In this document: positions 1-64,000 of the stretch, piece by piece
Numbering within the stretch: the stretch's first letter is position 1
Layout: each line of letters begins with the position of its first letter
Assembly: GCF_019704555.1 (NCBI RefSeq)
Contig: NZ_AP024745.1
Location: 6,704,501 to 6,768,500 of the forward strand
Length of the DNA stretch: 64,000 nt
Origin: Actinoplanes sp. L3-i22
Lineage (GTDB): Bacteria > Actinomycetota > Actinomycetes > Mycobacteriales > Micromonosporaceae
Direction of reading: 5' to 3'
Notes under the pieces: generated by a model
Seen by the model: the letters and a program-made list of their open reading frames with translations, nothing else
Database searches by the model: none
Told to the model about the DNA's origin: nothing
Translations under genes and position numbers: made by a program

Positions 1-2
1 AC

Positions 3-260
3 GCGACGCTCGTGACCAGGCTGCCGCACCTGGCACCGACCGGCGTCCACACCCCGCCGCCGGTGCACAGCCCGAACGTCACCCAGCTGAGCTTCGACAA
101 CGCGCTGTTCGATGCCGGGTGGTGCCAGCGCACCACCCGGCGCGTCCAGTCCTGGCGGCACATCAGCGAGGGCGGCTTCAACCAGCGCCGCTACAGCGTC
201 CTGACGATCTCCGAGGAGGTCGCCCGGGCGTTTGTGCTGCTGCACCACTACTCCCGCTCC
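3..260 (+). pseudogene. Mom-like GNAT-type protein, 5' part, split by transposon
   Basis: This is the N-terminal part of a gene whose remainder lies at 8411-9079. The frame is open to the left window edge (possible GTG at 12), so the true start may be outside. It ends in the residues AFVLLHHYSRS, and the distant part begins YPAGRLAYGMF; joined at 260/8411 they give a continuous HHYSRS-YPAGRL segment. This motif, followed by a GVAVLGEP stretch, is what I recall from Mom-type proteins (phage Mu Mom, GNAT fold, adenine modification against restriction). That family assignment is from memory of motifs only; the split itself is direct observation. The interrupted copy should be non-functional. Confidence 0.75.
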
Positions 261-264
261 ATCG

Positions 265-288
265 GTTCCCTATTGAATCTGCGTGTCG
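265..288 (+). repeat. Left terminal inverted repeat of the transposon
   Basis: The 24 bases starting GTTCCCT and ending GCGTGTCG match the reverse complement of 8387-8410 at 18 of 24 positions, with both outer 7 and inner 8 bases identical. The inner end overlaps the GTG start (283) of the first recombinase gene, so the promoter for the operon must lie at or outside the repeat. Confidence 0.75.
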
Positions 289-1872
289 ATGCAGCTCACG
301 CAGAGGATGGTCATGCCTGGTTGGCGGGTGTTTTGGGTGCCGCAAGAGCACGTGGGCGGCGGTGTCCGGCGAGCGGTTCTGGACGGGTGGGGAGATCTTC
401 AGGAGCGTGAGGAGGCGGCTGGCGTACGTGCTGGTGACCCGATCTTCCTCTCGCCCGACCATCGCGTTGATCCCCTGCTTGGCGCGTACGTCCGATCGAG
501 GACGTTCCGCAGGTACACGGCGGAGACGAAGCGGAACTACGCCACGGACCTTTCGCTGTTGCTGACGTTCCTGTGGCGCCGTGGGCGTGGGTGGGCCGCG
601 GCGCGATCGCGTGATCTGACCGATTTCGAGGACTGGCGCCGGTTCGCGGAAGCGAATCCGAAGCGGATCGGCGGCTCGAAGTGGGATCGGGAGCAGGCGG
701 CGTTCTACTCGCTCTACAAGTGGGCGAAGGACAACGGGCACGTGACCAGCATCCCGGTGTCGACGGTGCAGAGCCGGGATTATCACGGCAGCCTGGTGAC
801 GACGCCGACGCGGTCGAAGGACGCGAGGCCGGCGAACGTGCATTGGCTGACGCCGCGGACCTGGCGGCGCTGGATCGATGTGGGGCTGCGCGGGCACACC
901 GCGGCCGGGGTGGTCGAGTCGGGGTGGGCCGGCCGTACCGAGGATCGCAACGTCGCGTTCGTGCGTCTGCTGGTCTCGTCCGGCCTGCGGCGGGCCGAGG
1001 GCGGTGCCCTGCTGACCTTCGAGGTTCCGCAGCGGCGGTTGGAGGGTGGCCGCTACTACCGGGGGCAGGTCGCGGCCCAGGTGACGCGGGGCAAGCGGAT
1101 GCGGACGTTCTACGTCGCGTCCGAGGCGGTCGGTGAGGTCGAGGTTTACGTCGAGTCGTCTCGAGCGCTGGCGGTGCGACAGGCTCAGCGTTTGGGCCGC
1201 TACGAGCATCTGGCGGGCATGCGGCTGGTCGACGAGGTCACGCGGGGGCTGAAACCGAAGGTCCGTTGGCATGACCGGCTGGGCGTCGAGGGTGAGCGGG
1301 AGCTGAACCTGCTGACGGCCGGCGAACGCGCGTTGCTGTTCACCGAGGGCCGACGGGGCCCGGAGCCATTGTGGTTGTGGTTGAACGAGCAGGGACTTCC
1401 GTTGGGGGTCCACTCCTGGGACGGGGTGTTCCGGGAGGCGAACCAGCGGTGCGCGCGGGTGTTGACGCCGCCGTCGCGGCTGGGCATGGATCCGCATCGG
1501 GTGTTCGCACCGTATGCCACACCGCACTCGGCGCGGCATTCGTTCGCGCTGTACATGCTGGTCGTCCTGGAGCGGCTCACGGATCTGCGCTATGGGCTGA
1601 GTCCGGAGGAACGCCGGGACTTCCGGCTGCTCTACGGTGATCCGTGGTTTCTGGTTCAGACCTTGCTCGGGCACGCCTCACGCGACACGACGGTCCGGCA
1701 TTACCTGGCCCCGGTCGCCGACCTGCAGTTGCGATCGATGCTGGATGCGATCGACGTCCCGGCGCGGGCACCGATGCCGGAGCTGGACGACACGTTCGCG
1801 CGGATCGCCCGCGAGTCGGCGGGTATTCAGGACTTCGGCGACGAGATCACGCCGCCGGGAGCCGGGGCATGA
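283..1872 (+). CDS. Tyrosine recombinase, first transposase subunit
   Basis: This 529-residue protein is a complete phage-integrase-type recombinase expected to cut and rejoin the element's ends. The N-terminal half has a SAM-like core-binding region (about residues 60-150, RRYTAETKRNYATDL). The catalytic set is visible: Arg in SSGLRRAEG (about 236), HSARH (about 413), LLGH (about 464) and the nucleophile in RHYLAP (Tyr about 474). GTG at 283 gives the longest product and ATG at 289 is in frame; neither has a strong ribosome site. The gene ends in an ATGA overlap with the next, so the set is translationally coupled. It corresponds in role to TnpA of Tn554, though it is longer. Confidence 0.85.
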   Translation: MSMQLTQRMVMPGWRVFWVPQEHVGGGVRRAVLDGWGDLQEREEAAGVRAGDPIFLSPDHRVDPLLGAYVRSRTFRRYTAETKRNYATDLSLLLTFLWRRGRGWAAARSRDLTDFEDWRRFAEANPKRIGGSKWDREQAAFYSLYKWAKDNGHVTSIPVSTVQSRDYHGSLVTTPTRSKDARPANVHWLTPRTWRRWIDVGLRGHTAAGVVESGWAGRTEDRNVAFVRLLVSSGLRRAEGGALLTFEVPQRRLEGGRYYRGQVAAQVTRGKRMRTFYVASEAVGEVEVYVESSRALAVRQAQRLGRYEHLAGMRLVDEVTRGLKPKVRWHDRLGVEGERELNLLTAGERALLFTEGRRGPEPLWLWLNEQGLPLGVHSWDGVFREANQRCARVLTPPSRLGMDPHRVFAPYATPHSARHSFALYMLVVLERLTDLRYGLSPEERRDFRLLYGDPWFLVQTLLGHASRDTTVRHYLAPVADLQLRSMLDAIDVPARAPMPELDDTFARIARESAGIQDFGDEITPPGAGA

Positions 1873-3605
1873 ACGGCCGAGGGAGCAGGGCGTCGACGCC
1901 TCCGGCCGATCACGCAGCGCCGGAGGTGTTGTCGGAGAACGGGCTGCTCGTTCGTCACCACAACCGGCGCGGCATGGTTCGGTCCTATGACTTTTCCACC
2001 TTGCCGGTTGCCGAGCCGCTGCAGCGGTCATTGGCGGTCCTGTTCGCGGCGCGCTGTGTTCCGCACCGCTGGTCGGTGCACGCCAGCTCGCAGAGCCATT
2101 GGTATTGGGTGAAGGCGTTCGCCGAGCTGGTGGCGACGGTGCAGCAGCCGCCGGCCGATCTGGACGAGCTGACGGCCGCGCACGTCAAGAGGTGGCGGCT
2201 CGGTGCCGGGAGCGCGGCCGGCTACCGGGCAGTCGTCCAGCTGCTGCGCCAGGACCCGCGGTTGCGGTCGGGGCCCGCGGCCGATGAGCTGGGCCGCAGG
2301 GTCGCGGTGCCGGCCTCCAAGGTCCAGTCGTACGCGCAGGTCGACTTCGACCAGGTGAAGCTGGCCGCGCAACGGGATTTCCGGGCTGCGTTGCAGCGGA
2401 TCCGCCGCAATGCCGCTTACCTGCAGCGGTGGCAGGCCGGGGCGTTCGATCCTGGCAGCCGCGAGTACGTAATCGGCGAGGCACTGGACCTGTTGGCCCG
2501 GACCGGCGATCTGCCGCGGACTCACAATCCCGTGAAGGACGGAACGATCCTCGGCCGATACCGCAGCGCCCTGGGCGGCTGCGGCTACGACGTGACGTGG
2601 AAGCGGCTGTTCCTGTCGTCGCGGGAGGCGGTGTCGTTGGGGGTGCTGCTGATGGCGACCTTCGGCTGGAACCTTTCGGTGATCGAAACAGCCGAGGTCC
2701 CGCGGGCGCTGCCGGACCAGGGCACGGACGGGCATCCGGTCTACCGGATACCGGTGGAGAAGTTCCGGCGGGGCCCGCGACTGCATTTCGAGACCAGGAA
2801 CGTCGCCGACGACGGCGCAGCCTCCAAGGGACGCTTGATCACCGAGGCGTTGGAGGCCACCCGCTACGCCCGCACGGTGGTTGAGGAATTGGCCCCAGGC
2901 ACAGACCGCCTGGTGGTCTGGCGGGCCGCCAAGCGCGGGCAACCGCGACGTGAGCTCGATCGGCATCCGCCGGTCGGGAAGTTCCGGTTCGGCATCGACA
3001 GCCAGACAACCACGAAGTGGGGCCGCGATTTCGGACTGGACGGGTCGCCGTTCCAGCGAGGGCGCCGCACCGTGCTGGTCGTCGACCGGCGGGAACCGGC
3101 CCAGCACAGCCAGGACACCCACGACCGCAGCTACGCACTGGTCGACAAGCGGGTCCAGGCCGAGGCGATCGCGGTCGTCGCCGCCGGCGCCGATGAGGCC
3201 GTCGAGAAGGCCCGCACGGCGACCCTGCAGGCACAGCTGGTGGCCGGACAGCTCGCCGGGGACGTGCCCACCGCGATCGCCGACTGCCAGGACCTGACGG
3301 CCAGCCCTTACCCTGCCGCCGATGGCCGCTGCGCAGCGTCGTTCCTGATGTGCCTGGGCTGCCCGAACGCACACATCCATCCCGGGCACCATCCCCGGCT
3401 CGCCTACCTGCACCAGGCTCTGAACGGACTGCGTTCGGCGTTGCCGGCCGCGACCTGGCAGGCCGACTGGGCGGACAGTCACACCCGCCTGGAAGATCTC
3501 CAAGGCAAGGTCGGAGCGGCAGTCTGGAACACTGCCCTGACTCACATCACCGACACCGACCGGGACACCGTCGGGCTGCTGCTGACCGGAGACCTGGACG
3601 CGTGA
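1869..3605 (+). CDS. Second recombination protein, no clear catalytic tetrad
   Basis: The protein has 578 residues and starts at the ATG in an ATGA overlap. Its position between two tyrosine recombinases makes it a subunit of a multi-part recombinase. At the place where the catalytic Arg box would fall, it reads ATFGWNLSVIETA, with no Arg, and no H-x-x-R or terminal H..Y pair is evident. The C-terminus has a Cys/His cluster (FLMCLGCPNAHIHPGHH, about residues 495-512) that could bind zinc. It could be a structural or DNA-contacting partner rather than an enzyme. Assignment to the recombinase fold is inference from context; the coupling to both neighbours is direct. Confidence 0.7.
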   Translation: MNGRGSRASTPPADHAAPEVLSENGLLVRHHNRRGMVRSYDFSTLPVAEPLQRSLAVLFAARCVPHRWSVHASSQSHWYWVKAFAELVATVQQPPADLDELTAAHVKRWRLGAGSAAGYRAVVQLLRQDPRLRSGPAADELGRRVAVPASKVQSYAQVDFDQVKLAAQRDFRAALQRIRRNAAYLQRWQAGAFDPGSREYVIGEALDLLARTGDLPRTHNPVKDGTILGRYRSALGGCGYDVTWKRLFLSSREAVSLGVLLMATFGWNLSVIETAEVPRALPDQGTDGHPVYRIPVEKFRRGPRLHFETRNVADDGAASKGRLITEALEATRYARTVVEELAPGTDRLVVWRAAKRGQPRRELDRHPPVGKFRFGIDSQTTTKWGRDFGLDGSPFQRGRRTVLVVDRREPAQHSQDTHDRSYALVDKRVQAEAIAVVAAGADEAVEKARTATLQAQLVAGQLAGDVPTAIADCQDLTASPYPAADGRCAASFLMCLGCPNAHIHPGHHPRLAYLHQALNGLRSALPAATWQADWADSHTRLEDLQGKVGAAVWNTALTHITDTDRDTVGLLLTGDLDA

Positions 3606-5758
3606 CCGCCGCCGCCGAACCCGACCCCTACCTGCTCCCGCGACCTGGCCCGGACACGCCGGTCATCCGCGATGACCTGATCGTCGGCTCCAGCCATCGC
3701 GGCAACGCCCGCTACAGCGACCCGCAATGGCCCCTGGACCTGCTGTCGGGCAACCCGAGCGGCGCACGCACGTCCATCCTCTGGACCAAGTGCCCGGCGG
3801 TGTTCGAGGCCGAGCTTCGACTGGCCGCCTGGAACATGATCAACGGGCAGCTGCGGCCGAGTTTCGTCAAACGCAAGCAGCGCGGGGCGATGCGGCAGCG
3901 GGTAAGCGCCAGCCACCTCTACAGCACCGTCCTTACCTGGATGGACCTGGCGTCGTGGCTGGCCACGCAAGGCATCAGCACGCTCGCCGCCTGCGACCCG
4001 CACAAGTTGGACGCCTACGCGCGGCACCTTGCCGACTCCGGCGCCAGCCGGGGCAAGCTCGAGAAGGCCACGTCGGCGATCACACGCCTATGGGCCTTCG
4101 ACCAGCTCAGCGCCCGGCCCTGCGGGATCGGACGCCCCCGGTGGGAAGACATCGGGATCGACGACTACCTGCCGGCCGCCACCCCCGGCGGTGAGAACGC
4201 CACCGAGCCGCTGGCCGAGGCCACGATGGGACCGCTGCTGATCTGGGCGATGCGCGTGGTCGACGACTTCGCCGACGACATCCTCGCCGCCTCGGCGGAA
4301 TACCGCCGCCTGATGACCGACGCGGCCAGCACGCCCGCCACACCGCACGGGCTGCAAGCGGTGCGGGACTTCCTGGCCCCGCGCGTCGAGGCCGGGCTAC
4401 CGCTACCTGCTATTGCCATGAACGGCACGATGCGAGTGGCCAGGCACTACATCGCCGACAGCGTCGGCGCGCAGGTCCGCCAGGTCGACCAGGTCCTCGA
4501 GACGCTGCTGCAGAAACGGCAGCGGGGAAAGACCATGCGCCGACCCCAACGGGGACCGTTCACGCTCAACCTGACCGGGCGGTGTCCGCTGGACACGCCG
4601 ATCACAGGACGAATCTCTGGCCGTCCCTGGCGCCCGGCCATCGACATTGACGAAGCTCACACGCTGCTACGGCATCTGGGCACTGCGGCGTTCATCGTGG
4701 TGTCTTACCTGACCGGCATGCGTCCCGGCGAGGTTCTCGGACTGCGGACCGGCTGCTGCCCCGATCCCGACCCGAACGCCAGATCGAGACACCACCTGAT
4801 CCGCGGCAACGAATACAAGACCGCGCTCGACGAGGACGGCAACCACCTCTCGACCGGGATCGAGCGAGGCGTCCCGTGGGTCGCGATCACGCCGGTGGTC
4901 AACGCGATCCGGGTCCTGGAACGCATCGTGCCGCCCGGAGCTCTGCTGTTCGACGCCGCGGCACACAGTTCCTCCGAGCTGCGGTCACCAGCCGCAGGAG
5001 CGATCAGGAACTCGACTCTTCGCGACCGGATCGAGTCGTTCGTGGCCTGGGCGAACGAGTTCGCCGCAGCGCACGCGCTCGATCATGAGCTCATCCCGCT
5101 CGACGCGCATGGGCCCATCGGGACCAGGCGTTTCCGCCGCACGCTGGCCTGGCACATCGCCCGACGGCCGGGCGGGCTTGTCGCATTGGCCGTCCAATAC
5201 GGGCACCTGCGCACTGCTGTCTCCGGCGCGTACGCCTCCCGAGGCCGCGGCGGCATCGACGACCTTCTGGACGTCGAAACCGTCCGCGCTGTCGCCGACA
5301 CGGTCGCCGACCTGGGCGAGCATCTCCAAACCGGCGGCGGGGTATCGGGACCCGCAGCCCGTCACGCCATCAAGACCGCCGTAGCGGGACCGGCCTTCGC
5401 CGGCGTGGTCATCAACGCCACCACCGCACGCCGGCTGGCCGCGAACCAGGACATCATGCTCTACGAGAACCCGAACGCGTTCCTGCTCTGCCGGTTCCGC
5501 CGCGAGCAGGCACTCTGCCAACGCGATGACACCAGCGACGTGCCGCGGCTGGACCGGTGCCGCCCGGAGTGTGGAAACGTTGTTCGTACCGACCGCCACG
5601 CCCGCCAACTACGCGATCACGCGGACAACCTCGATCTCCGCGGAGCCCACGCGCCTGGCCCGCTCGGCGACCGGCTCCGCGGCAACGCTGCCAAGCTGCG
5701 AGCCTTCGCCGACCACCACGACCGCACTCGCGTCACGCTGCAGGAATCCACAGCATGA
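3602..5758 (+). CDS. Tyrosine recombinase, third (TnpB-like) subunit
   Basis: A 718-residue protein that starts at GTG in a GTGA overlap with the preceding gene. Residues 60-140 form a core-binding-like segment. The catalytic domain has SYLTGMRPGEVLGL (Arg about 374) and later IGTRRFRRTLAWHIA, where the usual H-x-x-R-H-T box reads RRFRRT, then VQYGHLRTAVSGAY, giving a His and a candidate Tyr. The tail carries C-rich elements (LCRFRREQALC and DRCRPECGN, about 625-660), possibly a zinc site. The size and C-terminal extension resemble TnpB of Tn554 (also over 600 residues). It is probably active, but the His-to-Arg change in the second box deserves attention. Confidence 0.8.
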   Translation: MTAAAEPDPYLLPRPGPDTPVIRDDLIVGSSHRGNARYSDPQWPLDLLSGNPSGARTSILWTKCPAVFEAELRLAAWNMINGQLRPSFVKRKQRGAMRQRVSASHLYSTVLTWMDLASWLATQGISTLAACDPHKLDAYARHLADSGASRGKLEKATSAITRLWAFDQLSARPCGIGRPRWEDIGIDDYLPAATPGGENATEPLAEATMGPLLIWAMRVVDDFADDILAASAEYRRLMTDAASTPATPHGLQAVRDFLAPRVEAGLPLPAIAMNGTMRVARHYIADSVGAQVRQVDQVLETLLQKRQRGKTMRRPQRGPFTLNLTGRCPLDTPITGRISGRPWRPAIDIDEAHTLLRHLGTAAFIVVSYLTGMRPGEVLGLRTGCCPDPDPNARSRHHLIRGNEYKTALDEDGNHLSTGIERGVPWVAITPVVNAIRVLERIVPPGALLFDAAAHSSSELRSPAAGAIRNSTLRDRIESFVAWANEFAAAHALDHELIPLDAHGPIGTRRFRRTLAWHIARRPGGLVALAVQYGHLRTAVSGAYASRGRGGIDDLLDVETVRAVADTVADLGEHLQTGGGVSGPAARHAIKTAVAGPAFAGVVINATTARRLAANQDIMLYENPNAFLLCRFRREQALCQRDDTSDVPRLDRCRPECGNVVRTDRHARQLRDHADNLDLRGAHAPGPLGDRLRGNAAKLRAFADHHDRTRVTLQESTA

Positions 5759-6195
5759 GCGACCCACTCGATGAACGGGCCCGCATCCGCGAGGCCATGC
5801 AGCGTATCTTCGACGGAACCCCACACCGTTCCACCGGCGGGCTGACGATCGTCGCCCTCGCGCAGGAGGCGGGAGTACCTCGTAATGCCCTCACCCAGCG
5901 GCACACCGACCTGCGCAACGAGTTCTACGAGACAGTGAAGCAACGCGGCGGTCTACCCGATGTCGAGGTTCGGCTGCGCAATCAGATCGCGAAGCTGAAG
6001 AACACCGTCGCGAACAAGGACACCGAACTGGCCCGACTACGCTGCGACGTCCCCGCGCTGGTCCGGGTGGTCAACCAACTCACCGCCGAGAACGCCGAGT
6101 TGCGCGAGGCGCTGCGGATGCCGCCGGCCAATGTCGTGCCCTTGCATCCCGCTGACCGCGGTCTTCGCGCAGAGGACCAGGACGGCGACGGCTGA
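5755..6195 (+). CDS. DUF6262/TnpC-like accessory protein
   Basis: This 146-residue protein is the last gene of the coupled recombination operon (ATGA overlap at 5755). It begins with a helix-turn-helix-like part (GGLTIVALAQEAGVPRNALTQRH, about residues 23-46) followed by a long coiled coil (about 66-125, with LRNQIAKLKNTV and LTAENAELREAL) and a VVPLHP tail. Small HTH plus coiled-coil proteins at this place are TnpC in Tn554, which affects orientation and frequency of transposition, and are annotated DUF6262 in actinomycetes. A decayed relative lies at 12329-12644 in this window. Confidence 0.75.
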   Translation: MSDPLDERARIREAMQRIFDGTPHRSTGGLTIVALAQEAGVPRNALTQRHTDLRNEFYETVKQRGGLPDVEVRLRNQIAKLKNTVANKDTELARLRCDVPALVRVVNQLTAENAELREALRMPPANVVPLHPADRGLRAEDQDGDG

Positions 6196-6730
6196 TGTCC
6201 GTGAAGCGGAATCGCTATCTCCGCTGGCCTGGGCAGGGGGATCCAGGTCAGGCGATTGAGTCGATCATCCGACCGCGGGCAGCGGGCCGACTCGTCGAAC
6301 CGCAAGAAGCGGCATCAGCCGGGCCCTCACACACCGTTACCTTCGAGGCGGGGTCTGGCGACGACGCAGGTCAGCGACCCGGGGGTGATCGACGAGCCGT
6401 GGCCAGCGAACCATGCGAGGCCGGTGGCGCCGATCAGCCGATGCCGAGGAAGGCGGCTTCGGCCCTCCCCGGCATCTGCTTGTCCATTGAGCTATCGCGG
6501 CCAGGTTTGGCGGCTGGGGCCGCGTGCTCGATCAACATCTCGGTATCGCGTTCGTCCCTCCTTTCTTCTTCTTCGCCGTGTCGCCTCTTGGGGCCGACGT
6601 TCTCGTGTCGGCCCCAAGAGCGCGGCGGGGAGGTGGAATCAGGGCTCGGGGACGTGTTGGCCGTTCGGGGGAGCTGACAACGTCCAGGGCCACGGGACTT
6701 GCGCGGGTCGGCCCCTCGCCCCGGGGCGAT
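6196..6730 (+). other. Noncoding stretch inside the transposon
   Basis: About 535 bases between the convergent recombination operon and the small-heat-shock genes. Frames here are short, proline/arginine/serine-rich and overlap the hairpin at 6585-6620, so I see no gene I can support. A frame beginning ATGTCC at 6195 overlaps the previous stop but shows no recognisable protein. Confidence 0.5.
6585..6620 (+). terminator. Long perfect hairpin, probable bidirectional terminator
   Basis: CTCTTGGGGCCGAC (6585-6598) pairs perfectly with GTCGGCCCCAAGAG (6607-6620) around an 8-base loop. It lies between the rightward recombination operon and the leftward small gene and hsp20, as expected for a terminator serving both. 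There is no T-tract, which is common in actinomycetes. Confidence 0.7.
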
Positions 6731-7024
6731 TCAGGGCGGTGACCGCGGGTTGTTGCCGGCGGCGCCGGGCGGGCGCCCGTCGTTTGCTGCCGGTGTCGGC
6801 GAGGTGACCGGTCGCGGTGGGGAGGGTGCCGGCTGGGCGCCGGACGGGGCGGGTGGCGCCGGGGGCGGCGGCGGTTCGTCGAAGCTGGCGCCGATCAGGG
6901 CGTCGAACTCGGCGCGGACCAGGTCGGGGTCGCCGCAGATGAGTTCGGTGAACGCTTCGTCGAAGCCGCGGTCCCACTCGGGGGACAACGCGGTGCCCGC
7001 CTGCGCTACAAGATTGCTGGTCAT
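6731..7024 (-). CDS. Small acidic protein with proline-rich tail, hsp20 partner
   Basis: A 97-residue protein lying 66 bases downstream of hsp20 on the same strand, probably cotranscribed. The first 55 residues are protein-like and acidic (ALSPEWDRGFDEAFTELICGDPDLVRAEFDALI), and the rest is Pro/Ala/Ser-rich. I recall similar small acidic proteins beside Hsp20 genes in actinomycetes but cannot give a function. The ATG at 7024 was chosen because a GGTGG precedes it; a GTG at 7036 is an alternative start. Confidence 0.6.
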   Translation of the reverse strand: MTSNLVAQAGTALSPEWDRGFDEAFTELICGDPDLVRAEFDALIGASFDEPPPPPAPPAPSGAQPAPSPPRPVTSPTPAANDGRPPGAAGNNPRSPP

Positions 7025-7090
7025 GCCGGTCACCACCCGCCACGTCCGGTTCTTACTGAGGAGGGAAGCTGGCCTTGGCGAACCGCCAGG

Positions 7091-7537
7091 TCAGCCGGTG
7101 ATCACCTTCTGCTCGGTGTGGTCGCGGCCGGCCACGCTGATCTTGCGGGGCTTGGCCTTCTCGGCGATCGGGATCCGCACGACGAGCACACCGTTGTCAT
7201 AGGCGGCGTCGATGTGGTCGGTGTCCAGCGCGTCGCCGAGGAACAACTGCCGGGAGAACACCCCCAGCGGGCGTTCGCTCAGCTGGACCGTGGCCCGCTC
7301 ACCCAGGTCGATCGGGCGACGCTCGGCGCGCACGGTCAGCACGTTGCGTTCCACGTCGATGTCGATCGCGTCGGCGTCCACACCGGGCAGATCGAACGCG
7401 ATCACGAACTGGTCGCCGTTGCGATACGCGTCGGCCGGCATCGCCGTCGGACGTGACCAGGTCCCGGTCGCCGGCACCCCGAACAACTGCTGGGCGAGCC
7501 GGTTGACCTCGGTGAAGGGTTCGCTGCGCATCAACAT
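7091..7537 (-). CDS. Hsp20 family small heat-shock protein
   Basis: This 148-residue protein is a cytoplasmic ATP-independent chaperone. The alpha-crystallin domain runs from about residue 35 to 135 ([61 protein letters not shown]). The signature GVLVVRIP is intact; the N-terminal arm is short. The start is the ATG at 7537, preceded by AGGAGGTGGGAACC; an upstream in-frame start would lie within the operator region. It is transcribed divergently from the regulator at 7661 across an operator-bearing gap. It is transposon cargo, so the element may confer stress tolerance. Confidence 0.92.
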
Positions 7538-7597
7538 GGTTCCCACCTCCTGCGGTCTCGACTTGATGGTCAATGCGCGATACCGTTTTTCTAACAC

Positions 7598-7641
7598 GTC
7601 ATCGCGGCGATGACAAGCATTTCGTCATCGAAAAGATGACG
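7598..7641. promoter_or_regulatory. Double palindromic operator between hsp20 and its regulator
   Basis: Two inverted repeats of the same half-site lie side by side: GTCATCGC-G-GCGATGAC (7598-7614) and CGTCATC-GAAAA-GATGACG (7623-7641). They sit in the 123-bp gap between divergent start codons and sit between the hsp20 start and the regulator's AAGGGG ribosome site. They differ from the HAIR element of HspR. The likely binder is the regulator encoded at 7661. Confidence 0.75.
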
Positions 7642-7660
7642 CGAGAGCGGAAGGGGACGC

Positions 7661-8320
7661 ATGCCCGACACACCCGCCACCAGCACAGGCCCACCGCCCC
7701 AACGCCACGATCTCGCCGAGGTCGTCGCCGCGGTCGCCGCCACCGCGCGGGCGGTCGCGCAGCCCGCCGCCGACAACCCGACCAGCAGCGCCGACCTGCT
7801 CGACGCCCTGGTCCTACTGCGCCGAGCCCAGACCGAACTCGCCGGCCTCGAACCGATCCTGATCGCCGCCGCCCGCGCCGCCGGGATCTCCTGGCAAGCC
7901 CTCGCGCCCGCCCTGGGAGTGGCCAGCCGCCAAGCCGCCGAACGCCGCTACCTGCGCAGCACCGCCGGCCCCACCGGCCAACCGGACGCCACCCGCGACG
8001 AGCGCGTGCAAGCCGAACGCGACCGCCGTGCCGGCAACCGCGCCGTCGACCAATGGGCCAACAACAACGCCGCCGACCTACGCCGCCTCGCCGGCCAGAT
8101 CACCGCCCTGACCGACCTCGACTCCGCCGCCACCACCGACCTCGCCCAACTCCACCACGCCCTCGGCGACACCGACGCGACCGCCCTGCCCCAACTCCTC
8201 GCCGCGACCCACCAACACCTGCCCGACCACCCCGACCTCGCCGCGCAAATCGACACCATCACCGGCCACACCGACCAGATCCGCCGCGAACACCCACGCC
8301 GCACAGGGAACACCACATAA
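7661..8320 (+). CDS. HSP18-type transcriptional regulator
   Basis: A 219-residue protein that is the divergent partner of hsp20. Residues 45-90 (LVLLRRAQTELAGLEPILIAAARAAGISWQALAPALGVASRQAAERRYLR) form the helix-turn-helix block typical of proteins annotated HSP18 transcriptional regulator in actinomycetes. The C-terminal half is helical and rich in Asp, His and Thr, with no known domain. The start ATG follows AAGGGG at good spacing. Probable role: binds the paired GTCATC palindromes and represses or activates hsp20 and itself. The protein sits just inside the right end of the transposon. Confidence 0.75.
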   Translation: MPDTPATSTGPPPQRHDLAEVVAAVAATARAVAQPAADNPTSSADLLDALVLLRRAQTELAGLEPILIAAARAAGISWQALAPALGVASRQAAERRYLRSTAGPTGQPDATRDERVQAERDRRAGNRAVDQWANNNAADLRRLAGQITALTDLDSAATTDLAQLHHALGDTDATALPQLLAATHQHLPDHPDLAAQIDTITGHTDQIRREHPRRTGNTT

Positions 8321-8386
8321 ACCCAGGCCAGACCGATAACGTGAGCCGACCCCAGATCAATCACGTGAGCGCCCACAAGAACAGTC

Positions 8387-8410
8387 CGACACGCCCACTT
8401 GACAGGGAAC
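8387..8410 (-). repeat. Right terminal inverted repeat of the transposon
   Basis: Read on the minus strand this begins GTTCCCTGTC and ends GCGTGTCG, matching the left repeat (265-288) at 18 of 24 bases. It directly abuts the TAC codon of the interrupted host gene at 8411. Confidence 0.75.
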
Positions 8411-9079
8411 TACCCGGCCGGCCGCCTGGCGTACGGCATGTTCGAGGGCCACCACCTCGTCGGTGTGGCGGTGCTCGGCGAGCCGATGCACCCGCGGGTC
8501 ATCACCAAACCGCTGCCGACGCTCGACAACCGCACCGCCGCCGAACTGTCCCGGGTGGTGCTCCTCGACGAGGTGCCGGCCAACGCCGAGTCGTGGTTCG
8601 TGCGCCGAGTCTTCCGGGACGCGGCCACCCAAGGCCTGCGCGGGATCGTCGCGTTCTCCGACCCGATGCCCCGCCCGCAGATCGGCATGCCCGGACACGT
8701 CGGGCACTTCTACCGTGCACTCGGCCTGGACTACTGCGGCCGCGCCACCCGGCGCACGCTCTCGTTCCTGCCCGACGGCACGGTGTTCTCCGACCGCTCC
8801 GCCCAGAAGATCCGAGGCGGTGAGCAGGGTGCCGCTGGGCAGATCCGGCGGCTCGTCGCGCTCGGCGCGACCCCGCCGCCGCCCGGCCTCGCCGACGCCG
8901 GCTGGCTCCGCGACGCCTTCGACGAGGTGCGCGTTCGGAAGGTCCGGCACCACGGCAATCACCGCTTCGTCGCCCGCACCGGCGACCGCGACGTCCGCCG
9001 CTGCACACCGCTCGGTCTGGCCAGTGAGCCCTACCCGCTGGCCGCCGACCCCACCCCCAAGGAGCTGATCAACGCATGA
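8411..9079 (+). pseudogene. Mom-like GNAT-type protein, 3' part
   Basis: Continuation of the reading frame cut at 260. The 222 residues start YPAGRLAYGMFEGHHLVGVAVLG and continue through LDNRTAAELSRVVLLDEVP, ESWFVRRVFRDAA, GIVAFSDP and GHFYRALGL, an acetyltransferase-like order of strand, cofactor loop and acceptor region. A TTG at 8399 could restart translation 12 bases upstream, but without the N-terminal 80 residues the fold would be incomplete. Phage Mu Mom uses a GNAT fold to modify adenine in DNA, so a DNA-modification role is possible; a plain acetyltransferase is the alternative. The stop overlaps the next start (ATGA), so an operon was interrupted. Confidence 0.75.
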
Positions 9080-9429
9080 ACAACCCGATCGCCGAGGCAT
9101 TCCGGCTGCTTCGCACCATGCACCCGACCGCGACCCGGATCGTGGTCGAGGACACCGAGGAGACGATCTGGCTGTGGGCCGTCCGCGGGCCCGCCGACGA
9201 GCTGCTGTGGTTCGACCAGGACAACTACGGCCATCACCCCGACGCCGACGCTCTCTGCGGCAGCCCCGAGTTGGACTACGCCCCCGAGGTCATCAGTGAG
9301 GTGGTGAACCTGCTGCTGAGGGGGCCCTACCCGAACGCCTTCGACGAGGCCTTCACCACCGACTACCTGCGGCTCCGGTACCCCGAGGATCGAACGCTGC
9401 TCAGCCTGAGGGCAGCTTCCAGTGGTTGA
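9076..9429 (+). CDS. Hypothetical protein, 117 residues
   Basis: The gene starts in an ATGA overlap with the split Mom-like gene, so it is coupled to it. The product is small, acidic and aromatic-rich (TRIVVEDTEETIWLWAVRGPADELLWFDQDNYGHH), with a periodic hydrophobic pattern suggesting a compact alpha/beta fold. I do not recognise the family. It may act with the interrupted gene; its expression now probably depends on transposon readthrough. Confidence 0.65.
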   Translation: MNNPIAEAFRLLRTMHPTATRIVVEDTEETIWLWAVRGPADELLWFDQDNYGHHPDADALCGSPELDYAPEVISEVVNLLLRGPYPNAFDEAFTTDYLRLRYPEDRTLLSLRAASSG

Positions 9430-10168
9430 TCACGACCATGTCGAAGCCGCAGGGTCCGTGACCTTGCGCAATCCGACCGGGCCGCGGCCTCGTCCCGCCG
9501 ACGCGGCCCGGTCCGGCGGCCCCGAATTCGTCGCGGTCGAACCCGGCTGGTGGGCAGTCTGCGTGTTCGGACTGCTCACCAAGCTCGGGTTCGAGCACCT
9601 CGACTTCCCGCATTACTGGGGTCGCCGCGGAGACGGCACCGCATGGCGGGTCGCCCGCCACGGCGACGTCCCGGACGGCACGTTCATCTTCACCAGCTGG
9701 CAGGAAGCCCGCGACACCGTCACCCAGGTGTACGGCGACGTGCAGAACCTGCGCCCGCTCATGGGGTGGATCGAAATCCCTTCCCAGAGCCAACGGATGC
9801 GCGCCGCCGATCGGCGCGCACCACGGTCCCGTCGGCCGGGCGACATTTACGCCTCCCGATCGGATCTGGCGCTCTCCCGGCGGATGTCACCGGACTCGTT
9901 CGCCGAGTACGTTGCCGTCGAGACCGCGCTGGGTGATTCATTCCAGCAGGACAAGCCCCTCGCCCTGGTCGAGGCGGCGCCGGGGCCCGGCAGTTTCGAC
10001 GTGCACTGGCTGACCTGCCCGCAATGCGGTGTTCCGGTCCTGGCCAGCACTCGCGAGCCGCACCGGGCGTGCCCCGCACATGCCGCACGAGGCGCCTGGA
10101 ATCTGCCGCGGCCGCGGCGCGCGGGCAACCGCCGATGCGTCCAGGCCAAAGCGCTGTTCGAGACCTGA
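9422..10168 (+). CDS. Hypothetical protein with C-terminal zinc-ribbon-like motif
   Basis: A 248-residue protein whose GTG start overlaps the end of the previous gene by eight bases. A structured N-terminal half (VAVEPGWWAVCVFGLLTKLGFEHLDFPHYWGR) is followed by an Arg-rich linker and a tail with LTCPQCGVPVLAS...HRACPAH, which could hold one zinc ion. I do not recognise the family; phage or plasmid origin is likely from the context. A later start is possible because the first 35 residues are low in complexity. Confidence 0.6.
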   Translation: MVDHDHVEAAGSVTLRNPTGPRPRPADAARSGGPEFVAVEPGWWAVCVFGLLTKLGFEHLDFPHYWGRRGDGTAWRVARHGDVPDGTFIFTSWQEARDTVTQVYGDVQNLRPLMGWIEIPSQSQRMRAADRRAPRSRRPGDIYASRSDLALSRRMSPDSFAEYVAVETALGDSFQQDKPLALVEAAPGPGSFDVHWLTCPQCGVPVLASTREPHRACPAHAARGAWNLPRPRRAGNRRCVQAKALFET

Positions 10169-10176
10169 CCTGTGTC

Positions 10177-10208
10177 CCGGCCCGGAGCGCCGGTGCGCTC
10201 CGGGCCGG
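10177..10208 (+). terminator. Perfect GC hairpin terminator
   Basis: CCGGCCCGGAGCGC (10177-10190) pairs perfectly with GCGCTCCGGGCCGG (10195-10208) around a 4-base loop, nine bases after the stop of the preceding gene. No T-tract is seen. Confidence 0.75.
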
Positions 10209-10255
10209 CTCACCTCACGACATCCGATATCACCACACCAGGAGGGAAAACCATC

Positions 10256-10612
10256 ATGGACGACCGCGACGAACGGATCGCGTTGCCGATCGAGCTGCCG
10301 CACGGGGTGAGCGCGCCCCTGTCGACGCACGCCGCGGGCCAGGCCATCGCGCTGCGCGGCAGCCGCAACGAGGTCGAGACACTACTGGTCAAGGCGCTGG
10401 CCGACCTCACCGGCGACTCGATGATCGCGGAGTTGACCGCCGACGAGATCGTGTGCGTGATCCGGACTCTCGGCGAGTGCAGCGCCATCGGTCTCGACGT
10501 CGACCTGGTCGACGAGTTGAGCGAGCGGCAGCAAACCGTCGCCGACCGGGTCGGCCAGCTGTGGTCAGCTGACGTCCACGGCCACGACATGAACGCCGGC
10601 GAGCCGCGATGA
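10256..10612 (+). CDS. Hypothetical protein, 118 residues
   Basis: The ATG at 10256 is preceded by AGGAGGG at ideal spacing, which decides the start against an upstream in-frame ATG. The protein is acidic and largely helical (VETLLVKALADLTGDSMIAELTADEIVCVIRTL, IGLDVDLVDELSERQQTVADRVG). No domain is recognised. It stands alone after a strong terminator. Confidence 0.7.
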   Translation: MDDRDERIALPIELPHGVSAPLSTHAAGQAIALRGSRNEVETLLVKALADLTGDSMIAELTADEIVCVIRTLGECSAIGLDVDLVDELSERQQTVADRVGQLWSADVHGHDMNAGEPR

Positions 10613-11029
10613 GCTCAAATGGCTGGTGGAGATCGTTTGTGACGGTCCCGGCGCTGCTGCGTGCCCGGACTCCGCTGCACGTGCGGACTATGGGTCCGCC
10701 AAAGAGGTACGCGTCCTGATTTGCGAGCAGGGCTGAGCGGGGCGGGGCTCCCGGGCGGCAACGACCGATGCCCGCAGTGCCGCAGTGCAACGCAGTCGAC
10801 GGCGCGGGACCTCGAGTCCCGATGGATGCGCGGGCCCGCCCGCAGGAGCAGCACAAATGTGTAAGGAGAGTGCAGGATGATCCGCTCACCGCGGTGATCC
10901 CGGATCCGGGCGGCGGCCGCCGATACACTCCAGGCACGCTCCTGGGCGGTGCCACCGCTCGAGGACCCTGGTCGCGGCAGGCGGGCCGGCCCGGGGCGGA
11001 GCCTGATCCGTGGATGGTGTGGGGAGCCG
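10613..11029 (+). other. Intergenic stretch with possible small frames
   Basis: About 415 bases without a firm gene. A 36-codon frame at 10609-10719 starts in an ATGA overlap with the preceding stop. A 67-codon frame at 10661-10864 encodes CTCGLW and DRCPQC motifs that could form a zinc ribbon, but no ribosome site supports it. Neither is convincing enough to call. Confidence 0.4.
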
Positions 11030-12166
11030 ATGAAGACCTGGGATGTCGACGGCCGGACCGCCACCAATAGGGCCGGCGCCGCCGAGCATTTGGGCCTCAG
11101 CCCGGCCACGATCGACATGTACGCGTCACCGACCGGTCAGCGCCGCTACGGGTTCCCGGCGCCGCTACCCGGCGGGGCCGGCCTGCCCCAGCTGTTCGAC
11201 CTGCAGGCGCTCGAGGCGTTCGCGGCGGACCGGCGGCCCGGCCGTCAGCAGGCGCCCGGGGCCGGCCAAGCCGACACATCCGCTCAGAGCGCAGGAGCAC
11301 CTGACGACCTGGTCGACTCTCGCGGTTTCGCGAAATTGATTGGCGTCAAACCCGACACTTTTCACCGGTACCTAACCGACTCCTGGACGGCCTGGAATCA
11401 GGACCGCGAGGGGTATCTGCCGCGGCCGGACAACTGGCCGGGCCGGGCTGCGAGCCTGACAGATCAGGTCACCGAACGGCTGCCGGAGGTCGCGACCCGG
11501 TGGGCGACGGACAGCGGTGAAGTGGTCAACGAGGCGGCCGTCGCCGCTCGCCTGGGACGCGACCTCACGACGGTGCGCCGCTATCGGTCCGCCTCACACC
11601 GGCCGCAGGACTTCCCTGGGCCGGTCCAGGGCCGACTCGACGGACAGGTGGTGTACGAGGCGGCCGCTGTTGACGCCGTGGCCCCCGCCGGGCCGGCCCG
11701 GCGCGGGCGCCCCCGTACGCCGGCGCTGATCTTCTGCGCGCGGACCCCGGCACGGCGGCTGGTCAATCAGCCCGGTATCGGCCAACTGATGGGGGTCGCA
11801 CCTGCCACGGTCGTCCGCTACGCGACGTCGGAAACGCACGGCTTCCCGAACCCGGTGGAAGGCCCGGTCCAGCACGGACCGTGGTACGAACTCTCCGACG
11901 TTCTCGTGTTCGCGGCCCAGTGGGCGACGACGCATCCGATGTGGCTGCGATCCACTGTCGCTGCGTGGTCGTCCGGCGACAGGAAACGCACCGGCGGCCG
12001 GAAACCGGGCCCCCGTCCCACGGCCGCCGATCTGCGGGCCGTGCTGGCTGATGCCGAGACAGCCGGCGAGCAGCTAACCGTCGCGGAGGTCGCCGGGCGG
12101 CTCAGCGAGCGGTTGGGCACCGACGTCAGCGCGCAGGTGGTCCGCCGGCTCAAACGGGCGCTCTGA
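11030..12166 (+). CDS. Protein of four tandem excisionase-like HTH units
   Basis: A 378-residue protein with ATG at 11030 preceded by GGGGAG. It contains four related units, each a helix-turn-helix of MerR/AlpA type followed by a wing that names a residue-rich turn: NRAGAAEHLGLSPATIDMYAS (about 10-30), DSRGFAKLIGVKPDTFHRYLT (about 100), NEAAVAARLGRDLTTVRRYRS (about 163) and NQPGIGQLMGVAPATVVRYAT (about 245). The tail (RKPGPRPTAADLRAVL...VAGRLSERLG...VVRRLKRAL) is shared with the protein at 18665. The repeated DNA-recognition units suggest binding to an array of sites, as in partition, replication control or transcription of a mobile element. The exact role is unknown. Confidence 0.75.
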   Translation: MKTWDVDGRTATNRAGAAEHLGLSPATIDMYASPTGQRRYGFPAPLPGGAGLPQLFDLQALEAFAADRRPGRQQAPGAGQADTSAQSAGAPDDLVDSRGFAKLIGVKPDTFHRYLTDSWTAWNQDREGYLPRPDNWPGRAASLTDQVTERLPEVATRWATDSGEVVNEAAVAARLGRDLTTVRRYRSASHRPQDFPGPVQGRLDGQVVYEAAAVDAVAPAGPARRGRPRTPALIFCARTPARRLVNQPGIGQLMGVAPATVVRYATSETHGFPNPVEGPVQHGPWYELSDVLVFAAQWATTHPMWLRSTVAAWSSGDRKRTGGRKPGPRPTAADLRAVLADAETAGEQLTVAEVAGRLSERLGTDVSAQVVRRLKRAL

Positions 12167-12328
12167 GTCTCCTCGGCACGGTGGCGCTACCGGTAGCGGT
12201 TGGCACTACGGCCCTGGTCAGGCGCATTCCGGCTGAAGCGACCGTGGGTAGCGACACCGTCCTGACCGGCTGCACCGATCACACCGCCGGCCCGCACACC
12301 GCGCCGGGCCAGCCGTGTCCGGCCTCGT

Positions 12329-12644
12329 TCCTCCACCAGCGCACTGATCACCGAGACCGGGCTGCGCCGCGACGTCGTCTACGAGCACCCGGAACTCGTC
12401 GACGAGTTCAAGGCCGGGATCAGGGCCCAGTACTCCGCCCCGGTGGCGTTCCAACACCCTCACCGCCCAGAACACCGCGCTCGCCGCCCCTAAGCAGCAG
12501 CTGGGTGAAGAGCAGGCGACCGCGAGCACCCTGCGTAAGGCGTTCGCGGAGCTGTCGCTGGAACTGAAGCAAGCCCGCGAAGAGCTCGCCGACATCAGCG
12601 AGGTGATCCCGCTGCACCGCCCCGGCCGCGACGGGACGCGCTGA
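12329..12644 (+). pseudogene. Decayed DUF6262/TnpC-like gene with frameshift
   Basis: One frame (from 12329) gives SALITETGLRRDVVYEHPELVDEFKAG, then a different frame, from about 12450, gives LTAQNTALAAPKQQLGEE and KQAREELADISEVIPLH before TGA at 12642. The pieces match the HTH, coiled coil and VPLH tail order of the TnpC-like protein at 5755 (which has LTAENAELREAL and VVPLHP). The frame changes and no start codon was found, so the gene is dead. It is the trace of a second Tn554-type element. Confidence 0.7.
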
Positions 12645-12849
12645 CACATCCATGCCCTTGGGCCCGGCCGCCCGGCGGCGTAAACTGCGCGGTGGCACGG
12701 CTACGCGTGCCCGCTCCGAGTCATGCCGGCCCACGTCCGGCACGGCGGCGAAGACAAGGTTCCCACCCGAATCGCGTAGCAGCGTTTCGCCAGGTCAGTC
12801 ATGTACCCACGGCGGGACCGGACGTGGGACGTCCCGTGAGACGGAGCAC

Positions 12850-13794
12850 ATGATGACCCGTAACCGCCGCCGCAAGACCGCAATCCGCGCCCGGCAGGCC
12901 GAGACCGGAACCCCGTACCTGGTGGCCCGCCGGCAGCTCGCCGAACCCGCTTCGGCCGCACCGGCGTCTGCCATTAAGCCGCCCGCCGGAGTCGAGATCC
13001 TCCCTCCCCTGGCCTCCTGGACCCGGCCGCATGACTGCCGCTGGTGGGCCGAGACGACAGCCGCCCACGGCCCGCTGATGGCCGTGACCATCAGCGGCGC
13101 CGACCGCTGGTGGGAGCTGGACGACTTGGCCCGGGAGGTCGCCGGCGCGATACAGGACCGCCCGGCCCAGGAGCGAGGCCTGTGGACCAACCACGGCCGG
13201 TACTACGTGACCAAGCGGGAACACCTGGCCGGCATCGCTGCGGCCTTGGACGCCGCCGGCGCGCTGCCGCGGCTGACCGTCCGCGCCGTTCCTGACGCGT
13301 CTCGCTGCGAGCACACCAGCTGCCGCCGTCGCCGCGGCGAGCCGCCTGTCCAGGGCACCGCCATACGCCGGCCAGCCACGCCGCCGTCAGTGGTGTTCGG
13401 GCCGATGCCCAGCCTCACCGAGGTGATGGAACAGCACCCGCTGCTCACCTACTTCGGCTTCGGCGTGTCCTGGCGCCGGGGTCAGACGGCCGAGGAACGC
13501 CGAGCCGAGCTCGCCGACGGGCGCACCATGCTGGCTCGGTACGAGGATTCGGTCCGGGAGATCGCCGACTGGCTGCGGGACAACGTCACGCCGATCAAGA
13601 CGCCCACGGTCGGCAGCTACGGCATGAAGCACGTGGTCGAGAACACGATCGGCCGGTACGTGTCCAACGGCGAGTTGATCGCCGCAGCCCTGATCGCCGG
13701 CTACCCCCACCGGCACATCGACGGCCCGAACGCCGATTTCGGCATGAGCGCCCGAGACGTCGACCGGCTCCGCAAGGCGGCACGCACTGCCTGA
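12850..13794 (+). CDS. Hypothetical protein with basic N-terminal RxxRxxxxxTGxPY motif
   Basis: A 314-residue protein starting at ATG 12850 after GGAG; a second ATG follows immediately. The N-terminus (RRRKTAIRARQAETGTPYLVARRQL) is a motif I recall from many actinomycete plasmid and integrative-element proteins. The middle is a mixed fold (DCRWWAETTAAHGPLMAVTISGADRWWELDDL), there is a Cys-rich basic linker, and the C-terminal 100 residues are helical (GSYGMKHVVENTIGRYVSNGELIAAALIAGYPH). Function unknown. A hairpin terminator follows. Confidence 0.7.
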   Translation: MMTRNRRRKTAIRARQAETGTPYLVARRQLAEPASAAPASAIKPPAGVEILPPLASWTRPHDCRWWAETTAAHGPLMAVTISGADRWWELDDLAREVAGAIQDRPAQERGLWTNHGRYYVTKREHLAGIAAALDAAGALPRLTVRAVPDASRCEHTSCRRRRGEPPVQGTAIRRPATPPSVVFGPMPSLTEVMEQHPLLTYFGFGVSWRRGQTAEERRAELADGRTMLARYEDSVREIADWLRDNVTPIKTPTVGSYGMKHVVENTIGRYVSNGELIAAALIAGYPHRHIDGPNADFGMSARDVDRLRKAARTA

Positions 13795-13821
13795 GACTGC
13801 GGCTTTCGAGGTTTCTGACGT

Positions 13822-13861
13822 CTGGCCCCCGTGCAACCCTCGGGTTCTGCGTGGGGGCCAG
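13822..13861 (+). terminator. Two-tier hairpin terminator
   Basis: CTGGCCCCC (13822-13830) pairs with GGGGGCCAG (13853-13861), enclosing an inner AACCC/GGGTT stem. It begins 27 bases after the preceding stop codon. Confidence 0.7.
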
Positions 13862-14856
13862 TTCAGAGCGGTGCGGCGAAACACCGAAACCACATCTGAT
13901 CAGGCTGGCACGCCGCCTGTAGATGCTGCCACGGGCTGAGCAGCACCCGTTCCCCGCGCCGAGCGGCCGGAGCGGTCGGGCACCGTCGTGGGCGCTCGAC
14001 CGGGTTGACGAAATCCGGGAGTGGAACGTCAACCGGCCGGGGCAAGGCGTGGGCGGTGGGCGTCCCCGCGTCGTGAGCCCGACCGAACAGCCCTCGACCG
14101 GCCCGAGTAGCCCAGGCAGTCGCTGCCGGCGCTTCCCGCATGCCGGAGCCACGGAACGCTCCGAGTCAGCCTCCCGGCACTCCGCCCCCCTGAGGTATCA
14201 CCCCAGGTGCGGGTGCAGATCAACTGCGCGGCGTTGTCTTGACCTGGACACTACGGCCGGGCCCATCGCGGCGAGCGGTCGGCGAGACGGGCACACCACC
14301 GGCCCCGGGGATTCCGCCGTGCCGCACCCCGCGGCGGCTACCGCGAATGCGCTGCTGGCTGGCACATCAAGCGTCATTCAGGCGGCCCGCCCGGTCGTGC
14401 ACCGTCGGCTGCGCCCGCAGCGATGTAGCGGCCGGGCAGCAGGTCCCTTCCCCGGGTGCGTGCCGGCTCCGGGCCCGCCGCTCGCCCCGGATGCGGTCGC
14501 CGACGAACGCCGGACCAGCGCCGCGCCTCGAACCCTGAGCGCACCCTGCGGGCACTGTCGGCTCCGGCGGGGCGGCGGCGGTGACCAGGCACCTGAGGCC
14601 ACAGCGACGAGCGGACCCGGTGGGCGATGGCCTGTCGTTATACCTCGAGCACGCCCTGGTCACCGGGCGCCAGCCGGTCCGGATCGGATTCCTCCCCGCC
14701 CTGTAATTTCATCTAAGATAGGGGTATCATTATAGGCAGCGGGTGAGTTGCCGGTCAGGCCGGCGCTTGCTCTGCATCAGCTCCGGGTGGCCGTGCGCCG
14801 AGATCAGCTCCGCGCGGCCACCCGGCTCAAACACACCACGGGCGGGGAGTGACGGC
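13862..14856 (+). other. Long intergenic region upstream of dpdA
   Basis: Nearly 1 kb with no supportable gene. A 270-codon rightward frame (13923-14735) is Arg/Pro/Ser-rich, has no ribosome site and shows no domain, so it is taken as a chance frame. The right end turns AT-rich and holds the duplicated GGGGTATCATTATA motif at 14721. Confidence 0.5.
14721..14734 (+). promoter_or_regulatory. Promoter-like motif, copy 1
   Basis: GGGGTATCATTATA occurs here, 123 bases before the dpdA start, and again at 20222 before the membrane-protein gene. TATCAT or TATAGG could serve as a -10 box. AT-rich words of this kind are rare in this sequence, so the repeat is unlikely to be chance. Confidence 0.55.
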
Positions 14857-16344
14857 ATGGTGCTCAGGACCAGTTACCGGCGCGAAGGCGAGGCCGGCTG
14901 GGTGGGCGTGCTGCGCGACGGCCGGGCCCCGGTCGTTGAGTGCGGACATCGTCACCACCACCGCGACCTGTCCACCAGCCGGGGTGAGGCCGCCCAGGTG
15001 TGCGCCCGGATGATCCTGCGGGGCGCCGAGAACGACGCCGCCGCCCGCGACCGCGCCCACCGCCTGCGGACCGCGTGGCAGGCCCTCGCCTCGGCCGGAG
15101 GCTTCCACGTTCCGGTGTCCACGGTGGAGAGCGCCAAGTATCAGGGGTCGTTCGCCCGGCACGCGCGCACCTGCGCGGAGCGGCTCGCGGACCAGGTCCG
15201 CGCGGACGGCGATGACGTGCAGGTGCTCGTGCTTTCCGCGTTGCACGGCCTGGTCGCCCTGGACGACGTGCTGGATCCGTACGACGTCGAACTCGGCGAT
15301 CCGGGCAGCATCACCCGCGACCAGCTCGCCGTCCAGGCCCAGTTGTACGGCCTCGACGGGGACGGCAGCACGGTGCAGTTGTTCCTGGCCAACGACTACG
15401 ACCGGCTGCTGTCCGCGGCACTACAGAGTTTGTACGTCTACCCGCTGTCCGGGTTCGAGGGATGCGCCGGCAACGGCGAGCAGCGCCGGGTCTTGTCGCT
15501 GGCCAGCCGGCCCGACACCCCCGAGGCCGGCACCGGGTCCGCGGGGCTGCAGGTCTGGGTCGGCGCGGACGCCAGCGGCTTCGCCTGGGGTCAGAAGATT
15601 CTGGTCAACTACGGCCGGCTCCGTGAGGTGGTCACCCTGCCGGTCGCGCTCGCCGCCTGGGTGTGCGACAGCCGCGCCTTCACTGAGATCGGCCAGTACC
15701 AGGGGTGGCGGTTCACCGCCCGGCAGTACGCCGCCGATCTTCTCCGGTTCGCTGCCGAGATCGGCAAGCTGCAGTGGGCCGCGCCGATGGACTGGCCGGC
15801 GTCCGCGGCACTGCTGGCCATCACCGGGCTGACCGAAGACGTGCACCAGGACTACACCACGGACTCGGTGATCGAGCTGCGGCACCTGGTCGACGGGAAG
15901 GTACACATCATTCCGGTGGTCACCGGCACCACCCTCGACGGCTACCTTCGGCACGGCGCGAAGTACGCGGCCGCTGGCATCGACCTCACCCGGGAACCGC
16001 TGGTCGGGATCGGCGCCCTCGTCGGCCGGCCAGCGGCCGAAGCCGCCGCGATCGTGCGGGCCCTGCACGCGGCCGGTGTCACCAGGCTGCACGGGCTCGG
16101 CGTCAAAAACGAGGTCGTGGAACTGGTAGGACCACTGCTGACCAGTATCGACTCGGCCAACTGGAGCCGGGACGCCCGCTACGAGGTGGGCCGGTGCCCG
16201 CACGGTGAGGCATCCGGTGTCGTCTGGGAGGCCAACTGCCCGATCGCCGCGGCCGAGTTCGCGGCGGCGCAGCGTGACCTCGCCTCCGGGCGGCCGGTGC
16301 AGGAGATGTTGCCCCTGTTCGCTGGCATGGGTACGCCCCGATGA
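14857..16344 (+). CDS. dpdA: DUF6884-DpdA fusion, 7-deazaguanine DNA modification transglycosylase
   Basis: A 495-residue protein; ATG 14857 follows GGGGAG. Residues about 90-185 are DUF6884-like (VLVLSALHGLVALDDVLDPYDVELG). Residues about 225-440 match the TGT-like DpdA family: VCDSRAFTEIGQYQGWR (Asp about 270), WAAPMDWPASAALLAITGL, HQDYTTDSVIELRHL, VVTGTTLDGYLRH, PLVGIGALVGR, LHGLGVKNEVV and SIDSANWSRDAR. DpdA exchanges guanine in DNA for preQ0, a 7-deazaguanine base. The tail has CPHGEASG...NCP, a possible metal site. TGT enzymes have DSGGF where this has DSRAF. The required preQ0 could come from queCDE at 52733-54932. Confidence 0.8.
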   Translation: MVLRTSYRREGEAGWVGVLRDGRAPVVECGHRHHHRDLSTSRGEAAQVCARMILRGAENDAAARDRAHRLRTAWQALASAGGFHVPVSTVESAKYQGSFARHARTCAERLADQVRADGDDVQVLVLSALHGLVALDDVLDPYDVELGDPGSITRDQLAVQAQLYGLDGDGSTVQLFLANDYDRLLSAALQSLYVYPLSGFEGCAGNGEQRRVLSLASRPDTPEAGTGSAGLQVWVGADASGFAWGQKILVNYGRLREVVTLPVALAAWVCDSRAFTEIGQYQGWRFTARQYAADLLRFAAEIGKLQWAAPMDWPASAALLAITGLTEDVHQDYTTDSVIELRHLVDGKVHIIPVVTGTTLDGYLRHGAKYAAAGIDLTREPLVGIGALVGRPAAEAAAIVRALHAAGVTRLHGLGVKNEVVELVGPLLTSIDSANWSRDARYEVGRCPHGEASGVVWEANCPIAAAEFAAAQRDLASGRPVQEMLPLFAGMGTPR

Positions 16345-16600
16345 TCGGCATGTCCGGAGCCAGGGCGCTGCGCACCGAGACCGATCTGCTGCGGACCCTC
16401 ACAACAGGTACATACCGGCTGCAGGAATTGCACCAAGTTGCGGAACAGGTCAGGGTCGCCGACCGGCGCCGGCGGCCGCACGGTCATCCAGGACGGGCAG
16501 CAGCAGTACAAGCGGCCTGTCCGGTCCGCGTTGCAAGCGCCGCGGCGGCAGGGCCGGGCGCTTGCGCGAGGTGGCGCGGGCCTGGGCCCAGCCGCGCTTC
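16341..16600 (+). pseudogene. Frameshifted winged-helix gene coupled to dpdA
   Basis: Starts in an ATGA overlap with dpdA. The first frame gives LRTETDLLRTLTTGTYRLQELHQVAEQ, and after about 16460 the sense continues in another frame as GGRTVIQDGQQQYKRPVRSALQAPRRQGRA. Together they read like a winged-helix domain of the kind that places a DGxxxYRRRVRSALQ helix after the first helices. A single frame change in the middle breaks it, unless it is a sequencing error or programmed. Function unknown; a DNA-binding partner of DpdA is possible. Confidence 0.6.
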
Positions 16601-16702
16601 CCCTGTTCGCGGCCGTAGGCGCCCCGCAGTTGCCGCGACGGCCAGCTGGTGAGGGCGCTGCGGCCCAAGCAGCCGCGCCGTCGCGCGCTCGGGTATCGGG
16701 TG

Positions 16703-18016
16703 TCACCGGCTCCTCGGCTGACGTCGCGCGGGGTACGTCTTCGACGGTGCCGGGTCGCGGGGTGCGGCTTCGCGGCGAGGGCGTGGCGGGCCCGGAAACG
16801 CCGTAGGGGCTGGGGAGCGCAGCCGGTTGAGGTGGGTGAGGTCGGCGGCCAGATCGGTGATCGGGGTGTCGGTGCGTGTGGCCGGGCGCCATAGCTGTGT
16901 GATCACGTAGATCAGTGATTGGTGGGGCCGTTGGAGGGTTTTCTCGTTGACGAGCAGGTTGCCTCGGGTGACTGCGGCGGGCAGGCCGTTGGCCAGGGCG
17001 CCGGCCAGCGACAGCAGGTGCGGGGCCAGCCGGGCGACCTGCGGAGAGTCGGGCTGTGACCTGGCGCTGTCGTCGGCGGGACGCAGCCAGCGGAGTACCT
17101 CGGCGAGTTCGTCGGCGACGGCCTGGTCCGGGCCGCAGGCCGGAATGCCGCGCAGTGCGGCGGCGCCGGATGCTGCAGCGCGCCACCACGGCTGCTCGGC
17201 TCTTCCTGCGTGGACGGCCGCGGTCAGGCCTAGCCGGGTCGCGATCTGCAGATGGGCTGCGGTGATGTCTTCAGGATGCCGCCGTAGCCAGAACTCTGCG
17301 GCGGTAACGGCAATGATGGCCTGGTCGGCGGTGTCGGCTGCCGGTGCCGGGTCGATTGGGTGCCGCAGCACGTCGAGGTCGTTGACGAGGTTTACGGCGG
17401 GTTCCGCGCCGTTGATCATTTGTCGGGCGGCAGCTTCAAGCGCGGCAGTCGGGTCACGCAGTGGTGGGGTGCCGTCGGCGGCGGTCGCCGATTCGTTGGT
17501 GAGGCCAACCCAGGCGGGCAGATGCTGGTCGACGGCGATCAAGGCGAGCGTCAGGTCAGCTAGGTCAGCGAGTGCGGCGGGTACGCCTGCTCCGGCCCGG
17601 ATCGCGGCACCCTCTCGAGAGCAGGGGCGCTGACCTGGTGGTACGTGGCCGGCGAGAATGTCACCGATGACACCGACACCGTCGGCGGCGCGTTGCAGTA
17701 GCTGTACGCCGGGGTGAGCGTCGGCCGGGGCTGCGTCGCGGATCGTTCCGGCGGCGGCGCACAGCTGGTCGTAGAAGTCGGCGAGGCCGGGCTGCGGGCG
17801 GCGGCGGGTCTTGCCTTCCTGCGGTACGGACCATTTCTCTGATGGAGGGCCGTTAGTAAGCAGCGCGGTCGCCCGGGCCAGGCCGTTGTAGATTTTCGAG
17901 CGGGCGGCGAGGGCCGAGTAGCCGTCGGAGGGGGCCGCGGGTGGTTGTGCCCGGATGGCGCTGACTGCTGCGGTCAGGGCGGCGGCCACTTCGGTCCGCC
18001 AGTATCCGACCGTCAC
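16703..18016 (-). CDS. Large helical hypothetical protein
   Basis: A 437-residue Ala-rich, mostly helical protein starting at GTG in a GTGA overlap with the upstream gene. Segments such as LADLADLTLALIAVDQHLPAWVGL and ADQAIIAVTAAEFWLRRHPEDITAAHLQIA show helical periodicity, and the last 40 residues are basic and Pro-rich. No family is recognised. With its partner at 18013 it forms a two-gene leftward operon convergent with the dpdA operon and divergent from the HTH-repeat gene at 18665. Confidence 0.65.
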   Translation of the reverse strand: MTVGYWRTEVAAALTAAVSAIRAQPPAAPSDGYSALAARSKIYNGLARATALLTNGPPSEKWSVPQEGKTRRRPQPGLADFYDQLCAAAGTIRDAAPADAHPGVQLLQRAADGVGVIGDILAGHVPPGQRPCSREGAAIRAGAGVPAALADLADLTLALIAVDQHLPAWVGLTNESATAADGTPPLRDPTAALEAAARQMINGAEPAVNLVNDLDVLRHPIDPAPAADTADQAIIAVTAAEFWLRRHPEDITAAHLQIATRLGLTAAVHAGRAEQPWWRAAASGAAALRGIPACGPDQAVADELAEVLRWLRPADDSARSQPDSPQVARLAPHLLSLAGALANGLPAAVTRGNLLVNEKTLQRPHQSLIYVITQLWRPATRTDTPITDLAADLTHLNRLRSPAPTAFPGPPRPRREAAPRDPAPSKTYPARRQPRSR

Positions 18017-18387
18017 CCGAGCACTGCCAGCGCACGGCGCAGTTGGATGGATCCGGCCTCGTGTTCGAGGCGCTCGTCCAGGGAGTCGGTGCCGGTGGCT
18101 GCGCGCTGGGCGTGGTGGTCTGCAAGCTGTCCAACGAGCTGCTGTAGCAGGGCGCGGGTCGGCCCGTCGTCGTGCGGCGGGTCGGCCTGGACCTCGACTT
18201 GGACCTGGACGTAGAGCATTTGCTGCACAGCCAGGACATCCAGGCCGAACAGGTCCCAGGCGGTCGGGTCACCGGCAGCGAGGGTGCGCCATGCCCGCAG
18301 GGCTAGCGCCACCGCCGCCGCCAGCGCCAGCTCATTGCCGGCTTTCAGGTCCTCGATGACCGCCCGGGCGGCCTGCGTGAATTCCAT
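18013..18387 (-). CDS. Small helical hypothetical protein
   Basis: A 124-residue protein from ATG 18387, coupled to the downstream large protein (GTGA). It is entirely helical in pattern (FTQAARAVIEDLKAGNELALAAAVALALRAWRTL, LDVLAVQQMLYVQVQVEVQ). An upstream TTG at 18450 would add 21 unlikely residues. The roughly 280 bases between it and 18665 must contain divergent promoters. Function unknown. Confidence 0.6.
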   Translation of the reverse strand: MEFTQAARAVIEDLKAGNELALAAAVALALRAWRTLAAGDPTAWDLFGLDVLAVQQMLYVQVQVEVQADPPHDDGPTRALLQQLVGQLADHHAQRAATGTDSLDERLEHEAGSIQLRRALAVLG

Positions 18388-18664
18388 AGTTGTGAGCCTG
18401 GGACACCTGCCTGCCAGGTGTCCATCCCCGCCGGCGTCTTCTGTGGACAATCCGGCGCCGTGGCTCGCAGTCGTGATGTCGGCGGCGCGGATCCACCACT
18501 GGCGCTACCCAGCGTGCATCTGCCGGTTGTAGGGACTGCGGCACGATACATTAGGCAGCCGGTGCCACCAGGTTCTGGTCCGCCGCAGATTTGGGTAGCG
18601 TTCCGGTGCTGCCGGTGTTGCCGCGGCAGCGTGCGCCTGGTCGAGCAGCGATGACGGAGACACG

Positions 18665-19309
18665 GTGGAGATCAGAACCATCGGTGGGCAGGCCGCCATT
18701 GATCGCCGCGGCGTTGCCGAACGGCTCGGGCTGTCGGTCAGCACGGTCCGGATGCTTTCTACTCCCCTGCGGCGGGCTGTCACCGGTTTTCCTGAGCCGT
18801 TGCCCGAGCGGTTTGAGGACCGCGACTGGTTTTCGGTGGCCAGTGTCGATGCGTTCCAGGCTGTGCGGCCTGTCCCGGTCCGGCATCTACCGGCCGGTGA
18901 TCCTGATGAACTCCTCGACGTCGCCGCGCTTGCGCAGTTGCGTGGTGTCGCTACAGCGACGATTTCCGCCTACGTCAAACTGTCGCTCAATGCGTGGGAG
19001 GACGGCCAGGACGGCTACCTGCCGTTTCCCGACGACATTGAGCCGGCCCGTCGCGGCAACACCTATCGGTGGACTCGCGCTCACGCGATCGGTTGGCTGG
19101 TGCCGGAGCGCCCGAGGCGTGGCGGCCGGACTCCGGGCCGAGCACCCACAGTGGCCGATCTCGAGGCCGTTTTGTCGCAGCCGGGCGGCCTGGGTTTGAA
19201 AAACCGGGACGTCGCCGCTGCGCTCAGTGCTCGCTTGGACGGTAGGCCCGTCAGTGTGCAGGTCGTGCAGCGGCTCAAGCGCCGCGCGCGAGGCCCTTCT
19301 GATGTCTGA
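18665..19309 (+). CDS. Protein of two tandem excisionase-like HTH units, paralogue
   Basis: A 214-residue protein with GTG 18665 preceded by GGAG. Two units are visible, DRRGVAERLGLSVSTVRMLST (about 13-33) and DVAALAQLRGVATATISAYVK (about 82-102), the second followed by NAWEDGQDGYLPFPDD, nearly the same as WNQDREGYLPRPDN in the 11030 protein. The tail GRTPGRAPTVADLEAVL...VAAALSARLDGRPVSVQVVQRLKRR is clearly homologous to that protein's end. So this is a shorter member with half the number of units. Probably a DNA-binding protein of the mobile region; target unknown. Confidence 0.75.
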   Translation: MEIRTIGGQAAIDRRGVAERLGLSVSTVRMLSTPLRRAVTGFPEPLPERFEDRDWFSVASVDAFQAVRPVPVRHLPAGDPDELLDVAALAQLRGVATATISAYVKLSLNAWEDGQDGYLPFPDDIEPARRGNTYRWTRAHAIGWLVPERPRRGGRTPGRAPTVADLEAVLSQPGGLGLKNRDVAAALSARLDGRPVSVQVVQRLKRRARGPSDV

Positions 19310-20409
19310 AGGCTTGCGGTCGCGGTCCCACGCTGCGATCGCCGGCGAGAAGACCGCGTTTTAGGTTAGGCCGTCGATGCGTGGGCGAAGTGTCGCCGGT
19401 TTGGCATTGTCTTCGGTGTCCGGCTCGAGCGTCCGGGTGCAGGCCAACGGCGGGAACGCCCGCACTGGCCCGTCGCTTCGGCCGTCGGCGGGCAGATCTC
19501 GACGTCTGTCAGATGTGGGTCGGCTGTCAGTAGCGTCCCGAGAACGCCGTCGCATCCGGGAGGTGCTACCGGTAGCGCCTTGCCCGCGGTCGTCGGGGAA
19601 TCGCGTGCAGTCGGTGTCGCGTGGAGCTTTGGTGGCTTTCCGGTTTTCAGGATTGTCGCCTCGCGAAAGTGTCGTAGTTGCAGGTCAGGGCGGTCGTAGC
19701 GTCGCTTGCTGCTGTCGTTTCTCCTAGCTGGTTTCGGTAGTGCTGGCGATCTGTCGTTTCCTTGCAGACGCTTTGGCATAGGTCGTTGGGTGGAGTGTGT
19801 TCCGTTGGCCTGTTGCCTGCGGTCTGACGCACGCCTGTGTCTATGTGTAGCTGCCTGTCGAGTCAGTCGATGGCTTCGCCGTGGGTGGCGCTATGACGGC
19901 GACAGTAGTAGCGGTGGCGGCCATCGCAGCGGGAAGACGACAGGCAACTGTCGGGCTCGACGATAGTGACGCGCGAGGCGGTGCAGCTGACGCTGATCTG
20001 GCGCCGACGCCTTATGGATGTTCGGCCCGGCCGCTGAGCCTGGCGGGTACATGCATACCCGGCGGGACCTGCAGTGCAAGAGCCAGTCCAGTGTGATCGT
20101 TTTGCTGTGCCGGTAGGGGCAGGGCTGATGCTGGTCGCTGCTACTGGTGACTAGCGAGCAGTCGCCGAACTTGGGGTCGCATCGCTTGGGAGGTGTGCGG
20201 TCGTCCACACACGACCCATAAGGGGTATCATTATATAGGCCCGCCTGACCTGGACGGAGGTACGTGCCCACATGACCAGCCGGCCCGACCCTGCCCACCG
20301 GGGCCCCGAAACCTCCGCATCAGTGCTGATGGGGCGCGGCCCCACGAGAGCCAAGTGAGCATTTATCTTGATGAATCGACGTGTCCGATCATGAGGGGGT
20401 GGACGAGCG
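19310..20409 (+). other. 1.1-kb region without genes, unusually T-rich
   Basis: The + strand is rich in T and GT words (for example TGTCGTTTC at two places about 50 bases apart near 19715 and 19755), unlike its surroundings. Frames on both strands are short and lack ribosome sites or recognisable products. The skewed composition and position before the membrane-protein gene would suit an origin or transfer site, but I find no iterons or nick motif. The right end holds the second GGGGTATCATTATA copy. Confidence 0.5.
20222..20235 (+). promoter_or_regulatory. Promoter-like motif, copy 2
   Basis: GGGGTATCATTATA, identical over 14 bases to 14721-14734, here followed by TAGGC. It lies about 175 bases before the start of the gene at 20410. 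Confidence 0.55.
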
Positions 20410-21870
20410 GTGATGCCGCTTAACAGCGCGATCGCCAGCTATGGGGCCGTCCTCGTCCTGGCCGGCGGTCTGCTCGGCGTCCTCCTCCTGATCAGCTTCG
20501 GGATCTGGGCGAAGCGATCGGGCAAGCCGCTGCGCCCGATCGCGCTGTCCTTCAGCATGAACCTCGCGCTGCTGCTCAACGCCGAGGGCATGTGGGTGAT
20601 CGCGACCGAACAGCTGCACCTGCCGAAGGTGTTCGCGGTGCTGGTCTTCGCGGTCTTCGAGATCTGCTTCCTGACCGCCACCTCGCTCGCCGCCGAGCAG
20701 TACCGCAACACCTCGGTGTACGACGAGGACGGCAAGATCGTCACGCCCGGCCACCCCGGGCCGATGCTCTGGATCGCCGCCCTGATCGCCGCGGTCTCCG
20801 GCATCATCGTCGCCAGCAACGCGGTCACCGGCACCGAGAAGCTGCTGCGTCTCGCCGTGCCCTGCGTGATCTTCCTGATGTGGTGGGCCGCGCTGACCGC
20901 GGCCGGGCAGCGCGTCCGTCACGGCCGGTTCGCGTACAGCCCGCGGCGTCTCGCCGAGCGCTGGGGCTGGCTGATCCCGGACGACGACCCGGACCTGGAG
21001 CGGATGGCGAACGAGCGCCAGATGCGCCGCATGGTGGTCAACCACCACCGGGTGAGCTCGGGCCGCTGGCCGAAGTCGTGGTGGCGCAGCCGGCTGCTGA
21101 AGGATGTGCAGATCGTCGGGGAGCCGGTCGTCGAGGATGTGCTTGCGCAGCTCGCTCGAATACAGCAGGTGGTGAGCTTATTGGAGCCGGGCGGTGTAGC
21201 TGCGGCCCTGCAACGTGCGCAGAGCAGAGCACCGTCGACGAAACAGCCGGTGAGCGCAGCGGGTGGACCGTACTTGGCGCCGGTATCGGGAGGCGGCAGC
21301 GATCCGCGCGTCCCGCAGCCCCCGGTTCTGCGAGGACGTCACCGCGCCATCGCCGGTTCCGCCGGTACAGCGTCGATCGCCATAGCGGCTGGAAATGTGC
21401 CGGCGGCCTCATCCGAGCCGATCCAACAGGTCAGAACCGTCCGGATGCCGGGATACAGCCCCGCTCGGGCACGGACCGTGGAGCCGGCACCGTCTGAGGC
21501 CGGCTCAACTGTGATGACGATGGCCCCGGCGAGGTCAGCCAGCAGCATGGCTTCGGAACCTATCGAGGGTCGGGACGAGCCTGCAGCTCACGGGTCCTCC
21601 GCGTCGGCATCCGTGCTATCGCAGGCACGGCGATCCACGACTGTTCCGGAGTCGGCAGTTGCGGCCCTGATGGCCCATCGTGACCGGGTCACGGCCGTTG
21701 TCCGGTCGGGCGAGATGGATGCCAAGTCGGAGAAGTGGAAACGGGCGGATGCGCGGGAGCTGTGCCGGGCGGCGCGTGCCGCCCAGGTGCGGCTTCTCGG
21801 TACCGAACTCGGCGCGCTGTATGGAAAGAACCCGCGGTGGGGGCAGCGGCGGATCGCTGACGTCAGCTGA
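20410..21870 (+). CDS. Membrane protein with long soluble tail, plasmid/ICE type
   Basis: A 486-residue protein from GTG 20410 (ATG follows at 20413) after GGGGGTGG. Four hydrophobic segments are visible: AVLVLAGGLLGVLLLISFGIW (about 13-33), ALSFSMNLALLLNAEGMWVI, VFAVLVFAVFEICFLTATSLA and LWIAALIAAVSGIIVASNAV, with VPCVIFLMWWAAL as a fifth. A cytoplasmic tail of 300 residues is low in complexity and ends basic (WKRADARELCRAARAAQVRL). DUF2637/SpdB-like spread proteins of actinomycete conjugative elements have this layout, so a transfer-associated role is plausible but unproven. Confidence 0.65.
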   Translation: MMPLNSAIASYGAVLVLAGGLLGVLLLISFGIWAKRSGKPLRPIALSFSMNLALLLNAEGMWVIATEQLHLPKVFAVLVFAVFEICFLTATSLAAEQYRNTSVYDEDGKIVTPGHPGPMLWIAALIAAVSGIIVASNAVTGTEKLLRLAVPCVIFLMWWAALTAAGQRVRHGRFAYSPRRLAERWGWLIPDDDPDLERMANERQMRRMVVNHHRVSSGRWPKSWWRSRLLKDVQIVGEPVVEDVLAQLARIQQVVSLLEPGGVAAALQRAQSRAPSTKQPVSAAGGPYLAPVSGGGSDPRVPQPPVLRGRHRAIAGSAGTASIAIAAGNVPAASSEPIQQVRTVRMPGYSPARARTVEPAPSEAGSTVMTMAPARSASSMASEPIEGRDEPAAHGSSASASVLSQARRSTTVPESAVAALMAHRDRVTAVVRSGEMDAKSEKWKRADARELCRAARAAQVRLLGTELGALYGKNPRWGQRRIADVS

Positions 21871-22015
21871 CTGCGCCGCGGGCACGACCGCCGCCAGCGG
21901 TAGAGGCGAGTAATAGGCCGGGCCGCGCCCCTGTAGTCGTGCGTTTGTCCGCTCCTGCTTGAGGCAGCCGCAGCGTTGCCAGTAGCGCCCGCATAGGTGC
22001 TTCACCCTCTCGAGC

Positions 22016-22360
22016 ATGAATCCAGTTAGCGGACTCAAATCGGTATCTAGCAGTCATCCCGTGGTCGGTCCTGCCATGTTGTCGACCGACGACAGTCAGG
22101 ACGCCCGGTGGGATCCTGATCGGGCCGGGGTTGAGTCGGCGTCCCACGAGATGATCAGCGTGGTTGTCGCCGCTCAAACAGCGGCAATGCGCCATTTCAC
22201 GGCTGTCGGCGACACGCCCCGAGTGCGGGCGCTCGCCCAGCAGCGAGACGCCACTGCCCAACTACGCAGCAGCATCGTCGGTCTCAGCACCGGCGAGCTC
22301 ACGGCGCTGATGAGGTCGCTTCGAGCTACGGCTGAACAGCTTCGAGCGGACACGGTATGA
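22016..22360 (+). CDS. Small protein coupled to zeta-like gene, antitoxin candidate
   Basis: A 114-residue protein. Its last 70 residues are helical (EMISVVVAAQTAAMRHFTAVGDTPRVRALAQQRDATAQL) and its stop overlaps the next start (ATGA). In zeta-type toxin-antitoxin pairs a small helical epsilon-like protein precedes the kinase, so the arrangement suggests an antitoxin; there is no recognisable sequence match. Confidence 0.6.
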   Translation: MNPVSGLKSVSSSHPVVGPAMLSTDDSQDARWDPDRAGVESASHEMISVVVAAQTAAMRHFTAVGDTPRVRALAQQRDATAQLRSSIVGLSTGELTALMRSLRATAEQLRADTV

Positions 22361-23310
22361 CCGCCACGCTCAGCGAGGCCGGGTTCCGGCGGATCTTTGA
22401 GAACGACATCGTCGCGACCGAGTTCACGGCCCTCACCAGGAGCTCGCACCCCACGGCCGTGTTCGTCGGGGGCCCTCCGGGTTCGGGCGTGCATACCCTG
22501 GCCGCGGCGGTCGCTCAAAAGTTCCGGCAGGTCAGTGGCGCTGTCCCCGCAGTCATCAACCCCGCTTTCCTCGAGCCGTACCATCCCAATTTCGTTCTGC
22601 CTACGCCGTCGGGACGCGACATCGCACCCGATGTGCGGGCGGCGGGGCGCCGTTGGGCGCAGCTCGCCGTTGATACGGTGCAGCAGGCAGGCGCCGATGT
22701 CGTGCTCGAGATGCCGATGGACAACCCGCAGGCAGTGGCCGAGACGGCGGCGCGGTTCCGCGCCGCCGGCTACTACCTCGGGATGTCTTTGCTGTCGGTG
22801 CCGAAGGTGGTGAGCCAACTCGGGACATTCGCCGAGTTCCATTACCAGTTGGCCCACACACACGGCGGTCGGCTCGTCAGCGGCGCGGACCACGACAGCG
22901 CCTACGACGGGATGCTTGCCGTCGCTGAGCTCGTAGACCGTGACCACCTGGTCGACCAGGCGCAAATCCACGGCAGGACTGGTCTGGTCGCGGCTAACTA
23001 CCTGACCGCTGACCGGGCCTGGCGGTGGCCGGACATCTCCATGGCGGATGCTGTTGGCGCCGAACGATCCCGCACCTGGCATCCGCAGGAACGGCAGCAG
23101 TTCACCGACCTGGCGCACCGGGTTGTTCGCGCCCTGGGCGACAGATGGCATCCAGAGCTACAGGCGATCACGGCCTCGGCTCCGATCCCGAAGCCAGCTG
23201 CGCAGGCATTCCCCCATGCCCGTTCCGGTTTCGGAGCTCAGGCCGCGAGGCAGCCAAGTACCGCACAGCCGGCGGCATCCCAGTCGACCGCAGCTCGGCA
23301 TCGGCGTTAG
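22357..23310 (+). CDS. Zeta-toxin-like P-loop protein without Walker A lysine
   Basis: A 317-residue protein. Zeta toxins phosphorylate UDP-N-acetylglucosamine with a P-loop. Here the loop reads GGPPGSGVHT (residues 38-47), with Val45 where the canonical lysine should be and His46 at the Ser/Thr position. Later family features are present: INPAFLEPYHPNF, DVVLEMPMDNPQAV, GYYLGMSLLSVPKVVSQLG and the basic ERSRTWHPQER. The C-terminal 60 residues are disordered. Either the toxin is inactive or another residue serves. The coupled upstream gene supports a toxin-antitoxin origin. Confidence 0.7.
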   Translation: MTATLSEAGFRRIFENDIVATEFTALTRSSHPTAVFVGGPPGSGVHTLAAAVAQKFRQVSGAVPAVINPAFLEPYHPNFVLPTPSGRDIAPDVRAAGRRWAQLAVDTVQQAGADVVLEMPMDNPQAVAETAARFRAAGYYLGMSLLSVPKVVSQLGTFAEFHYQLAHTHGGRLVSGADHDSAYDGMLAVAELVDRDHLVDQAQIHGRTGLVAANYLTADRAWRWPDISMADAVGAERSRTWHPQERQQFTDLAHRVVRALGDRWHPELQAITASAPIPKPAAQAFPHARSGFGAQAARQPSTAQPAASQSTAARHRR

Positions 23311-23433
23311 ACGCGGCCGCGTGGGCGCGACTCCGGGCTGCGCGGTGTACGCCACGCAGCCCGGCGACTCTCTGGGGTGAGGTGCCGGTTCGTGCTGCCA
23401 CCGAAGATCCAACCCCCACGTAATATCCGTTTT

Positions 23434-23838
23434 ATGGGCAAAACTATGTGGGTGGATCCTCGCAAGGTTGCTTCGGCTGCGGACATCTTCGGGTCGAAGA
23501 CCCGGCCGGACACGATCGAGATGCAGGTTGATCACGTGTTCGAGTTGGCCGTATTCGCCAAGACGCTTGTTTACCTGTTGAGTGATAGCCCCGTCCGGGG
23601 GACGGTTCCGGCCAAGGCGGTGGAAGCATTGGCGCAGATGGACGGTTTCCGTCATTTCAAGGCTCTGTTGCCGACAGCGCTGGGTGCTCTTCTGACCGGC
23701 GAGAACGCGCGTCAAACTGTCGCGGTTGAGGCCGAGGACACCTGTTCCATCGTTGAGGCTTTACTGGTCAAGTCGGGACACTTTCGGCGTCCCGGCAAAG
23801 GCGTGTTTCTGGAGCGTGCTGACCAGCCGAGCGAGTGA
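23434..23838 (+). CDS. Hypothetical protein, probably leaderless
   Basis: A 134-residue protein from ATG 23434. There is no ribosome site, but TAATAT at 23421-23426 lies seven bases before the A of ATG, the spacing of a -10 box to a transcription start, so the mRNA may begin at the start codon. The protein is mixed helical (VFELAVFAKTLVYLLSDSPVRG, FRHFKALLPTALGALLTG). I do not recognise the family. A GTG at 23377 is in frame upstream but would overlap the promoter. Confidence 0.6.
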   Translation: MGKTMWVDPRKVASAADIFGSKTRPDTIEMQVDHVFELAVFAKTLVYLLSDSPVRGTVPAKAVEALAQMDGFRHFKALLPTALGALLTGENARQTVAVEAEDTCSIVEALLVKSGHFRRPGKGVFLERADQPSE

Positions 23839-24774
23839 CCGGTCGCGAGCCGGGGTCCGCACACGAGGTTCACGGTGATGGTGTCGAGTCGTGGCCGGTG
23901 ACGGTGTTGGCACCGTGTCCGGCCGCAACTCTTCGCGGGCGAGTGTCCGGCCGCGTCGCGGCGTTGGTGGCTTAACAGACGGGCGAGGCCGGCAAACCTC
24001 ACTGGCAGAAACGATCACCGGCACGAGGGACACACCTCGATGGCAAACGGCAGTGGCCCACCCAGATCCGGTGCTTCAAGACCGCGAGGCGACGTAGACG
24101 TCGGTGCGCTTCTGGTTCGGCCGGTCACGACCTCGTGGCAGACGTGTTCCCGATCCAGCCACGCCGGCAGCTCCCGGCACAGGGTGCGGGCGACCTGACT
24201 GCTCTGGGCCACCGTCCGGCCTACCGCGATGTCCTGGATCAGCTCGCAGAACGGCACGGACTCGGTGATGTCTTCGATCGCCGCCGCCAGCGTGAGCAGA
24301 TCTGGCTACGGTTCCCCGGCTAATCGGCCAGCGTATGCAGCAGGTCGTTCCACGATATGACCCGGACGGTCCGCCCGTCCCGGACGCCCCGCAGCAGCCG
24401 ACCGTCGTTCGGCAGGTCCATGCCGAGCCGGCTCTCCGCTTGCCGGCCGAGCGCCCGCAGTAGCGGCTCGCGGATCACCAGCACCAGCACCAGCACCAGC
24501 GTCGCCGAGCTCAGGCACGACCTGTGCGCTCGCCTGATGTGGCGACTCCGCATCTGGGCCTGATCGGGTCGAGTTGCAGGTAGCGCAGCACAGCCGCTAC
24601 TCCCCTGCTCCTCTATCGACCCGTGCTCGGAGGTCGCTCGACAGCAGCGGCTACGGCTACTCGAGACGGTGAAGATGCGTTTCGAGGTCGTCACCGGGTG
24701 AGCAACCTGGCGAAGACCTTCCGGATCAGGTCCTGCCTGAGTCTCGCCACCACGATCGCTTCGCTGGAGGTTCC
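23839..24774. other. Intergenic region with decayed coding traces
   Basis: No intact gene. On the minus strand two protein-like stretches stand out: about 24120-24305 (LAAAIEDITESVPFCELIQDIAVGRTVAQSSQVARTL) and 24320-24475 (REPLLRALGRQAESRL...LLRGVRDGRTVRVISWNDLLHTLAD, with a stop at 24320). They are separated by stops and lack starts, so they look like remnants of one or two genes. A hexamer repeat lies at their junction. Confidence 0.45.
24476..24499 (+). repeat. Four tandem CACCAG hexamers
   Basis: CACCAG is repeated four times without interruption. Read on the minus strand in the frame of the adjacent remnant it encodes alternating Leu and Val, so it may be an expansion within a former coding sequence. 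Confidence 0.8.
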
Positions 24775-25086
24775 GTGCCCGCCGTGTTCGCTGCCACCTG
24801 TCCCACGTACTGCACCCGTAAACACGACGAGGAGCCAGGCGAAGTGATTGTCCACGAAAGCACACCAGTCCTGATATCCCAGCTCTCTGCTCCAAGGCCC
24901 GGCCGTCCCTTGGCGTTGCAGGTATCCGAGGCCAGTGACGACCCCACGGTGCGACTACATCTGAATGCCTATGAGTTCGGCCTAGAAGCTGCCGAGACAC
25001 TTCTGAGGGCGCTGACGGCGAAGGTTGAGCTAATGCGCGCTGCACAGAAGGGTCCGCAAAACGCTGCCGGACCTGACTCGAAATAA
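24775..25086 (+). CDS. DUF6907-like small protein
   Basis: A 103-residue protein starting at GTG 24775 after GGAGG. CPTYCTRKHDEE near the start, HESTPV, and the closing helix HLNAYEFGLEAAETLLRALTAKVELMRAA match the pattern of DUF6907 proteins, small factors common on actinomycete plasmids and integrative elements. Function unknown. A weak AAACCC/GGGTTT hairpin follows the stop (25085-25103). Confidence 0.65.
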   Translation: MPAVFAATCPTYCTRKHDEEPGEVIVHESTPVLISQLSAPRPGRPLALQVSEASDDPTVRLHLNAYEFGLEAAETLLRALTAKVELMRAAQKGPQNAAGPDSK

Positions 25087-25513
25087 ACCCCCGCCAAGGG
25101 TTTTCCCATCCCGCCGATCGTTCTCATGCGGTTCGTTCCATTCCCGGATGGCGTTGGCCGCCACCTACGGCACCACTTGATCCTGATGTGGAACGCACCC
25201 AGCCTGCGCCGGCGTCCAAGGTCGCAAGAACCGACGCCACCATCGAGCTGAATCTGACCTGCGCGGCGAAGGGCACAGCGGATACCCCTCTTCATCGAGG
25301 GTGTCTGACCTAACCGGCCAACAGCGCCCTTCGCTCTGCCGTTTCAGGGGCAGCGGTCGATCAACATACGCTCGTGTAGCTACGGGTGGGCGGTCGACCT
25401 GCCAGCGGCCCCATTAGTCAGTACTGAAAGTGTTCGCTATCATTGCCGGAAATACAATCATGCGGGTTTCTGTCATTCCCGATGACGCCCCGGGCCGAAT
25501 GGGAGCTCACCTC
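25087..25513 (+). other. Intergenic region upstream of lsr2
   Basis: About 430 bases. Apart from the small hairpin just after the previous gene I see no gene or repeat. The last 80 bases are relatively AT-rich (GTACTGAAAGTGTTCGCTAT and following) and probably hold the lsr2 promoter. Confidence 0.5.
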
Positions 25514-25861
25514 ATGGCAAAGCAGCAAGTCATCGTTCTCACCGACGACCTCGACGGCTCCACAGCGGATCGGACAGTTGAGTTCAGCCTCGATGGCGTC
25601 AGCTACACCATCGATCTGTCCGAGGGCAACGCCGGGAAGCTGCGTACGGCGCTCGACCCGTACATCAGCAACGGGAGCCGACAGGCGCGTGCCAGTCGGG
25701 TGACTCGGCGCGGGCAGGAGCCGATCCGCACGTTCACAAACCGTACGCCGCGGGACCAGAATCAGGCGATCCGTGAGTGGGCGAGGAGCAACGGTCACGA
25801 GTTGTCCAGCCGGGGCCGGATCCCCGCCAACGTGGTCGAGGCGTTCAACCAGGCGCACTGA
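25514..25861 (+). CDS. lsr2: Lsr2 nucleoid-associated protein
   Basis: A 115-residue H-NS-like DNA-bridging protein that silences AT-rich or foreign DNA. The N-terminal oligomerisation half reads [37 protein letters not shown]. The C-terminal DNA-binding half has [30 protein letters not shown], with the RGR hook that inserts into the minor groove. The ATG at 25514 follows GGGAG; a longer frame starting at 25430 would add residues absent from the family. Extra lsr2 copies on mobile elements are common and may keep the element quiet in the host. Confidence 0.92.
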
Positions 25862-25884
25862 CCATCTGGGGCGGCATGACGCAG

Positions 25885-25922
25885 GCGCCACTTCAGACCC
25901 ACCGGGGTATCTGAAGCGGCGC
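25885..25922 (+). terminator. Hairpin terminator after lsr2
   Basis: GCGCC-A-CTTCAGA (25885-25897) pairs with TCTGAAG-C-GGCGC (25910-25922), twelve pairs with one mismatch around a 12-base loop. It starts 24 bases after the lsr2 stop. Confidence 0.7.
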
Positions 25923-26450
25923 TGCCATGTGCAGTACTCGTCGACTCAACGCTTTCCGCATCGGCATCGATGAGAGCGGCGAGTAACACGTTCGCTTTAC
26001 CCGGGCAGCGCAGACCGGCCAACAGGTTCATCTCCTTGTTGCGCGTCAGGGGTGTCCGGCAGCCCTGGCCTTGGTCGAGGCAGACCTGGCCACCAAACAT
26101 CCAGCCTTCGTGTCCAGCTCTCGACCCGAAGCGGGTGGGCGGGTTGGCAGCGACAGCACTACGCCGGTAGAGTCCGCTGTCGATGCCAGCAGCGCCCTCC
26201 GGGAGCTGCCGAATTTGTTGCCATCACCTACCGAGCTGTCGGTGATGGTGCTCCTGTTCCCCACACGCGTGGGGGTGCTCGTTCCAGCAGCTGCCCGGAA
26301 ATCGGAGAGAGCTGCCGCGCGGCGCATGCGCCCAACTGCTCAGCGTGAATCGCATCAGCAGTAGGCGGCCACCCGCGCGGTCGAATCTCAACCCTTTCCC
26401 TCGGCATGCCCGGCTGGAACCACCCACCATGCCAGGGAACCGGAGGACAG
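25923..26450 (+). ncRNA. Noncoding left flank of IS110 element, candidate bridge-RNA region
   Basis: About 530 bases with no supportable gene precede the IS110 transposase. IS110-group elements encode a bridge RNA in the noncoding left end just upstream of the transposase, so the RNA is expected within roughly the last 200-300 bases here. I did not resolve its loops or the element's exact left edge. Confidence 0.35.
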
Positions 26451-27695
26451 ATGCAACGGCCACCCCGCTTTTTCTGCGGGATCGACTGGGCCAGCCAGGT
26501 CAACGACGTCGCCGTGATCGACACCCGCAGCGGCGCGGTTCAGCACCTGCGTATCGCCGCGACACCTGAGGGCGTAGCGGAGCTTCTCACCGTGCTCTCC
26601 GGTTTGCTGGCCAGCCACCAGCACTCCCGCAAACTCGTGCCGATAGCGATCGAAACGAATCAGGGCCTACTGGTGCATGCACTACGGGCCCGCGGCCAGA
26701 CGATATTTCAGATTCCACCGACGGAGATGGCGCTCTACCGCCGCTACCGGTCGGTGACGAAAAAGAAAGCCGACCGGTCCGACGCCGTCTTGCTGGCGAT
26801 GCTGCTGCACGAACGATGGGGCCAGCTCCAGCCCCTTCCCCAGACCAGCCCGGCAGCCGAGGCGATCACCGTCTTGACCCGCGCCCAGCATCAGGCTCAG
26901 CTGCTGCGCGAGAAGCTGCAGGCGAAACTGCGCAGGCTGCTGCACCAAGTCCATCCCGCCGCAGTCAACGCCTGGGAAGGCCGCGACTTCGGCCTGCGCC
27001 GGGCAGAGGCCCGGGCGGTGCTCGCCGCCGGGCCGACCGCGGAGGCCGCGCAACGACTGACTCAGTACCGGCTGACGAAGATTCTTGCCCCGGTGCGGCT
27101 GCGCCTGGTCGACGACGAGGCGTATCGGCTGCGAGATTTGTTCGCCGTACCCGTTTTGCGGCTACCCCGCGACATCGAGATAGCCTCCGCCGTTGAGGTA
27201 CGGGCCCTGTTGAGCCAGTTCGACCACGCGTGCCAGAGCACCGACAAGCTCACCGCCCAGTTGAGCGAGGCCTTCCTGAACCACGAGCAGGCCGCGGTGT
27301 ACCTGTCGTTTCCCGGCTGCGGCGCGCTCACCGGCGCCCGGCTCCTCGCGGAACTCGGCGACGACCCGAACCGGTTCGCCAGCCCGCGCGGCCTACGCGC
27401 CTACGCCGGTGTCGCCCCGCTGACCTGGTCCAGCGGCAAAAGCCGGCAGGTCACCCATCGCCACATCTGCAATCGCCGTCTCAAAGCCGTCTGCCACCAG
27501 TGGGCCTTCACGTCACTGACCCGCTCACCGGGAGCCCGAGCCCACTACGACCAACGCCGCGCAGCCGGCGACACCTACGCCGGCGCGCTGCGCCGCGTCG
27601 CCGGTCACCTCCTGTCCGGCCTGCACCACTGCCTGACCACCGGTGCCAGCTACGACGAACAGCAGGCGTTCCCGCTCCGAGAAAACCCCGCCTAA
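26451..27695 (+). CDS. IS110-family transposase
   Basis: A 414-residue DEDD recombinase, full length for the family. The RuvC-like domain shows FFCGIDWASQVNDVAV (Asp about 11), VPIAIETNQGLLV (Glu about 72), and KKKADRSDAVLLAMLL (two Asp about 108-111). The C-terminal Tnp20 domain has YLSFPGCGALTGARLLAELGD and GVAPLTWSSGKSRQVTHR, where the serine nucleophile lies. Such enzymes use a bridge RNA to pair target and donor. The ATG at 26451 is preceded by GGAGG; an in-frame ATG at 26406 lies outside that signal. No terminal inverted repeats are expected. Confidence 0.92.
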   Translation: MQRPPRFFCGIDWASQVNDVAVIDTRSGAVQHLRIAATPEGVAELLTVLSGLLASHQHSRKLVPIAIETNQGLLVHALRARGQTIFQIPPTEMALYRRYRSVTKKKADRSDAVLLAMLLHERWGQLQPLPQTSPAAEAITVLTRAQHQAQLLREKLQAKLRRLLHQVHPAAVNAWEGRDFGLRRAEARAVLAAGPTAEAAQRLTQYRLTKILAPVRLRLVDDEAYRLRDLFAVPVLRLPRDIEIASAVEVRALLSQFDHACQSTDKLTAQLSEAFLNHEQAAVYLSFPGCGALTGARLLAELGDDPNRFASPRGLRAYAGVAPLTWSSGKSRQVTHRHICNRRLKAVCHQWAFTSLTRSPGARAHYDQRRAAGDTYAGALRRVAGHLLSGLHHCLTTGASYDEQQAFPLRENPA

Positions 27696-27840
27696 CGGCG
27701 CTCTGCGGAGGCCGGGACGGTGACCGGAGATGCCTGAAAGCATCCCGAGCCACGAGCTCTGACGTGGGAGCGGCACCCGGTCATCGTCCCGACTCCCGCG
27801 ACATCGCCAGCACCCGCCACCCGAGAGGAGAACACCCAAT

Positions 27841-28482
27841 ATGACCACCGAACCGGCTGCCCCCGAGGCGACCACCGAGGACCTCATCAGCTACCTCAGC
27901 GATCCTCGCCACCCCAACATGCGCAGCATCAGCGAGCTCATCCCCGCCGACCACTACGACAGGCCGATCACCGCACTGATCCGCTCGGCGATCACCGGCG
28001 ACGACGGCCGGACCGCCGCCTGCGCCCGCCTCGCCTACCGGTGGGGCATCACCCTGATCCGGCAGCGCACGGACGCGCAGCCCACGACTGCCACCGCGGT
28101 CTACTGCGGCGGCATCCGCCTCGCCGGCTACCTCGGCGCCCATGCCGTCGCCGGATACAGCGCGAGCCATCCCGAAACCAGCGGCAACGACACGTTGCAG
28201 CACCACATCAGGGCGATCATCGACGAGCTCGGCCAGCCCGCCTGCGACGACACCAACCTGCTCTCCATCGGATTGCAGCTGCGCAGACACATCATGTTCT
28301 GCCGCTACACCGGCCCTGACCTGCAGGCCCTCACCGACCTCTCCCGTGTCGGGTCGACGGACGCAGCGAGCAGGCCCGCTGCGATCGGGCACCTGGCCTG
28401 GCAGCTCACACGCAATCTTCCCGGGCGTGGGTACGGCGACCTCATCCGTGACGCCGTGCAGGCGGCGCCGCTGCCAGTGTGA
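27841..28482 (+). CDS. Hypothetical protein, 213 residues
   Basis: ATG 27841 follows GAGAGGAG. The protein is helical and well composed (TTEDLISYLSDPRHPNMRSISELIPADHYDRPI, CARLAYRWGITLIRQRTD, LLSIGLQLRRHIMFCRYTG). No family recognised. It lies just beyond the IS110 gene and may be part of the pre-insertion context. Confidence 0.7.
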   Translation: MTTEPAAPEATTEDLISYLSDPRHPNMRSISELIPADHYDRPITALIRSAITGDDGRTAACARLAYRWGITLIRQRTDAQPTTATAVYCGGIRLAGYLGAHAVAGYSASHPETSGNDTLQHHIRAIIDELGQPACDDTNLLSIGLQLRRHIMFCRYTGPDLQALTDLSRVGSTDAASRPAAIGHLAWQLTRNLPGRGYGDLIRDAVQAAPLPV

Positions 28483-28661
28483 CAACGAGAATCCAGGTGG
28501 CTGCTGACTGAGGCGGAGCCGGCACCTCGCCGCAGCGGTACCGGAGGCTACTGACTACGCCCGCCGCTCGGGCGTCTATCGGTCGCCGGCAATGCCTGGC
28601 CCGGGGAAGGGCTTACTGGCTACGCTCGGGCTGCGAGACGACGGCCGCCAGGGGGATGGAC

Positions 28662-29156
28662 GTGCGACACGGACTCGATACCCAGGGAAACCCGGTGGAG
28701 CAGGCGCTGCGGCGGCAAGGGCGGGTGGCGCACCAGCGCGACCAGATACGCCGGGTGGCCGGTCTTGCAGTATGGCCGAGCGCGCTGGTCGGCGCCGTTC
28801 TGCTCCCGCATCGACAAGGCTCTGGTGGCCTGGATGCGGCCGCGTCCTGGGTATTGCTGATACTCGCGTTCGGGTTACTGCTTGCCACCAGCGGGTGGTG
28901 GATGGCTCGCCAGCTCACGCCGCGGATCCCACCCTGGCCGTGCTCGCGCCGCGCCGCGCGCGTAGGCGCGGCGAACACCCTCCTGGTGGCGAGCATCGTC
29001 GCTGTCGCGCTCTGGCGGACCGCGCAACTCGCCGGCCTGATCTTCTGGACCCTGACGGTCGGGGCGCTGGTGCTGATGGGGATTCGCGAGCGGGAGCTCT
29101 GCCGGCAGTTCGAGCAGCGGGGACACGAGATCCTCGTACTCGTCGGCTACCGCTGA
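28662..29156 (+). CDS. Small membrane protein
   Basis: About 164 residues with hydrophobic segments VAGLAVWPSALVGAVLL, AASWVLLILAFGLLLATSGWW, ANTLLVASIVAVALWRT and GLIFWTLTVGALVLMGI, so four membrane spans, then a charged tail ending in VLVGYR. The GTG at 28662 is favoured because AGGGGG lies at proper spacing; ATG 28656 is too close to it. Function unknown. Confidence 0.65.
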   Translation: MRHGLDTQGNPVEQALRRQGRVAHQRDQIRRVAGLAVWPSALVGAVLLPHRQGSGGLDAAASWVLLILAFGLLLATSGWWMARQLTPRIPPWPCSRRAARVGAANTLLVASIVAVALWRTAQLAGLIFWTLTVGALVLMGIRERELCRQFEQRGHEILVLVGYR

Positions 29157-29180
29157 CAGGTCGAGGCTGTGCAAGGCACG

Positions 29181-29303
29181 ATGCAGTCGAGCCAGGAGAT
29201 TGCGATTGCGCTGCTCTCAGATTGGGTCGACAGCGCCAACGACCTTCAGACATGGTTCCAAGAAATTCAAGCGAGCTACCCCGCCGATCAAATCAGACGC
29301 TAG
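29181..29303 (+). CDS. Possible 40-residue small protein
   Basis: ATG 29181 follows AAGG. The product (MQSSQEIAIALLSDWVDSA..., ending YPADQIRR) is amphipathic and looks protein-like, unlike the chance frames around it. It lies just after the small membrane-protein gene. Length and lack of relatives keep confidence low. Confidence 0.35.
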   Translation: MQSSQEIAIALLSDWVDSANDLQTWFQEIQASYPADQIRR

Positions 29304-29478
29304 CTCCTCACAGCGGCTGTCACCCGACGGCTCGACATCCTCGGACGTCGCGAAATTAACTGGCAGACTGAGCAGTAATGGGAAGTGCCCGTGCCCAGGC
29401 GCGGCGAGATCAGCCGGCCCATCGACCAGTTCGTCGAGCACAGCCGGGCAGATCAGTGGTGTCGCGGATCCCGTAGTC

Positions 29479-30039
29479 GTGGTCGAGCAACTCCACGCGC
29501 GTATCGCGATGATCGTGGATCAGATGAGGCGCTCACCGCAGACAGTGACACTCAGCTACATCGGCGACGATGGGGGCACGGAGGTGGCGGCCGCGATGAT
29601 GGTGAGGATTCAAGAAAGAGAAAGGCCGGCCAGCCGGCGTGAAGCCCTGTCGCTGCGCGTTGCGGGCCGGATTCAAGCAGCACTCGCCCAGGTGATCTTG
29701 TTCGCCGAAATCAACAGTGATCAGCAGAAACCCCAACCGGCACTCGACCTGGCGCAAGCAGGGGAGGCCATCTCCGGGCTCGGCTTAGCGGTCATGAACA
29801 TGGCACCGGGCACCGAGTACGTCACCATCGGCGCCGACATCGCTGCCTTGGCCAGAGACACCTTGCAAGTCCTGCGTGACCAGGTCCGCACAGGAGTGTG
29901 GACATCGTGTCCCTGCGGCGAAGACCATGGCCAAGCTGAAGCGGACGCCCAAGTGCTGTCCGCCGTGTCCGCTGACCTTCTGTTCCTTCCGTCAGCTGCG
30001 GAACCAGCCGTCCAAACGCTAATTCCGGTCCGCCCGTAG
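29479..30039 (+). CDS. Hypothetical protein, start uncertain
   Basis: About 186 residues if it starts at GTG 29479; the frame is open from 29200 but the earlier part is Ser-rich and chance-like. The supported part is regular (VEQLHARIAMIVDQMRRSPQTVTLSYIGDDGGTEVAA, LRVAGRIQAALAQVILFAEINSDQQ), and a CPCGEDHG motif near the end could bind metal. No clear ribosome site. Unknown function. Confidence 0.5.
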   Translation: MVEQLHARIAMIVDQMRRSPQTVTLSYIGDDGGTEVAAAMMVRIQERERPASRREALSLRVAGRIQAALAQVILFAEINSDQQKPQPALDLAQAGEAISGLGLAVMNMAPGTEYVTIGADIAALARDTLQVLRDQVRTGVWTSCPCGEDHGQAEADAQVLSAVSADLLFLPSAAEPAVQTLIPVRP

Positions 30040-30236
30040 CGCGGCGCGCCGGGAGCGACGCCGCACGGTGGTGCTAGCCGACAGGCAGCTGGTCGGCAAA
30101 CCGGAGATACGAACCGTCCGGGCGTAGCGGGAGTTGTCCGTTCGGATATCGCAGTGTGTGGACTACTCCGGCTCTGCCAGCCAGGTCGAAGCCTGTTGCT
30201 TGGTGAGGCCGCTCGTCGGTGACAAAGCGCCCGAGC

Positions 30237-31004
30237 TCATCTCGAGACGATCGGGATGTCGGCCACGACGATGCCGGTTGTCATCAGCGGCACCTGGGCA
30301 ACGATGTCGCCCTGCGGTGACATGATGCTGGTAGGGCCGTAGGCGATGCGGTCTGCGCGGGCGCCGGTGACGTCGGAGGACACCAGCCACATGCCGGTCT
30401 CGCGGGCTCGTTCGGCGCGCATGCTGTGGTGCAGGTCCTTGAACCGGATAGCGGCTGGGCGGCGCATCATGTTCTGCGCCGCGACCAGCAGCAGTGTCGC
30501 TCCCTGCGCTGCGATCATGGCGGCCGGCTCCGGGAACTGCGTGTCGGAGCATATGTTTACGCCGTACCGCGCGCCATGCAGCACGAAGGTCGGGTAGTCC
30601 TCACCGGGGGTGAACACCGATTCGCCGGGTAGGAGCCGGGTCTTGCGGTAGCGGCCGACGAGGCGTCCGCGGTCGACGACGACGGCGGTGTTGAAGTACC
30701 TGCCGTTGTCGGTCTCGATGACCCCGAAGACCAGGACCTGCTCGACGGGCGCGAGGCGGCGCAACACCGCGGCGAATCCTGATGAATTCAGCCGGAGGGC
30801 GTACCGGGAGACGTGGTCGTCATCGGCGAGGTATCCCTGAAGGAAGCATTCCGGGAAGAGCAGCAGGTCCGTGCCGCGGCCGTTGTCTTGGGCTGAGAAC
30901 TGCTCGATGCAGTCGAGCGCGGCGTCGGGATCGCCCAGGATCTCCGGCGTTTGGCAGGCGCCCACCCGAACGACACCAGCAGGCTTTTCACGTCGGTCAG
31001 CCAC
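30237..31004 (-). CDS. Carbon-nitrogen hydrolase (nitrilase superfamily)
   Basis: A 255-residue amidase-type enzyme. The catalytic triad is visible: Glu in LLLFPECFLQGY (about 51), Lys in VGRYRKTRLLPGE (about 119) and Cys in YGVNICSDTQFPEP (about 151). The length fits single-domain family members that release ammonia from amides or carbamoyl compounds; the substrate cannot be read. The start is GTG 31004. It is the last leftward gene before the strand switch near 30.1 kb, and an IS5 remnant lies directly upstream, so its promoter may be altered. Confidence 0.88.
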   Translation of the reverse strand: MADRREKPAGVVRVGACQTPEILGDPDAALDCIEQFSAQDNGRGTDLLLFPECFLQGYLADDDHVSRYALRLNSSGFAAVLRRLAPVEQVLVFGVIETDNGRYFNTAVVVDRGRLVGRYRKTRLLPGESVFTPGEDYPTFVLHGARYGVNICSDTQFPEPAAMIAAQGATLLLVAAQNMMRRPAAIRFKDLHHSMRAERARETGMWLVSSDVTGARADRIAYGPTSIMSPQGDIVAQVPLMTTGIVVADIPIVSR

Positions 31005-31114
31005 AGTCCGCCTGTGCCTCGATCATCCGACAATCCCCTCGTCCACGGCGCCTCGTTGCCTGCAACGACAGCCGAGCCCGTCTCATCCAAGGTACCGCCG
31101 CGATGCTGGCCGAG

Positions 31115-31255
31115 GCGGGCCGGCGAACAGGTGCGTTTGACCCAGCAGATCGCGTTAATCACCTGTCGGTGATCACACCGACGCCGGCCCTGAACCGGCT
31201 GGGCCGGCAGCAACGGTGCTAGCACAGCCCGTTCCTGGTTCGTCAGATTCCGCGC
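31115..31255 (-). pseudogene. IS5-family transposase N-terminal fragment
   Basis: About 45 residues (NLTNQERAVLAPLLPAQP and RRRCDHRQVINAICWVKRTCSP) match the start of IS5-type transposases, which read LTDxQWxxLxPLLP...DxRxVxxGILWxLRTGxPW. The rest of the transposase is missing. Confidence 0.7.
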
Positions 31256-31314
31256 GCCACACCCGATCCAACGATCGACATGCAGGATCATCACGATGAT
31301 TTAAGAGACGGAAT

Positions 31315-32415
31315 CTAGCTGACGCCGATCCGCCCCGCCAGGTCGCGCAGCGCGGCCGGGGTAGGCGTCGGCGCGTACAGCAGGGTCGCGACCAGGTCAC
31401 GCACGCTGGCCCTGGCCACGTCCTCCGGCGCGTGACGTTCCGCAGCCAGCAGGGCATGAGCGGCCCGGTCTGGCCGGCCGTGGCGGTGCCACGCGCGAGC
31501 GGTGTCGACCAGGTAGCGGCCGTGACGTTCGGCGGTCGGCAGACGGGCCGGGTTGACGGCGGCGGCGTGCTCCAGCGCCTTGCCGGTGTCGTCGAGCGTG
31601 GTGTGCACGCTGATCCGGTACATGGCGACGGTGGTCGGGCTGAACGGATGAACGCCGGAACCCACGTGGTCGCCGAGCAGGCGGGCGGCGGCGGCCGCCT
31701 CGGTCAGGTACGTGTCGGCATTGGTGGCGTCGCCGGCCTGGGCGCTGGTGTAGGCGGCGGTGCACAGCAGGGTGCCGTACGCAGCGACGGTGCCCGGCGC
31801 CGGGTCGGCGTAGGACAGGTCGAGCTGGGCGGCGGTGCCGACGAGCAGATTATGCGCGGCGGTGTGGTGCCCGTCGCGGCGCATGGTGATCGCCAGCACG
31901 TGCGTGGCTGCGGTCAACGCGGCATCGTCGCCGGCGGTGACCGCTTCAGATCGTGCCCGATCAGCCATCGCCAGGGCGATCGCGTCATCACCTTGTTTGG
32001 TGGCCAGCGACGAAGCGACGGCGTAGGCGCGCGACAGCAGGGTCGAGGTGGCCTCACGGCGGCCGCCGGCGAGCCCTCTGCAGGTGAAGCCGTCGCGGAG
32101 CTGGTAGGAGATCTCCCACGGCCCGCGTTTGCGGGCGAGGCTGCCGCTGCCAGCGACGTCGCCGGTCGCCCGTTCGACGATCACGAACTGCCCCGGCTGG
32201 CCGGTTACCTTTTGTCGGGCGCTGGCGGCCGCGGTGTCCGGGTCGGCGGGGCCGCCGAGGTACCGGCGCACCCGTGCGTCGGTGGCCATCTCGATCAGAG
32301 CGGGTTCGTCGCCGGGAGCCGGCGACCTGATCAGGACCCGTTCGCCCTCCAAGACCAGGCGCGGCCACTCGGGCAGCAACTCATCGCGGGCCGGTTCGCG
32401 GGGCGGATCAGCCAT
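31315..32415 (-). CDS. Chimeric protein: GNAT fragment fused to TPR tail of an XRE regulator
   Basis: A 366-residue protein. Residues 1-105 look like the beginning of a GNAT acetyltransferase (LEGERVLIRSPAPGDEPALIEMATDARVRRYLGG, VIVERATGDVAGSGSLARKRGPWEISYQL), breaking off where the acetyl-CoA loop would follow. From about 120 on it is the TPR-like tail of an XRE regulator (LLSRAYAVASSLATKQGDDAIALAMADRA, ending ALRDLAGRIGVS), like the end of the protein at 61356 (LRALAGRVGVEA). Neither half is complete, so it is likely a fusion remnant. Its start overlaps the upstream kinase stop. Confidence 0.65.
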   Translation of the reverse strand: MADPPREPARDELLPEWPRLVLEGERVLIRSPAPGDEPALIEMATDARVRRYLGGPADPDTAAASARQKVTGQPGQFVIVERATGDVAGSGSLARKRGPWEISYQLRDGFTCRGLAGGRREATSTLLSRAYAVASSLATKQGDDAIALAMADRARSEAVTAGDDAALTAATHVLAITMRRDGHHTAAHNLLVGTAAQLDLSYADPAPGTVAAYGTLLCTAAYTSAQAGDATNADTYLTEAAAAARLLGDHVGSGVHPFSPTTVAMYRISVHTTLDDTGKALEHAAAVNPARLPTAERHGRYLVDTARAWHRHGRPDRAAHALLAAERHAPEDVARASVRDLVATLLYAPTPTPAALRDLAGRIGVS

Positions 32416-33031
32416 GGTCGGCCGGCTGGTCGGCATCGGCGGGTGGGGTTGCGGCGTTGCGCTTCTCGGCGCAGCGGGGGCAGCGGGTGGGGCACGGGGT
32501 CAGGGGTGTGGCTTTGCCCAGGCCGCTGGTCTGCAGGATCGTCGTGACGGCCTCGTCGAAGCCGGTGCTCTCGGCGATTTCGTGTTCCCCGTCGACGCCG
32601 AGCAGGTCGCCCGGCGCGTACCATCCGCGCATCTGGTCCGTCGCGGCGATCGGCTCGGCACGGTTCAGGTGGCGGCGTACCGTCTCGTCGAACGACACGT
32701 CGAAGTAGTAGACGGCGCTCGGCCCGGGATGCTCGGCGATGAGCCGGCGCAGGATCGGGCCGTGGCCGGCGCTGTCCAGGATCCCTTCGAGGACGACGTG
32801 ATAGCCGGCGTCGAGCGCGGCGCGCGTGGTCGCGGCGATGAACGCCGGTGCGACCGGCTGCATCCGGTTGCCGCCGTGTTCTCTGAGTAGGACCCGGCGC
32901 AGGTAGTCCTGCTCGATCAGTGCGGTTCCGCGGCCTGCTCGTCGGCGGACCTCGCGGGCGGTGGTGGTCTTTCCCGAGCCGGAGTTGCCGCGGATCACGA
33001 CGAGCGTCGGGTGTTTCGGGGCGGTGGTCAC
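32408..33031 (-). CDS. P-loop kinase, zeta/AAA_33 type
   Basis: A 207-residue protein coupled by GTGA to the upstream methyltransferase. Walker A GNSGSGKTTTA lies near residue 15, followed by TALIEQDYLRRVLL, YHVVLEGILDSAGH and VYYFDVSFDETVRRHLNR, the order seen in small zeta-like and chloramphenicol-kinase-like enzymes. The tail has CPTRCPRCAEK, a possible zinc knuckle. Substrate unknown; it probably modifies a small molecule or the product of the methyltransferase. Confidence 0.8.
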   Translation of the reverse strand: MTTAPKHPTLVVIRGNSGSGKTTTAREVRRRAGRGTALIEQDYLRRVLLREHGGNRMQPVAPAFIAATTRAALDAGYHVVLEGILDSAGHGPILRRLIAEHPGPSAVYYFDVSFDETVRRHLNRAEPIAATDQMRGWYAPGDLLGVDGEHEIAESTGFDEAVTTILQTSGLGKATPLTPCPTRCPRCAEKRNAATPPADADQPADHG

Positions 33032-34263
33032 TGTGGGCCTGCCGGTGCGGGCCAGGTGACGGCGATCGTGGTGTGCCGGCGCGGGACCAGCAGCCGCAGC
33101 TGGTCGCCGTCGGGTAGGGGTGTGCCGGTGGGGTGCACGGTGATGTCCGGGGCCGGGCGGTGGCGGTAGTCGCGGTCCCAGGCCGTGAGTAGGTCGATCA
33201 GGTCGCTGGTGAGGGTGTCGGCGCCGGGTCCGAAGCCGTGGGCGCCGAACTGCCAGCGGTTGTCGCCGGTTGTGCGCATGGTCAGGTAGGCGAGGCTGTC
33301 GGTGCTCAGCAGGGTGGGGCAGGTGAATTTGTCTTGTGGCTCGAGCAGGCCGGCGGTGCGCTCGCGGTCGACGATGAGGGTGCCGAACGGGCGGGGCTGG
33401 CTGGCCAGCCACAGGTGCAGGCCCTCGAAGGAGGTGCCTTCCTGCCCGGTGATGGTGACCGGTGACCACACGTCGGCCCGGGGCCGGTCCAGGGCCGCGG
33501 TCAGCGCGGCGGCGTCCACCTCGGTCGGGTCGTCGAGGCGCAGCACGGCGGCGTCGCCGCGCAGGAGGATCCGGCGGGTCAGATCGCGGCCGGCGCCTTG
33601 CATCGGCACGAATCCGCATTGCAGCGCTGCGGTCGCGGTGAGGTGATCGCCGCGGCGGCGCAGGGTGAGAGCTCGGGTGATGCCGCGCATCCGCAGCGGC
33701 ATGACGATGACACCGGCGGGTCCGAGTTGTTCGATGATCGCGGGTGGGATGTCGGCGGCTTCGACGGTGATGATGATCGCGTCGTAGGGGGCGCCGGGCT
33801 GGTGGCCGTGTTCGCCGTCGCCGTGCACGACCTGGACGTGCGGATAGCCGGCCCGGTCCAGGTACGCTCGGGCTGCGCTGGTGACGTCGGCGTCGATGTC
33901 AAGGGTGACGACATGCCCCTGCGGGCCGGCGAGCTCGGCGATCAGGGCGGCGTTGTAGCCGCCGGAGCCGATCTCCAGGACCCGTGAGCCCGGCCGCAGC
34001 CTGGCCTCGGCCAGCATGAAAACCTGTAGCCACGGGGCCGACACGGAACTCATCGTCTTGCCGTCCAGGCCGCGTTTTGTGGCGACGGTCGTGTCCTCGT
34101 ACGCCTCGGCTGCGGTGACGGTGTCGGGGACGAACAGGTGCCGCGGCACTTTACGCACCGCTGCTTCGATCGCGGGTGTCCGGATCCAATTCTTCGCGAC
34201 CAACTTGGTCGCCAGCCTGTCTCGTAGCTGCTCGGGCGACATGTCCTCAACGACAGAATCCAT
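33028..34263 (-). CDS. PCMT-type methyltransferase, FxLD system family
   Basis: A 411-residue SAM-dependent methyltransferase related to protein-L-isoaspartate methyltransferase but with an extra C-terminal domain. Signatures: LVAKNWIRTPAIEAAVRKVPRHLFVP (about 20-45), SSVSAPWLQVFMLAEA, VLEIGSGGYNAALIAELAGP (SAM motif I) and GFVPMQGAGRDL. This matches proteins annotated methyltransferase, FxLD system, which accompany certain peptide natural products. I found no FxLD precursor nearby. ATG 34263 follows AGAGGA. The next gene is coupled; 120 bases separate it from the DUF402 gene. Confidence 0.8.
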   Translation of the reverse strand: MDSVVEDMSPEQLRDRLATKLVAKNWIRTPAIEAAVRKVPRHLFVPDTVTAAEAYEDTTVATKRGLDGKTMSSVSAPWLQVFMLAEARLRPGSRVLEIGSGGYNAALIAELAGPQGHVVTLDIDADVTSAARAYLDRAGYPHVQVVHGDGEHGHQPGAPYDAIIITVEAADIPPAIIEQLGPAGVIVMPLRMRGITRALTLRRRGDHLTATAALQCGFVPMQGAGRDLTRRILLRGDAAVLRLDDPTEVDAAALTAALDRPRADVWSPVTITGQEGTSFEGLHLWLASQPRPFGTLIVDRERTAGLLEPQDKFTCPTLLSTDSLAYLTMRTTGDNRWQFGAHGFGPGADTLTSDLIDLLTAWDRDYRHRPAPDITVHPTGTPLPDGDQLRLLVPRRHTTIAVTWPAPAGPQ

Positions 34264-34383
34264 TGGCACTGTCCTCTCCATAGGTGCCCGGTCCGGGCCG
34301 ATACATGCGGGGCTGCGCGGTCAGGGCAGGCGATCTCGGCGGCGGTCGCCAGCCGGGCACGGCTTTGTGGTCAGGCTCGCGGG

Positions 34384-35043
34384 TCACCAGGCGACGTGGT
34401 CCAGCACACGCGGTGGCAGCACGGGCAGGGACCAGTCGTCCGGGACTCGCCACTGCGACCAGTCTTCGGCCAGCGGCCCGTCACCGGATTCAGCGAGCGC
34501 CACGGCGCGCTTCCGGGCTGCCCGCACGCGCTCGTCGTCGGCGTCCGAGATCAATCCAAGGGTTCGGGCCTGGGCGTACTCGTCCGCGTCCTTCCACCGC
34601 CATCTCCCGGCGATCGGGTCGACCATGAGATCCAGCAGGAGATCACAGGTGTCGATGCCGATCGGCGTGCGGGTGACCGGCCGCTCGAAGTTGATCTTCC
34701 ATTGGGTCGGGCCGCCGTCGACAGGTAGATACGCCTGGAGGCTGAGGTCGGGGTCGAGGCCGATCCAGGTCACGACCGCCGTGTCCCGCCACACCCACTG
34801 GCCGAGTTCCCACGTCCCAGCGGCCAGGTCGGCTACCGCCTGCGGGCGGGATCGACTGTTGCCGTCGGTCAACCATTGGATCCAGGTGGTCAGTGCGTAG
34901 CCGACGGTGCCGGGCCAGCTGACGAGCACGAGTTTGTGTCCGTCGTCGTGCAGCACGCGGTGGGCGGCGGCGGTCCACACGCGGCCGTTGAGCACGTCGC
35001 GGCGTACCACGGTCGTGCCGACACCGAAGAGTGGCGAGGTCAT
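34384..35043 (-). CDS. DUF402 protein (FomD-like)
   Basis: A 219-residue protein, coupled to the upstream kinase by ATGA. The central part reads KLVLVSWPGTVGYALTTW, WVWRDTAVVTWIGLDPDLSLQAYLPVDG, DLLLDLMVDPIAGRWRWKDADEYAQARTLGLIS, the DUF402 layout in which acidic residues bind metal. FomD of fosfomycin biosynthesis, a nucleotide-releasing hydrolase, is in this family. Here a nucleotide or nucleotidyl-conjugate hydrolase is a fair guess. Confidence 0.75.
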   Translation of the reverse strand: MTSPLFGVGTTVVRRDVLNGRVWTAAAHRVLHDDGHKLVLVSWPGTVGYALTTWIQWLTDGNSRSRPQAVADLAAGTWELGQWVWRDTAVVTWIGLDPDLSLQAYLPVDGGPTQWKINFERPVTRTPIGIDTCDLLLDLMVDPIAGRWRWKDADEYAQARTLGLISDADDERVRAARKRAVALAESGDGPLAEDWSQWRVPDDWSLPVLPPRVLDHVAW

Positions 35044-35678
35044 CGGGGGTTCTCCGTTTCGCCGGTGGATGGCTGGCTGGCCCGGCCCTGGCTGGTGGGC
35101 TGGTCGCGGCTCGCGGTGGTGTCGAGCCACTGGTCGACGATCGCACTGACGTGTTTGCACAGGTCGTCGCGGTCGTCGGCGGAGTTGTCGATGCTCCAGT
35201 GGGGCCGGATGGTGTGGAAGCCCCAGCCGTCGGCGCTGTCGGCGACGATCGTGATGTCGGCGCGGGCAGTGAGGCGCCGGCGCCGGACGTCGTCGTCGCA
35301 CCGGACGCCCAGGAAGCAGAAACCGTCAGCGACCAGGCGCGGGTAGTCCACGGCGGTGTCGCGCAGGTCGTCGTTGATGACGACGTCGGCGCAGCAGGCA
35401 CGCGTCCGGGTGAGGAAGTCGTCGGCGAGGAAGTCCGGGTTGATCCGCCGCAGCTGGGTAGCGAGCACCCGCAGCAACTCGTTGTCGTGAGTCCACAGGT
35501 CGACGTCGCGGCCGGCGCTCGCGTAGAGGTGCTGCTGGAGCCGATACAGCGGCAGCGCGATCTTGATGATCTGCATGGTCATGCCGCGGCCGTGCAGGTC
35601 CTCGGCGATCAGCCGGCTCACGGTTGATTTCCCGGAGCCCGCGGTGCCGTACACGCAGAGTCGAAGTGTCGGCACCAT
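35040..35678 (-). CDS. Deoxynucleoside- or adenylate-kinase-like P-loop protein
   Basis: A 212-residue protein. Walker A GTAGSGKSTVSRL (about 11-23) is followed by QQHLYASAGRDVDLWTHDNELLRVLATQLRRINPDFLADDFL and VINDDLRDTAVDYPRLVADGF, a lid and Asp-rich pattern of small nucleotide kinases or phage dNMP kinases. The ATG at 35678 follows the NUDIX stop by two bases, so they are cotranscribed. The last 30 residues are polar. Substrate not determined. Confidence 0.75.
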   Translation of the reverse strand: MVPTLRLCVYGTAGSGKSTVSRLIAEDLHGRGMTMQIIKIALPLYRLQQHLYASAGRDVDLWTHDNELLRVLATQLRRINPDFLADDFLTRTRACCADVVINDDLRDTAVDYPRLVADGFCFLGVRCDDDVRRRRLTARADITIVADSADGWGFHTIRPHWSIDNSADDRDDLCKHVSAIVDQWLDTTASRDQPTSQGRASQPSTGETENPR

Positions 35679-35680
35679 GG

Positions 35681-36127
35681 CTATCGCGGCCAGCTGAGCT
35701 CGCTGTACGCCAGGCCTGCACGGTAGTCGGTGAGGGCCTGCCGCGCGTAGGGAATCATCGGCGTCGGCAGGTCGTCCAGGTGGTGCCACTGCCACCCGGC
35801 GCATTTGTCCGGCTCGGTGTTGGCCGGTTCGCCGGTCCAGGTGGTGACCTGGAAGAACAGGGCGATGCGGCTGGACTCGGTGAGGTGGTGCAGCACGTGC
35901 ACAAGCCGGGCGTTGCCGGGTTCGATGGTGATGCCCAGTTCTTCGCGGGCTTCCCGGATCAGCGTGGTGAGTGCCGGCTCATGGTCCTCGCCGTGACCGG
36001 CCAGCAGATGCCAGCACCCGTCGGCCCAGCCCGTATTGATCCGCTGGCCGAGCAGGATGTCATCGCCACGGCGCAGGATCAGGTGCACATCCACCTGAGC
36101 GCGCTGGCGGCCATTCGTCATCGCCAT
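35681..36127 (-). CDS. NUDIX hydrolase
   Basis: A 148-residue NUDIX protein. The box GHGEDHEPALTTLIREAREELGI (about 45-67) fits G-x5-E-x7-R-E-x2-E-E-x-G-I. Flanking segments VHLILRRGDDILLGQR and WTGEPANTEPDKCAGWQW are typical of housecleaning or mRNA/nucleotide-sugar hydrolases. Two ATGs (36127 and 36121) are possible; the second overlaps the upstream stop as ATGA and may be used. It is part of the PCMT-NUDIX-kinase-DUF402 operon. Confidence 0.88.
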   Translation of the reverse strand: MAMTNGRQRAQVDVHLILRRGDDILLGQRINTGWADGCWHLLAGHGEDHEPALTTLIREAREELGITIEPGNARLVHVLHHLTESSRIALFFQVTTWTGEPANTEPDKCAGWQWHHLDDLPTPMIPYARQALTDYRAGLAYSELSWPR

Positions 36128-37185
36128 TCGCTGATTTTCCTCGTGTCGTGTCGTGGGGCGGTGGGTGGCAGCGCGTGCAAGTCCCAGCCGGGCAGGCCGG
36201 CGCCGTCATACGGCACCAGGCGGGTGGAGAACCCGTCGGGCGCGGGGCGGCCGGCCTGTTCCCACCGCGTGAGCCAGGCCCGCAGCACCGCCATGGACAC
36301 CGAGCCGGGGCTATCGGCGATGACGGTCGCATCGGTCAAGATCACGGCCGCCGACGTGGCGGTGGTGTGGCCGATCCCGCGGATCTCGTTGCGGAGTGAG
36401 ACCAGGCTCAGGCTCGGGTCGGCCAGGGCTGCGGTGAAGGCGCTCCAGGACCGCCAGTCCGCTTCCAAATCGCGGTAGGTCTCGGTGTGTCCGGGGTGCA
36501 GGAGCTGGTTGAGGCCCGAACGGGCGCCGCTGCCGTCAGGGTCGTCGGCGCGCCAGCCGATGGCGATCCAGGACGGATCCGGTTGGGGGTCGCAGTAGTC
36601 GACCCAGCGGCCGGGAACGGTCACGGCGTCGTCCACCGCGGTCGGGGTGCTCTGGGCGTAAATGCCACCGGTGACGGCCTGCACCTGCGGCTGGCCGGCG
36701 GCGACGGTGATGGTCGTGATCAGGGTGATGGAGGGCAGGCGTGCAATCGGCAGGCAAACAACGATCCGCCCACCGTCCACGACCTGGTCAACCAAGGCTC
36801 GGGGCAGCCGCGGCGGCGTGCACCACACGACAACACGGTCGAAAGGTGCCGCCGGGGGAAAGCCTTCGTGGCCGTCGGCGACGTAGCAGTCGACCCCGGT
36901 GACCCCGCGTTCGGCGTGAATCGCTCGCGCCCGGTCGATGAGCTCGTCGCTGATGTCGATGCTCGTGACCCGCCCGGACGGCCCGCACAGCTGGGTAAGG
37001 AGGGCGCCGCTGTATCCGGAGCCGGTGCCGATCTCCAAAACGCAGTGCCCGGCCTGAACCTGTAGGGAGGTAACTTCGCGCTGGATCCACTCGGGTACGG
37101 AGCGGTGGACGGTCTCTCCATAGCGCTCGTGATGGGTATAGGCAGCAGCGGGTACGGCGCCGAAAACGTCATCGAGGTCGGTCAT
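36118..37185 (-). CDS. PCMT-type methyltransferase, second copy
   Basis: A 355-residue SAM methyltransferase. Residues 15-130 contain AYTHHERYGETVHRSVPEWIQREVTSL, CVLEIGTGSGYSGALLTQLCGP (SAM motif I), VTSIDISDELIDRARAIH and FDRVVVWCTPPRLPRALVDQV. It resembles L-isoaspartate methyltransferases of peptide clusters and, like the copy at 33028, carries a C-terminal domain of about 150 residues. ATG 37185 follows GGAGGAGCC. It leads a four-gene operon. Confidence 0.8.
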   Translation of the reverse strand: MTDLDDVFGAVPAAAYTHHERYGETVHRSVPEWIQREVTSLQVQAGHCVLEIGTGSGYSGALLTQLCGPSGRVTSIDISDELIDRARAIHAERGVTGVDCYVADGHEGFPPAAPFDRVVVWCTPPRLPRALVDQVVDGGRIVVCLPIARLPSITLITTITVAAGQPQVQAVTGGIYAQSTPTAVDDAVTVPGRWVDYCDPQPDPSWIAIGWRADDPDGSGARSGLNQLLHPGHTETYRDLEADWRSWSAFTAALADPSLSLVSLRNEIRGIGHTTATSAAVILTDATVIADSPGSVSMAVLRAWLTRWEQAGRPAPDGFSTRLVPYDGAGLPGWDLHALPPTAPRHDTRKISEWR

Positions 37186-37630
37186 GGCTCCTCCAAGTGC
37201 GCAGGGGAGACGGCTGGTTAGCGGCAGGTGCGGTCTTGCTGCGGGGATCGATAGCCCGTCTGTGGTGGGAAATTCGTTGATCCGGGCCTCTGGGCCGTCG
37301 CGATCGGGTCTCATCCCGCGCGACGTCCGGGGCGGGCAGAGCGGGGCCCGGGTGCGGAGGGAGACTCGCTGCCCTGCTCGCTGGACGAGCCGAGCGCCAA
37401 CGTAGCGGGCGGACCGGGCGCCATGCCGCCGTGAGCATCGTGAAATGTGAGGACCGGGCTGCCAACACGACCCTCGACGGCGCGGGCCACGCGGATCGGT
37501 ACGGTTTGCCACGGTGGCCGGGTAATGAACAAAGCCGTCACGGTGCTCCTTCACGGCGGCGAACAATCAGATGCGGTGACGACTGTGAAGAGGTGTCAGC
37601 GCAGCCACAGGGGATCCCCACGATTGGCCA
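37186..37630 (-). other. Promoter region of the PCMT operon with possible small frame
   Basis: About 445 bases. A leftward 76-codon frame (37311-37541) begins at GTG after AAGGAGCACC, a good ribosome site, and encodes MTALFITRPPWQTVPIRVARAVEGR and then Pro/Ser-rich sequence. It may be a small protein or leader; nothing else is recognisable. The PCMT promoter must lie in this stretch. Confidence 0.4.
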
Positions 37631-38119
37631 CTATTGCCAGCCGCTGAGCTGCAGAAATGTTCCGGTCCGCCACACCTCGATGGCGGCGACCGTGTACGGA
37701 TAGGTGTTCTCCGGGATGGCGTCGAGCCCGACCCACCGGATCTCAGCGCACTTGTGCGGCTCCCGGTTGACCGGTTCGCCGTGGCGATCGGGGTCGTAGG
37801 CCACGGAGAAGATCACCCCGATCCGCCCGTGCCAGGCGTTGCGGTGATGCACCACGCCGGCCAACTGCAGCTCGTCCGGCTCGAACCGGATCCCGATTTC
37901 CTCAGCCGCTTCCCGCCGGACCGCGGTGACGACGTCCTCGCCGTGCTCCATCTTGCCGCTCGGGAGATTCCACTGATGGTCGGCGTAGCCCGTGCCGTCC
38001 CGCATCCCCAGCAACACCGTGTCGCCGTCGTGAAGCAGCAGGAAGACGTCCACCGGATGCTGGGGCGGGACCGGGTGCTGGGGCGGGGCAGTCGGCTCGG
38101 GTTGGTGGGTGGTGCTCAA
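37631..38119 (-). CDS. NUDIX hydrolase, TTG start
   Basis: A 162-residue NUDIX protein. The box GKMEHGEDVVTAVRREAAEEIGI (about 64-86) is complete. DVFLLLHDGDTVLLGMRDGTGYADHQWNLPSGKMEHGE and FSVAYDPDRHGEPVNREPHKCAEIRWVGLDAIPENTYPY are as in mutator-MutT-like nucleotide hydrolases. The TTG at 38119 is chosen because GGAGGAGA precedes it by seven bases and no ATG is available near the N-terminus. It lies 36 bases after the exonuclease gene. Confidence 0.88.
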   Translation of the reverse strand: MSTTHQPEPTAPPQHPVPPQHPVDVFLLLHDGDTVLLGMRDGTGYADHQWNLPSGKMEHGEDVVTAVRREAAEEIGIRFEPDELQLAGVVHHRNAWHGRIGVIFSVAYDPDRHGEPVNREPHKCAEIRWVGLDAIPENTYPYTVAAIEVWRTGTFLQLSGWQ

Positions 38120-38155
38120 CGTCGTCTCCTCCGGGGGTGCACAAGGCGGGCGTGG

Positions 38156-38812
38156 TCAGAACAGGGCATCTTGGGCAGGAGCGGCGCCGCCGGGTGGTGG
38201 CAGGCCGGCCAGCTGCTTGAGCTGGCTCAGCCGTGACCACCCGTGCCGGGTGGCGCCGTCGGTGAGCAGCCGCTGCAGCAGCGCGGCGGTGACCAGGGCG
38301 TCGGGCAGCGCCCGGTGCCGTCCGGCCGGCACCGGTATGCGAGTGTGGGCCAGCAGCGCGTCGAGGCTGTACGAGGCGAGGCCGGGGTAGGCGTGCTGGG
38401 CCAGGCGACGGGTGCACAGCATCGGCGCCGCTGCCAGGGTGGGGCAGGCAGTGGCGTATCGGGCGAGGATGTTGGCCTCGGTCGAGGCGTGATGGGCGAC
38501 CGCCACGTACGGCGGCTCGCGCAGGCTGGTGTCGAGTTCGGCGAGCACGATGCCGGCCGGTGGCCGGTCGGCGACCATCTCCGCGGTGATGCCGACCTGC
38601 CGGGCGGTGACCGGCGCGTGCGCGGGCGGGCGCATCAGCGCCGCGAACCGGCCGACCTCCGCCAGGACAGCGCCTGCCGGGCGCAGCACTACTGCACCGA
38701 CTTCGATCGGCTCTGCTGGGTAACCCTTCGGCGTACAGCCCTCAAAGTCGACCACGACGAACGTGCTGGTCCTGAAGGCCGGATCGGCGGCGTAGGCGCG
38801 AAGATCGATCAC
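38156..38812 (-). CDS. DEDD 3'-5' exonuclease (DnaQ-like)
   Basis: A 218-residue protein coupled to the upstream kinase by a GTGA overlap. Exo I: TFVVVDFEGCTPKG, with Asp and Glu (about 21-23). Exo II: VAVAHHASTEANILARYATACP. Exo III: HRALPDALVTAALLQRLL. Substrate may be DNA or RNA. DnaQ-like proteins in such clusters act in nucleic-acid proofreading or trimming; the role here is unknown. Confidence 0.82.
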   Translation of the reverse strand: MIDLRAYAADPAFRTSTFVVVDFEGCTPKGYPAEPIEVGAVVLRPAGAVLAEVGRFAALMRPPAHAPVTARQVGITAEMVADRPPAGIVLAELDTSLREPPYVAVAHHASTEANILARYATACPTLAAAPMLCTRRLAQHAYPGLASYSLDALLAHTRIPVPAGRHRALPDALVTAALLQRLLTDGATRHGWSRLSQLKQLAGLPPPGGAAPAQDALF

Positions 38813-39333
38813 CGGGCACCCCTACCGCGGTGGTAAGCCATTACGTCCAGATACAGGTTCGCCTGCTCCCGCCTGGTCAGGTGGACGACCACCGCGCCGC
38901 GGAAATGGTCGCTGATGCACGCCTGGACCCGCGGCAGGTGGTCCCGCCGATACCGCCATCCGACATACCAGAGGAAAGATCCGTTAATACGATCAAAAAC
39001 GCCGTCGGGGTGCCGACCGCCGCGGTAGCGCAGCCGGCGCTGCAGGATCCCGAGCAGGCAGACCAGCGGGTGCGGGTCGACCACGATCACCGTGTCGGCC
39101 CTGGCGAGCCGGATCGGCATCGACGCTAGCGAGTTCCCTTCGACGATCCAGCTCTCGCCCGCAACAATCGCCTGCTGCTGGTCGGCGAAGGTGTTCTCGG
39201 CGACCGTGGTGCCGTCCTCGGCGTAGCGCAGGTCATCGAGATGCGTAACCGGGATCCCCAAGACGGCGCCGAGCCGGTTGGCCAGCACGGTCTTGCCCGC
39301 GCCCCCGTTACCGACGATCGCGATCCGCTGCAC
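38809..39333 (-). CDS. Adenylate-kinase-like P-loop protein (FlaR type)
   Basis: A 174-residue protein. Walker A GNGGAGKTVLANRLG (about 8-22) is followed by IPVTHLDDLRY, ESWIVEGNSLASMPIRLARADTVIVVDPHPLVCLLGILQRRLRYRG, the pattern of topology-modulation/FlaR-like small kinases. GTG 39333 follows GGGAGGAGG. It overlaps the preceding phosphotransferase gene by 26 bases. Substrate unknown. Confidence 0.8.
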   Translation of the reverse strand: MQRIAIVGNGGAGKTVLANRLGAVLGIPVTHLDDLRYAEDGTTVAENTFADQQQAIVAGESWIVEGNSLASMPIRLARADTVIVVDPHPLVCLLGILQRRLRYRGGRHPDGVFDRINGSFLWYVGWRYRRDHLPRVQACISDHFRGAVVVHLTRREQANLYLDVMAYHRGRGAR

Positions 39334-40141
39334 GCGGCGACCTCCTCCCGGCAAGGTGACCGGCGGCGCCGAGCAGACGGTCACGGTCGGCCAGGACGTA
39401 ATCGGCGGCCCGCCGGTAGCCGGCGGCATGGTCCTCGTCGCGGTGCACCGCGAACGCGGGATCGCCGGCGTGGACCCGGTCGTCGATGTGCGCGGCCATC
39501 CCCAGCAGGCGCAGCACCGCGAAGTCAACGACCTGTTCGGGGCGGACGCCGCGCCCGTAGGAGTCGGTGAGCAGCCGCAGCCGGCCAGCACGGTCGGGCT
39601 CGGTGCCCCAGCCGAAACCGGCCAGCCCGTCCGGCGGGTGCAGCGGAATCCAGTGGTGGGCGGCGTAGGCGAGATCCCAGACGCGGTTCGACGGGCCGGC
39701 GAGGTCCCAGTCGATGATGCCGACCACGGTCGTGCCGTCGAAGACCAGATTCCATGGGGTCAGGTCGTGGTGGCCGATGCAGTCGATGACGGCGGGCACG
39801 GCCGGCTCCAGGCGGTGCCAGCGGCCCGGCCGCGGCGCGACGAAACCCTGCGTGGCGTCGTGCATATCCCGGATCACGCGGACGACCTCGACAAGGGTGT
39901 CGTCGCTGCGCAGCTCGGCGGTCAGCAGCGGATAGCCGGTGTCACCCGGCAGGTGACTCAGGATCTCCCGGGTCCCGTCCGCCGTGGTGCCGAGCCTGCG
40001 TGGCGCGAGCTGGAAGCCGACCTGCGCGAAATGATCGAGGAGCGCGTGCACGTTCTGCGCGCCGGGCCCCATCAACCGCTCGACAGCCTCACCGCGCCGG
40101 ATCGGCCGGGCGAACCGGCCGCGCAGCATCGGATCGGTCAT
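39308..40141 (-). CDS. Aminoglycoside/homoserine-kinase-like phosphotransferase
   Basis: A 277-residue protein. The catalytic and metal-binding loops are clear: VIDCIGHHDLTPWNLVFDGTTVVGIIDWDLAGPSNRVWDLAY (about 119-160), i.e. HxDxxxxN and the IDWD motif of the APH/choline kinase family. The P-loop-like N-terminal nucleotide region is weak. Start at ATG 40141 in an ATGA overlap with the MFS gene. It could inactivate or activate a small molecule handled by the cluster. Confidence 0.8.
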   Translation of the reverse strand: MTDPMLRGRFARPIRRGEAVERLMGPGAQNVHALLDHFAQVGFQLAPRRLGTTADGTREILSHLPGDTGYPLLTAELRSDDTLVEVVRVIRDMHDATQGFVAPRPGRWHRLEPAVPAVIDCIGHHDLTPWNLVFDGTTVVGIIDWDLAGPSNRVWDLAYAAHHWIPLHPPDGLAGFGWGTEPDRAGRLRLLTDSYGRGVRPEQVVDFAVLRLLGMAAHIDDRVHAGDPAFAVHRDEDHAAGYRRAADYVLADRDRLLGAAGHLAGRRSPRAADRDRR

Positions 40142-41436
40142 AACGCTTCCTCCGACGACGGCAGTACTCCGGGACTGGTGCCGGCCGCCGGGCGGGTGGC
40201 CGGCCAGGCGCGCCAGGGCAGGATGACGACGGTGGCCAGCAACACGGCGGCCAGCGCGAGCAGCGCGGTCCGGGCGCCGAAAACCGCGGCAGCCAACCCG
40301 CCTGCGGCGATCATGACCGGTTGGGCGATCTTGCTGCTGACCGCCCACGCGGCGGCGACCCGGGCGAGGTAGCCGTCGGCGGTGGCCTGCATCCGGTACG
40401 TCGCGAACGCCGGATTGAACACCCCGGCGGCAAACAGCAGCGCCGTGTCCGCGCCGACGATCATGGCCAGCCCCGCCGTCGTGCCGGGCGCGAGCGGGAT
40501 GAAGCCCATCCACAGGCAGCGGCCCGCGCCACCGACCAGCAGGACCCGCATCAGCCCGGCGCGGGCGATGATCCGCGGCGCCACCAGCGAGCCGAGCACC
40601 CCAGCCGCGCACGGCAGCCCGAGAGCCAGGCCGTATGCGGCCGGCGTGAACCCGAGGTCGCGCAGCATCAGCACAGCGATCAGCGGAGTCGAACCGACAA
40701 TGCACCCACCGAAGATCAGCGAGTGCGCGAACAGCCGACGCAGGACCGGGTGGGCGGCGATGTGCCGCCAGCCCGCGGTCATATCGGCCATCGAGTGCCG
40801 GCCCTTCGCCGGGCCGACCGCCTCCGGTTCACGGTGCCGTATCCGGGCCAGGGACAGGCCGGAGGCCGCGAAGCTAACCGCGTCGACCACGACCGCGGCC
40901 AACGGGCCGAACCCGGAGACCAGCAGACCGCCCGTTGGCGGGCCGGCGGTGCTGGCCGTCCACATGGTCGTCTCCCACCGGCTGTTGACCAGCGCCAGCC
41001 GGTTCGAGGGCACCAGGTGCTTGAGGAACGCGGTGCTGGCTGCCGACGACGCGATCGTCCCGACTGTCTGCGCGGCGGCCACCACGCACAGCTGCCCGAA
41101 CGTCAGCTTCCCCAGCCACGCCGCGACCGGCACGCTGACCAACGTCGCGCACCTCAGCACGTCCGCGCTGATCATGGTCGGTCGTTTGCGGTGGAACTCG
41201 ACCCACGGCCCGAGCGGCATGATCGTCACTGCGGCGGCGACACCGGCCACCGCGGACAGCAGCGACACCTGCCAGTCGGAGGCGTCCAGGACCAGGATCG
41301 CGACCAGGGGCAGCGCGCCCGCGCCGACACCGCTGCCGGCCTGCGACACCGCGTACGCCGTCCACGCCTGCCGTACCGTGTCCCGGGCAGCTGGCGCCGG
41401 ATGGAGGTCGGTGCTGGCGGCGGGTTCGACGGTCAC
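40138..41436 (-). CDS. MFS transporter
   Basis: A 432-residue integral membrane protein of twelve hydrophobic segments, for example VGAGALPLVAILVLDASDWQ, LLSAVAGVAAAVTIMPLGPW, FAHSLIFGGCIVGSTPLIAVL and LLALAAVLLATVVILPW. The first loop has WVEFHRKRPTMISAD, the MFS A-motif. It resembles EntS-like exporters. GTG 41436 is in a GTGA overlap with the upstream gene. Likely export of a product or entry of a substrate for the cluster. Confidence 0.88.
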   Translation of the reverse strand: MTVEPAASTDLHPAPAARDTVRQAWTAYAVSQAGSGVGAGALPLVAILVLDASDWQVSLLSAVAGVAAAVTIMPLGPWVEFHRKRPTMISADVLRCATLVSVPVAAWLGKLTFGQLCVVAAAQTVGTIASSAASTAFLKHLVPSNRLALVNSRWETTMWTASTAGPPTGGLLVSGFGPLAAVVVDAVSFAASGLSLARIRHREPEAVGPAKGRHSMADMTAGWRHIAAHPVLRRLFAHSLIFGGCIVGSTPLIAVLMLRDLGFTPAAYGLALGLPCAAGVLGSLVAPRIIARAGLMRVLLVGGAGRCLWMGFIPLAPGTTAGLAMIVGADTALLFAAGVFNPAFATYRMQATADGYLARVAAAWAVSSKIAQPVMIAAGGLAAAVFGARTALLALAAVLLATVVILPWRAWPATRPAAGTSPGVLPSSEEAL

Positions 41437-41834
41437 CGCGGCGAACGTCCGGCCGGCGGGTCGTGCGGTGCGTCGATGAGGCCCAGCGCGACGTGGTTCG
41501 CGTAATGCGCGGCGATGCCCGCCCGCACGTCGTCGACGAGGTCGTAGTGCACGGCGATCCCGAGCGCGGTCCGCAGCACGTCCTCGATCTCTTTCCCCAT
41601 CTTCGCCGGGTCGAACCGTCCGAGCTTGGCGACCTTGACCCCAGTTCCTTCGGCGTGGTTGACCTGAGGGGCGAGTTCACCGGCTTCCTCCAGCAACCGG
41701 GCCAGCCGCTCGAACGGGCCGTTGTGGTCCGGGAACCGGCGGGTCCGCGCGTGCACCTTCGCGACCAGCTGCGCGAACGTGTCAGGCATCCGCTCCTGCC
41801 GGGCCTCGCGGGGCAGTTGTGCCGCGCCGGTCAC
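41433..41834 (-). CDS. MazG-like nucleotide pyrophosphohydrolase
   Basis: A 133-residue all-helical protein with the MazG pattern: FERLARLLEEAGELAPQVNHAEG (EExxE near 50) and KMGKEIEDVLRTALGIAVHYD, where ExxD completes the Mg site. MazG enzymes degrade non-canonical NTPs. The start is GTG 41834, overlapping the second MazG-like gene upstream. Two neighbouring MazG-like genes form a tandem. Confidence 0.75.
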   Translation of the reverse strand: MTGAAQLPREARQERMPDTFAQLVAKVHARTRRFPDHNGPFERLARLLEEAGELAPQVNHAEGTGVKVAKLGRFDPAKMGKEIEDVLRTALGIAVHYDLVDDVRAGIAAHYANHVALGLIDAPHDPPAGRSPR

Positions 41835-42172
41835 GCCGCGCCCGCCTGGTTGCCCGCTGGTGTCTGGTGAGCGAGTTCCGCCCGGTACGCGGCGGCCTTC
41901 GCCGCGCAGGCGGCGACCGCTTGGCGCGGGTCCATGCCCATGCTCGCGATCGCGGTGAGGCTGGTGAACACGACATCGGCGAGTTTCCCGACCGCGTTAT
42001 CGACGGTGTGGGTCGTTCCCTTGCGCGGATTACTGCCCAGCAAACCCAGCCGTGCCTCGACGACCTCGCCGATCTTCTTGACGCGGCAGGACAGCTCCAG
42101 CTCGCTGGTGCCGTTGCGATCGTCGGGCAGCTCCCGCCACCGCTGCGCCTCCGCGAAGATCTCGTCCGTCAT
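41831..42172 (-). CDS. MazG-like protein, second copy
   Basis: A 113-residue helical protein with SELELSCRVKKIGEVVEARLGLLGSNPRKG and VDNAVGKLADVVFTSLTAIASMG, the ExxE and ExxD positions of MazG-type pyrophosphohydrolases only partly kept (GEVVEAR, KLADVV). It may be a binding partner of the protein at 41433. ATG 42172 overlaps the upstream stop. Confidence 0.65.
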   Translation of the reverse strand: MTDEIFAEAQRWRELPDDRNGTSELELSCRVKKIGEVVEARLGLLGSNPRKGTTHTVDNAVGKLADVVFTSLTAIASMGMDPRQAVAACAAKAAAYRAELAHQTPAGNQAGAA

Positions 42173-42987
42173 GATCGATCCCTTTCTGCCGCAGATGCAG
42201 GCGCCGGCGATGTGGTGGGGCCGAGCAGGTCTGGCCCGTTGTTTTTCGTCGCTGCCAGGGGCAGGGCCGTCACAGCGTCGGCGAGCGCGATCAGCCGCTC
42301 GGCCGCGATGACGGCCGCTGCCAGGTCCGGGCGCGCTTGTGTATCGACGGCGTCGGCGAGCCGGCTGCGCAGCGCGGCGCCGTTCGATGCTTTGGGAATG
42401 CCGAGCTGTGCGCAGATGCTGGCCAGGCGCGCGTGGTCGCTGCGGGCCAGGTACTTCGCGGCCAGTTGCAGGAGCATCAGGGTTGTCTCGGGTGCTGTGG
42501 GGTCACTGCCGCGGGTGTCGCTGCTGGGGTGCCGGTCCAGCAGCGCGATGAACCCGAGGTCCGCGCGCCGCCGTTGCTCAGCGGCGAACAGGAGCAGGCC
42601 ATCGGCGGGATGAGCGGCGGTTGCCGCCGGCCACAGATACAGGTCCACGAGCACCGGCAGGCCAGCTAGTTCCAGGCACACGGCCAGGTAGGCGCCCCCG
42701 GCGGGGGCGTTGCGCGGTTTAGGACGGGCGAACAGCCTCCGGCCCGGTAGGCCCAACCCGGCGAAGACGTCGGACGGCGGGGGTTGCGTGACGGCCACGA
42801 TCAGGTCGATGTCGCTGAGCGCATCGGCGTCGCCGCGACCCAGCGACCCGAACAGCCACGCCGCGACGGCCAGAGGGTGGGATCGCAGCCGGGTCACCGC
42901 CGTGCCGAGCCAGTCCGCGCGGGCCTCGGCAAGAGCAGCGAGCATCGCCGTGGCCGCTGGGGTGGTGTCGTCGCCGCCGGGATTCAT
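42169..42987 (-). CDS. Nucleotidyltransferase (MNT type)
   Basis: A 272-residue protein. VAAWLFGSLGRGDADALSDIDLIVAV (about 42-66) is the GSxxRG...SDIDL signature of Pol-beta-like nucleotidyltransferases. The following LPVLVDLYLWP supplies the third acidic residue. The rest is helical. Such enzymes transfer NMP to antibiotics, proteins or RNA. ATG 42987 in an ATGA overlap with the ABC transporter stop. The start of the tail matches no other domain. Confidence 0.82.
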   Translation of the reverse strand: MNPGGDDTTPAATAMLAALAEARADWLGTAVTRLRSHPLAVAAWLFGSLGRGDADALSDIDLIVAVTQPPPSDVFAGLGLPGRRLFARPKPRNAPAGGAYLAVCLELAGLPVLVDLYLWPAATAAHPADGLLLFAAEQRRRADLGFIALLDRHPSSDTRGSDPTAPETTLMLLQLAAKYLARSDHARLASICAQLGIPKASNGAALRSRLADAVDTQARPDLAAAVIAAERLIALADAVTALPLAATKNNGPDLLGPTTSPAPASAAERDRS

Positions 42988-44930
42988 GACGCCACGCCGG
43001 AGCTGGTGTAGCCGGCTGCCTGCAGCGAGAACAGCTCTCTATATCGGCCGCCGGCCGCGATCAGCTCGGCGTGAGTGCCCTGCTCGACGAGCCGGCCGCC
43101 GTGCATGACGAAGATCCGGTCCGCGTGCACGACGTTGGCGAGCCGGTGCGTGATCAGGATGGTGGTGCGCTGCCCTTGCCGGCTGCGGATGGCTTGGAAG
43201 AGGGTGTCCTCGGCGCGCGGGTCGAGCGCGGACGACGGCTCGTCCATGATCAGCAGGTCGGCGTCGCGGAGAAAGCCGCGGGCGGCGGTGATGCGCTGCC
43301 ACTGGCCGCCGGACAAATCCTGGCCGTCCTTGAACGTGCGGTCCAGCAGCGTCTCGTACCCTTTGGGCAGGTCCTGGATCATGGTGTGGGCGGCGGCCAT
43401 CGCCGCCGCCGCCTCGATCCGAGTCTGCTCGGCAGGAGTGTTGATGTCGCCCAGCGCGATGTTGGTGGCGGCGGTGAACGGCCACTTGTGGTGCTCCTGC
43501 AGCACCACCGAGATGCGGGCGCTGAGCGCGATGCTGTCCCAGGCGGTCAGGGGCCGGCCGTTCCACAGGATGGCTCCCGCGCTGGGTGTGCGCAGGCCGG
43601 CAATCATCGCGGCGAGCGTCGACTTGCCGGAGCCGTTCTCACCGACGAAGGCCACCGTCTGGCCGGCCCGGATGCTCAGCGTGACGTCGTCAACGGCGGG
43701 CGCTTCCCGATCGGGATAGCGGTGCGCCACGCTCCGGATCTCCAGCTCGCGCAAGTCCTCCGGCCGGGCGGCAGGCTCCTCGTGCCGCTCAGGCAGGTAG
43801 GACGTTGCCCGGTCGAGGAACCGGATGTATTCGTTGAAGTGCTGGCCCTCGGCGAAAACATGGTCAGCTTGGAAGGTCACCTGCGTCAGGGCGCGCTGGG
43901 CCGCCTGGACGGCGACCACGCAGGTGGCCGCTGCCGCAAGGGGGATGCGTCCGTCGAGCAGCAGGACACCCAGCAGCACGTACACGCCGGCGGAGGCGAT
44001 GCCGCTGACAATCGCGCCGATGCTGGTCGTGGTGGTGACCCGGCGGGCCAGAGCCAGATCGATTTCCGTTTGGGCGCCCATCACCTGGTCGTACTGGCCC
44101 AGTAGGAAGTCGCGCAGCCCGTACGAGCGCAGTTCGGAGGCGGAGACGCGTTCGGCCATCAGCTTGTGCAGCACCCACAGTCGGCGCCGGCGGGCGGACC
44201 CTTGCAGGTAGGTCTGGAATCGCTCGTGCCCGGCCCGTAGCGCCGCGTACGCATTCGGGGTGGTCGCCAGCAGCAGCGCCAGCAGCAGCAGCGGATGGAT
44301 GACGATCACAGCAATCGCGACGGCGAGGAAGCTGACGATCCCGGCGAGCAGGTTCATCACGCCTTTGATCAGGTCGATCACCGACTCGGTGCCGCGCGAG
44401 GCGCGTTCCATGCTGTCGGCAAAGTCGTCCTGGTCGAAAGAGTCGAGCTGCACGGCGGTCGTGGTCTCGAACAGCCGCCGCTCGGCCTGCTGGTTGATCC
44501 GCGGAGTGAGCCCGTTGAGGGCGTACCCGGTGGCGATGCCGAGCCCGCCGCGGACCGCAATCGAGGCGGCCAGCCAGGCGAGTGCGGGGAGCGCGGCCTC
44601 GACCCGGGCCGGGGTCGGGCCGGACGCGAACAGTTCGATCAGCACCCGTTGCGTGGCCAGCAGCCCGAAGGTGGCCATCGCGCCGGCCGTCAGCGTCGTG
44701 CCCGCTACGGTCGCGGTCCGCATCCGGTCGGCGCGCCAGCTGATCCGCAACGCCTCGGCGATCAGCTTCGGCATTTCGGCGAAGACGCCCAGCATCCCGG
44801 CGTCGATGCGCGCCCGCATGCCCTGCTCCCACCACATCGGCCGCAGCTCGGGCAGGACGGATTCGCGCGCAGCCGCGCTGCGCTGTGACGGGAGATCGCT
44901 GTGCGGGGCTTCGGTCTCGGGTGCACTCAC
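42984..44930 (-). CDS. ABC transporter, fused permease and ATPase
   Basis: A 648-residue half-transporter. Six spans lie between about 70 and 360 (GAMATFGLLATQRVLI, LLAGIVSFLAVAIAVIVIHPLLLLALL, IVSGIASAGVYVLLGVLLL). The ATPase has Walker A FVGENGSGKSTLAAM (about 440), Q-loop VVLQEH, signature DLSGGQWQR, Walker B LLIMDEPSSALD and switch His ITHRLA. Lipid or peptide exporter type. GTG 44930 follows AGGAGAG. It leads an operon of eight genes and is separated from the queCDE chain by 203 bases. Confidence 0.9.
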   Translation of the reverse strand: MSAPETEAPHSDLPSQRSAAARESVLPELRPMWWEQGMRARIDAGMLGVFAEMPKLIAEALRISWRADRMRTATVAGTTLTAGAMATFGLLATQRVLIELFASGPTPARVEAALPALAWLAASIAVRGGLGIATGYALNGLTPRINQQAERRLFETTTAVQLDSFDQDDFADSMERASRGTESVIDLIKGVMNLLAGIVSFLAVAIAVIVIHPLLLLALLLATTPNAYAALRAGHERFQTYLQGSARRRRLWVLHKLMAERVSASELRSYGLRDFLLGQYDQVMGAQTEIDLALARRVTTTTSIGAIVSGIASAGVYVLLGVLLLDGRIPLAAAATCVVAVQAAQRALTQVTFQADHVFAEGQHFNEYIRFLDRATSYLPERHEEPAARPEDLRELEIRSVAHRYPDREAPAVDDVTLSIRAGQTVAFVGENGSGKSTLAAMIAGLRTPSAGAILWNGRPLTAWDSIALSARISVVLQEHHKWPFTAATNIALGDINTPAEQTRIEAAAAMAAAHTMIQDLPKGYETLLDRTFKDGQDLSGGQWQRITAARGFLRDADLLIMDEPSSALDPRAEDTLFQAIRSRQGQRTTILITHRLANVVHADRIFVMHGGRLVEQGTHAELIAAGGRYRELFSLQAAGYTSSGVAS

Positions 44931-45133
44931 TCGATCAGCTCTCCTCGAAGTCGTGGGCGAGGCCGCCCGGTGGGAATGGAGGGGGCTGCGACGTCAAGCC
45001 AAAGCGGTCACGTTCAACGGGTACCGGACCGCGGGTGTGGCGCGGTGCCGGACGCGCGACTGACTCCGCCGATCCGGCACAGCATTCGCGCGTACGGCCG
45101 AAGATCGCGTGTCGCTACCACCGGAAGCGGCCG

Positions 45134-45538
45134 TCATGTCGCCGCGCTGGTCGTGGTGAGAATCTCCCATCGGTTTCCGGAGGGATCTTCGACGAAGACC
45201 GCGTAATAACTGGGCAGGTAGTCATATTCCTGTGGCGGATGCACGACGCGGCCCGTCGCGATCTGCACGACTGCGGAGTGCGCGGCGTCGACAATGCCGC
45301 GGTCATCGACCTCGATCGCGAGATGCTGGAGCCCAGGTCGCCCGTGGGTATGCGGTTCACGGTCGGCGCCTTCGACGGGATAGAGCAGGACTTCCGGCGT
45401 TATGCCGCCCCAGGTGCAGATGCGAGGGTCGACGGTGCCTGGTTGGTAGCCGATGACACTGAGGCAAGCGTCGTACCAGCAACGGCTGGCTTCCAGGTCG
45501 ATGGCGGTAAGCGCGACGTGGTGCAGGGCTCCGGCCAC
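45134..45538 (-). CDS. VOC family protein (glyoxalase/bleomycin-resistance fold)
   Basis: A 134-residue protein from GTG 45538, preceded by GGAG. LHHVALTAIDLEASRCWYDACLSVIGY, HTHGRPGLQHLAIEVDDRGIVDAAH and YYAVFVEDPSGNRWEIL give the two beta-alpha-beta-beta-beta modules with His and Glu for metal. It ends the long operon from queC. Possible roles are dioxygenase, isomerase or binding of a reactive metabolite. Confidence 0.85.
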   Translation of the reverse strand: MAGALHHVALTAIDLEASRCWYDACLSVIGYQPGTVDPRICTWGGITPEVLLYPVEGADREPHTHGRPGLQHLAIEVDDRGIVDAAHSAVVQIATGRVVHPPQEYDYLPSYYAVFVEDPSGNRWEILTTTSAAT

Positions 45539-45564
45539 GTGAGGTCTCCATTCTCCGGCCGCCG

Positions 45565-46224
45565 TCAGGCGGAGATTCGTCCGGCATCTGCGTCGGCGTG
45601 CTCGGGACACGGCCCGAACAGGCCAGCTGTTTCGGGAAGGCGGCCGAGAACGGGTACCGGAGCGAACGCCTCGGCGTACTGGGTGCCGATGCGCAGGCCG
45701 TGGAGTCTGCCGAGCACCTCGGCCATCGGGCCGAAGTGTTCGACGATGGGCTGCGAGCTGTGTGACCGCAGGGCCCGGATCTTGGTTTCCCACTGCCCGG
45801 AGGCGTTGATCATGATGGGCAGATAGATGGGCCGGCCATGGCGGTCGAGGTTGTTGTAGCCGTCGCACGTGTACACCCGCGCGGGAAGGCCGGTCTCGAT
45901 CACGACGTCGGGCAGTGCGCTGATGACTATCTCGGCGGTGCGCCGGTGATCCGGGTGCACGTCGTCGACGTGGTGGGTGATGACGACCTGCGGTGCCAGG
46001 CGGCGAAGGAGTTGCTGTACGGACGCGACGGAAACGTCGGGCAGCCGTTCGAGTCGGGCGCCGAGGATGCCGGCGCCCGCGGCGGCCTCGGCGTCGCGGA
46101 TCGGATCGTGTGCGGTAACGGCGATGACCGCCGACTGGGCGGCGGCGATCGTCGCGCCTGCCCACAGTTCGGCGTCGTCGGGGTGCGCCATGATCGTGAG
46201 TAGGTCGACCGCGGGTTTCACCAT
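45565..46224 (-). CDS. PIG-L family deacetylase
   Basis: A 219-residue Zn-dependent de-N-acetylase. TIMAHPDDAELWAGATIA (about 10-28) carries the HPDD zinc motif, and THHVDDVHPDHRRTAEIV has HxxH with the third ligand. The family deacetylates GlcNAc-type sugars, as in mycothiol and antibiotic biosynthesis. The presence of two glycosyltransferases upstream fits a sugar substrate. ATG 46224 overlaps the exonuclease stop. Confidence 0.88.
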   Translation of the reverse strand: MVKPAVDLLTIMAHPDDAELWAGATIAAAQSAVIAVTAHDPIRDAEAAAGAGILGARLERLPDVSVASVQQLLRRLAPQVVITHHVDDVHPDHRRTAEIVISALPDVVIETGLPARVYTCDGYNNLDRHGRPIYLPIMINASGQWETKIRALRSHSSQPIVEHFGPMAEVLGRLHGLRIGTQYAEAFAPVPVLGRLPETAGLFGPCPEHADADAGRISA

Positions 46225-47084
46225 CGGCCGATCGCCTCCACAACCGCCGCGGGTGTCGGGAGCAGTGCGGACGGCTCAGCGGTGGGTTTGATGTCCAGCG
46301 GCAGGCCCCGGTTGAGCCGGATCATGGCGCGCCACTTCAGGACGTCGTCCCAGGCGGCGGACAGGGCAGCGGTTCGGCTACCGCTCATCCGGCCGTTCTC
46401 GTGGAGGGTCTCCAGTGTTTGCCCGTCGGCGAGCAGCGTTGCGGCAGTTCCTGGGCCGATGCCGCGGACGCCGGGGATGTTGTCGGCCGGGTCTCCGGTC
46501 ATGGCGCGGAAATCGGCCCACTGCGCGGGCGTCACCTTGAACTTGGCGAGCACGGTCTGCTCGTCGATGTGGCGTTTGCCGCGGTGCATGGCGGTGTTGA
46601 GAACAGTGATCCGCTCGTCGATGAGCTGGTAGAAGTCGCGGTCGCCGGACATGATGTAGACCCGCCGGGCCGCATCGGCGGCGGCGAGGGTGGCGATGAC
46701 GTCGTCGGCTTCCTGGTCATCGATCTCGGCCCAGGCGATGCCGTGGGTATCCAGGCCGTCCTTGACGGCAGGTAGCTGCAGGATCGGGGCCATCGCGTCC
46801 TCATCGACGGGACGCTGGGCCTTGTACGAGACGTCAGTGGCCTTGCGGGCTGCGGTGCCGTGCTCACCGTCGAAGACCACGATGATCTCGGGCGGGTGCG
46901 GGAGTTCCTCACGGATGGCAACGCCCAGTAGCGCGAAGAAGCCGAACAGGCCGGTGATGTCGCGGGTCTTGTCTTTCGACATGATCTTGGCGGGGAAGCC
47001 GAAAAATGCACGCCACAGAAGGTTGTGGCCGTCGACGAGCAGCAGCGGAACGGACGGATCGAGACGTGACGGGACAGCGCCCAT
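46218..47084 (-). CDS. 5'-3' exonuclease / flap-endonuclease-like protein
   Basis: A 288-residue protein of the PolA N-terminal type. LLLVDGHNLLWRAFFGFP (Asp near 17), EIIVVFDGEHGTAARK, IDDQEADDVIATLAAADAARRVYIMSGDRDFYQLI (acidic cluster) and WADFRAMTGDPADNIPGVRGIGPGTAATLL (H3TH) are all present, so the active site seems complete. Its placement inside a metabolite-like operon is odd: it acts on 5' flaps of DNA or RNA-DNA hybrids. Start ATG 47084 overlaps the upstream stop. Confidence 0.88.
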   Translation of the reverse strand: MGAVPSRLDPSVPLLLVDGHNLLWRAFFGFPAKIMSKDKTRDITGLFGFFALLGVAIREELPHPPEIIVVFDGEHGTAARKATDVSYKAQRPVDEDAMAPILQLPAVKDGLDTHGIAWAEIDDQEADDVIATLAAADAARRVYIMSGDRDFYQLIDERITVLNTAMHRGKRHIDEQTVLAKFKVTPAQWADFRAMTGDPADNIPGVRGIGPGTAATLLADGQTLETLHENGRMSGSRTAALSAAWDDVLKWRAMIRLNRGLPLDIKPTAEPSALLPTPAAVVEAIGRW

Positions 47085-48223
47085 CAGCTCACCACCTTGA
47101 GAAGTAGGTCAGCGATGTGGGCGGGCCGATAGTCCCGTGCAAGGTAGTAAGCAGCCCGTGATGCTGTCTCGTAACGTACCGGATCGGCGCGTAGCTGCCA
47201 GGCGGCGCGCCACAGGGCTCGGGGTCCGGCTTCGAGGTCGGCGAGCACGCCCCCATCACCGATCAGGGCCGGTAGATTGCCGGTGCGGTAGGCGATGACT
47301 GGGGTGCCGCCGGCCATTGACTCCAACGCCACCAGACCGAACGTTTCGCGCAGCGAGGGCACGATCACGAGCCCGGCTGTGGCGAGCCAGCGGGGCGCGG
47401 TATCCCAGCTCAATCCGTCACCGAGCGAGATTCCTGCGGCATCGCAGTAGGCGGTGCACCTTGTGATGGTGTCGTCCTGGCTGCCGATGGTCAGCTCGAA
47501 GCCGGCTTTCGCCAGCGCCACTTCGATTCGGGTTGACGCGCCGCTGGTGCCGTGAACGCGGCGGTCGGCGCGTACGGCCGCGTCGCCGGCGGCAGCGAGT
47601 AACGGCAGGATGCCTTTCTCGGGAGCGGGCCGTGCCATCACCCGAATGGGTCCGTCGGTCCGCAGGCGGGTCCGGTCCTGCCGGTTGGGTGGTGCTGGCT
47701 CGGTCAGCAGGGGGTTGGGCAAGATCTGCCATGAGGTGGTGTCGAAGCCGCGTGCGGTGGCCTCGGCTCGCGCGGAGGCAGACGGGACGAGCACGGCGTC
47801 CGGCTTCCGGGCGAGTGCAAGTTCGAGGTCTTCTTGGTGACCGATGACGTGGGCGACGAGGACTCGGCGGTGCGGGATGGTGGCCGGCATGATGCGGCCC
47901 AGGCCCCACAACGCGTCGACGTAGACGGCGGCGTCCACCTGGAGCTCGCGGTAGATGTCGACGAGTTCGGCGGTGATCAGGTCGGCTGCGGCGGTGATCG
48001 TGGCCCGCAGTGTCTGGTCGTCGGACGGCCACGGCACGCGCAGGCTGGTGAGTCTGCGGATGGTCGCTCCGGCATACCGGGCGGGCGCGGCGGGTGCTGC
48101 GGTGATGATGATCGTGCGGTGGCCGAGGGCGGCCAGGCCTGCGGCGAGACCGGCGGTGGCGCGTTCCATCCCGGCGGGGGCGTCGGGGGTGAACGAGACG
48201 AGCACGAACGCGACAGTGGTCAT
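47084..48223 (-). CDS. Glycosyltransferase family 4
   Basis: A 379-residue GT-B enzyme. N-terminal VAFVLVSFTPDAPAGMERATAGLAAGLAALGH binds the acceptor. C-terminal VMARPAPEKGILPLLAA and LVIVPSLRETFGLVALESMAGGTPVIAYRTGNLPAL is the E-x7-E nucleotide-sugar site. Start ATG 48223 in an ATGA overlap. Acceptor unknown. Confidence 0.88.
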   Translation of the reverse strand: MTTVAFVLVSFTPDAPAGMERATAGLAAGLAALGHRTIIITAAPAAPARYAGATIRRLTSLRVPWPSDDQTLRATITAAADLITAELVDIYRELQVDAAVYVDALWGLGRIMPATIPHRRVLVAHVIGHQEDLELALARKPDAVLVPSASARAEATARGFDTTSWQILPNPLLTEPAPPNRQDRTRLRTDGPIRVMARPAPEKGILPLLAAAGDAAVRADRRVHGTSGASTRIEVALAKAGFELTIGSQDDTITRCTAYCDAAGISLGDGLSWDTAPRWLATAGLVIVPSLRETFGLVALESMAGGTPVIAYRTGNLPALIGDGGVLADLEAGPRALWRAAWQLRADPVRYETASRAAYYLARDYRPAHIADLLLKVVS

Positions 48224-48792
48224 CGGCGCTGTACCCGCTCCGGGATGGTCAGCACCTCAGTGCGCTGGCCGGGTTCGAGGTCGTGCTCCCACGGGAAGTG
48301 CACCCAGTCGGCGACGTCCCACAGCCACAGATCCGGCGTGTACGCCGAGCCGATGTTGCGGCACAGGGCGACGGTGCGGATGTTGGCGTCCGCCTTCAGG
48401 TACGGGCCGAGAGCGTCGGTCACCGCCGCGAACGTTTCGCCCGTGCCGCAGATGTCATCGACCAGCAAGATCTCGCCGAACAGCTTCCGGCTGTTCAATG
48501 CCTCGGCAAGGCCGGTGACATCGACGGTGACGGAGCCGGTGGCCTGCTGGTAAAGCTCGTCGGTGGGGTTGTGCTGGGCGCGGACCGTATGGGCGATCCG
48601 CCCGGCGGACTTCGCGATCCGTTCGGCCGGGATCCGGCCGCCGCCGGCGATGCCGATGGTCACCGTGAAGCACGCGTACTTGACGTATGCGGCACTGGAG
48701 AGCATCTCGCAGCCTTCGGCCAGCACGGGGTCGGTGACCTGCCAGATCCGGCGCCGCTCGAAGACACGCTGCCCGCTGTCTGCCGGCGTCAT
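48220..48792 (-). CDS. Phosphoribosyltransferase
   Basis: A 190-residue type I phosphoribosyltransferase. The PRPP loop is ILLVDDICGTGETFAAV (about 110-126), and the closing hood WVHFPWEH is typical of guanine/xanthine or hypoxanthine enzymes. In a cluster with queCDE it could act on a 7-deazaguanine base, which is inference. ATG 48792 overlaps the upstream stop. Confidence 0.85.
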   Translation of the reverse strand: MTPADSGQRVFERRRIWQVTDPVLAEGCEMLSSAAYVKYACFTVTIGIAGGGRIPAERIAKSAGRIAHTVRAQHNPTDELYQQATGSVTVDVTGLAEALNSRKLFGEILLVDDICGTGETFAAVTDALGPYLKADANIRTVALCRNIGSAYTPDLWLWDVADWVHFPWEHDLEPGQRTEVLTIPERVQRR

Positions 48793-49724
48793 GCCGCTGC
48801 CACCGGTTCGGGCAGCAGATCAGCCGCTTCGGTCAGCGGCTTGGTGCCGGCGATCTGGGTGCCATGCGGGTCGTTGCGCCAGACCCGGGCGTCCGCGCGG
48901 ATCACGGTGAAACCGCCGGCACCGGCCCGGGTCCGCAACCGCAGCCGGAATCCGGCAGGAACGGCGAGAGCGCCGACGAGCTCGGTGGCCTCGTCGTCGG
49001 TGAGCATCTGTCCGGTGACGGTGGCGCCGGCCCCGATCGGCAGCATCTGCAGGAAGGTGACGCCGCCAGCACCGAGCCGCACTGCGAGGTCGACCATGGC
49101 GGCGGCCTCGGCCCGGTTCGAGCGCATCAACACCATCTGCAGTTGCACGGGAAGGCCCGCCGCGACGGCCGCGCGTACCCCGGCGGTCGCGCGCCTGAAG
49201 CTGCCGGCCGAGCGATGGTAGTCGTGGGTTTCGCCGGTGGCGCCGTCGAAGCTCACCCGCACGGCGTCGAACGCGTCGACCAGTTCGCTGGCGCGCCGCT
49301 CAAGGTGCCATCCGTTGGTGGTCACACTTGCCGCGGTCCGGCCGCCGCCGGCAACCCGGCGGCCCAGGTCCGGCAGCTCGCGCAGCAGCAGCGGCTCGCC
49401 GCCGGAGATGTCGACGCCGAGCACTCCGGAGCCGGCGAGGACTCCGGCAACGCGGTGTCGTTCGAGCTGGTCGGTTTCGTGCACGCTGGTGTCGTCCAGG
49501 CAGTGGGCGCAGGCAAGGTTGCAGCGCACCAGCGGGGACCAGCACAACGACACGGGCATGGCCCGCGACACGGAGATCGGCGGCCCGAGTTCGCCGTCGT
49601 CGAGGACGAGTCGTCCCGTTGGCGGCTGGCTGGTCAATCTGAGGGGCAGGTGGTGGTTTAGGCCGGTGGCAGGGTCGTGCAGGATGCCACCGAGGTCGGG
49701 CGAGGCGGCGAACACGCGGATCAT
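48789..49724 (-). CDS. Radical SAM protein
   Basis: A 311-residue protein. The [4Fe-4S] motif CNLACAHC (about 68-75) follows LCWSPLVR. Then VDISGGEPLLL (GGEP), VTTNGWHL and VRVSFDGATGETHDYHRSAGSFRRA, the order of MoaA/PqqE/SPASM-like members. The protein is too short for a full SPASM domain; the tail lacks the Cys set. ATG 49724 is in an ATGA overlap with the glycosyltransferase stop. Possible peptide or sugar modification. Confidence 0.87.
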   Translation of the reverse strand: MIRVFAASPDLGGILHDPATGLNHHLPLRLTSQPPTGRLVLDDGELGPPISVSRAMPVSLCWSPLVRCNLACAHCLDDTSVHETDQLERHRVAGVLAGSGVLGVDISGGEPLLLRELPDLGRRVAGGGRTAASVTTNGWHLERRASELVDAFDAVRVSFDGATGETHDYHRSAGSFRRATAGVRAAVAAGLPVQLQMVLMRSNRAEAAAMVDLAVRLGAGGVTFLQMLPIGAGATVTGQMLTDDEATELVGALAVPAGFRLRLRTRAGAGGFTVIRADARVWRNDPHGTQIAGTKPLTEAADLLPEPVAAA

Positions 49725-50761
49725 TTCAGCTGTATCCCTTCGGTGATCAGCTTCAAGGCGGACGGCTGCTTGGTGAGCGGAGCAGTGTTATCGGGGGTGT
49801 CCAGCAGCCGCCAGTAGCGCTCGACGTTGCGTGCAGCGGTGGCGAACTTCTGCTGCCACACCTGCTCGGCCTGCGGAGGATCGAGGTGGAATCCACGCAC
49901 GGAACGCACGGGCGCTACCTTGCAGCCGGCGGCGATCAGCCGGGCACCGAGGTAGGTGTCCTCGCACCCCCACCCCTCGGAGAAACCCGGGTCGAATCCG
50001 CCGCAGGCGACAACCCTCGCGCGGGGAACCGCGACGAGCGCGGTCACGACCATCCGCGGAAGGTCCCAGTCGTAGTACCGCTGCCCGTGCCCCAGAGCCC
50101 GGAACTCGTCGGTGTCATCCAGCGGCTTGCCGTTGACCGGCTTGTCGAAGACCATCCCGGTGTAGAACATCGGGACGCCGGTAGGCGGCCGCCACACCAC
50201 CCGATGGTCGGCGGTCAGATCCGGCTCGCCGGCCGGTACGACGGCGACCCCTTTTGGCCCTTCTTGGAAGGGCACGTTCTGTCGGAACCCGACGAGGACA
50301 AGGTCGTCGTGGGCGCGCCCGGCAAGGGTGGCGAGAACGTGTCGCGGCAGTGCCATGTCGGCGTCCAGGTAGACGACGGTCGGCGCTTCGGCGAGCATTG
50401 TTCCCACGTTGCGGGCCGGGCCTGAGCCGACCTGCTGCGGCAGCCGCCACACGATGCTGGTGACCGGGTGCGCGGCGGCGATCTGGCCGGTCGAGTCCGT
50501 GGACGCATCGTCGACGACGATGACCTCGTACTTGCCGTCAGTCTCCTGCCGGGCCAAGGCGTCCAGAACCGATGGCAGGCAATACGCGCTGTTGCGCGCC
50601 GCGATGACCACGGACACGGAGGTACCGCGGGCGTCCGAGCGTGGCGACGGATCGTGCCAGCCGGCCCTCAGGTTGCGAGACAGACTGGCGATGATCGGGT
50701 CGTAGTCGTTGTCGCGCCCGGCCAGCCGCTGCAGCAGGGTTTGTGCGACGGTCACGGCCAT
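49721..50761 (-). CDS. Glycosyltransferase family 2
   Basis: About 346 residues of GT-A type. VSVVIAARNSAYCLPSVLDALARQETDGKYEVIVVDDASTDSTGQIAA (about 47-95) and VVYLDADMALPRHVL (DxD) give the nucleotide-sugar site, and GWGCEDTYLGARLIAAGCKV the ED acceptor motif. ATG 50761 was chosen within the overlap with the preceding stop; ATG 50767 and GTG 50755 are alternatives. Confidence 0.87.
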   Translation of the reverse strand: MAVTVAQTLLQRLAGRDNDYDPIIASLSRNLRAGWHDPSPRSDARGTSVSVVIAARNSAYCLPSVLDALARQETDGKYEVIVVDDASTDSTGQIAAAHPVTSIVWRLPQQVGSGPARNVGTMLAEAPTVVYLDADMALPRHVLATLAGRAHDDLVLVGFRQNVPFQEGPKGVAVVPAGEPDLTADHRVVWRPPTGVPMFYTGMVFDKPVNGKPLDDTDEFRALGHGQRYYDWDLPRMVVTALVAVPRARVVACGGFDPGFSEGWGCEDTYLGARLIAAGCKVAPVRSVRGFHLDPPQAEQVWQQKFATAARNVERYWRLLDTPDNTAPLTKQPSALKLITEGIQLK

Positions 50762-51234
50762 CCCCATCCGTCCAGCACTGCGGACGCGGCGTACCAGCCG
50801 CGCGGATCCTCGATCCACCGCAGCCGGCACGACGCCGGAAGCTCACCCAGCAGCTCGAGGTACGCCGGCTCGGCGACGACGAGCAGCTCGGCGGGGACAC
50901 CGCCGGCTGCCAGCTCGCGGGCGAGTTGCTGGTCGACCAGCGCGGTGAGGCTGACCAGGTTGGTGCCGTTGATCGGCTGGTCATACGTCCGCAGCGGGGC
51001 GTCGGCGGAGACGAGGCCGTGCCGGGCGGACAAAATTCGGATCCGGGCACGCAGGGCCGGCTGGCCGCCGAGCCGGGCCCGGATCTGCGGAAAGCAGCCG
51101 CCCTGGTATAGCTCCAGTGCGGGCATCGGCTCGGTGCTGGCGGTTTTACGTCGCGAGCAGCCCAGCACGATGAGCCTGCCGCCCACTGGATCGTGGTTCA
51201 CGCTGCTGGCGACTGCGGTCGGTGTGGGGTTCAT
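50752..51234 (-). CDS. DUF6884 protein
   Basis: A 160-residue protein starting in an ATGA overlap with the FGE-like gene. RLIVLGCSRRKTASTEPMPALELYQGG (about 18-44), RIRILSARHGLVSADAPLRTYDQPI and LLVVAEPAYLELLGELP show the DUF6884 pattern also present in the N-terminus of the DpdA fusion (VLVLSALHGLVALDDVLDPYDVEL). So the window holds two DUF6884 domains, one free and one fused to DpdA. It links the queCDE operon to deazaguanine DNA modification. Confidence 0.78.
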   Translation of the reverse strand: MNPTPTAVASSVNHDPVGGRLIVLGCSRRKTASTEPMPALELYQGGCFPQIRARLGGQPALRARIRILSARHGLVSADAPLRTYDQPINGTNLVSLTALVDQQLARELAAGGVPAELLVVAEPAYLELLGELPASCRLRWIEDPRGWYAASAVLDGWGWP

Positions 51235-51788
51235 CGTTGCCTCACGATTCGTAGTCCGATACCGGCAGAGCGCAGCTCTTGCGGTGCGGCGTTGAGGAAG
51301 GTGCTGCGGGCGTACAAGGCAGGCGAGCAGTACGAGCCGCCCCGGATGATCCGTCCGTCGCCCAGCACCGGCGTTGCGGTCCATTCCCAGACCAAACCGG
51401 CAAGATCGAGAACTCCGTCGGGGGTGGCTCCGGCAGGCCGGCCGCCGACAGCGACGGGCTGCCGGTAGCCGGTCGGTCGTAGCACCGCCCGGCAGAAGTC
51501 AGCATCCGCATCACCCCATGGGTACGCGCGCCGATTGGGGCCGGCGGCCAGCCATTCCCATTCCACGGAGCGGGGAAGCCGGCCACCGAGCCGGGCCGCC
51601 AGGTCGGTGGCCTCGCGGTAGGTGATCTGCGTGATCGGCAGGTCCGGTTCCGCGCCCGGATAGCCGGCCTGCATGTGTGTGATCGGGGTGGTCGTCACCT
51701 CGAGGTCCGCGACCAGCACAGGCCGGCCGGCGTCGCCGTACCGGCACACTCCGCCGGGCACGAGTGTCCAGGCCATAGCGAGGGCCAT
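51231..51788 (-). CDS. FGE-sulfatase/C-type-lectin-like protein
   Basis: A 185-residue protein, short for the family. MAWTLVPGGVCRYGD, ITQITYREATDLAARLGGRLPRSVEWEWLAAGPNRRAYPWGD, DLAGLVWEWTATPV and RIIRGGSYCSPALYARSTF...GIGLRIV follow the formylglycine-generating-enzyme fold. Functional FGE has two active-site Cys; here only one Cys is near the position, so oxidase activity is doubtful. In diversity-generating retroelements this fold, ending in such a GGS...GLRIV region, is the variable target. The gene lies four bases after the RT stop, which makes that comparison worthwhile. Confidence 0.8.
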   Translation of the reverse strand: MALAMAWTLVPGGVCRYGDAGRPVLVADLEVTTTPITHMQAGYPGAEPDLPITQITYREATDLAARLGGRLPRSVEWEWLAAGPNRRAYPWGDADADFCRAVLRPTGYRQPVAVGGRPAGATPDGVLDLAGLVWEWTATPVLGDGRIIRGGSYCSPALYARSTFLNAAPQELRSAGIGLRIVRQR

Positions 51789-51792
51789 GGCG

Positions 51793-52662
51793 TCACCCGT
51801 CGATCAGGTAGAGATCTTCGGGATGGCTCGTTCCCGGCTCCCGGATCCGGCTCTTGCGCCTGTTCGGCTTCAGACCCAGGCGAGCGAGGGCATCGCTAAT
51901 CCGGTCGAACGCCGCCAGGGCGTGTTCGCGGTTGGCCGCGAAGACGGTGTAGTTGTCGGCGAACCGGACCACGTGCAGACCGTCGAGCAACCGGTCGGCC
52001 TGGCCGAGGCGCAGCTGGAACAGCACGGGCCACAGCCCGGTGCCGGGCGCCATGGGCCACGGCAAGCCTGTGATCGCGGTGCGCACCCGGTCCAGGAATG
52101 TGCCGTCGTGGACGATCTCGGCGAGCCAGCCGACACACTCGTCCACGTCACCGCCGAACGAGGCGTCGGCCACGTCGACGTCGACGATCCAACGGTTGCC
52201 GCTGGACAGGTGCGCGGCGGCCTGCCGGACCGCGGTGAGCCGGTTGCGGCGCGGCCGGTACGCCGACACCCACGGCGCCAACCAAGCGTCGAGCAGCGGA
52301 TCGACCGCGGTGCGCATCGCCCGGTGCACGATCCGGTCCTCGACCGTCGGGATGACCGCGGTCATCAGCTTTCCGGTGTAGGTCTCGATGTCTACGAGCC
52401 GGTTCACCGCGGGCTGCCACGTGCCGTCGGCCAGCCGGGCCGCGAGCGCGGCGAGCCGACCGCGCAGATCACGGCGATAACCGGCCCAGGTGAGCCCGTC
52501 GGCGCCCGGCGCCGAGCTGCGCCGCATACAAAGCCGGGCGGCACGGTGCAGATGTGCCACATCGATGAGGTATGGCACCAAGGAGTGCGCGGCACGGCCC
52601 TGATCGGCTACCGTGTTGTCCGCCTGGGCGGCAGGAACGATCCCGCCACCCAACACCTTCAC
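51793..52662 (-). CDS. Reverse-transcriptase-like protein with FADN motif
   Basis: A 289-residue protein from GTG 52662 after AGGGAAG; a longer frame begins at 52800. RT motifs in order: RSSAPGADGLTWAGYRRDLRGRL (RT1), TAVIPTVEDRIVHRAMRTAVDPLL (about 103-126), VSAYRPRRNRLTAV (RT2), WIVDVDVADASFGGDVDEC (RT3, motif A), PMAPGTGLWPVLFQLRLGQ (RT4, where PQGxxxSP or SQ is usual) and LHVVRFADNYTVFA (motif C, YADD replaced by FADN, about 234-237), then GLKPNRRKSRI. No maturase or endonuclease domain. It lies between queE and the FGE-like gene. Possible DGR, defence or cellular RT; activity uncertain. Confidence 0.78.
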   Translation of the reverse strand: MKVLGGGIVPAAQADNTVADQGRAAHSLVPYLIDVAHLHRAARLCMRRSSAPGADGLTWAGYRRDLRGRLAALAARLADGTWQPAVNRLVDIETYTGKLMTAVIPTVEDRIVHRAMRTAVDPLLDAWLAPWVSAYRPRRNRLTAVRQAAAHLSSGNRWIVDVDVADASFGGDVDECVGWLAEIVHDGTFLDRVRTAITGLPWPMAPGTGLWPVLFQLRLGQADRLLDGLHVVRFADNYTVFAANREHALAAFDRISDALARLGLKPNRRKSRIREPGTSHPEDLYLIDG

Positions 52663-52732
52663 AGCGCCGCTTCCCTGCACACGCGGCGCGCGGCGGCCGG
52701 AACGACGGCCCCGCCCAGGCCCAGGACCCTGG

Positions 52733-53449
52733 TCAACGACCACGCTCGTCACCCCACAGCAGAACGTGCAGCCGAGGCGTGAGGTTCCAACCCCGGGCAA
52801 TCACCGGGTCGGCCAGCTCGCGGCTGCGGCGCAGAATCGTGTCCGCGTCGGTGCCCTCCGGCATCACCCAGATCGGCGCCAACCCGAACCGGGCTTCCCA
52901 CTCGGCGATCTCGTCCAGGTCCTCGACACCAACCGCGACGAACTTCCACACGGCTTTCCCTGTCGCCAGAAAGGCGTTAACCGCTGGGTCGCGGCGACGC
53001 CGTCGTTCGGTCATGCCGGACGCGGCGAGCTTCGGGCTGACATTGAACTGATCGACCACGCTCACCAACGCCGCGGTCGGCGCGATGGATCCGGACGTCT
53101 CCACCTCGACACGGACCTTCCCGGCCCGCAGACGGCCAGCAAGGTCGGCGACGGCGCCTTGTTGCCTCAGCGGCTCGCCCCCGGTGATGACCGCCATCCC
53201 GGCGCTGCCGGCAAGGACCTTCTCCGCGACATCGGAGACCGGTAAAACCTCCCGGAAGTCATCGAGATTGAAGCGCGTCGAGTCCCAGGTATAGGCGGTG
53301 TCGCAGTACAAGCAGCTCATGTGGCAGCCGGACAGCCGGACGAACATTGTTCGCCGGCCCAGCAAGGTGCCTTCGCCTTGGATGGTTGGCCCGAAGATCT
53401 CGGAGATCACGAGGTGACCAGGTGGCGCGTGCAGGACGGAGCCGGTCAT
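52733..53449 (-). CDS. queE: 7-carboxy-7-deazaguanine synthase
   Basis: A 238-residue radical SAM enzyme that makes CDG from CPH4. It has the short barrel with GPTIQGEGTLLGRRTMFVRLSGCHMSCLYCDTAYTW (CxxxCxxC, about 30-50), VITGGEPLRQ and VEVETSGS. ATG 53449 is in an ATGA overlap with queD. A gap of 70 bases separates it from the RT gene. Together with queC and queD it completes the CPH4-to-preQ0 part of the pathway; folE is not in the window. Confidence 0.93.
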   Translation of the reverse strand: MTGSVLHAPPGHLVISEIFGPTIQGEGTLLGRRTMFVRLSGCHMSCLYCDTAYTWDSTRFNLDDFREVLPVSDVAEKVLAGSAGMAVITGGEPLRQQGAVADLAGRLRAGKVRVEVETSGSIAPTAALVSVVDQFNVSPKLAASGMTERRRRRDPAVNAFLATGKAVWKFVAVGVEDLDEIAEWEARFGLAPIWVMPEGTDADTILRRSRELADPVIARGWNLTPRLHVLLWGDERGR

Positions 53450-54165
53450 AGCGAATCCGGCAGGTATTCGGCCCACGTGCTCCGCGTCTCGGACACTCGC
53501 GCCGAGTTCACCTGAACTCCGTCGGGGAGGTCGAGGTGGGCGCTCGTCCAGGTGAACAGATGCCGCGCGAGGTACTCGCTGGTCGGCGGTTCACCGCCGA
53601 CGCTCTCGTTGAGCGACGATCCGTCCAGTTCCTCGGCGGCGTACTTGAAGAACGGGCCAAGCAGCGCTGACGCGTCTGCGTCCGGATCGCTGAACACGAC
53701 CGTGGCGGTGTAACTGTGTCCGTGCAGACGGCCGCACTTGTGCCAACCCGGCAGGCCCGGCAGCTGGTGCGCCGCCTCGAACGTGACTTCGTCAGCGCCG
53801 AGCCGGTCGGCGGTGGCCGGCAGCGGCGACCACACCGCGACCTGGTCGAGTTCGACACCGTCGCGCAGTGGGAGATGTCTGGCGAAGAGGTCCCGCACGA
53901 ATTCAGTGATCCCCTGGTCCGTCGGCTGCGTGAGCACATCAACCTCGTTGAGGTTCCGGTGATCGAGACATTCATCGACTCGCTGGAGCACGCCGCCGAG
54001 CACGCCGAAGTCGACCACGAAACCCGGGTCCTGCAGGACGTCCGCAGCCAGGACCACCTCGAGGGTGTAGGTATGTCCATGCAGCCGGGCCGGACACCCC
54101 GGGTTGCCCTGCGCAGGCGTGTGCGCGGCATCAAAGGACATCCGTTTCCCGATGCGCCACGTCAC
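53446..54165 (-). CDS. queD: Tandem QueD, 6-carboxytetrahydropterin synthase
   Basis: A 239-residue protein made of two QueD-like halves. The first half has FDAAHTPAQGNPGCPARLHGHTYTLEVVL with catalytic Cys, zinc histidines and VDECLDHRNLNEV, all key residues. The second half has FEAAHQLPGLPGWHKCGRLHGHSYTATVVF but LDGSSLNES where the catalytic LDH should be. So one lobe seems catalytic and the other degenerate. Normal QueD is about 120 residues. The start is GTG 54165 in a GTGA overlap with queC. It makes CPH4 from dihydroneopterin triphosphate. Confidence 0.9.
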   Translation of the reverse strand: MTWRIGKRMSFDAAHTPAQGNPGCPARLHGHTYTLEVVLAADVLQDPGFVVDFGVLGGVLQRVDECLDHRNLNEVDVLTQPTDQGITEFVRDLFARHLPLRDGVELDQVAVWSPLPATADRLGADEVTFEAAHQLPGLPGWHKCGRLHGHSYTATVVFSDPDADASALLGPFFKYAAEELDGSSLNESVGGEPPTSEYLARHLFTWTSAHLDLPDGVQVNSARVSETRSTWAEYLPDSL

Positions 54166-54932
54166 GATGCCACCGCCAGGTACGACGTGGGATCGGGTAC
54201 GCCGGCGTCGCGGAACGCCTCACGCCGTTCCGTGCAGGTGCCACACGTGCCGCAGTGCAACTCCCCGCCCTTGTAGCAGGACCAGGTCGAGTCGAAGGGG
54301 ACATTCAGCGCCGCGCCCGCGACCACGATGTCCGTCTTGGACCAGCTGAGGAACGGAGCGGTGACGGCGAAGCCCTCCGAGATGAAGCCGCTGTTGCCGG
54401 CGCGAGCAGCTTGCTCATACGGCTCAAGAAATTCGGGCCGGCAATCGGGATAGATCGCGTGATCGCCGGCGTGCGCCCCGAACGCGACCAGGTCCGCCTT
54501 GATCGACACCGCTAGTGCCACAGCGAGGTCCAGCAGGAGCGCGTTGCGATTCGGGACGACTGTGCTTCGCATCGTCACTGCGGCATAGTGACCGTCCGGT
54601 ACAGGAACGGCTTCGTCGGTGAGAGCAGAGCCCTGCAACAGGGCGGTTATTGACGTCAGGTCGACAAGATGATGAGGAATCCGGAGGACGTCCGCGATAC
54701 GTGCGGCGTGATTCAGTTCTTTCCGGTGCCGCTGACCGTAGTCGATCGAGATACTCGTCAGCCGGACACCTTCTGCCCTAAGCCAGTAGGCCAGCACCGT
54801 GGAATCAAGACCGCCGGACAGGACGACGATGCCATAGCATCCCGTGAGAACCCGTGGGGGTCGTCCGGCAGATGGCTGTGGCCCGGTCATCACCTCGCCA
54901 CCAGCGACATTTGCAGAAAATTTGGGCAGCAT
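54162..54932 (-). CDS. queC: preQ0 synthase QueC
   Basis: A 256-residue ATP-dependent enzyme converting CDG to preQ0. The ATP loop is VVLSGGLDSTVLAYWL (about 36-51), and the zinc site is CYKGGELHCGTCGTCTERREAF (Cys about 222-237). SIDYGQRHRKEL and RSTVVPNRNALLLDLA are family signatures. ATG 54932 is preceded by AGGAGGTCCCACG. It is first in the long leftward operon, downstream of heptamer repeats at 55471. Confidence 0.94.
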   Translation of the reverse strand: MLPKFSANVAGGEVMTGPQPSAGRPPRVLTGCYGIVVLSGGLDSTVLAYWLRAEGVRLTSISIDYGQRHRKELNHAARIADVLRIPHHLVDLTSITALLQGSALTDEAVPVPDGHYAAVTMRSTVVPNRNALLLDLAVALAVSIKADLVAFGAHAGDHAIYPDCRPEFLEPYEQAARAGNSGFISEGFAVTAPFLSWSKTDIVVAGAALNVPFDSTWSCYKGGELHCGTCGTCTERREAFRDAGVPDPTSYLAVAS

Positions 54933-55562
54933 CGTGGGACCTCCTGGACATTCATGATCAATATTCCCGAGTGGAGGTATCGGGATCGCCTACTTGCCTA
55001 GGTGACGCGAGATGCAGAGACGGCCAGTCATCCCGGGCAGCCGGCGTCCATACCGTCAGGGCACGCCGAAAGAAATTCCCCACAGAATGATTCGTGGGTC
55101 ATCGCGATTTCACCAGCTGTTCCCGGCCCGGCATAAGGCGGGCAGCGCGTCGCGAAAAGTGCAACTTGCAAGCAACAAGGCCCGCCAGGGCATTGACCTG
55201 CAGAAAATCCCTTCTCCCTTGGTGTTTCAACGCCAACGTACGGAGTCAATCAGGCCATGACCGATGTCGGAAAGAGTCGCAGCCACACTCCGACATTGCT
55301 TCCGAAATCCTTGACCAGGAGTCGGCTTAGATCCGACTGGACGACCGAACTAATGCCGAAAGCACCACGGCCGTTGAACAGGCTCTCCTTAGCAACAAGC
55401 ACGGCTCTCCCGCGCGTGTCAGCCGGACACCGAAAGTCTCACGCCGCGTGTCAATGAGATCCGGCAGCACTCCGACAAAGTTCCGACAACGTTTCGACGA
55501 GTCTCACCCTAAGAACCACGTTCACACCGCGGCGGGCGTGGTCGTAGTCCTCAACCTGGAAC
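54933..55562. other. Regulatory region between queC and PPC gene
   Basis: About 630 bases. It contains the heptamer array at 55471-55499, a weaker pair (TCCGACA at 55289, TCCGAAA at 55301) and TGTCGGA at 55265. A leftward 24-codon frame (55028-55102, MTHESFCGEFLSACPDGMDAGCPG broken into three Cys positions) lies 95 bases upstream of queC. No full gene is seen. Confidence 0.55.
55471..55499 (-). promoter_or_regulatory. 11-bp-spaced heptamer repeats upstream of que operon
   Basis: TCCGACA at 55471, TCCGACA at 55482 and TTCGACG at 55493, each 11 bases apart. The same layout occurs at 58828 and 62991 in the same orientation relative to leftward genes. Heptamers with 4-base gaps are the pattern bound by SARP-type activators; the TPR/XRE regulators encoded nearby are alternative binders. 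The distance to queC (539 bases) is long. Confidence 0.65.
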
Positions 55563-56033
55563 TCACGCCTGGTGGGACCCGAACTGGAGCAGAGGAACGT
55601 CGTAGAGGTCCGCTTGTCGCTGGCGGTGCAGCTGTGGCTCGACGATCTCCACGATGATCATCTCGGTGAGGAACTGCACAGTGGCATCGAGCAGATGACT
55701 CGTGTGTCCCGTCGCGCTGTGTGCTTTCAAGCCCACGGCAACGTGAATGTGTGGCGCGATGCTTCCGCTGGCGTCGTCCCAGGCGAGGGTGCCACCGCCG
55801 AGGGCTTCGACGTTGGTGAGATGGACTTTTGACCAGACTGGAGCTTGAGGGTCTTCGAGCTGTTCACACGTTCCGACCAGGTCTGCGGTGGCGAAGCCGG
55901 CGATGAACATGGGGATGTAGCCCTGGTGGATGCCGTTCTCGGTGCACGCTTCGGCGAGAGCGGTGTAGAAGTCGTCTCCGTGGTCGAGCACCACCACGAA
56001 GGTGCGGCCGGTCGTGACCTCCCGAGAACGCAT
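55563..56033 (-). CDS. PPC domain (DUF296) protein
   Basis: A 156-residue protein. RTFVVVLDHGDDFYTALAEACTENGIHQGYIPMFIAGF (about 9-46), VGTCEQLEDPQAPVWSKVHLTNVEALGGGTLAWD and PHIHVAVGLKAHSATGHTSHLLDATVQFLTEMIIVEI are the PPC fold and its GxHxH metal-like motif. Bacterial members have unknown roles; plant ones bind DNA. ATG 56033 overlaps the asparaginase stop by one base. Confidence 0.85.
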   Translation of the reverse strand: MRSREVTTGRTFVVVLDHGDDFYTALAEACTENGIHQGYIPMFIAGFATADLVGTCEQLEDPQAPVWSKVHLTNVEALGGGTLAWDDASGSIAPHIHVAVGLKAHSATGHTSHLLDATVQFLTEMIIVEIVEPQLHRQRQADLYDVPLLQFGSHQA

Positions 56034-57109
56034 CACGCACCGCCGGCCATGGCGTGAGCTGATGGCGCGATCTCGGCGCCCCAGGGCCACCTCTCGCTGC
56101 CGCCGAGCCCGGCGGCAGCCGCGAACGCGGCCACAACCTGATCCCGGTCCGCTCCGGCGGCAAGCGCCAGGTACAGCAAAATTCGGGCCTTGTACGGGTC
56201 GAGGAGACCGGCAGGGATCAGGCCGCGGCTGATGAGGTCGCGTTCCGAGCCAGGGAAGGCGTAGGTCTTGGCGAGGACCGGGCCGCTGCCGGTACGGGAG
56301 GTGAGCACGACCGGGATTCGCGCGGCGGCCTCGGTCAGCGTCGCCAACCAACTTTCCGGGACGTGGCCGACACCGAACCCGGCCACGACGAGCCCATCGG
56401 CGCCAGCGGCAAGGGCGGCCAGCGGTGCACTGTCATCGCCGAGCGTCGCGGTGTAAAGCCGTACGAGTGGCGACGGGTGACGGCCGGCGGGAATGACGTG
56501 GCGGCCGGTGGCGTGGTTGACGATCGTGACGTGGCCTTCGACGAGGTAGCCGAGCGGGCCGCCGTTCGGTGAGGCGAAAGTCGCGATGCTGGTCGAGTGG
56601 GTCTTGCGTACGCGTCGCGCGGCGTGGATCTCGTCGGCAAGGACCACGACACAGCCCAGGTCGCGGGCGGCGCTGCTGGCGGCGACCTGGATCGCTGCGA
56701 GGAGGTTGGCGGGGCCGTCGGCGCCGGCCATCGTCGGGTTGCGCATCGCGCCGGTCACTACGAGCGGCTGTGGACCGGGGTGGAGCAGATCGAGGGCGTA
56801 CGAGCTCTCTTCGATCGTGTCGGTGCCTTGAGTGATGACGACCCCAGTGATGCCGGCTTCCCAATACTTGTGGAGCGTGGTGGTCAGCTCGGTGAGATCG
56901 TCGATGGTCAAGGAGGCGCCGGGCTTCGTGCGGAAGGTCAGCACGTCGACTTCGATGCCGGTCTCGTAGAGGCCGGGGACCGCGTCGACGAGTTGTCGGG
57001 CAGTCAGCGACGGGGTGACCCCGCCGGAGTCAGTCGCGGTCATGGCGATGGTTCCGCCCAAAGCGACCACGAGCACGCTTGGCGCCGGCGTGCTGGTTTC
57101 GTCAGCCAC
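56033..57109 (-). CDS. Type II L-asparaginase-like amidohydrolase
   Basis: A 358-residue protein. The two catalytic threonine motifs are ALGGTIAMT (about 17-25) and GVVITQGTDTIEESSYALDLLH (about 90-111); the Ser/Lys partners lie in HAARRVRKTHSTSIATFASPNGGPLG. GTG 57109 follows GGAAGG. It is 42 bases downstream of the TPR/XRE regulator at 57152 and coupled to the PPC gene, so all three form one operon. The substrate may be asparagine or another amide. Confidence 0.9.
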   Translation of the reverse strand: MADETSTPAPSVLVVALGGTIAMTATDSGGVTPSLTARQLVDAVPGLYETGIEVDVLTFRTKPGASLTIDDLTELTTTLHKYWEAGITGVVITQGTDTIEESSYALDLLHPGPQPLVVTGAMRNPTMAGADGPANLLAAIQVAASSAARDLGCVVVLADEIHAARRVRKTHSTSIATFASPNGGPLGYLVEGHVTIVNHATGRHVIPAGRHPSPLVRLYTATLGDDSAPLAALAAGADGLVVAGFGVGHVPESWLATLTEAAARIPVVLTSRTGSGPVLAKTYAFPGSERDLISRGLIPAGLLDPYKARILLYLALAAGADRDQVVAAFAAAAGLGGSERWPWGAEIAPSAHAMAGGA

Positions 57110-57151
57110 AGTGCGACCTTCCTCTACCGGTGAAACGATCGATCATGGAGC

Positions 57152-58705
57152 CTAGTTGTCGCGGCGGCCACACTCGGCCACGAACTGGCAGGCCCGGTCC
57201 ACGCCGTCGAGCGAGAGCAGCCGGCTGCGGGGCTGTGCGATACCCGCGGTGCCCCACTCGGCGAGTTCCCGGCAGCGGGTGATCATCCACCGCCAGTTCA
57301 GGCCGAGGTAGCCGGCGAGGTTCGCCAGTCGTGCGTGCGCGGTGGAGGCTCCGATTACCGAATGGCTGGTGGCATACCCCGCAGCCTCGCCGTAGGCCCG
57401 CAGCGTGCTGCGGTCGTCGGCGATGTCGACGTACCAGATGCCATCGGCGCCGACCCAGGTCGCGGTGATAGCCCGTCGATGGCGGTCGGTGACGAAGCCT
57501 GCCGTGCCGGCCAGTTCAGGTGTGTCGGTGACCGCGGTGCGGATGCCGTAGGACTCCATCAGGGCGACCGCGAGCAGCAGCAGTGCCCGCTCGCCCAGCG
57601 GAGAGTCGGTGACGGCCTCGCGCGGGATGCAGAACGCTCGCACGATCGGGTCGCTGCTGGCCTGGGAGCTGTTCGAGGTGTCTCGTAGATAGACGTGCTT
57701 GTGGGTGAACAGCAGCCAGGTCGCTGCTTCCTCGCCGCGCTGTTCGCGAGTCCAGAAGACGGGCGTGTCCGTCAGGGCCGGCGAGTGGCGGCGGACGTGG
57801 TCGGCGCAGAACTGCGAGCCCAGCCACATGCGGCCGACAGGGCTCGCGTCCGCGGCCATGTCTCGGCTGGCTGCGGACTTCGTCATCAGCGCGTAGCCGG
57901 TGCTGTCGGCCAGGCTCGCCGCGATGACGGCGTCGTCAGCCAGCAGAGCCTCGTCGAAGTTCGCTACCGCCCACAGCAACGCGAAGGTGAGCTCGTCGAG
58001 TAGGTAGGCGGGAGGAATCAACAGCCGGGCGTTGTCTCCAGCGTCGCGCAGCCGGCGGCGCGCATGCCGGCTGTCGAGCACGTATGCTTCGGCATCTGGT
58101 CCGTCAAGCTGACCGATCACGAGAGCTCGCCCCGGGCGTTGGACAAACGGGTGCTGAGCGTAGGCAGCCGGGACCTGGGCCACGACCTGATCGTCACGGA
58201 CTGCCCGGTGGACCTGCGCGGGGATAGTCACCCCTGGCAGCGCCCTTCCCGCGGGTGCCCACAGGTAGTGGTCAAGACCCGCCCCAGGAACATCCTGCCC
58301 GGCTAATGCTTCTACCTGCTCGGCTGAGACCCACGCGGTAGGTTGCAGAGAGATCCGTGCAGGGTCGATGAACGACGCTGCCGCGACCGGAAAGTTCTCG
58401 ATATCGGAGCCGGCGATGCGGCGAGTCGGCCAGACCGCGGCGGGGCGTTGGTAACGGCGTTGGAGGGCCTCGGCAGCGTCGTACTCTCGCACCAGCTCGC
58501 CGACCGCACCGAGGAGTCGATCAGCCTTCTCCCAGAAGGACCGATCGACGTGCTGGCGCCCGATCTCGATGTTGGCGATGCTGCTGCGGCTGTACGCCGA
58601 TCGTTTCGCGAGCTCCTGCTGACTCAGGTTCGCCGCCTTCCGCTTGGCGGCGAGTCGCAGGCCCGCCTCGCGCCATGCTGCTCGAACAGCTTGCGGATCG
58701 GTCAC
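57152..58705 (-). CDS. XRE-family regulator with large C-terminal domain
   Basis: A 517-residue protein. The HTH is RLAAKRKAANLSQQELAKRSAYSRSSIANIEIGRQHVDRSFWEKADRLLG (about 16-65), almost the same as in the protein at 61356. The C-terminal part has no TPRs I can see but ends in a conserved helical block. GTG 58705 is preceded by GGGAGG; a longer frame reaches 58939. Heptamers TCCGACA lie 123 bases upstream. Probably regulates its own operon (asparaginase, PPC). Confidence 0.82.
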   Translation of the reverse strand: MTDPQAVRAAWREAGLRLAAKRKAANLSQQELAKRSAYSRSSIANIEIGRQHVDRSFWEKADRLLGAVGELVREYDAAEALQRRYQRPAAVWPTRRIAGSDIENFPVAAASFIDPARISLQPTAWVSAEQVEALAGQDVPGAGLDHYLWAPAGRALPGVTIPAQVHRAVRDDQVVAQVPAAYAQHPFVQRPGRALVIGQLDGPDAEAYVLDSRHARRRLRDAGDNARLLIPPAYLLDELTFALLWAVANFDEALLADDAVIAASLADSTGYALMTKSAASRDMAADASPVGRMWLGSQFCADHVRRHSPALTDTPVFWTREQRGEEAATWLLFTHKHVYLRDTSNSSQASSDPIVRAFCIPREAVTDSPLGERALLLLAVALMESYGIRTAVTDTPELAGTAGFVTDRHRRAITATWVGADGIWYVDIADDRSTLRAYGEAAGYATSHSVIGASTAHARLANLAGYLGLNWRWMITRCRELAEWGTAGIAQPRSRLLSLDGVDRACQFVAECGRRDN

Positions 58706-58827
58706 CCCAACCTCCCGCTTCATACAAGACGCCAGCTCGCGACCGCCACGACGTACCGCCTCCGGCGGCCCGACGGTGAACGTAGCGTAATCCACCGGCG
58801 TAACTTGTCGGCTACTCAGCGCGCACT

Positions 58828-58845
58828 TCCGACAATTCTCCGACA
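58828..58845 (-). promoter_or_regulatory. Heptamer pair upstream of XRE regulator 2
   Basis: TCCGACA at 58828 and 58839, 11 bases apart, about 123 bases upstream of the GTG at 58705 and in the same orientation as the sites at 55471 and 62991. Confidence 0.65.
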
Positions 58846-59013
58846 ACGTCATCTTTGCGATCTGGGGTCCGTAGGCCTGATGGGGGCAGCGATGTAAACG
58901 TATCGACCGGCCCTGGGCGCGGCCAGCCAAGATAACCATGCCGCTGCGGCCGCCGGCGAAATTTGTTGAATCTGATTTGCCCAGAAGAGTCTACGGATGC
59001 CAGTTGGTCCATC

Positions 59014-59742
59014 TCATGATCTGGTGGCGTCGGTGACTCCAAGGGCCTGCAGGTGATAGGCGAAGGCATCCGTGAGGCTCCTCAGAAGTGCATCGCCTTT
59101 AATTGCGTTCGCCAGACTCGGGCGGCCGATGACGCCACTCTTGGTATAGGCACCCATTCCGTGAACGGGCAGGAAGGGTCTCTCATTGGCAGAGTGATCG
59201 GCTGCTAGCGCTCCATCATCTACTGCGTCGGGACGGCATGACAGGAGGATCGATACTTCAAGCTCGCCAGCGTGCATATCTTCGTGTGCATTGGACTCCA
59301 ATCCCGCCAGGCGACGCGCGGAATCCCAATCGTTGCGGGAGGGAAATAGTGACATTGATGAAGATTTATCGGCGTTTGCAACCTGCGCAACGTTACTGAG
59401 TACATAGTTGCCGCCATGCCCATTGATGATTACGAGACGGCTGATTCCTTGCCTCTCCAAGGACTGGGCAACATCCGTCACGAGGTAGGCCAACGTGTGA
59501 TGGCTGATGCTTACCGTGCCCGGCCAGCCGGAATGCTCATGCGAGCAGGACAATGGCACGGCGGGCAGTAGGAGAGCGTTGTATCGCGCTGCGACGCTGG
59601 CGGCGATTGCGGACGCCACGATGGTGTCGGTGGCCAACGGCATGTAGTCACCGTGCTGCTCGAAGCTGCCTACCGGCAGGACAGCCACACTCGGTGCGTC
59701 GCGGCGTACGTTGGCGCTGGTCGTGCTCGGAATAAGATCCAC
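59014..59742 (-). CDS. Creatininase-family amidohydrolase
   Basis: A 242-residue protein. VAVLPVGSFEQHGDYMPLATDTIVA (about 20-44) with metal ligands Glu, His and Asp, then SCSHEHSGWPGTVS, LVIINGHGGNYVLSNVAQ (NGHGGN) and ESNAHEDMHAGELEVSILL give the complete signature. Such enzymes cleave amides of creatinine-like or formamide compounds; MftE of mycofactocin is a member. GTG 59742 is selected because relatives start just before LIPSTTSANV; earlier residues are chance-like. Confidence 0.86.
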   Translation of the reverse strand: MDLIPSTTSANVRRDAPSVAVLPVGSFEQHGDYMPLATDTIVASAIAASVAARYNALLLPAVPLSCSHEHSGWPGTVSISHHTLAYLVTDVAQSLERQGISRLVIINGHGGNYVLSNVAQVANADKSSSMSLFPSRNDWDSARRLAGLESNAHEDMHAGELEVSILLSCRPDAVDDGALAADHSANERPFLPVHGMGAYTKSGVIGRPSLANAIKGDALLRSLTDAFAYHLQALGVTDATRS

Positions 59743-59986
59743 GGCTTCATACTGGCAGTAGGGCGACGAGGGCAACCCGGTGCGCTGATTGCAGTCGCTC
59801 GGCCGCTTTATCAGACGGCACCTTTGGCCGGCCCGCACTCGCGGCGGATGTCGCACCGATGATGACCGCAAGAGCCAACCTTGCGTGCCAGCCGGGCCTG
59901 TCTGCTCCAGAGGCCCGGGTGAACAGAAGGTCGATTCTCAAGTCGCGGTCGGCGGCGTATTCTTAAGCGGCCGACATCCGGTGATG

Positions 59987-60685
59987 TTAGTGATGGGCCA
60001 GTGGCACTCTTTCTAGAACTTCATAGGCGTAGCTGCGGTCTTCCCGCCGTAGTTCGACGAGTTCAACCGCCGAGATCTGCGCCATGATGGAACCATGATG
60101 ACGCACCTTTTCTACTGCGCCGATAGTCTGCATTGCATCACAGTCTTCGCTATTATAAGCGATGCTGATGTGCGGTATGAAGTCTGAATCATCAACAGAT
60201 TTGAAGCGCCCTCCAATCGTTTCAAAAATAGCCGATTTGCAGGCACTTCGAATATCCCGGATTGGCTCATGAGGCCCGACGCTGAAACGAACTGCTCCAG
60301 CAGATCCCGCCAGTGGCCCCACGATGATATTAATGACGGGCATCCGTGAAATCGCATCCTTTGATGCGCCGGCAACCGCTCGTGCTTCATGAAGGGAAAC
60401 TTCGTCAGTGAAGCCGACTCGTTGGATCGTAAGGTGCAACGACGATAGAGGAACCGCGTCGAGTGTGGGGAGAAGCCTCAGTTCATTCCAGCATCTACTG
60501 GCATATTGCCGTAGCGGAGCAAAGTCCCCGAAATGGATCAGCCAGTGGTAGGAGCGGCGCCCTGAAGTCCAGCCGGGCCGGTCCCAATGGTTTACAAGCC
60601 GGTCAAGCGCACGGTAGCGCTCCCAGTCCCTCTCCGCGTGTCGTCCGGCAATCGCCCTAGCTCCTGAGGTGCCAGATTTCTGCAT
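59987..60685 (-). CDS. 2H phosphoesterase / 2'-5' RNA ligase-like protein
   Basis: A 232-residue protein with both HxT/S motifs: SSLHLTIQRVGFTDEV (about 98-113) and FIPHISIAYNSEDCDA (about 190-205). The interval of about 90 residues fits the family. RRSYHWLIHFGDF and SAGAVRFSVGP support the fold. It hydrolyses or ligates 2',3'-cyclic or 2'-5' phosphodiesters. ATG 60685 follows AAGGAG. It lies 134 bases from the flavoprotein and is the AT-richer part of the window. Confidence 0.85.
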   Translation of the reverse strand: MQKSGTSGARAIAGRHAERDWERYRALDRLVNHWDRPGWTSGRRSYHWLIHFGDFAPLRQYASRCWNELRLLPTLDAVPLSSLHLTIQRVGFTDEVSLHEARAVAGASKDAISRMPVINIIVGPLAGSAGAVRFSVGPHEPIRDIRSACKSAIFETIGGRFKSVDDSDFIPHISIAYNSEDCDAMQTIGAVEKVRHHGSIMAQISAVELVELRREDRSYAYEVLERVPLAHH

Positions 60686-60819
60686 GCGTCGGCACTCCTT
60701 CTGCAGCCAAATAGGAACGTCCCCTACACCAGCCGACCATGAGCGCTCACCCCGCCTCCTACTGAGGACCTCGGCACGCCACTGAAGTTTGGGCCCGATA
60801 CGGGAGGACGTGGCCGGTT

Positions 60820-61359
60820 CTATTTTCCTATCGGCGGGATGGTCCGGAGAAGGTCGATGACCGATTGCCACAGGAAAGGATCGCGGGGGTCGGCGGGACG
60901 CAAAGCCTCCACGTCGGTGAACAGAACACCGGCATCACGCAGCAACCGAAGGTTCCCCGCGAAGGCCGGATGCGACACCAGGGCAGGTTTGGCGTAGACG
61001 GACGCGACGATAGGAACATCAGTGCCTAGTGACTCATTGAGGATCGCTAGTGGAAGGGTGTTGTTTATGCCGGCGGCCCACGCATTTATAGTGTTGAATG
61101 TCGCTGGCACGACGGCAATCGCCTCTGCATCGGGATGCCGGCGCGGTTCGCCTGGCCGCCGTTGCCGGTTTAGGACTGGTCGTCCGATTCGTTGCTCGAC
61201 TTGATCTTGTGGGATCCAGGTCATCGCGGTAGGAGTAGCGATGGCATAGACATCCCAGTCTTCAGCATGCAGTAGATCGATCAGCTCGACGATGTTCGCA
61301 CAAGGCGGCGCCGCACAGATGATCAAGAATAGGACTCGCCGTGATCCGCTCGATGTCAC
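60820..61359 (-). CDS. Flavoprotein (HFCD family)
   Basis: A 179-residue protein. VLFLIICAAPPCANIVELIDLLHAEDWDVYAIATPTA, AEAIAVVPATFNTINAWAAGINNTLPLAILNESLGTDVPIVA give the Rossmann-like FMN-binding fold of CoaC/EpiD-type decarboxylases. The catalytic His of true decarboxylases is not evident. GTG 61359 overlaps the regulator stop (GTGA). It probably forms an operon with the regulator upstream. Confidence 0.85.
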   Translation of the reverse strand: MTSSGSRRVLFLIICAAPPCANIVELIDLLHAEDWDVYAIATPTAMTWIPQDQVEQRIGRPVLNRQRRPGEPRRHPDAEAIAVVPATFNTINAWAAGINNTLPLAILNESLGTDVPIVASVYAKPALVSHPAFAGNLRLLRDAGVLFTDVEALRPADPRDPFLWQSVIDLLRTIPPIGK

Positions 61360-62876
61360 GCTTCCACCCCGACGCGGCCCGCAAGTGCGCGTAGCCCCGG
61401 CGTCGCCGCCCGGCGTTCACGGGTCAGCAGTCCCTCGATCAGGGCCTGCGCTGGCGGATGCACTCGCAGCAGCTGCGGCGTGAGTCTCTCGGCCTGTAGC
61501 AGGTGCAGCACAGCAGAGGCATCACCGCTTGCTTGCTGGGCAAACGCCAAGGCTAGATCGAGGTGAACCTGACTGCGTCGGCTGGACAGCGATGGATGCA
61601 GGCTCGTTGTATTGAGTTTCTCGCCCAAGGCGATGGCGCAGTCTGGCTGGCGCCGGGCGGCGATGCTGACTTCGTGAATTAGCACGTTGGTGGGGCCGAA
61701 CGCAGTCCACAACGCGTTGTGGTCGCCACCGAGGTCGACCGCTAGCTGGCGGGCGGCGCGAATGTGGGCCTGAGATGCGGTGTGGTCATTGAGCCGGCCG
61801 GCGATAACCGCAGCGAGGAGATTGAGGGCGCCGAGAGCCGAGATCCCCGCTGGGCTACGTCGGTCCTGCGGTGTCGCCGTGGAAAGGGTGTGCTCGACGA
61901 GGTTCGCGGCGTCCTGCACTCGGCCGGGCAGCGCGAGCAACGCACAGCCGATTGAAACGAGCGCGATCTGTAGCTGTGGGCCGCTGTTAGCGTAGGCGAA
62001 GTGGGTGTGCGCGCGGTCCGCGGCGACCCACGCAAGCTGGGCATCTCCGAACTTCAACGCCAGCTTCGACACAGCCAGGTGCGCGCTGGCAACGGTCGTT
62101 TCGACCCGCCGCCGATCATCATGTCGAGCGTTCGAGGCCAGGGCAGATACCTGACTCAGCAAGTCAGGTATTAGCGCGGCGGCGTCGTCATACTGGGCTC
62201 GTTGATAGGCCAGATGTACTCGACCAACTTGCTGTTCCACCTGATCGAGCCCAGCCCCACCATCTCCGGCGGTGCCGCCTGGGGCAAGCACGGCCGCACG
62301 GACTGCATCGGGTAGATCGCTCTGCCTCGCAGGGCCGCCGAGGACCACGGCGGCGGCGCCCGCTTGAGCCGCCTGAAGCACAGCACGACGGCTGATCCGA
62401 GCGCTGCGGTCTTCGCCGTGGGTCACCATGCGAACGATAATCGAGTCGTCAGTTCCGACGGTCTGATCAGCCGCGGCCATAGCCAATGCGTTCCTGCTGA
62501 CGACGCCATCGTCTAGCACCAGAATCAGTGATGACTCGAAGTCCCGCGGAGCAACTCCGTCGTTGTCGCCCGCTAAGTCAATCGCTGCGTCGTCAGGTGC
62601 TGATCGATGCGCGGGGCGTTGGTGATGGCGTCGGAGTGCCTCGGCCAGATCGTAACCTCGGACGAGTTCATCTTCGGCACCTAGGACCTCATCGGCCTTC
62701 TCCCAGAAGGACCGGTCGACATGCTGGAGCCCGACCTCGATGTTGGCGATACTGCTACGGCTGTAGCGGGTCTCGACGGCGAACCGCCTCTGACTGAGGT
62801 TGGCTCCCTGACGTCGCGCTGCCAACTGACGGCCCAGATCGCGCCAAGCCGCGCGGACCTGCTGTGCATCGGCCAC
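61356..62876 (-). CDS. XRE-family regulator with TPR-like tail
   Basis: A 506-residue protein. HTH at RQLAARRQGANLSQRRFAVETRYSRSSIANIEVGLQHVDRSFWEKADEVLG (about 16-66). A middle part includes RAVLQAAQAGAAAVVLGGP, a possible twin-Arg-like or linker region. The rest consists of TPR-like helices, ending TPGLRALAGRVGVEA. GTG 62876 follows GGGGG; an upstream ATG at 62969 is less likely. Heptamers lie 115 bases upstream and serve also the divergent HAD gene. Confidence 0.85.
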   Translation of the reverse strand: MADAQQVRAAWRDLGRQLAARRQGANLSQRRFAVETRYSRSSIANIEVGLQHVDRSFWEKADEVLGAEDELVRGYDLAEALRRHHQRPAHRSAPDDAAIDLAGDNDGVAPRDFESSLILVLDDGVVSRNALAMAAADQTVGTDDSIIVRMVTHGEDRSARISRRAVLQAAQAGAAAVVLGGPARQSDLPDAVRAAVLAPGGTAGDGGAGLDQVEQQVGRVHLAYQRAQYDDAAALIPDLLSQVSALASNARHDDRRRVETTVASAHLAVSKLALKFGDAQLAWVAADRAHTHFAYANSGPQLQIALVSIGCALLALPGRVQDAANLVEHTLSTATPQDRRSPAGISALGALNLLAAVIAGRLNDHTASQAHIRAARQLAVDLGGDHNALWTAFGPTNVLIHEVSIAARRQPDCAIALGEKLNTTSLHPSLSSRRSQVHLDLALAFAQQASGDASAVLHLLQAERLTPQLLRVHPPAQALIEGLLTRERRAATPGLRALAGRVGVEA

Positions 62877-62990
62877 CTCAACCCCCGCTCCGTCTCGAGT
62901 CGGTGCTACCGGACGCACCTGCGCCCAGAGCCTCGGCGTGGCAAAACTGTAGTCCAGAACTGTGATCAACTGACTACGCTGTCGGCCAAC

Positions 62991-63008
62991 TCCGACAAAG
63001 TTCCGACA
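62991..63008. promoter_or_regulatory. Heptamer pair between regulator and HAD gene
   Basis: TCCGACA at 62991 and 63002, 11 bases apart, in the divergent region between the TPR/XRE regulator (start 62876) and the HAD gene (start 63155). Same spacing and orientation to the leftward gene as the two other sites. Confidence 0.65.
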
Positions 63009-63154
63009 TCGTCACGCTTGCCAACCGGGCGTCCCCCAATCGGGGCTTGCGGCGATGTGACGCTTTATTGCCAGCGCCAGGGTAATCTCGCCTGCTTGGG
63101 AATCTTGAGACGCGGGCTGTATGGACCCGTTTTCGTCTGTGGCACCATGAGGAC

Positions 63155-63889
63155 GTGAACATCGACGATGCTGGTCTTGTTGTCTGGGATGTCGACGGAA
63201 CGCTAATACCTGCCGATCTGCGTTGGTTACGAAGAGCGATTGCTCGTACCTATGGCCTTGCTGAAGACGCGGTTAGGTTTCCAGATAAGAAGGTTCACGG
63301 TTACACCGACGAGTCAATTGTGATTGATTCGGCGATCGCGTCGGGGGTTGGCGACTCTGAAGCAGAGGGCGGAATCGGTCGGTTCGAGAGCACCCTGAGA
63401 TCGGTCATGGCTGAGGGATTGTCGGAGCTTAAGCGTGACCAGGTCCCGTATCCGGGAGCGCTCGAAGCTATTTCGCAGCTACATGAACGCGGATACACTC
63501 AAACCGTCCTTACGGGAAATCTGCGTTCAGCAGCCGAAGTTAAGCTGGGAGCATTTAATCTTGATCGATACATGGATTTGCGTATCGGCGGATTCGGTTC
63601 GGATGAGCGGGATCGATTTCAACTTCCAGCCGCGGTAAGCCGGCGGTATGCCAGGCTATATGGCAGAAACCTGGATCCGAGTCGAGTGGTCATTATTGGT
63701 GACGCGCCAAACGACATCGCTTGCGCAAGGTACGCAGGGTTTCATGTAGTTGTGGTAACCCACCGAGCTCGGGTCGACGAACTCGCGCCGTATATGCCTG
63801 ATGCGATTATCGATAGCCTGGACCCCATTCGCCTTATACCGACTATTGACGCCGTACTCTCGGGAGGCACTTACCCGTCAGGAGGCTAG
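63155..63889 (+). CDS. HAD-family phosphatase
   Basis: A 244-residue protein. Motif I VVWDVDGTLIP (about 10-19), Motif II VLTGNLRSA (Thr), Motif III Lys in the region of EVKLGAF, and Motif IV VVIIGDAPNDIACARYAG (DxxxD). The cap is alpha-helical, so C1 type. Resembles phosphoglycolate-type phosphatases. GTG 63155 after GAGGAC. It is the only rightward gene in the right part and may be coregulated with the divergent TPR/XRE gene. Confidence 0.87.
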   Translation: MNIDDAGLVVWDVDGTLIPADLRWLRRAIARTYGLAEDAVRFPDKKVHGYTDESIVIDSAIASGVGDSEAEGGIGRFESTLRSVMAEGLSELKRDQVPYPGALEAISQLHERGYTQTVLTGNLRSAAEVKLGAFNLDRYMDLRIGGFGSDERDRFQLPAAVSRRYARLYGRNLDPSRVVIIGDAPNDIACARYAGFHVVVVTHRARVDELAPYMPDAIIDSLDPIRLIPTIDAVLSGGTYPSGG

Positions 63890-64000
63890 GCGGCGGCCAT
63901 GCTCTCGTCTAAGGCTACGACCGCTCTCTCGCCATTCCAGGGAGAGAGTCTTTCTCGTGCACGCTCTGCTCGACCGAGGCCTCGGCGGTTGCCGGCTACC
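63890..64000 (+). other. Window end, nothing recognised
   Basis: The last 111 bases follow the HAD stop codon and show no gene, hairpin or repeat that I can support; an adjacent gene may start beyond the window. Confidence 0.5.

Follow-up and report, generated by a model that had tools for sequence, protein, structure and literature searches.

A remodelled reverse transcriptase and a structured RNA element in a conserved actinomycete deazaguanine operon

What is preQ0 used for in an operon that places its synthesis genes beside a reverse transcriptase (RT), a nuclease and glycosyltransferases? The question was raised by a 64,000-nt stretch of Actinoplanes sp. L3-i22 (GCF_019704555.1, NZ_AP024745.1, positions 6,704,501 to 6,768,500; hereafter the window), in which the operon occupies 45,134-54,932. 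The original prediction had described thirteen leftward genes from queC to a VOC gene, directed either to a glycosylated deazaguanine product or to nucleic-acid modification or defence. The leftward reading and the domain calls held on re-examination. The genes, in window coordinates, are as follows:

54162..54932, minus strand, queC (7-cyano-7-deazaguanine synthase); Pfam QueC, 207 bits; sole QueC-family match in the genome
53446..54165, minus strand, queD (6-carboxytetrahydropterin synthase); two Pfam PTPS stretches, NCBIfam QueD over cut-off
52733..53476, minus strand, queE-like radical SAM (7-carboxy-7-deazaguanine synthase); NCBIfam Bsubt_queE, 123 bits, below the cut-off of 206
51793..52743, minus strand, RT-family protein; conserved domain from about 52593, with the GTG at 52743, upstream of the RNA element, as its probable start
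51231..51788, minus strand, FGE-sulfatase (C-type-lectin-like) protein, 185 aa; Pfam, 65.7 bits; nearest in PDB by sequence, EgtB
50752..51234, minus strand, DUF6884, DpdC-like; invariant CxxxK and SAxxG, YaaA-like fold
49721..50830, minus strand, GT2 glycosyltransferase by domain match; start uncertain
48789..49724, minus strand, radical SAM, MoaA/viperin-like; CxxxCxxC conserved
48220..48792, minus strand, purine-type phosphoribosyltransferase by domain match
47084..48223, minus strand, GT4 glycosyltransferase
46218..47084, minus strand, stand-alone 5'-3' exonuclease / flap nuclease; conserved acidic residues
45565..46224, minus strand, PIG-L-type (BshB1-like) deacetylase; NCBIfam below cut-offs in the window, Pfam match in a layout-B relative
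45134..45538, minus strand, VOC open reading frame

With the open reading frame starts used, neighbouring genes overlap by 1-79 nt; the exceptions are RT/FGE and PIG-L/VOC, which lie 4 nt and 26 nt apart. Simple scans revealed no terminator-like site in the queE-RT interval, and on both strands of 44900-55700 they turned up no promoter of the sigma-70 type.

Conservation of the gene set

The prediction had proposed that the same set and order be sought in other actinomycetes, and would have fallen had the set never co-occurred elsewhere. On this point it stood: at 42 fetched actinomycete loci a homologue of the RT has these genes beside it, arranged in the same order. The operon is thus a genuine conserved unit, and chance assembly is ruled out. 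The VOC gene was found at none of the 42 loci and does not belong to this unit. Among the 42 loci, queC, the FGE-like gene and DUF6884 were each present in 40, the phosphoribosyltransferase in 39, GT4 and the nuclease in 38 each, and GT2, the radical SAM and PIG-L genes in 31 each. Of the two loci that miss both FGE and DUF6884, one is cut by the end of its contig and the other is a second, partial copy.

Two layouts could be distinguished. In layout A a structured RNA element precedes the RT gene, and in layout B, found in 8 loci, it precedes the FGE-like gene; layout B carries WbqC and a second glycosyltransferase where layout A has the radical SAM protein. In the complete layout-A loci (n=30; L004, L008, L036, L041 and L043, cut or partial, were left out of the completeness counts) queC and PIG-L were present in 30/30, while queD and queE were each found in 14/30, counted on the same strand of the fetched stretch. 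Since 16 of the 30 are without queD and 16 without queE by that count, the preQ0 precursor must come from elsewhere at those loci.

The carriers, Micromonospora lupini and Amycolatopsis coloradensis among them, belong to several actinomycete families and are sporadic (4 of 394 genomes of the class). One copy lies on a megaplasmid and another on a contig of a viral collection. A literature search, with most subscription papers outside its reach, returned no paper on the gene set or the RNA.

The altered reverse transcriptase and the RNA element

Protein conservation was assessed on RT sequences from 33 of the 42 loci and DUF6884 sequences from 26 of 40, omitting translations that were too short or had internal stops. 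In the RT the group II palm is retained, but FADN replaces YADD and the residue at the steric gate is Ser. In motif C, 115 of the 118 homologues with the motif have DN and 2 have DD. Polymerase activity is doubtful, since motif C has lost its second Asp, motif B departs from PQGG and the gate no longer has FF. No further domain follows the RT domain (266 residues modelled), and the protein reached 101 bits against NCBIfam group_II_RT_mat, for which the cut-off is 300. In comparison with domesticated group II intron-like RTs such as G2L4, it has an RT domain only, with no thumb or maturase part, in addition to FADN, an altered motif B, Ser at the gate and a biosynthetic-looking operon. Weaker RT matches only (at most 136 bits, versus at least 362 for this family) were obtained in 48 of the 394 genomes and, judged by score, are probably group II intron RTs. 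No group II intron RNA (domain V/VI) was matched in Rfam up to E 0.5 on both strands of 40000-58000. A diversity-generating retroelement was considered and rejected: 44900-55600 holds no template/variable repeat pair (longest direct repeat 35 nt, 71%; longest inverted repeat 45 nt, 71%), and motif B ends in P, not in the SQ of such RTs.

The queE-RT junction is occupied by a structured RNA element (52601-52722) that had been missed:

52622..52720, probably plus strand, structured RNA of about 99 nt; covariation in 31 and 42 sequences, A.C over G.U asymmetry, fold z
52622-52631/52711-52720, plus strand, helix P1
52641-52652/52690-52701, plus strand, helix P2
52664-52670/52683-52689, plus strand, helix P3
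52609..52614, plus strand, putative -10 box TACCGT, 7 nt before P1; TANNNT invariant in 42/42 RNA copies

The model built from 31 layout-A copies also matched all 8 layout-B loci and two further RT-first loci; of identical copies (L025/L026/L033 and L012/L043) one each was retained. When the RNA and the RT family were searched separately in the 394 genomes, both were found in the same four. Four loci with weaker RT matches, about 3 kb each, contained no RNA element. The minimum-energy fold of the window RNA includes P1 (8 bp) and P3 and omits P2, with a fold z of -4.2 on the plus strand and -2.5 on the opposite one. No Rfam family was matched on either strand of 40000-58000 (threshold E 0.5), and the element alone drew a single match at chance level (13.3 bits, with a gathering score of 50; E 2.2).

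An in-frame start codon lies 6-36 nt ahead of the element, the sense strand is open in 42/42 copies, and all 42 lengths equal 2 mod 3. A conserved N-terminal RT peptide was dropped as the main cause of the conservation, since third codon positions are nearly as conserved (0.687 vs 0.747 and 0.742) and at locus L018 two indels that compensate each other preserve the RNA.

The strand of the RNA

The first model (R1) placed the RNA on the operon strand and was abandoned after G.U and A.C pairs had been counted. On the sense strand 95 A.C mismatches were observed against 23 G.U pairs (141 vs 71 in shuffles), the counts being drawn from related sequences. This asymmetry and the invariant TANNNT suggest that the RNA is transcribed antisense to the operon, the sense strand staying open as N-terminal codons. 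In agreement, 6/7 sequences gave a lower fold z for the antisense strand, and all five covariation measures exceeded shuffles in the antisense alignment. Several observations count against antisense transcription. Composition alone favours A.C over G.U by about 2:1, P2 shows no asymmetry (G.U 18, A.C 17), and for one A.C column (5-106 of A6) synonymous Gln codons offer an explanation. A search near TANNNT showed no -35 box, and the promoter scan also passed over TACCGT. For the 11 copies outside model building the two models scored about equally, the antisense being higher in 7/11, with 25 pairs vs 28.

In the sense alignments two covariation measures failed to beat shuffles, which weighs against the explanation preferred below: pairs changed on both sides numbered 18 against 16.0 (66/500 shuffles reach 18), and further pair types 44 against 43.0 (218/500 reach 44).

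A riboswitch or translation switch on the sense strand, with preQ0 or the final product as its ligand, would account for an element with conserved loops that lies near start codons and adjoins preQ0 genes. We consider it improbable, as the element lies past the start codon within the operon and not before queC, A.C mismatches outnumber G.U pairs on the sense strand, and no Rfam riboswitch was matched.

Group II RTs bind DIVa, which adjoins the start codon of the RT gene itself. By analogy, the RT might bind this RNA and control translation of the RT or FGE gene inside an ordinary 7-deazapurine nucleoside-antibiotic cluster, with RT, 5' nuclease and RNA serving regulation or self-protection and no nucleic acid entering the chemistry. 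The open frame, the position after a start codon and the uniform length remainder described above would fit this arrangement, as would the combination of queCDE, phosphoribosyltransferase and glycosyltransferases, which resembles the logic of the toyocamycin and huimycin clusters. Those clusters also share with the operon the sugar attachment and actinomycete hosts. On the other hand, the element precedes FGE and not RT in layout B, and the antisense RNA favoured by the asymmetry would not regulate as a structure of the sense mRNA. The available part of the huimycin description lists a GTP cyclohydrolase, which this operon does not have, and no RT, RNA element, 5' nuclease, FGE-like or DUF6884 gene, all of which it has. 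Overall, such a cluster seems a rather unlikely, though serious, explanation.

Possible destinations of preQ0

The 12.0 Mb genome contains no match (E 0.001) to the TGT/DpdA family (PF01702), while 14/14 control genomes were positive. With no TGT/DpdA-type match and this QueC as the only one, queuosine formation in tRNA and base-exchange modification of DNA are both unlikely; the purine-type phosphoribosyltransferase in the operon weakens them further. Of the original interpretation, the preQ0-dependent, conserved and glycosyltransferase-rich character of the set stands, and nucleic-acid modification has lost ground as far as base exchange in tRNA or DNA is concerned.

RT-ncRNA pairs are typical of retron and DRT defence, and an RT, ncRNA and nuclease module might use deazaguanine to mark or sense nucleic acid. 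Like those systems, the operon pairs its RT with a short structured RNA of its own, encoded close by, whose transcription and binding are predicted. The DUF6884 domain, present in 17/17 members, matched PADLOC PDC-M57A in 16/17 and, weakly, DpdC models (commonest model, 9/17). GT4 also scored over the Pfam GT4-conflict cut-off, the radical SAM protein matched pVip models, and the sporadic distribution, with its megaplasmid and viral-collection copies, points the same way. DUF6884 is the domain given for dpdC, and dpd islands, which place 7-deazaguanine in DNA, share preQ0 genes and a DpdC-like protein with this operon. They use the TGT-family DpdA, whereas here the whole genome has no match to it and the operon includes a phosphoribosyltransferase. 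Among the 10 operon proteins scanned with PADLOC no complete defence system was found, and no DRT, retron or dpd system was completed; the best RT match was a generic RT model (107 bits), and DRT models reached at most 31.5 bits. In contrast to retrons and DRTs, the RNA is probably antisense and lies beside FGE in layout B, and the partners are biosynthetic, including sugar-tailoring and aminosugar-type genes, rather than effectors. A defence or conflict role is doubtful.

The explanation we prefer, tentatively and at somewhat less than even chances, is a conserved accessory pathway to a modified 7-deazaguanine nucleotide bearing an amino sugar, with a dedicated RT-ncRNA ribonucleoprotein. We infer that QueD, QueE and QueC would yield preQ0, that the phosphoribosyltransferase would convert the base into a ribonucleotide and that the DpdC-like DUF6884 protein would process the nitrile. 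GT2 and GT4 may then attach an N-acetylated sugar to be deacetylated by PIG-L, with tailoring by the radical SAM protein (layout A) or by WbqC and the second glycosyltransferase (layout B). The FGE-like protein lacks the conserved Cys pair at what we take to be the catalytic place of formylglycine-generating enzyme. The RT would be a domesticated group II-type palm/fingers protein that binds the RNA of about 100 nt, and together with the 5'-3' nuclease it may act on this RNA, which would serve the deazaguanine nucleotide as a scaffold, primer or template. Against this explanation count the doubtful polymerase activity of the RT, the layout-A loci without queD or queE, and the overlap of the RNA with coding sequence, which a cis-acting element would fit too.

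An extension of this pathway that we judge unlikely is biosynthesis borne on the RNA itself. The antisense-encoded RNA would be carrier, primer or template, the remodelled RT would install the deazaguanine nucleotide, glycosylation and tailoring would proceed on the RNA, and the 5'-3' nuclease would release the product, in a nucleic-acid counterpart of peptide-scaffolded natural products. The Ser at the RT gate might admit ribonucleotides.

The roles known for RT-ncRNA pairs are mobility, defence, repair and protein diversification. In this operon the RT has a rewritten active site, and it sits with an undescribed RNA of its own inside an apparent small-molecule pathway. That a dozen-gene deazaguanine set, the remodelled RT and the structured RNA stay together in many soil bacteria suggests that an RNA-protein machine is involved in producing a natural product or in its control. 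If the ribonucleoprotein helps to make it, this would be a new kind of biosynthesis; alternatively, an RT-RNA pair may have turned into a controller of a deazaguanine pathway. Because no TGT-type enzyme was found in this genome, the operon also offers a clean setting in which to ask how preQ0 is used outside base-exchange modification of tRNA and DNA. Several of the loci belong to culturable strains, so that deletion and metabolomics would be direct.

Operon structure and recurrence of the gene set

The thirteen leftward genes with named domains that had been predicted from queC to VOC were confirmed by open reading frames and domain matches; the window belongs to a 12.01 Mb single-contig genome. 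With the adopted ORF starts, neighbouring genes overlapped by 1-79 nt or were separated by gaps of 4 nt (RT/FGE) or 26 nt (PIG-L/VOC). The VOC gene could not be retained as an operon member: its ORF was matched in 0 of 42 related loci, and therefore the conserved unit ends at PIG-L. The following features were located:

52622-52720, queE-RT junction: structured RNA element of about 100 nt, missed in the original prediction
53446-54165, leftward: queD, a double PTPS protein with two PTPS stretches
40138-44930, same strand, downstream of the operon: ABC transporter, nucleotidyltransferase-like, weakly MazG-like and MFS genes
55563-58939, same strand, upstream: PCC-domain protein, asparaginase and HTH protein of 595 aa

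Of 7999 candidates scored with the RT query, 164 were relatives at E 1e-10. Among the best 120 of these, all those with an organism name came from actinomycete genera. An RT profile scan of the species-genome collection yielded the 42 loci (L handles), over which the gene set and its order recurred in two layouts:

Layout A, 34 loci: queC-(queD-queE)-RT-FGE-DUF6884-GT2-rSAM-PRT-GT4-nuclease-PIG-L
Layout B, 8 loci: L028, L031, L032, L034-L038

The genes form a genuine system that is shared between loci. In the layout A loci counted as complete, queC, FGE, DUF6884, nuclease and PIG-L were present in 30/30 each, GT2, rSAM, PRT and GT4 in 29/30 each, and queD and queE in 14/30 each (same strand, within the fetched stretch). 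The exceptions to this layout were L004 and L008, which at contig ends begin and stop at the RT, respectively, L020 (without GT2), L040 (without rSAM, PRT and GT4) and the partial second copy L041. Some layout A loci run on into DegT aminotransferase, GFO/IDH/MocA oxidoreductase and methyltransferase genes. The seven complete layout B loci all carried queD, queE, DUF6884, PRT, GT4, FGE, RT and nuclease, and six carried queC; no match to GT2, rSAM or the layout A PIG-L was found in this layout, which adds a WbqC-like protein, a different PIG-L and a different GT. Three further loci extend the set, L048 and L051 with layout A and L052, on an Embleya megaplasmid and without a PRT match, with layout B.

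Structured RNA within the reading frame

Nucleotide-level conservation marks the N-terminal part of the RT reading frame: mean values at codon positions 1/2/3 were 0.747/0.742/0.687, compared with 0.786/0.828/0.593 where the RT core begins. The aligned copies formed a single rod. Its P1 spans 10 bp and is followed by a conserved internal loop, P2, and a P3 capped by a conserved loop of 12 nt. In 31 layout A sequences, 86.5% of cells were paired (75.4% when shuffled) and the covariation score was 0.289 (0.119 shuffled, at most 0.099 slid); neither value was reached in 500 shuffles. Two of five measures gave no clear excess over shuffles in this set, namely pairs changed on both sides (14 vs 12.2) and further pair types (36 vs 32.8).

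A covariance model built on these sequences matched in 42 of 43 sources: the 31 by construction, three identical copies and the eight layout B loci (60-79 bits), where the element lies immediately before the FGE-like gene. The sole miss was L004, a contig with only 23 nt ahead of the RT match. The element is also present in the RT-first loci L051 (83 bits) and L052 (64 bits). Over the 42 distinct copies, 85.9% of cells were paired vs 71.7% shuffled and the score was 0.364 vs 0.137, in an alignment fitted to the model.

The genome that contains the window gave exactly one match. Among 394 class genomes the RNA model matched in four, in a search whose stricter filters at this size miss weak hits. 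These same four were where the RT profile scored at family level (362 bits or more); in 48 further genomes RT matches reached 136 bits at most. All four RNA matches lay inside the operon, in the own window, L048, L049 and L050. L049 and L050 are the already counted L014 and L037, and L048 is new.

On the operon strand the non-Watson-Crick helix cells comprised 95 A.C and 23 G.U, compared with about 141 and 71 on shuffling within columns (by helix, A.C/G.U: P1 38/2, P3 40/3, P2 17/18). The 11 copies outside model building displayed the same bias (24 vs 2). An A.C cell becomes G.U when read from the opposite strand, so pairing is better in antisense, with 411 vs 375 of 420 cells in P1 and 279 vs 242 of 292 in P3; P2, with 378 vs 379 of 447, is neutral and counts against antisense. 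When the 31 sequences were aligned separately in antisense, 93.1% of cells were paired and the score was 0.325 vs 0.175; all five measures exceeded shuffles, with fewer countable cells. In the tail, three positions are invariant in 42/42 copies and read in antisense as TANNNT, 7 nt before P1. TANNNT is an actinobacterial -10 box; no -35 was seen for this putative promoter. Antisense and sense models scored the 11 held-out copies about equally, which, like the missing -35, speaks against antisense. Taken together, we consider it quite probable that the element is read antisense to the operon.

The operon-sense frame through the element was open in 42/42 copies, while the other two were closed in 41/42 and 24/42. 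An in-frame start lay 6-36 nt upstream in 42/42, and all 42 match lengths were 2 mod 3. The sense strand therefore seems to be constrained as N-terminal codons too, of the RT in layout A and of the FGE-like protein in layout B.

preQ0 and the proposed function

PF01702 (TGT, DpdA family) gave 0 matches in the own genome, with controls positive in 14/14, and the sole QueC match was that of the operon, which makes both queuosine and DpdA-type modification of DNA improbable in this genome. This weakens the DpdA-type part of the nucleic-acid modification with deazaguanine originally proposed. In type IV CBASS, QueC-family proteins are known to conjugate deazaguanine to proteins. In the text of a 2026 QueC-family survey, a term search for reverse transcriptase, Streptomyces and glycosyltransferase found none of the three.

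Judging from the protein families, the enzymatic steps would most likely be as follows. The PRTase would, in our judgement, convert preQ0 to a ribonucleotide, the DUF6884 protein would process the nitrile, GT2/GT4 would glycosylate and PIG-L would deacetylate. The RT, the RNA and the 5' nuclease would form a particle carrying or templating a nucleotide step. The rival readings are that the RT-RNA pair controls the operon, that the element is a riboswitch, and that the gene set serves defence.

Membership of group II introns, DGRs or dpd islands failed on the features tested. The RT-RNA pairing inside this gene set is undescribed as far as the literature searched and Rfam show.

Flanking genes and variant copies

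Of the downstream genes, ABC was matched in 1/42 loci (L030) and MFS in 2/42; the three upstream proteins had no match in the 42. Beyond the operon copy, the genome has three 5'-3' exonuclease-family genes (G000:C1:1934865, 3544315, 7824059), one of them in a 716-codon open frame.

L041 is a second, partial copy in Prauserella flavalba. It has queC, the RNA and an RT match limited to its first part; no FGE match was found in the 1.4 kb beyond. The RT frame is interrupted in L042 and L043, by either sequencing error or decay, and the RNA element is intact in both assemblies.

Three small ORFs (about 122, 70 and 160 aa), the first and third without a Pfam match, are kept immediately upstream of queC in Pseudonocardiales-type loci (L006:7716-9181 and equivalents). 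A divergent gene of one family adjoins six clusters, L009, L030, L034-L036 and L038 (L038:1377-2846; L035:815-2299). The L038 copy, the sole one scanned, encodes a protein of 489 aa in which a helix-turn-helix is fused to a peptide-deformylase domain; it may act in regulation or self-protection.
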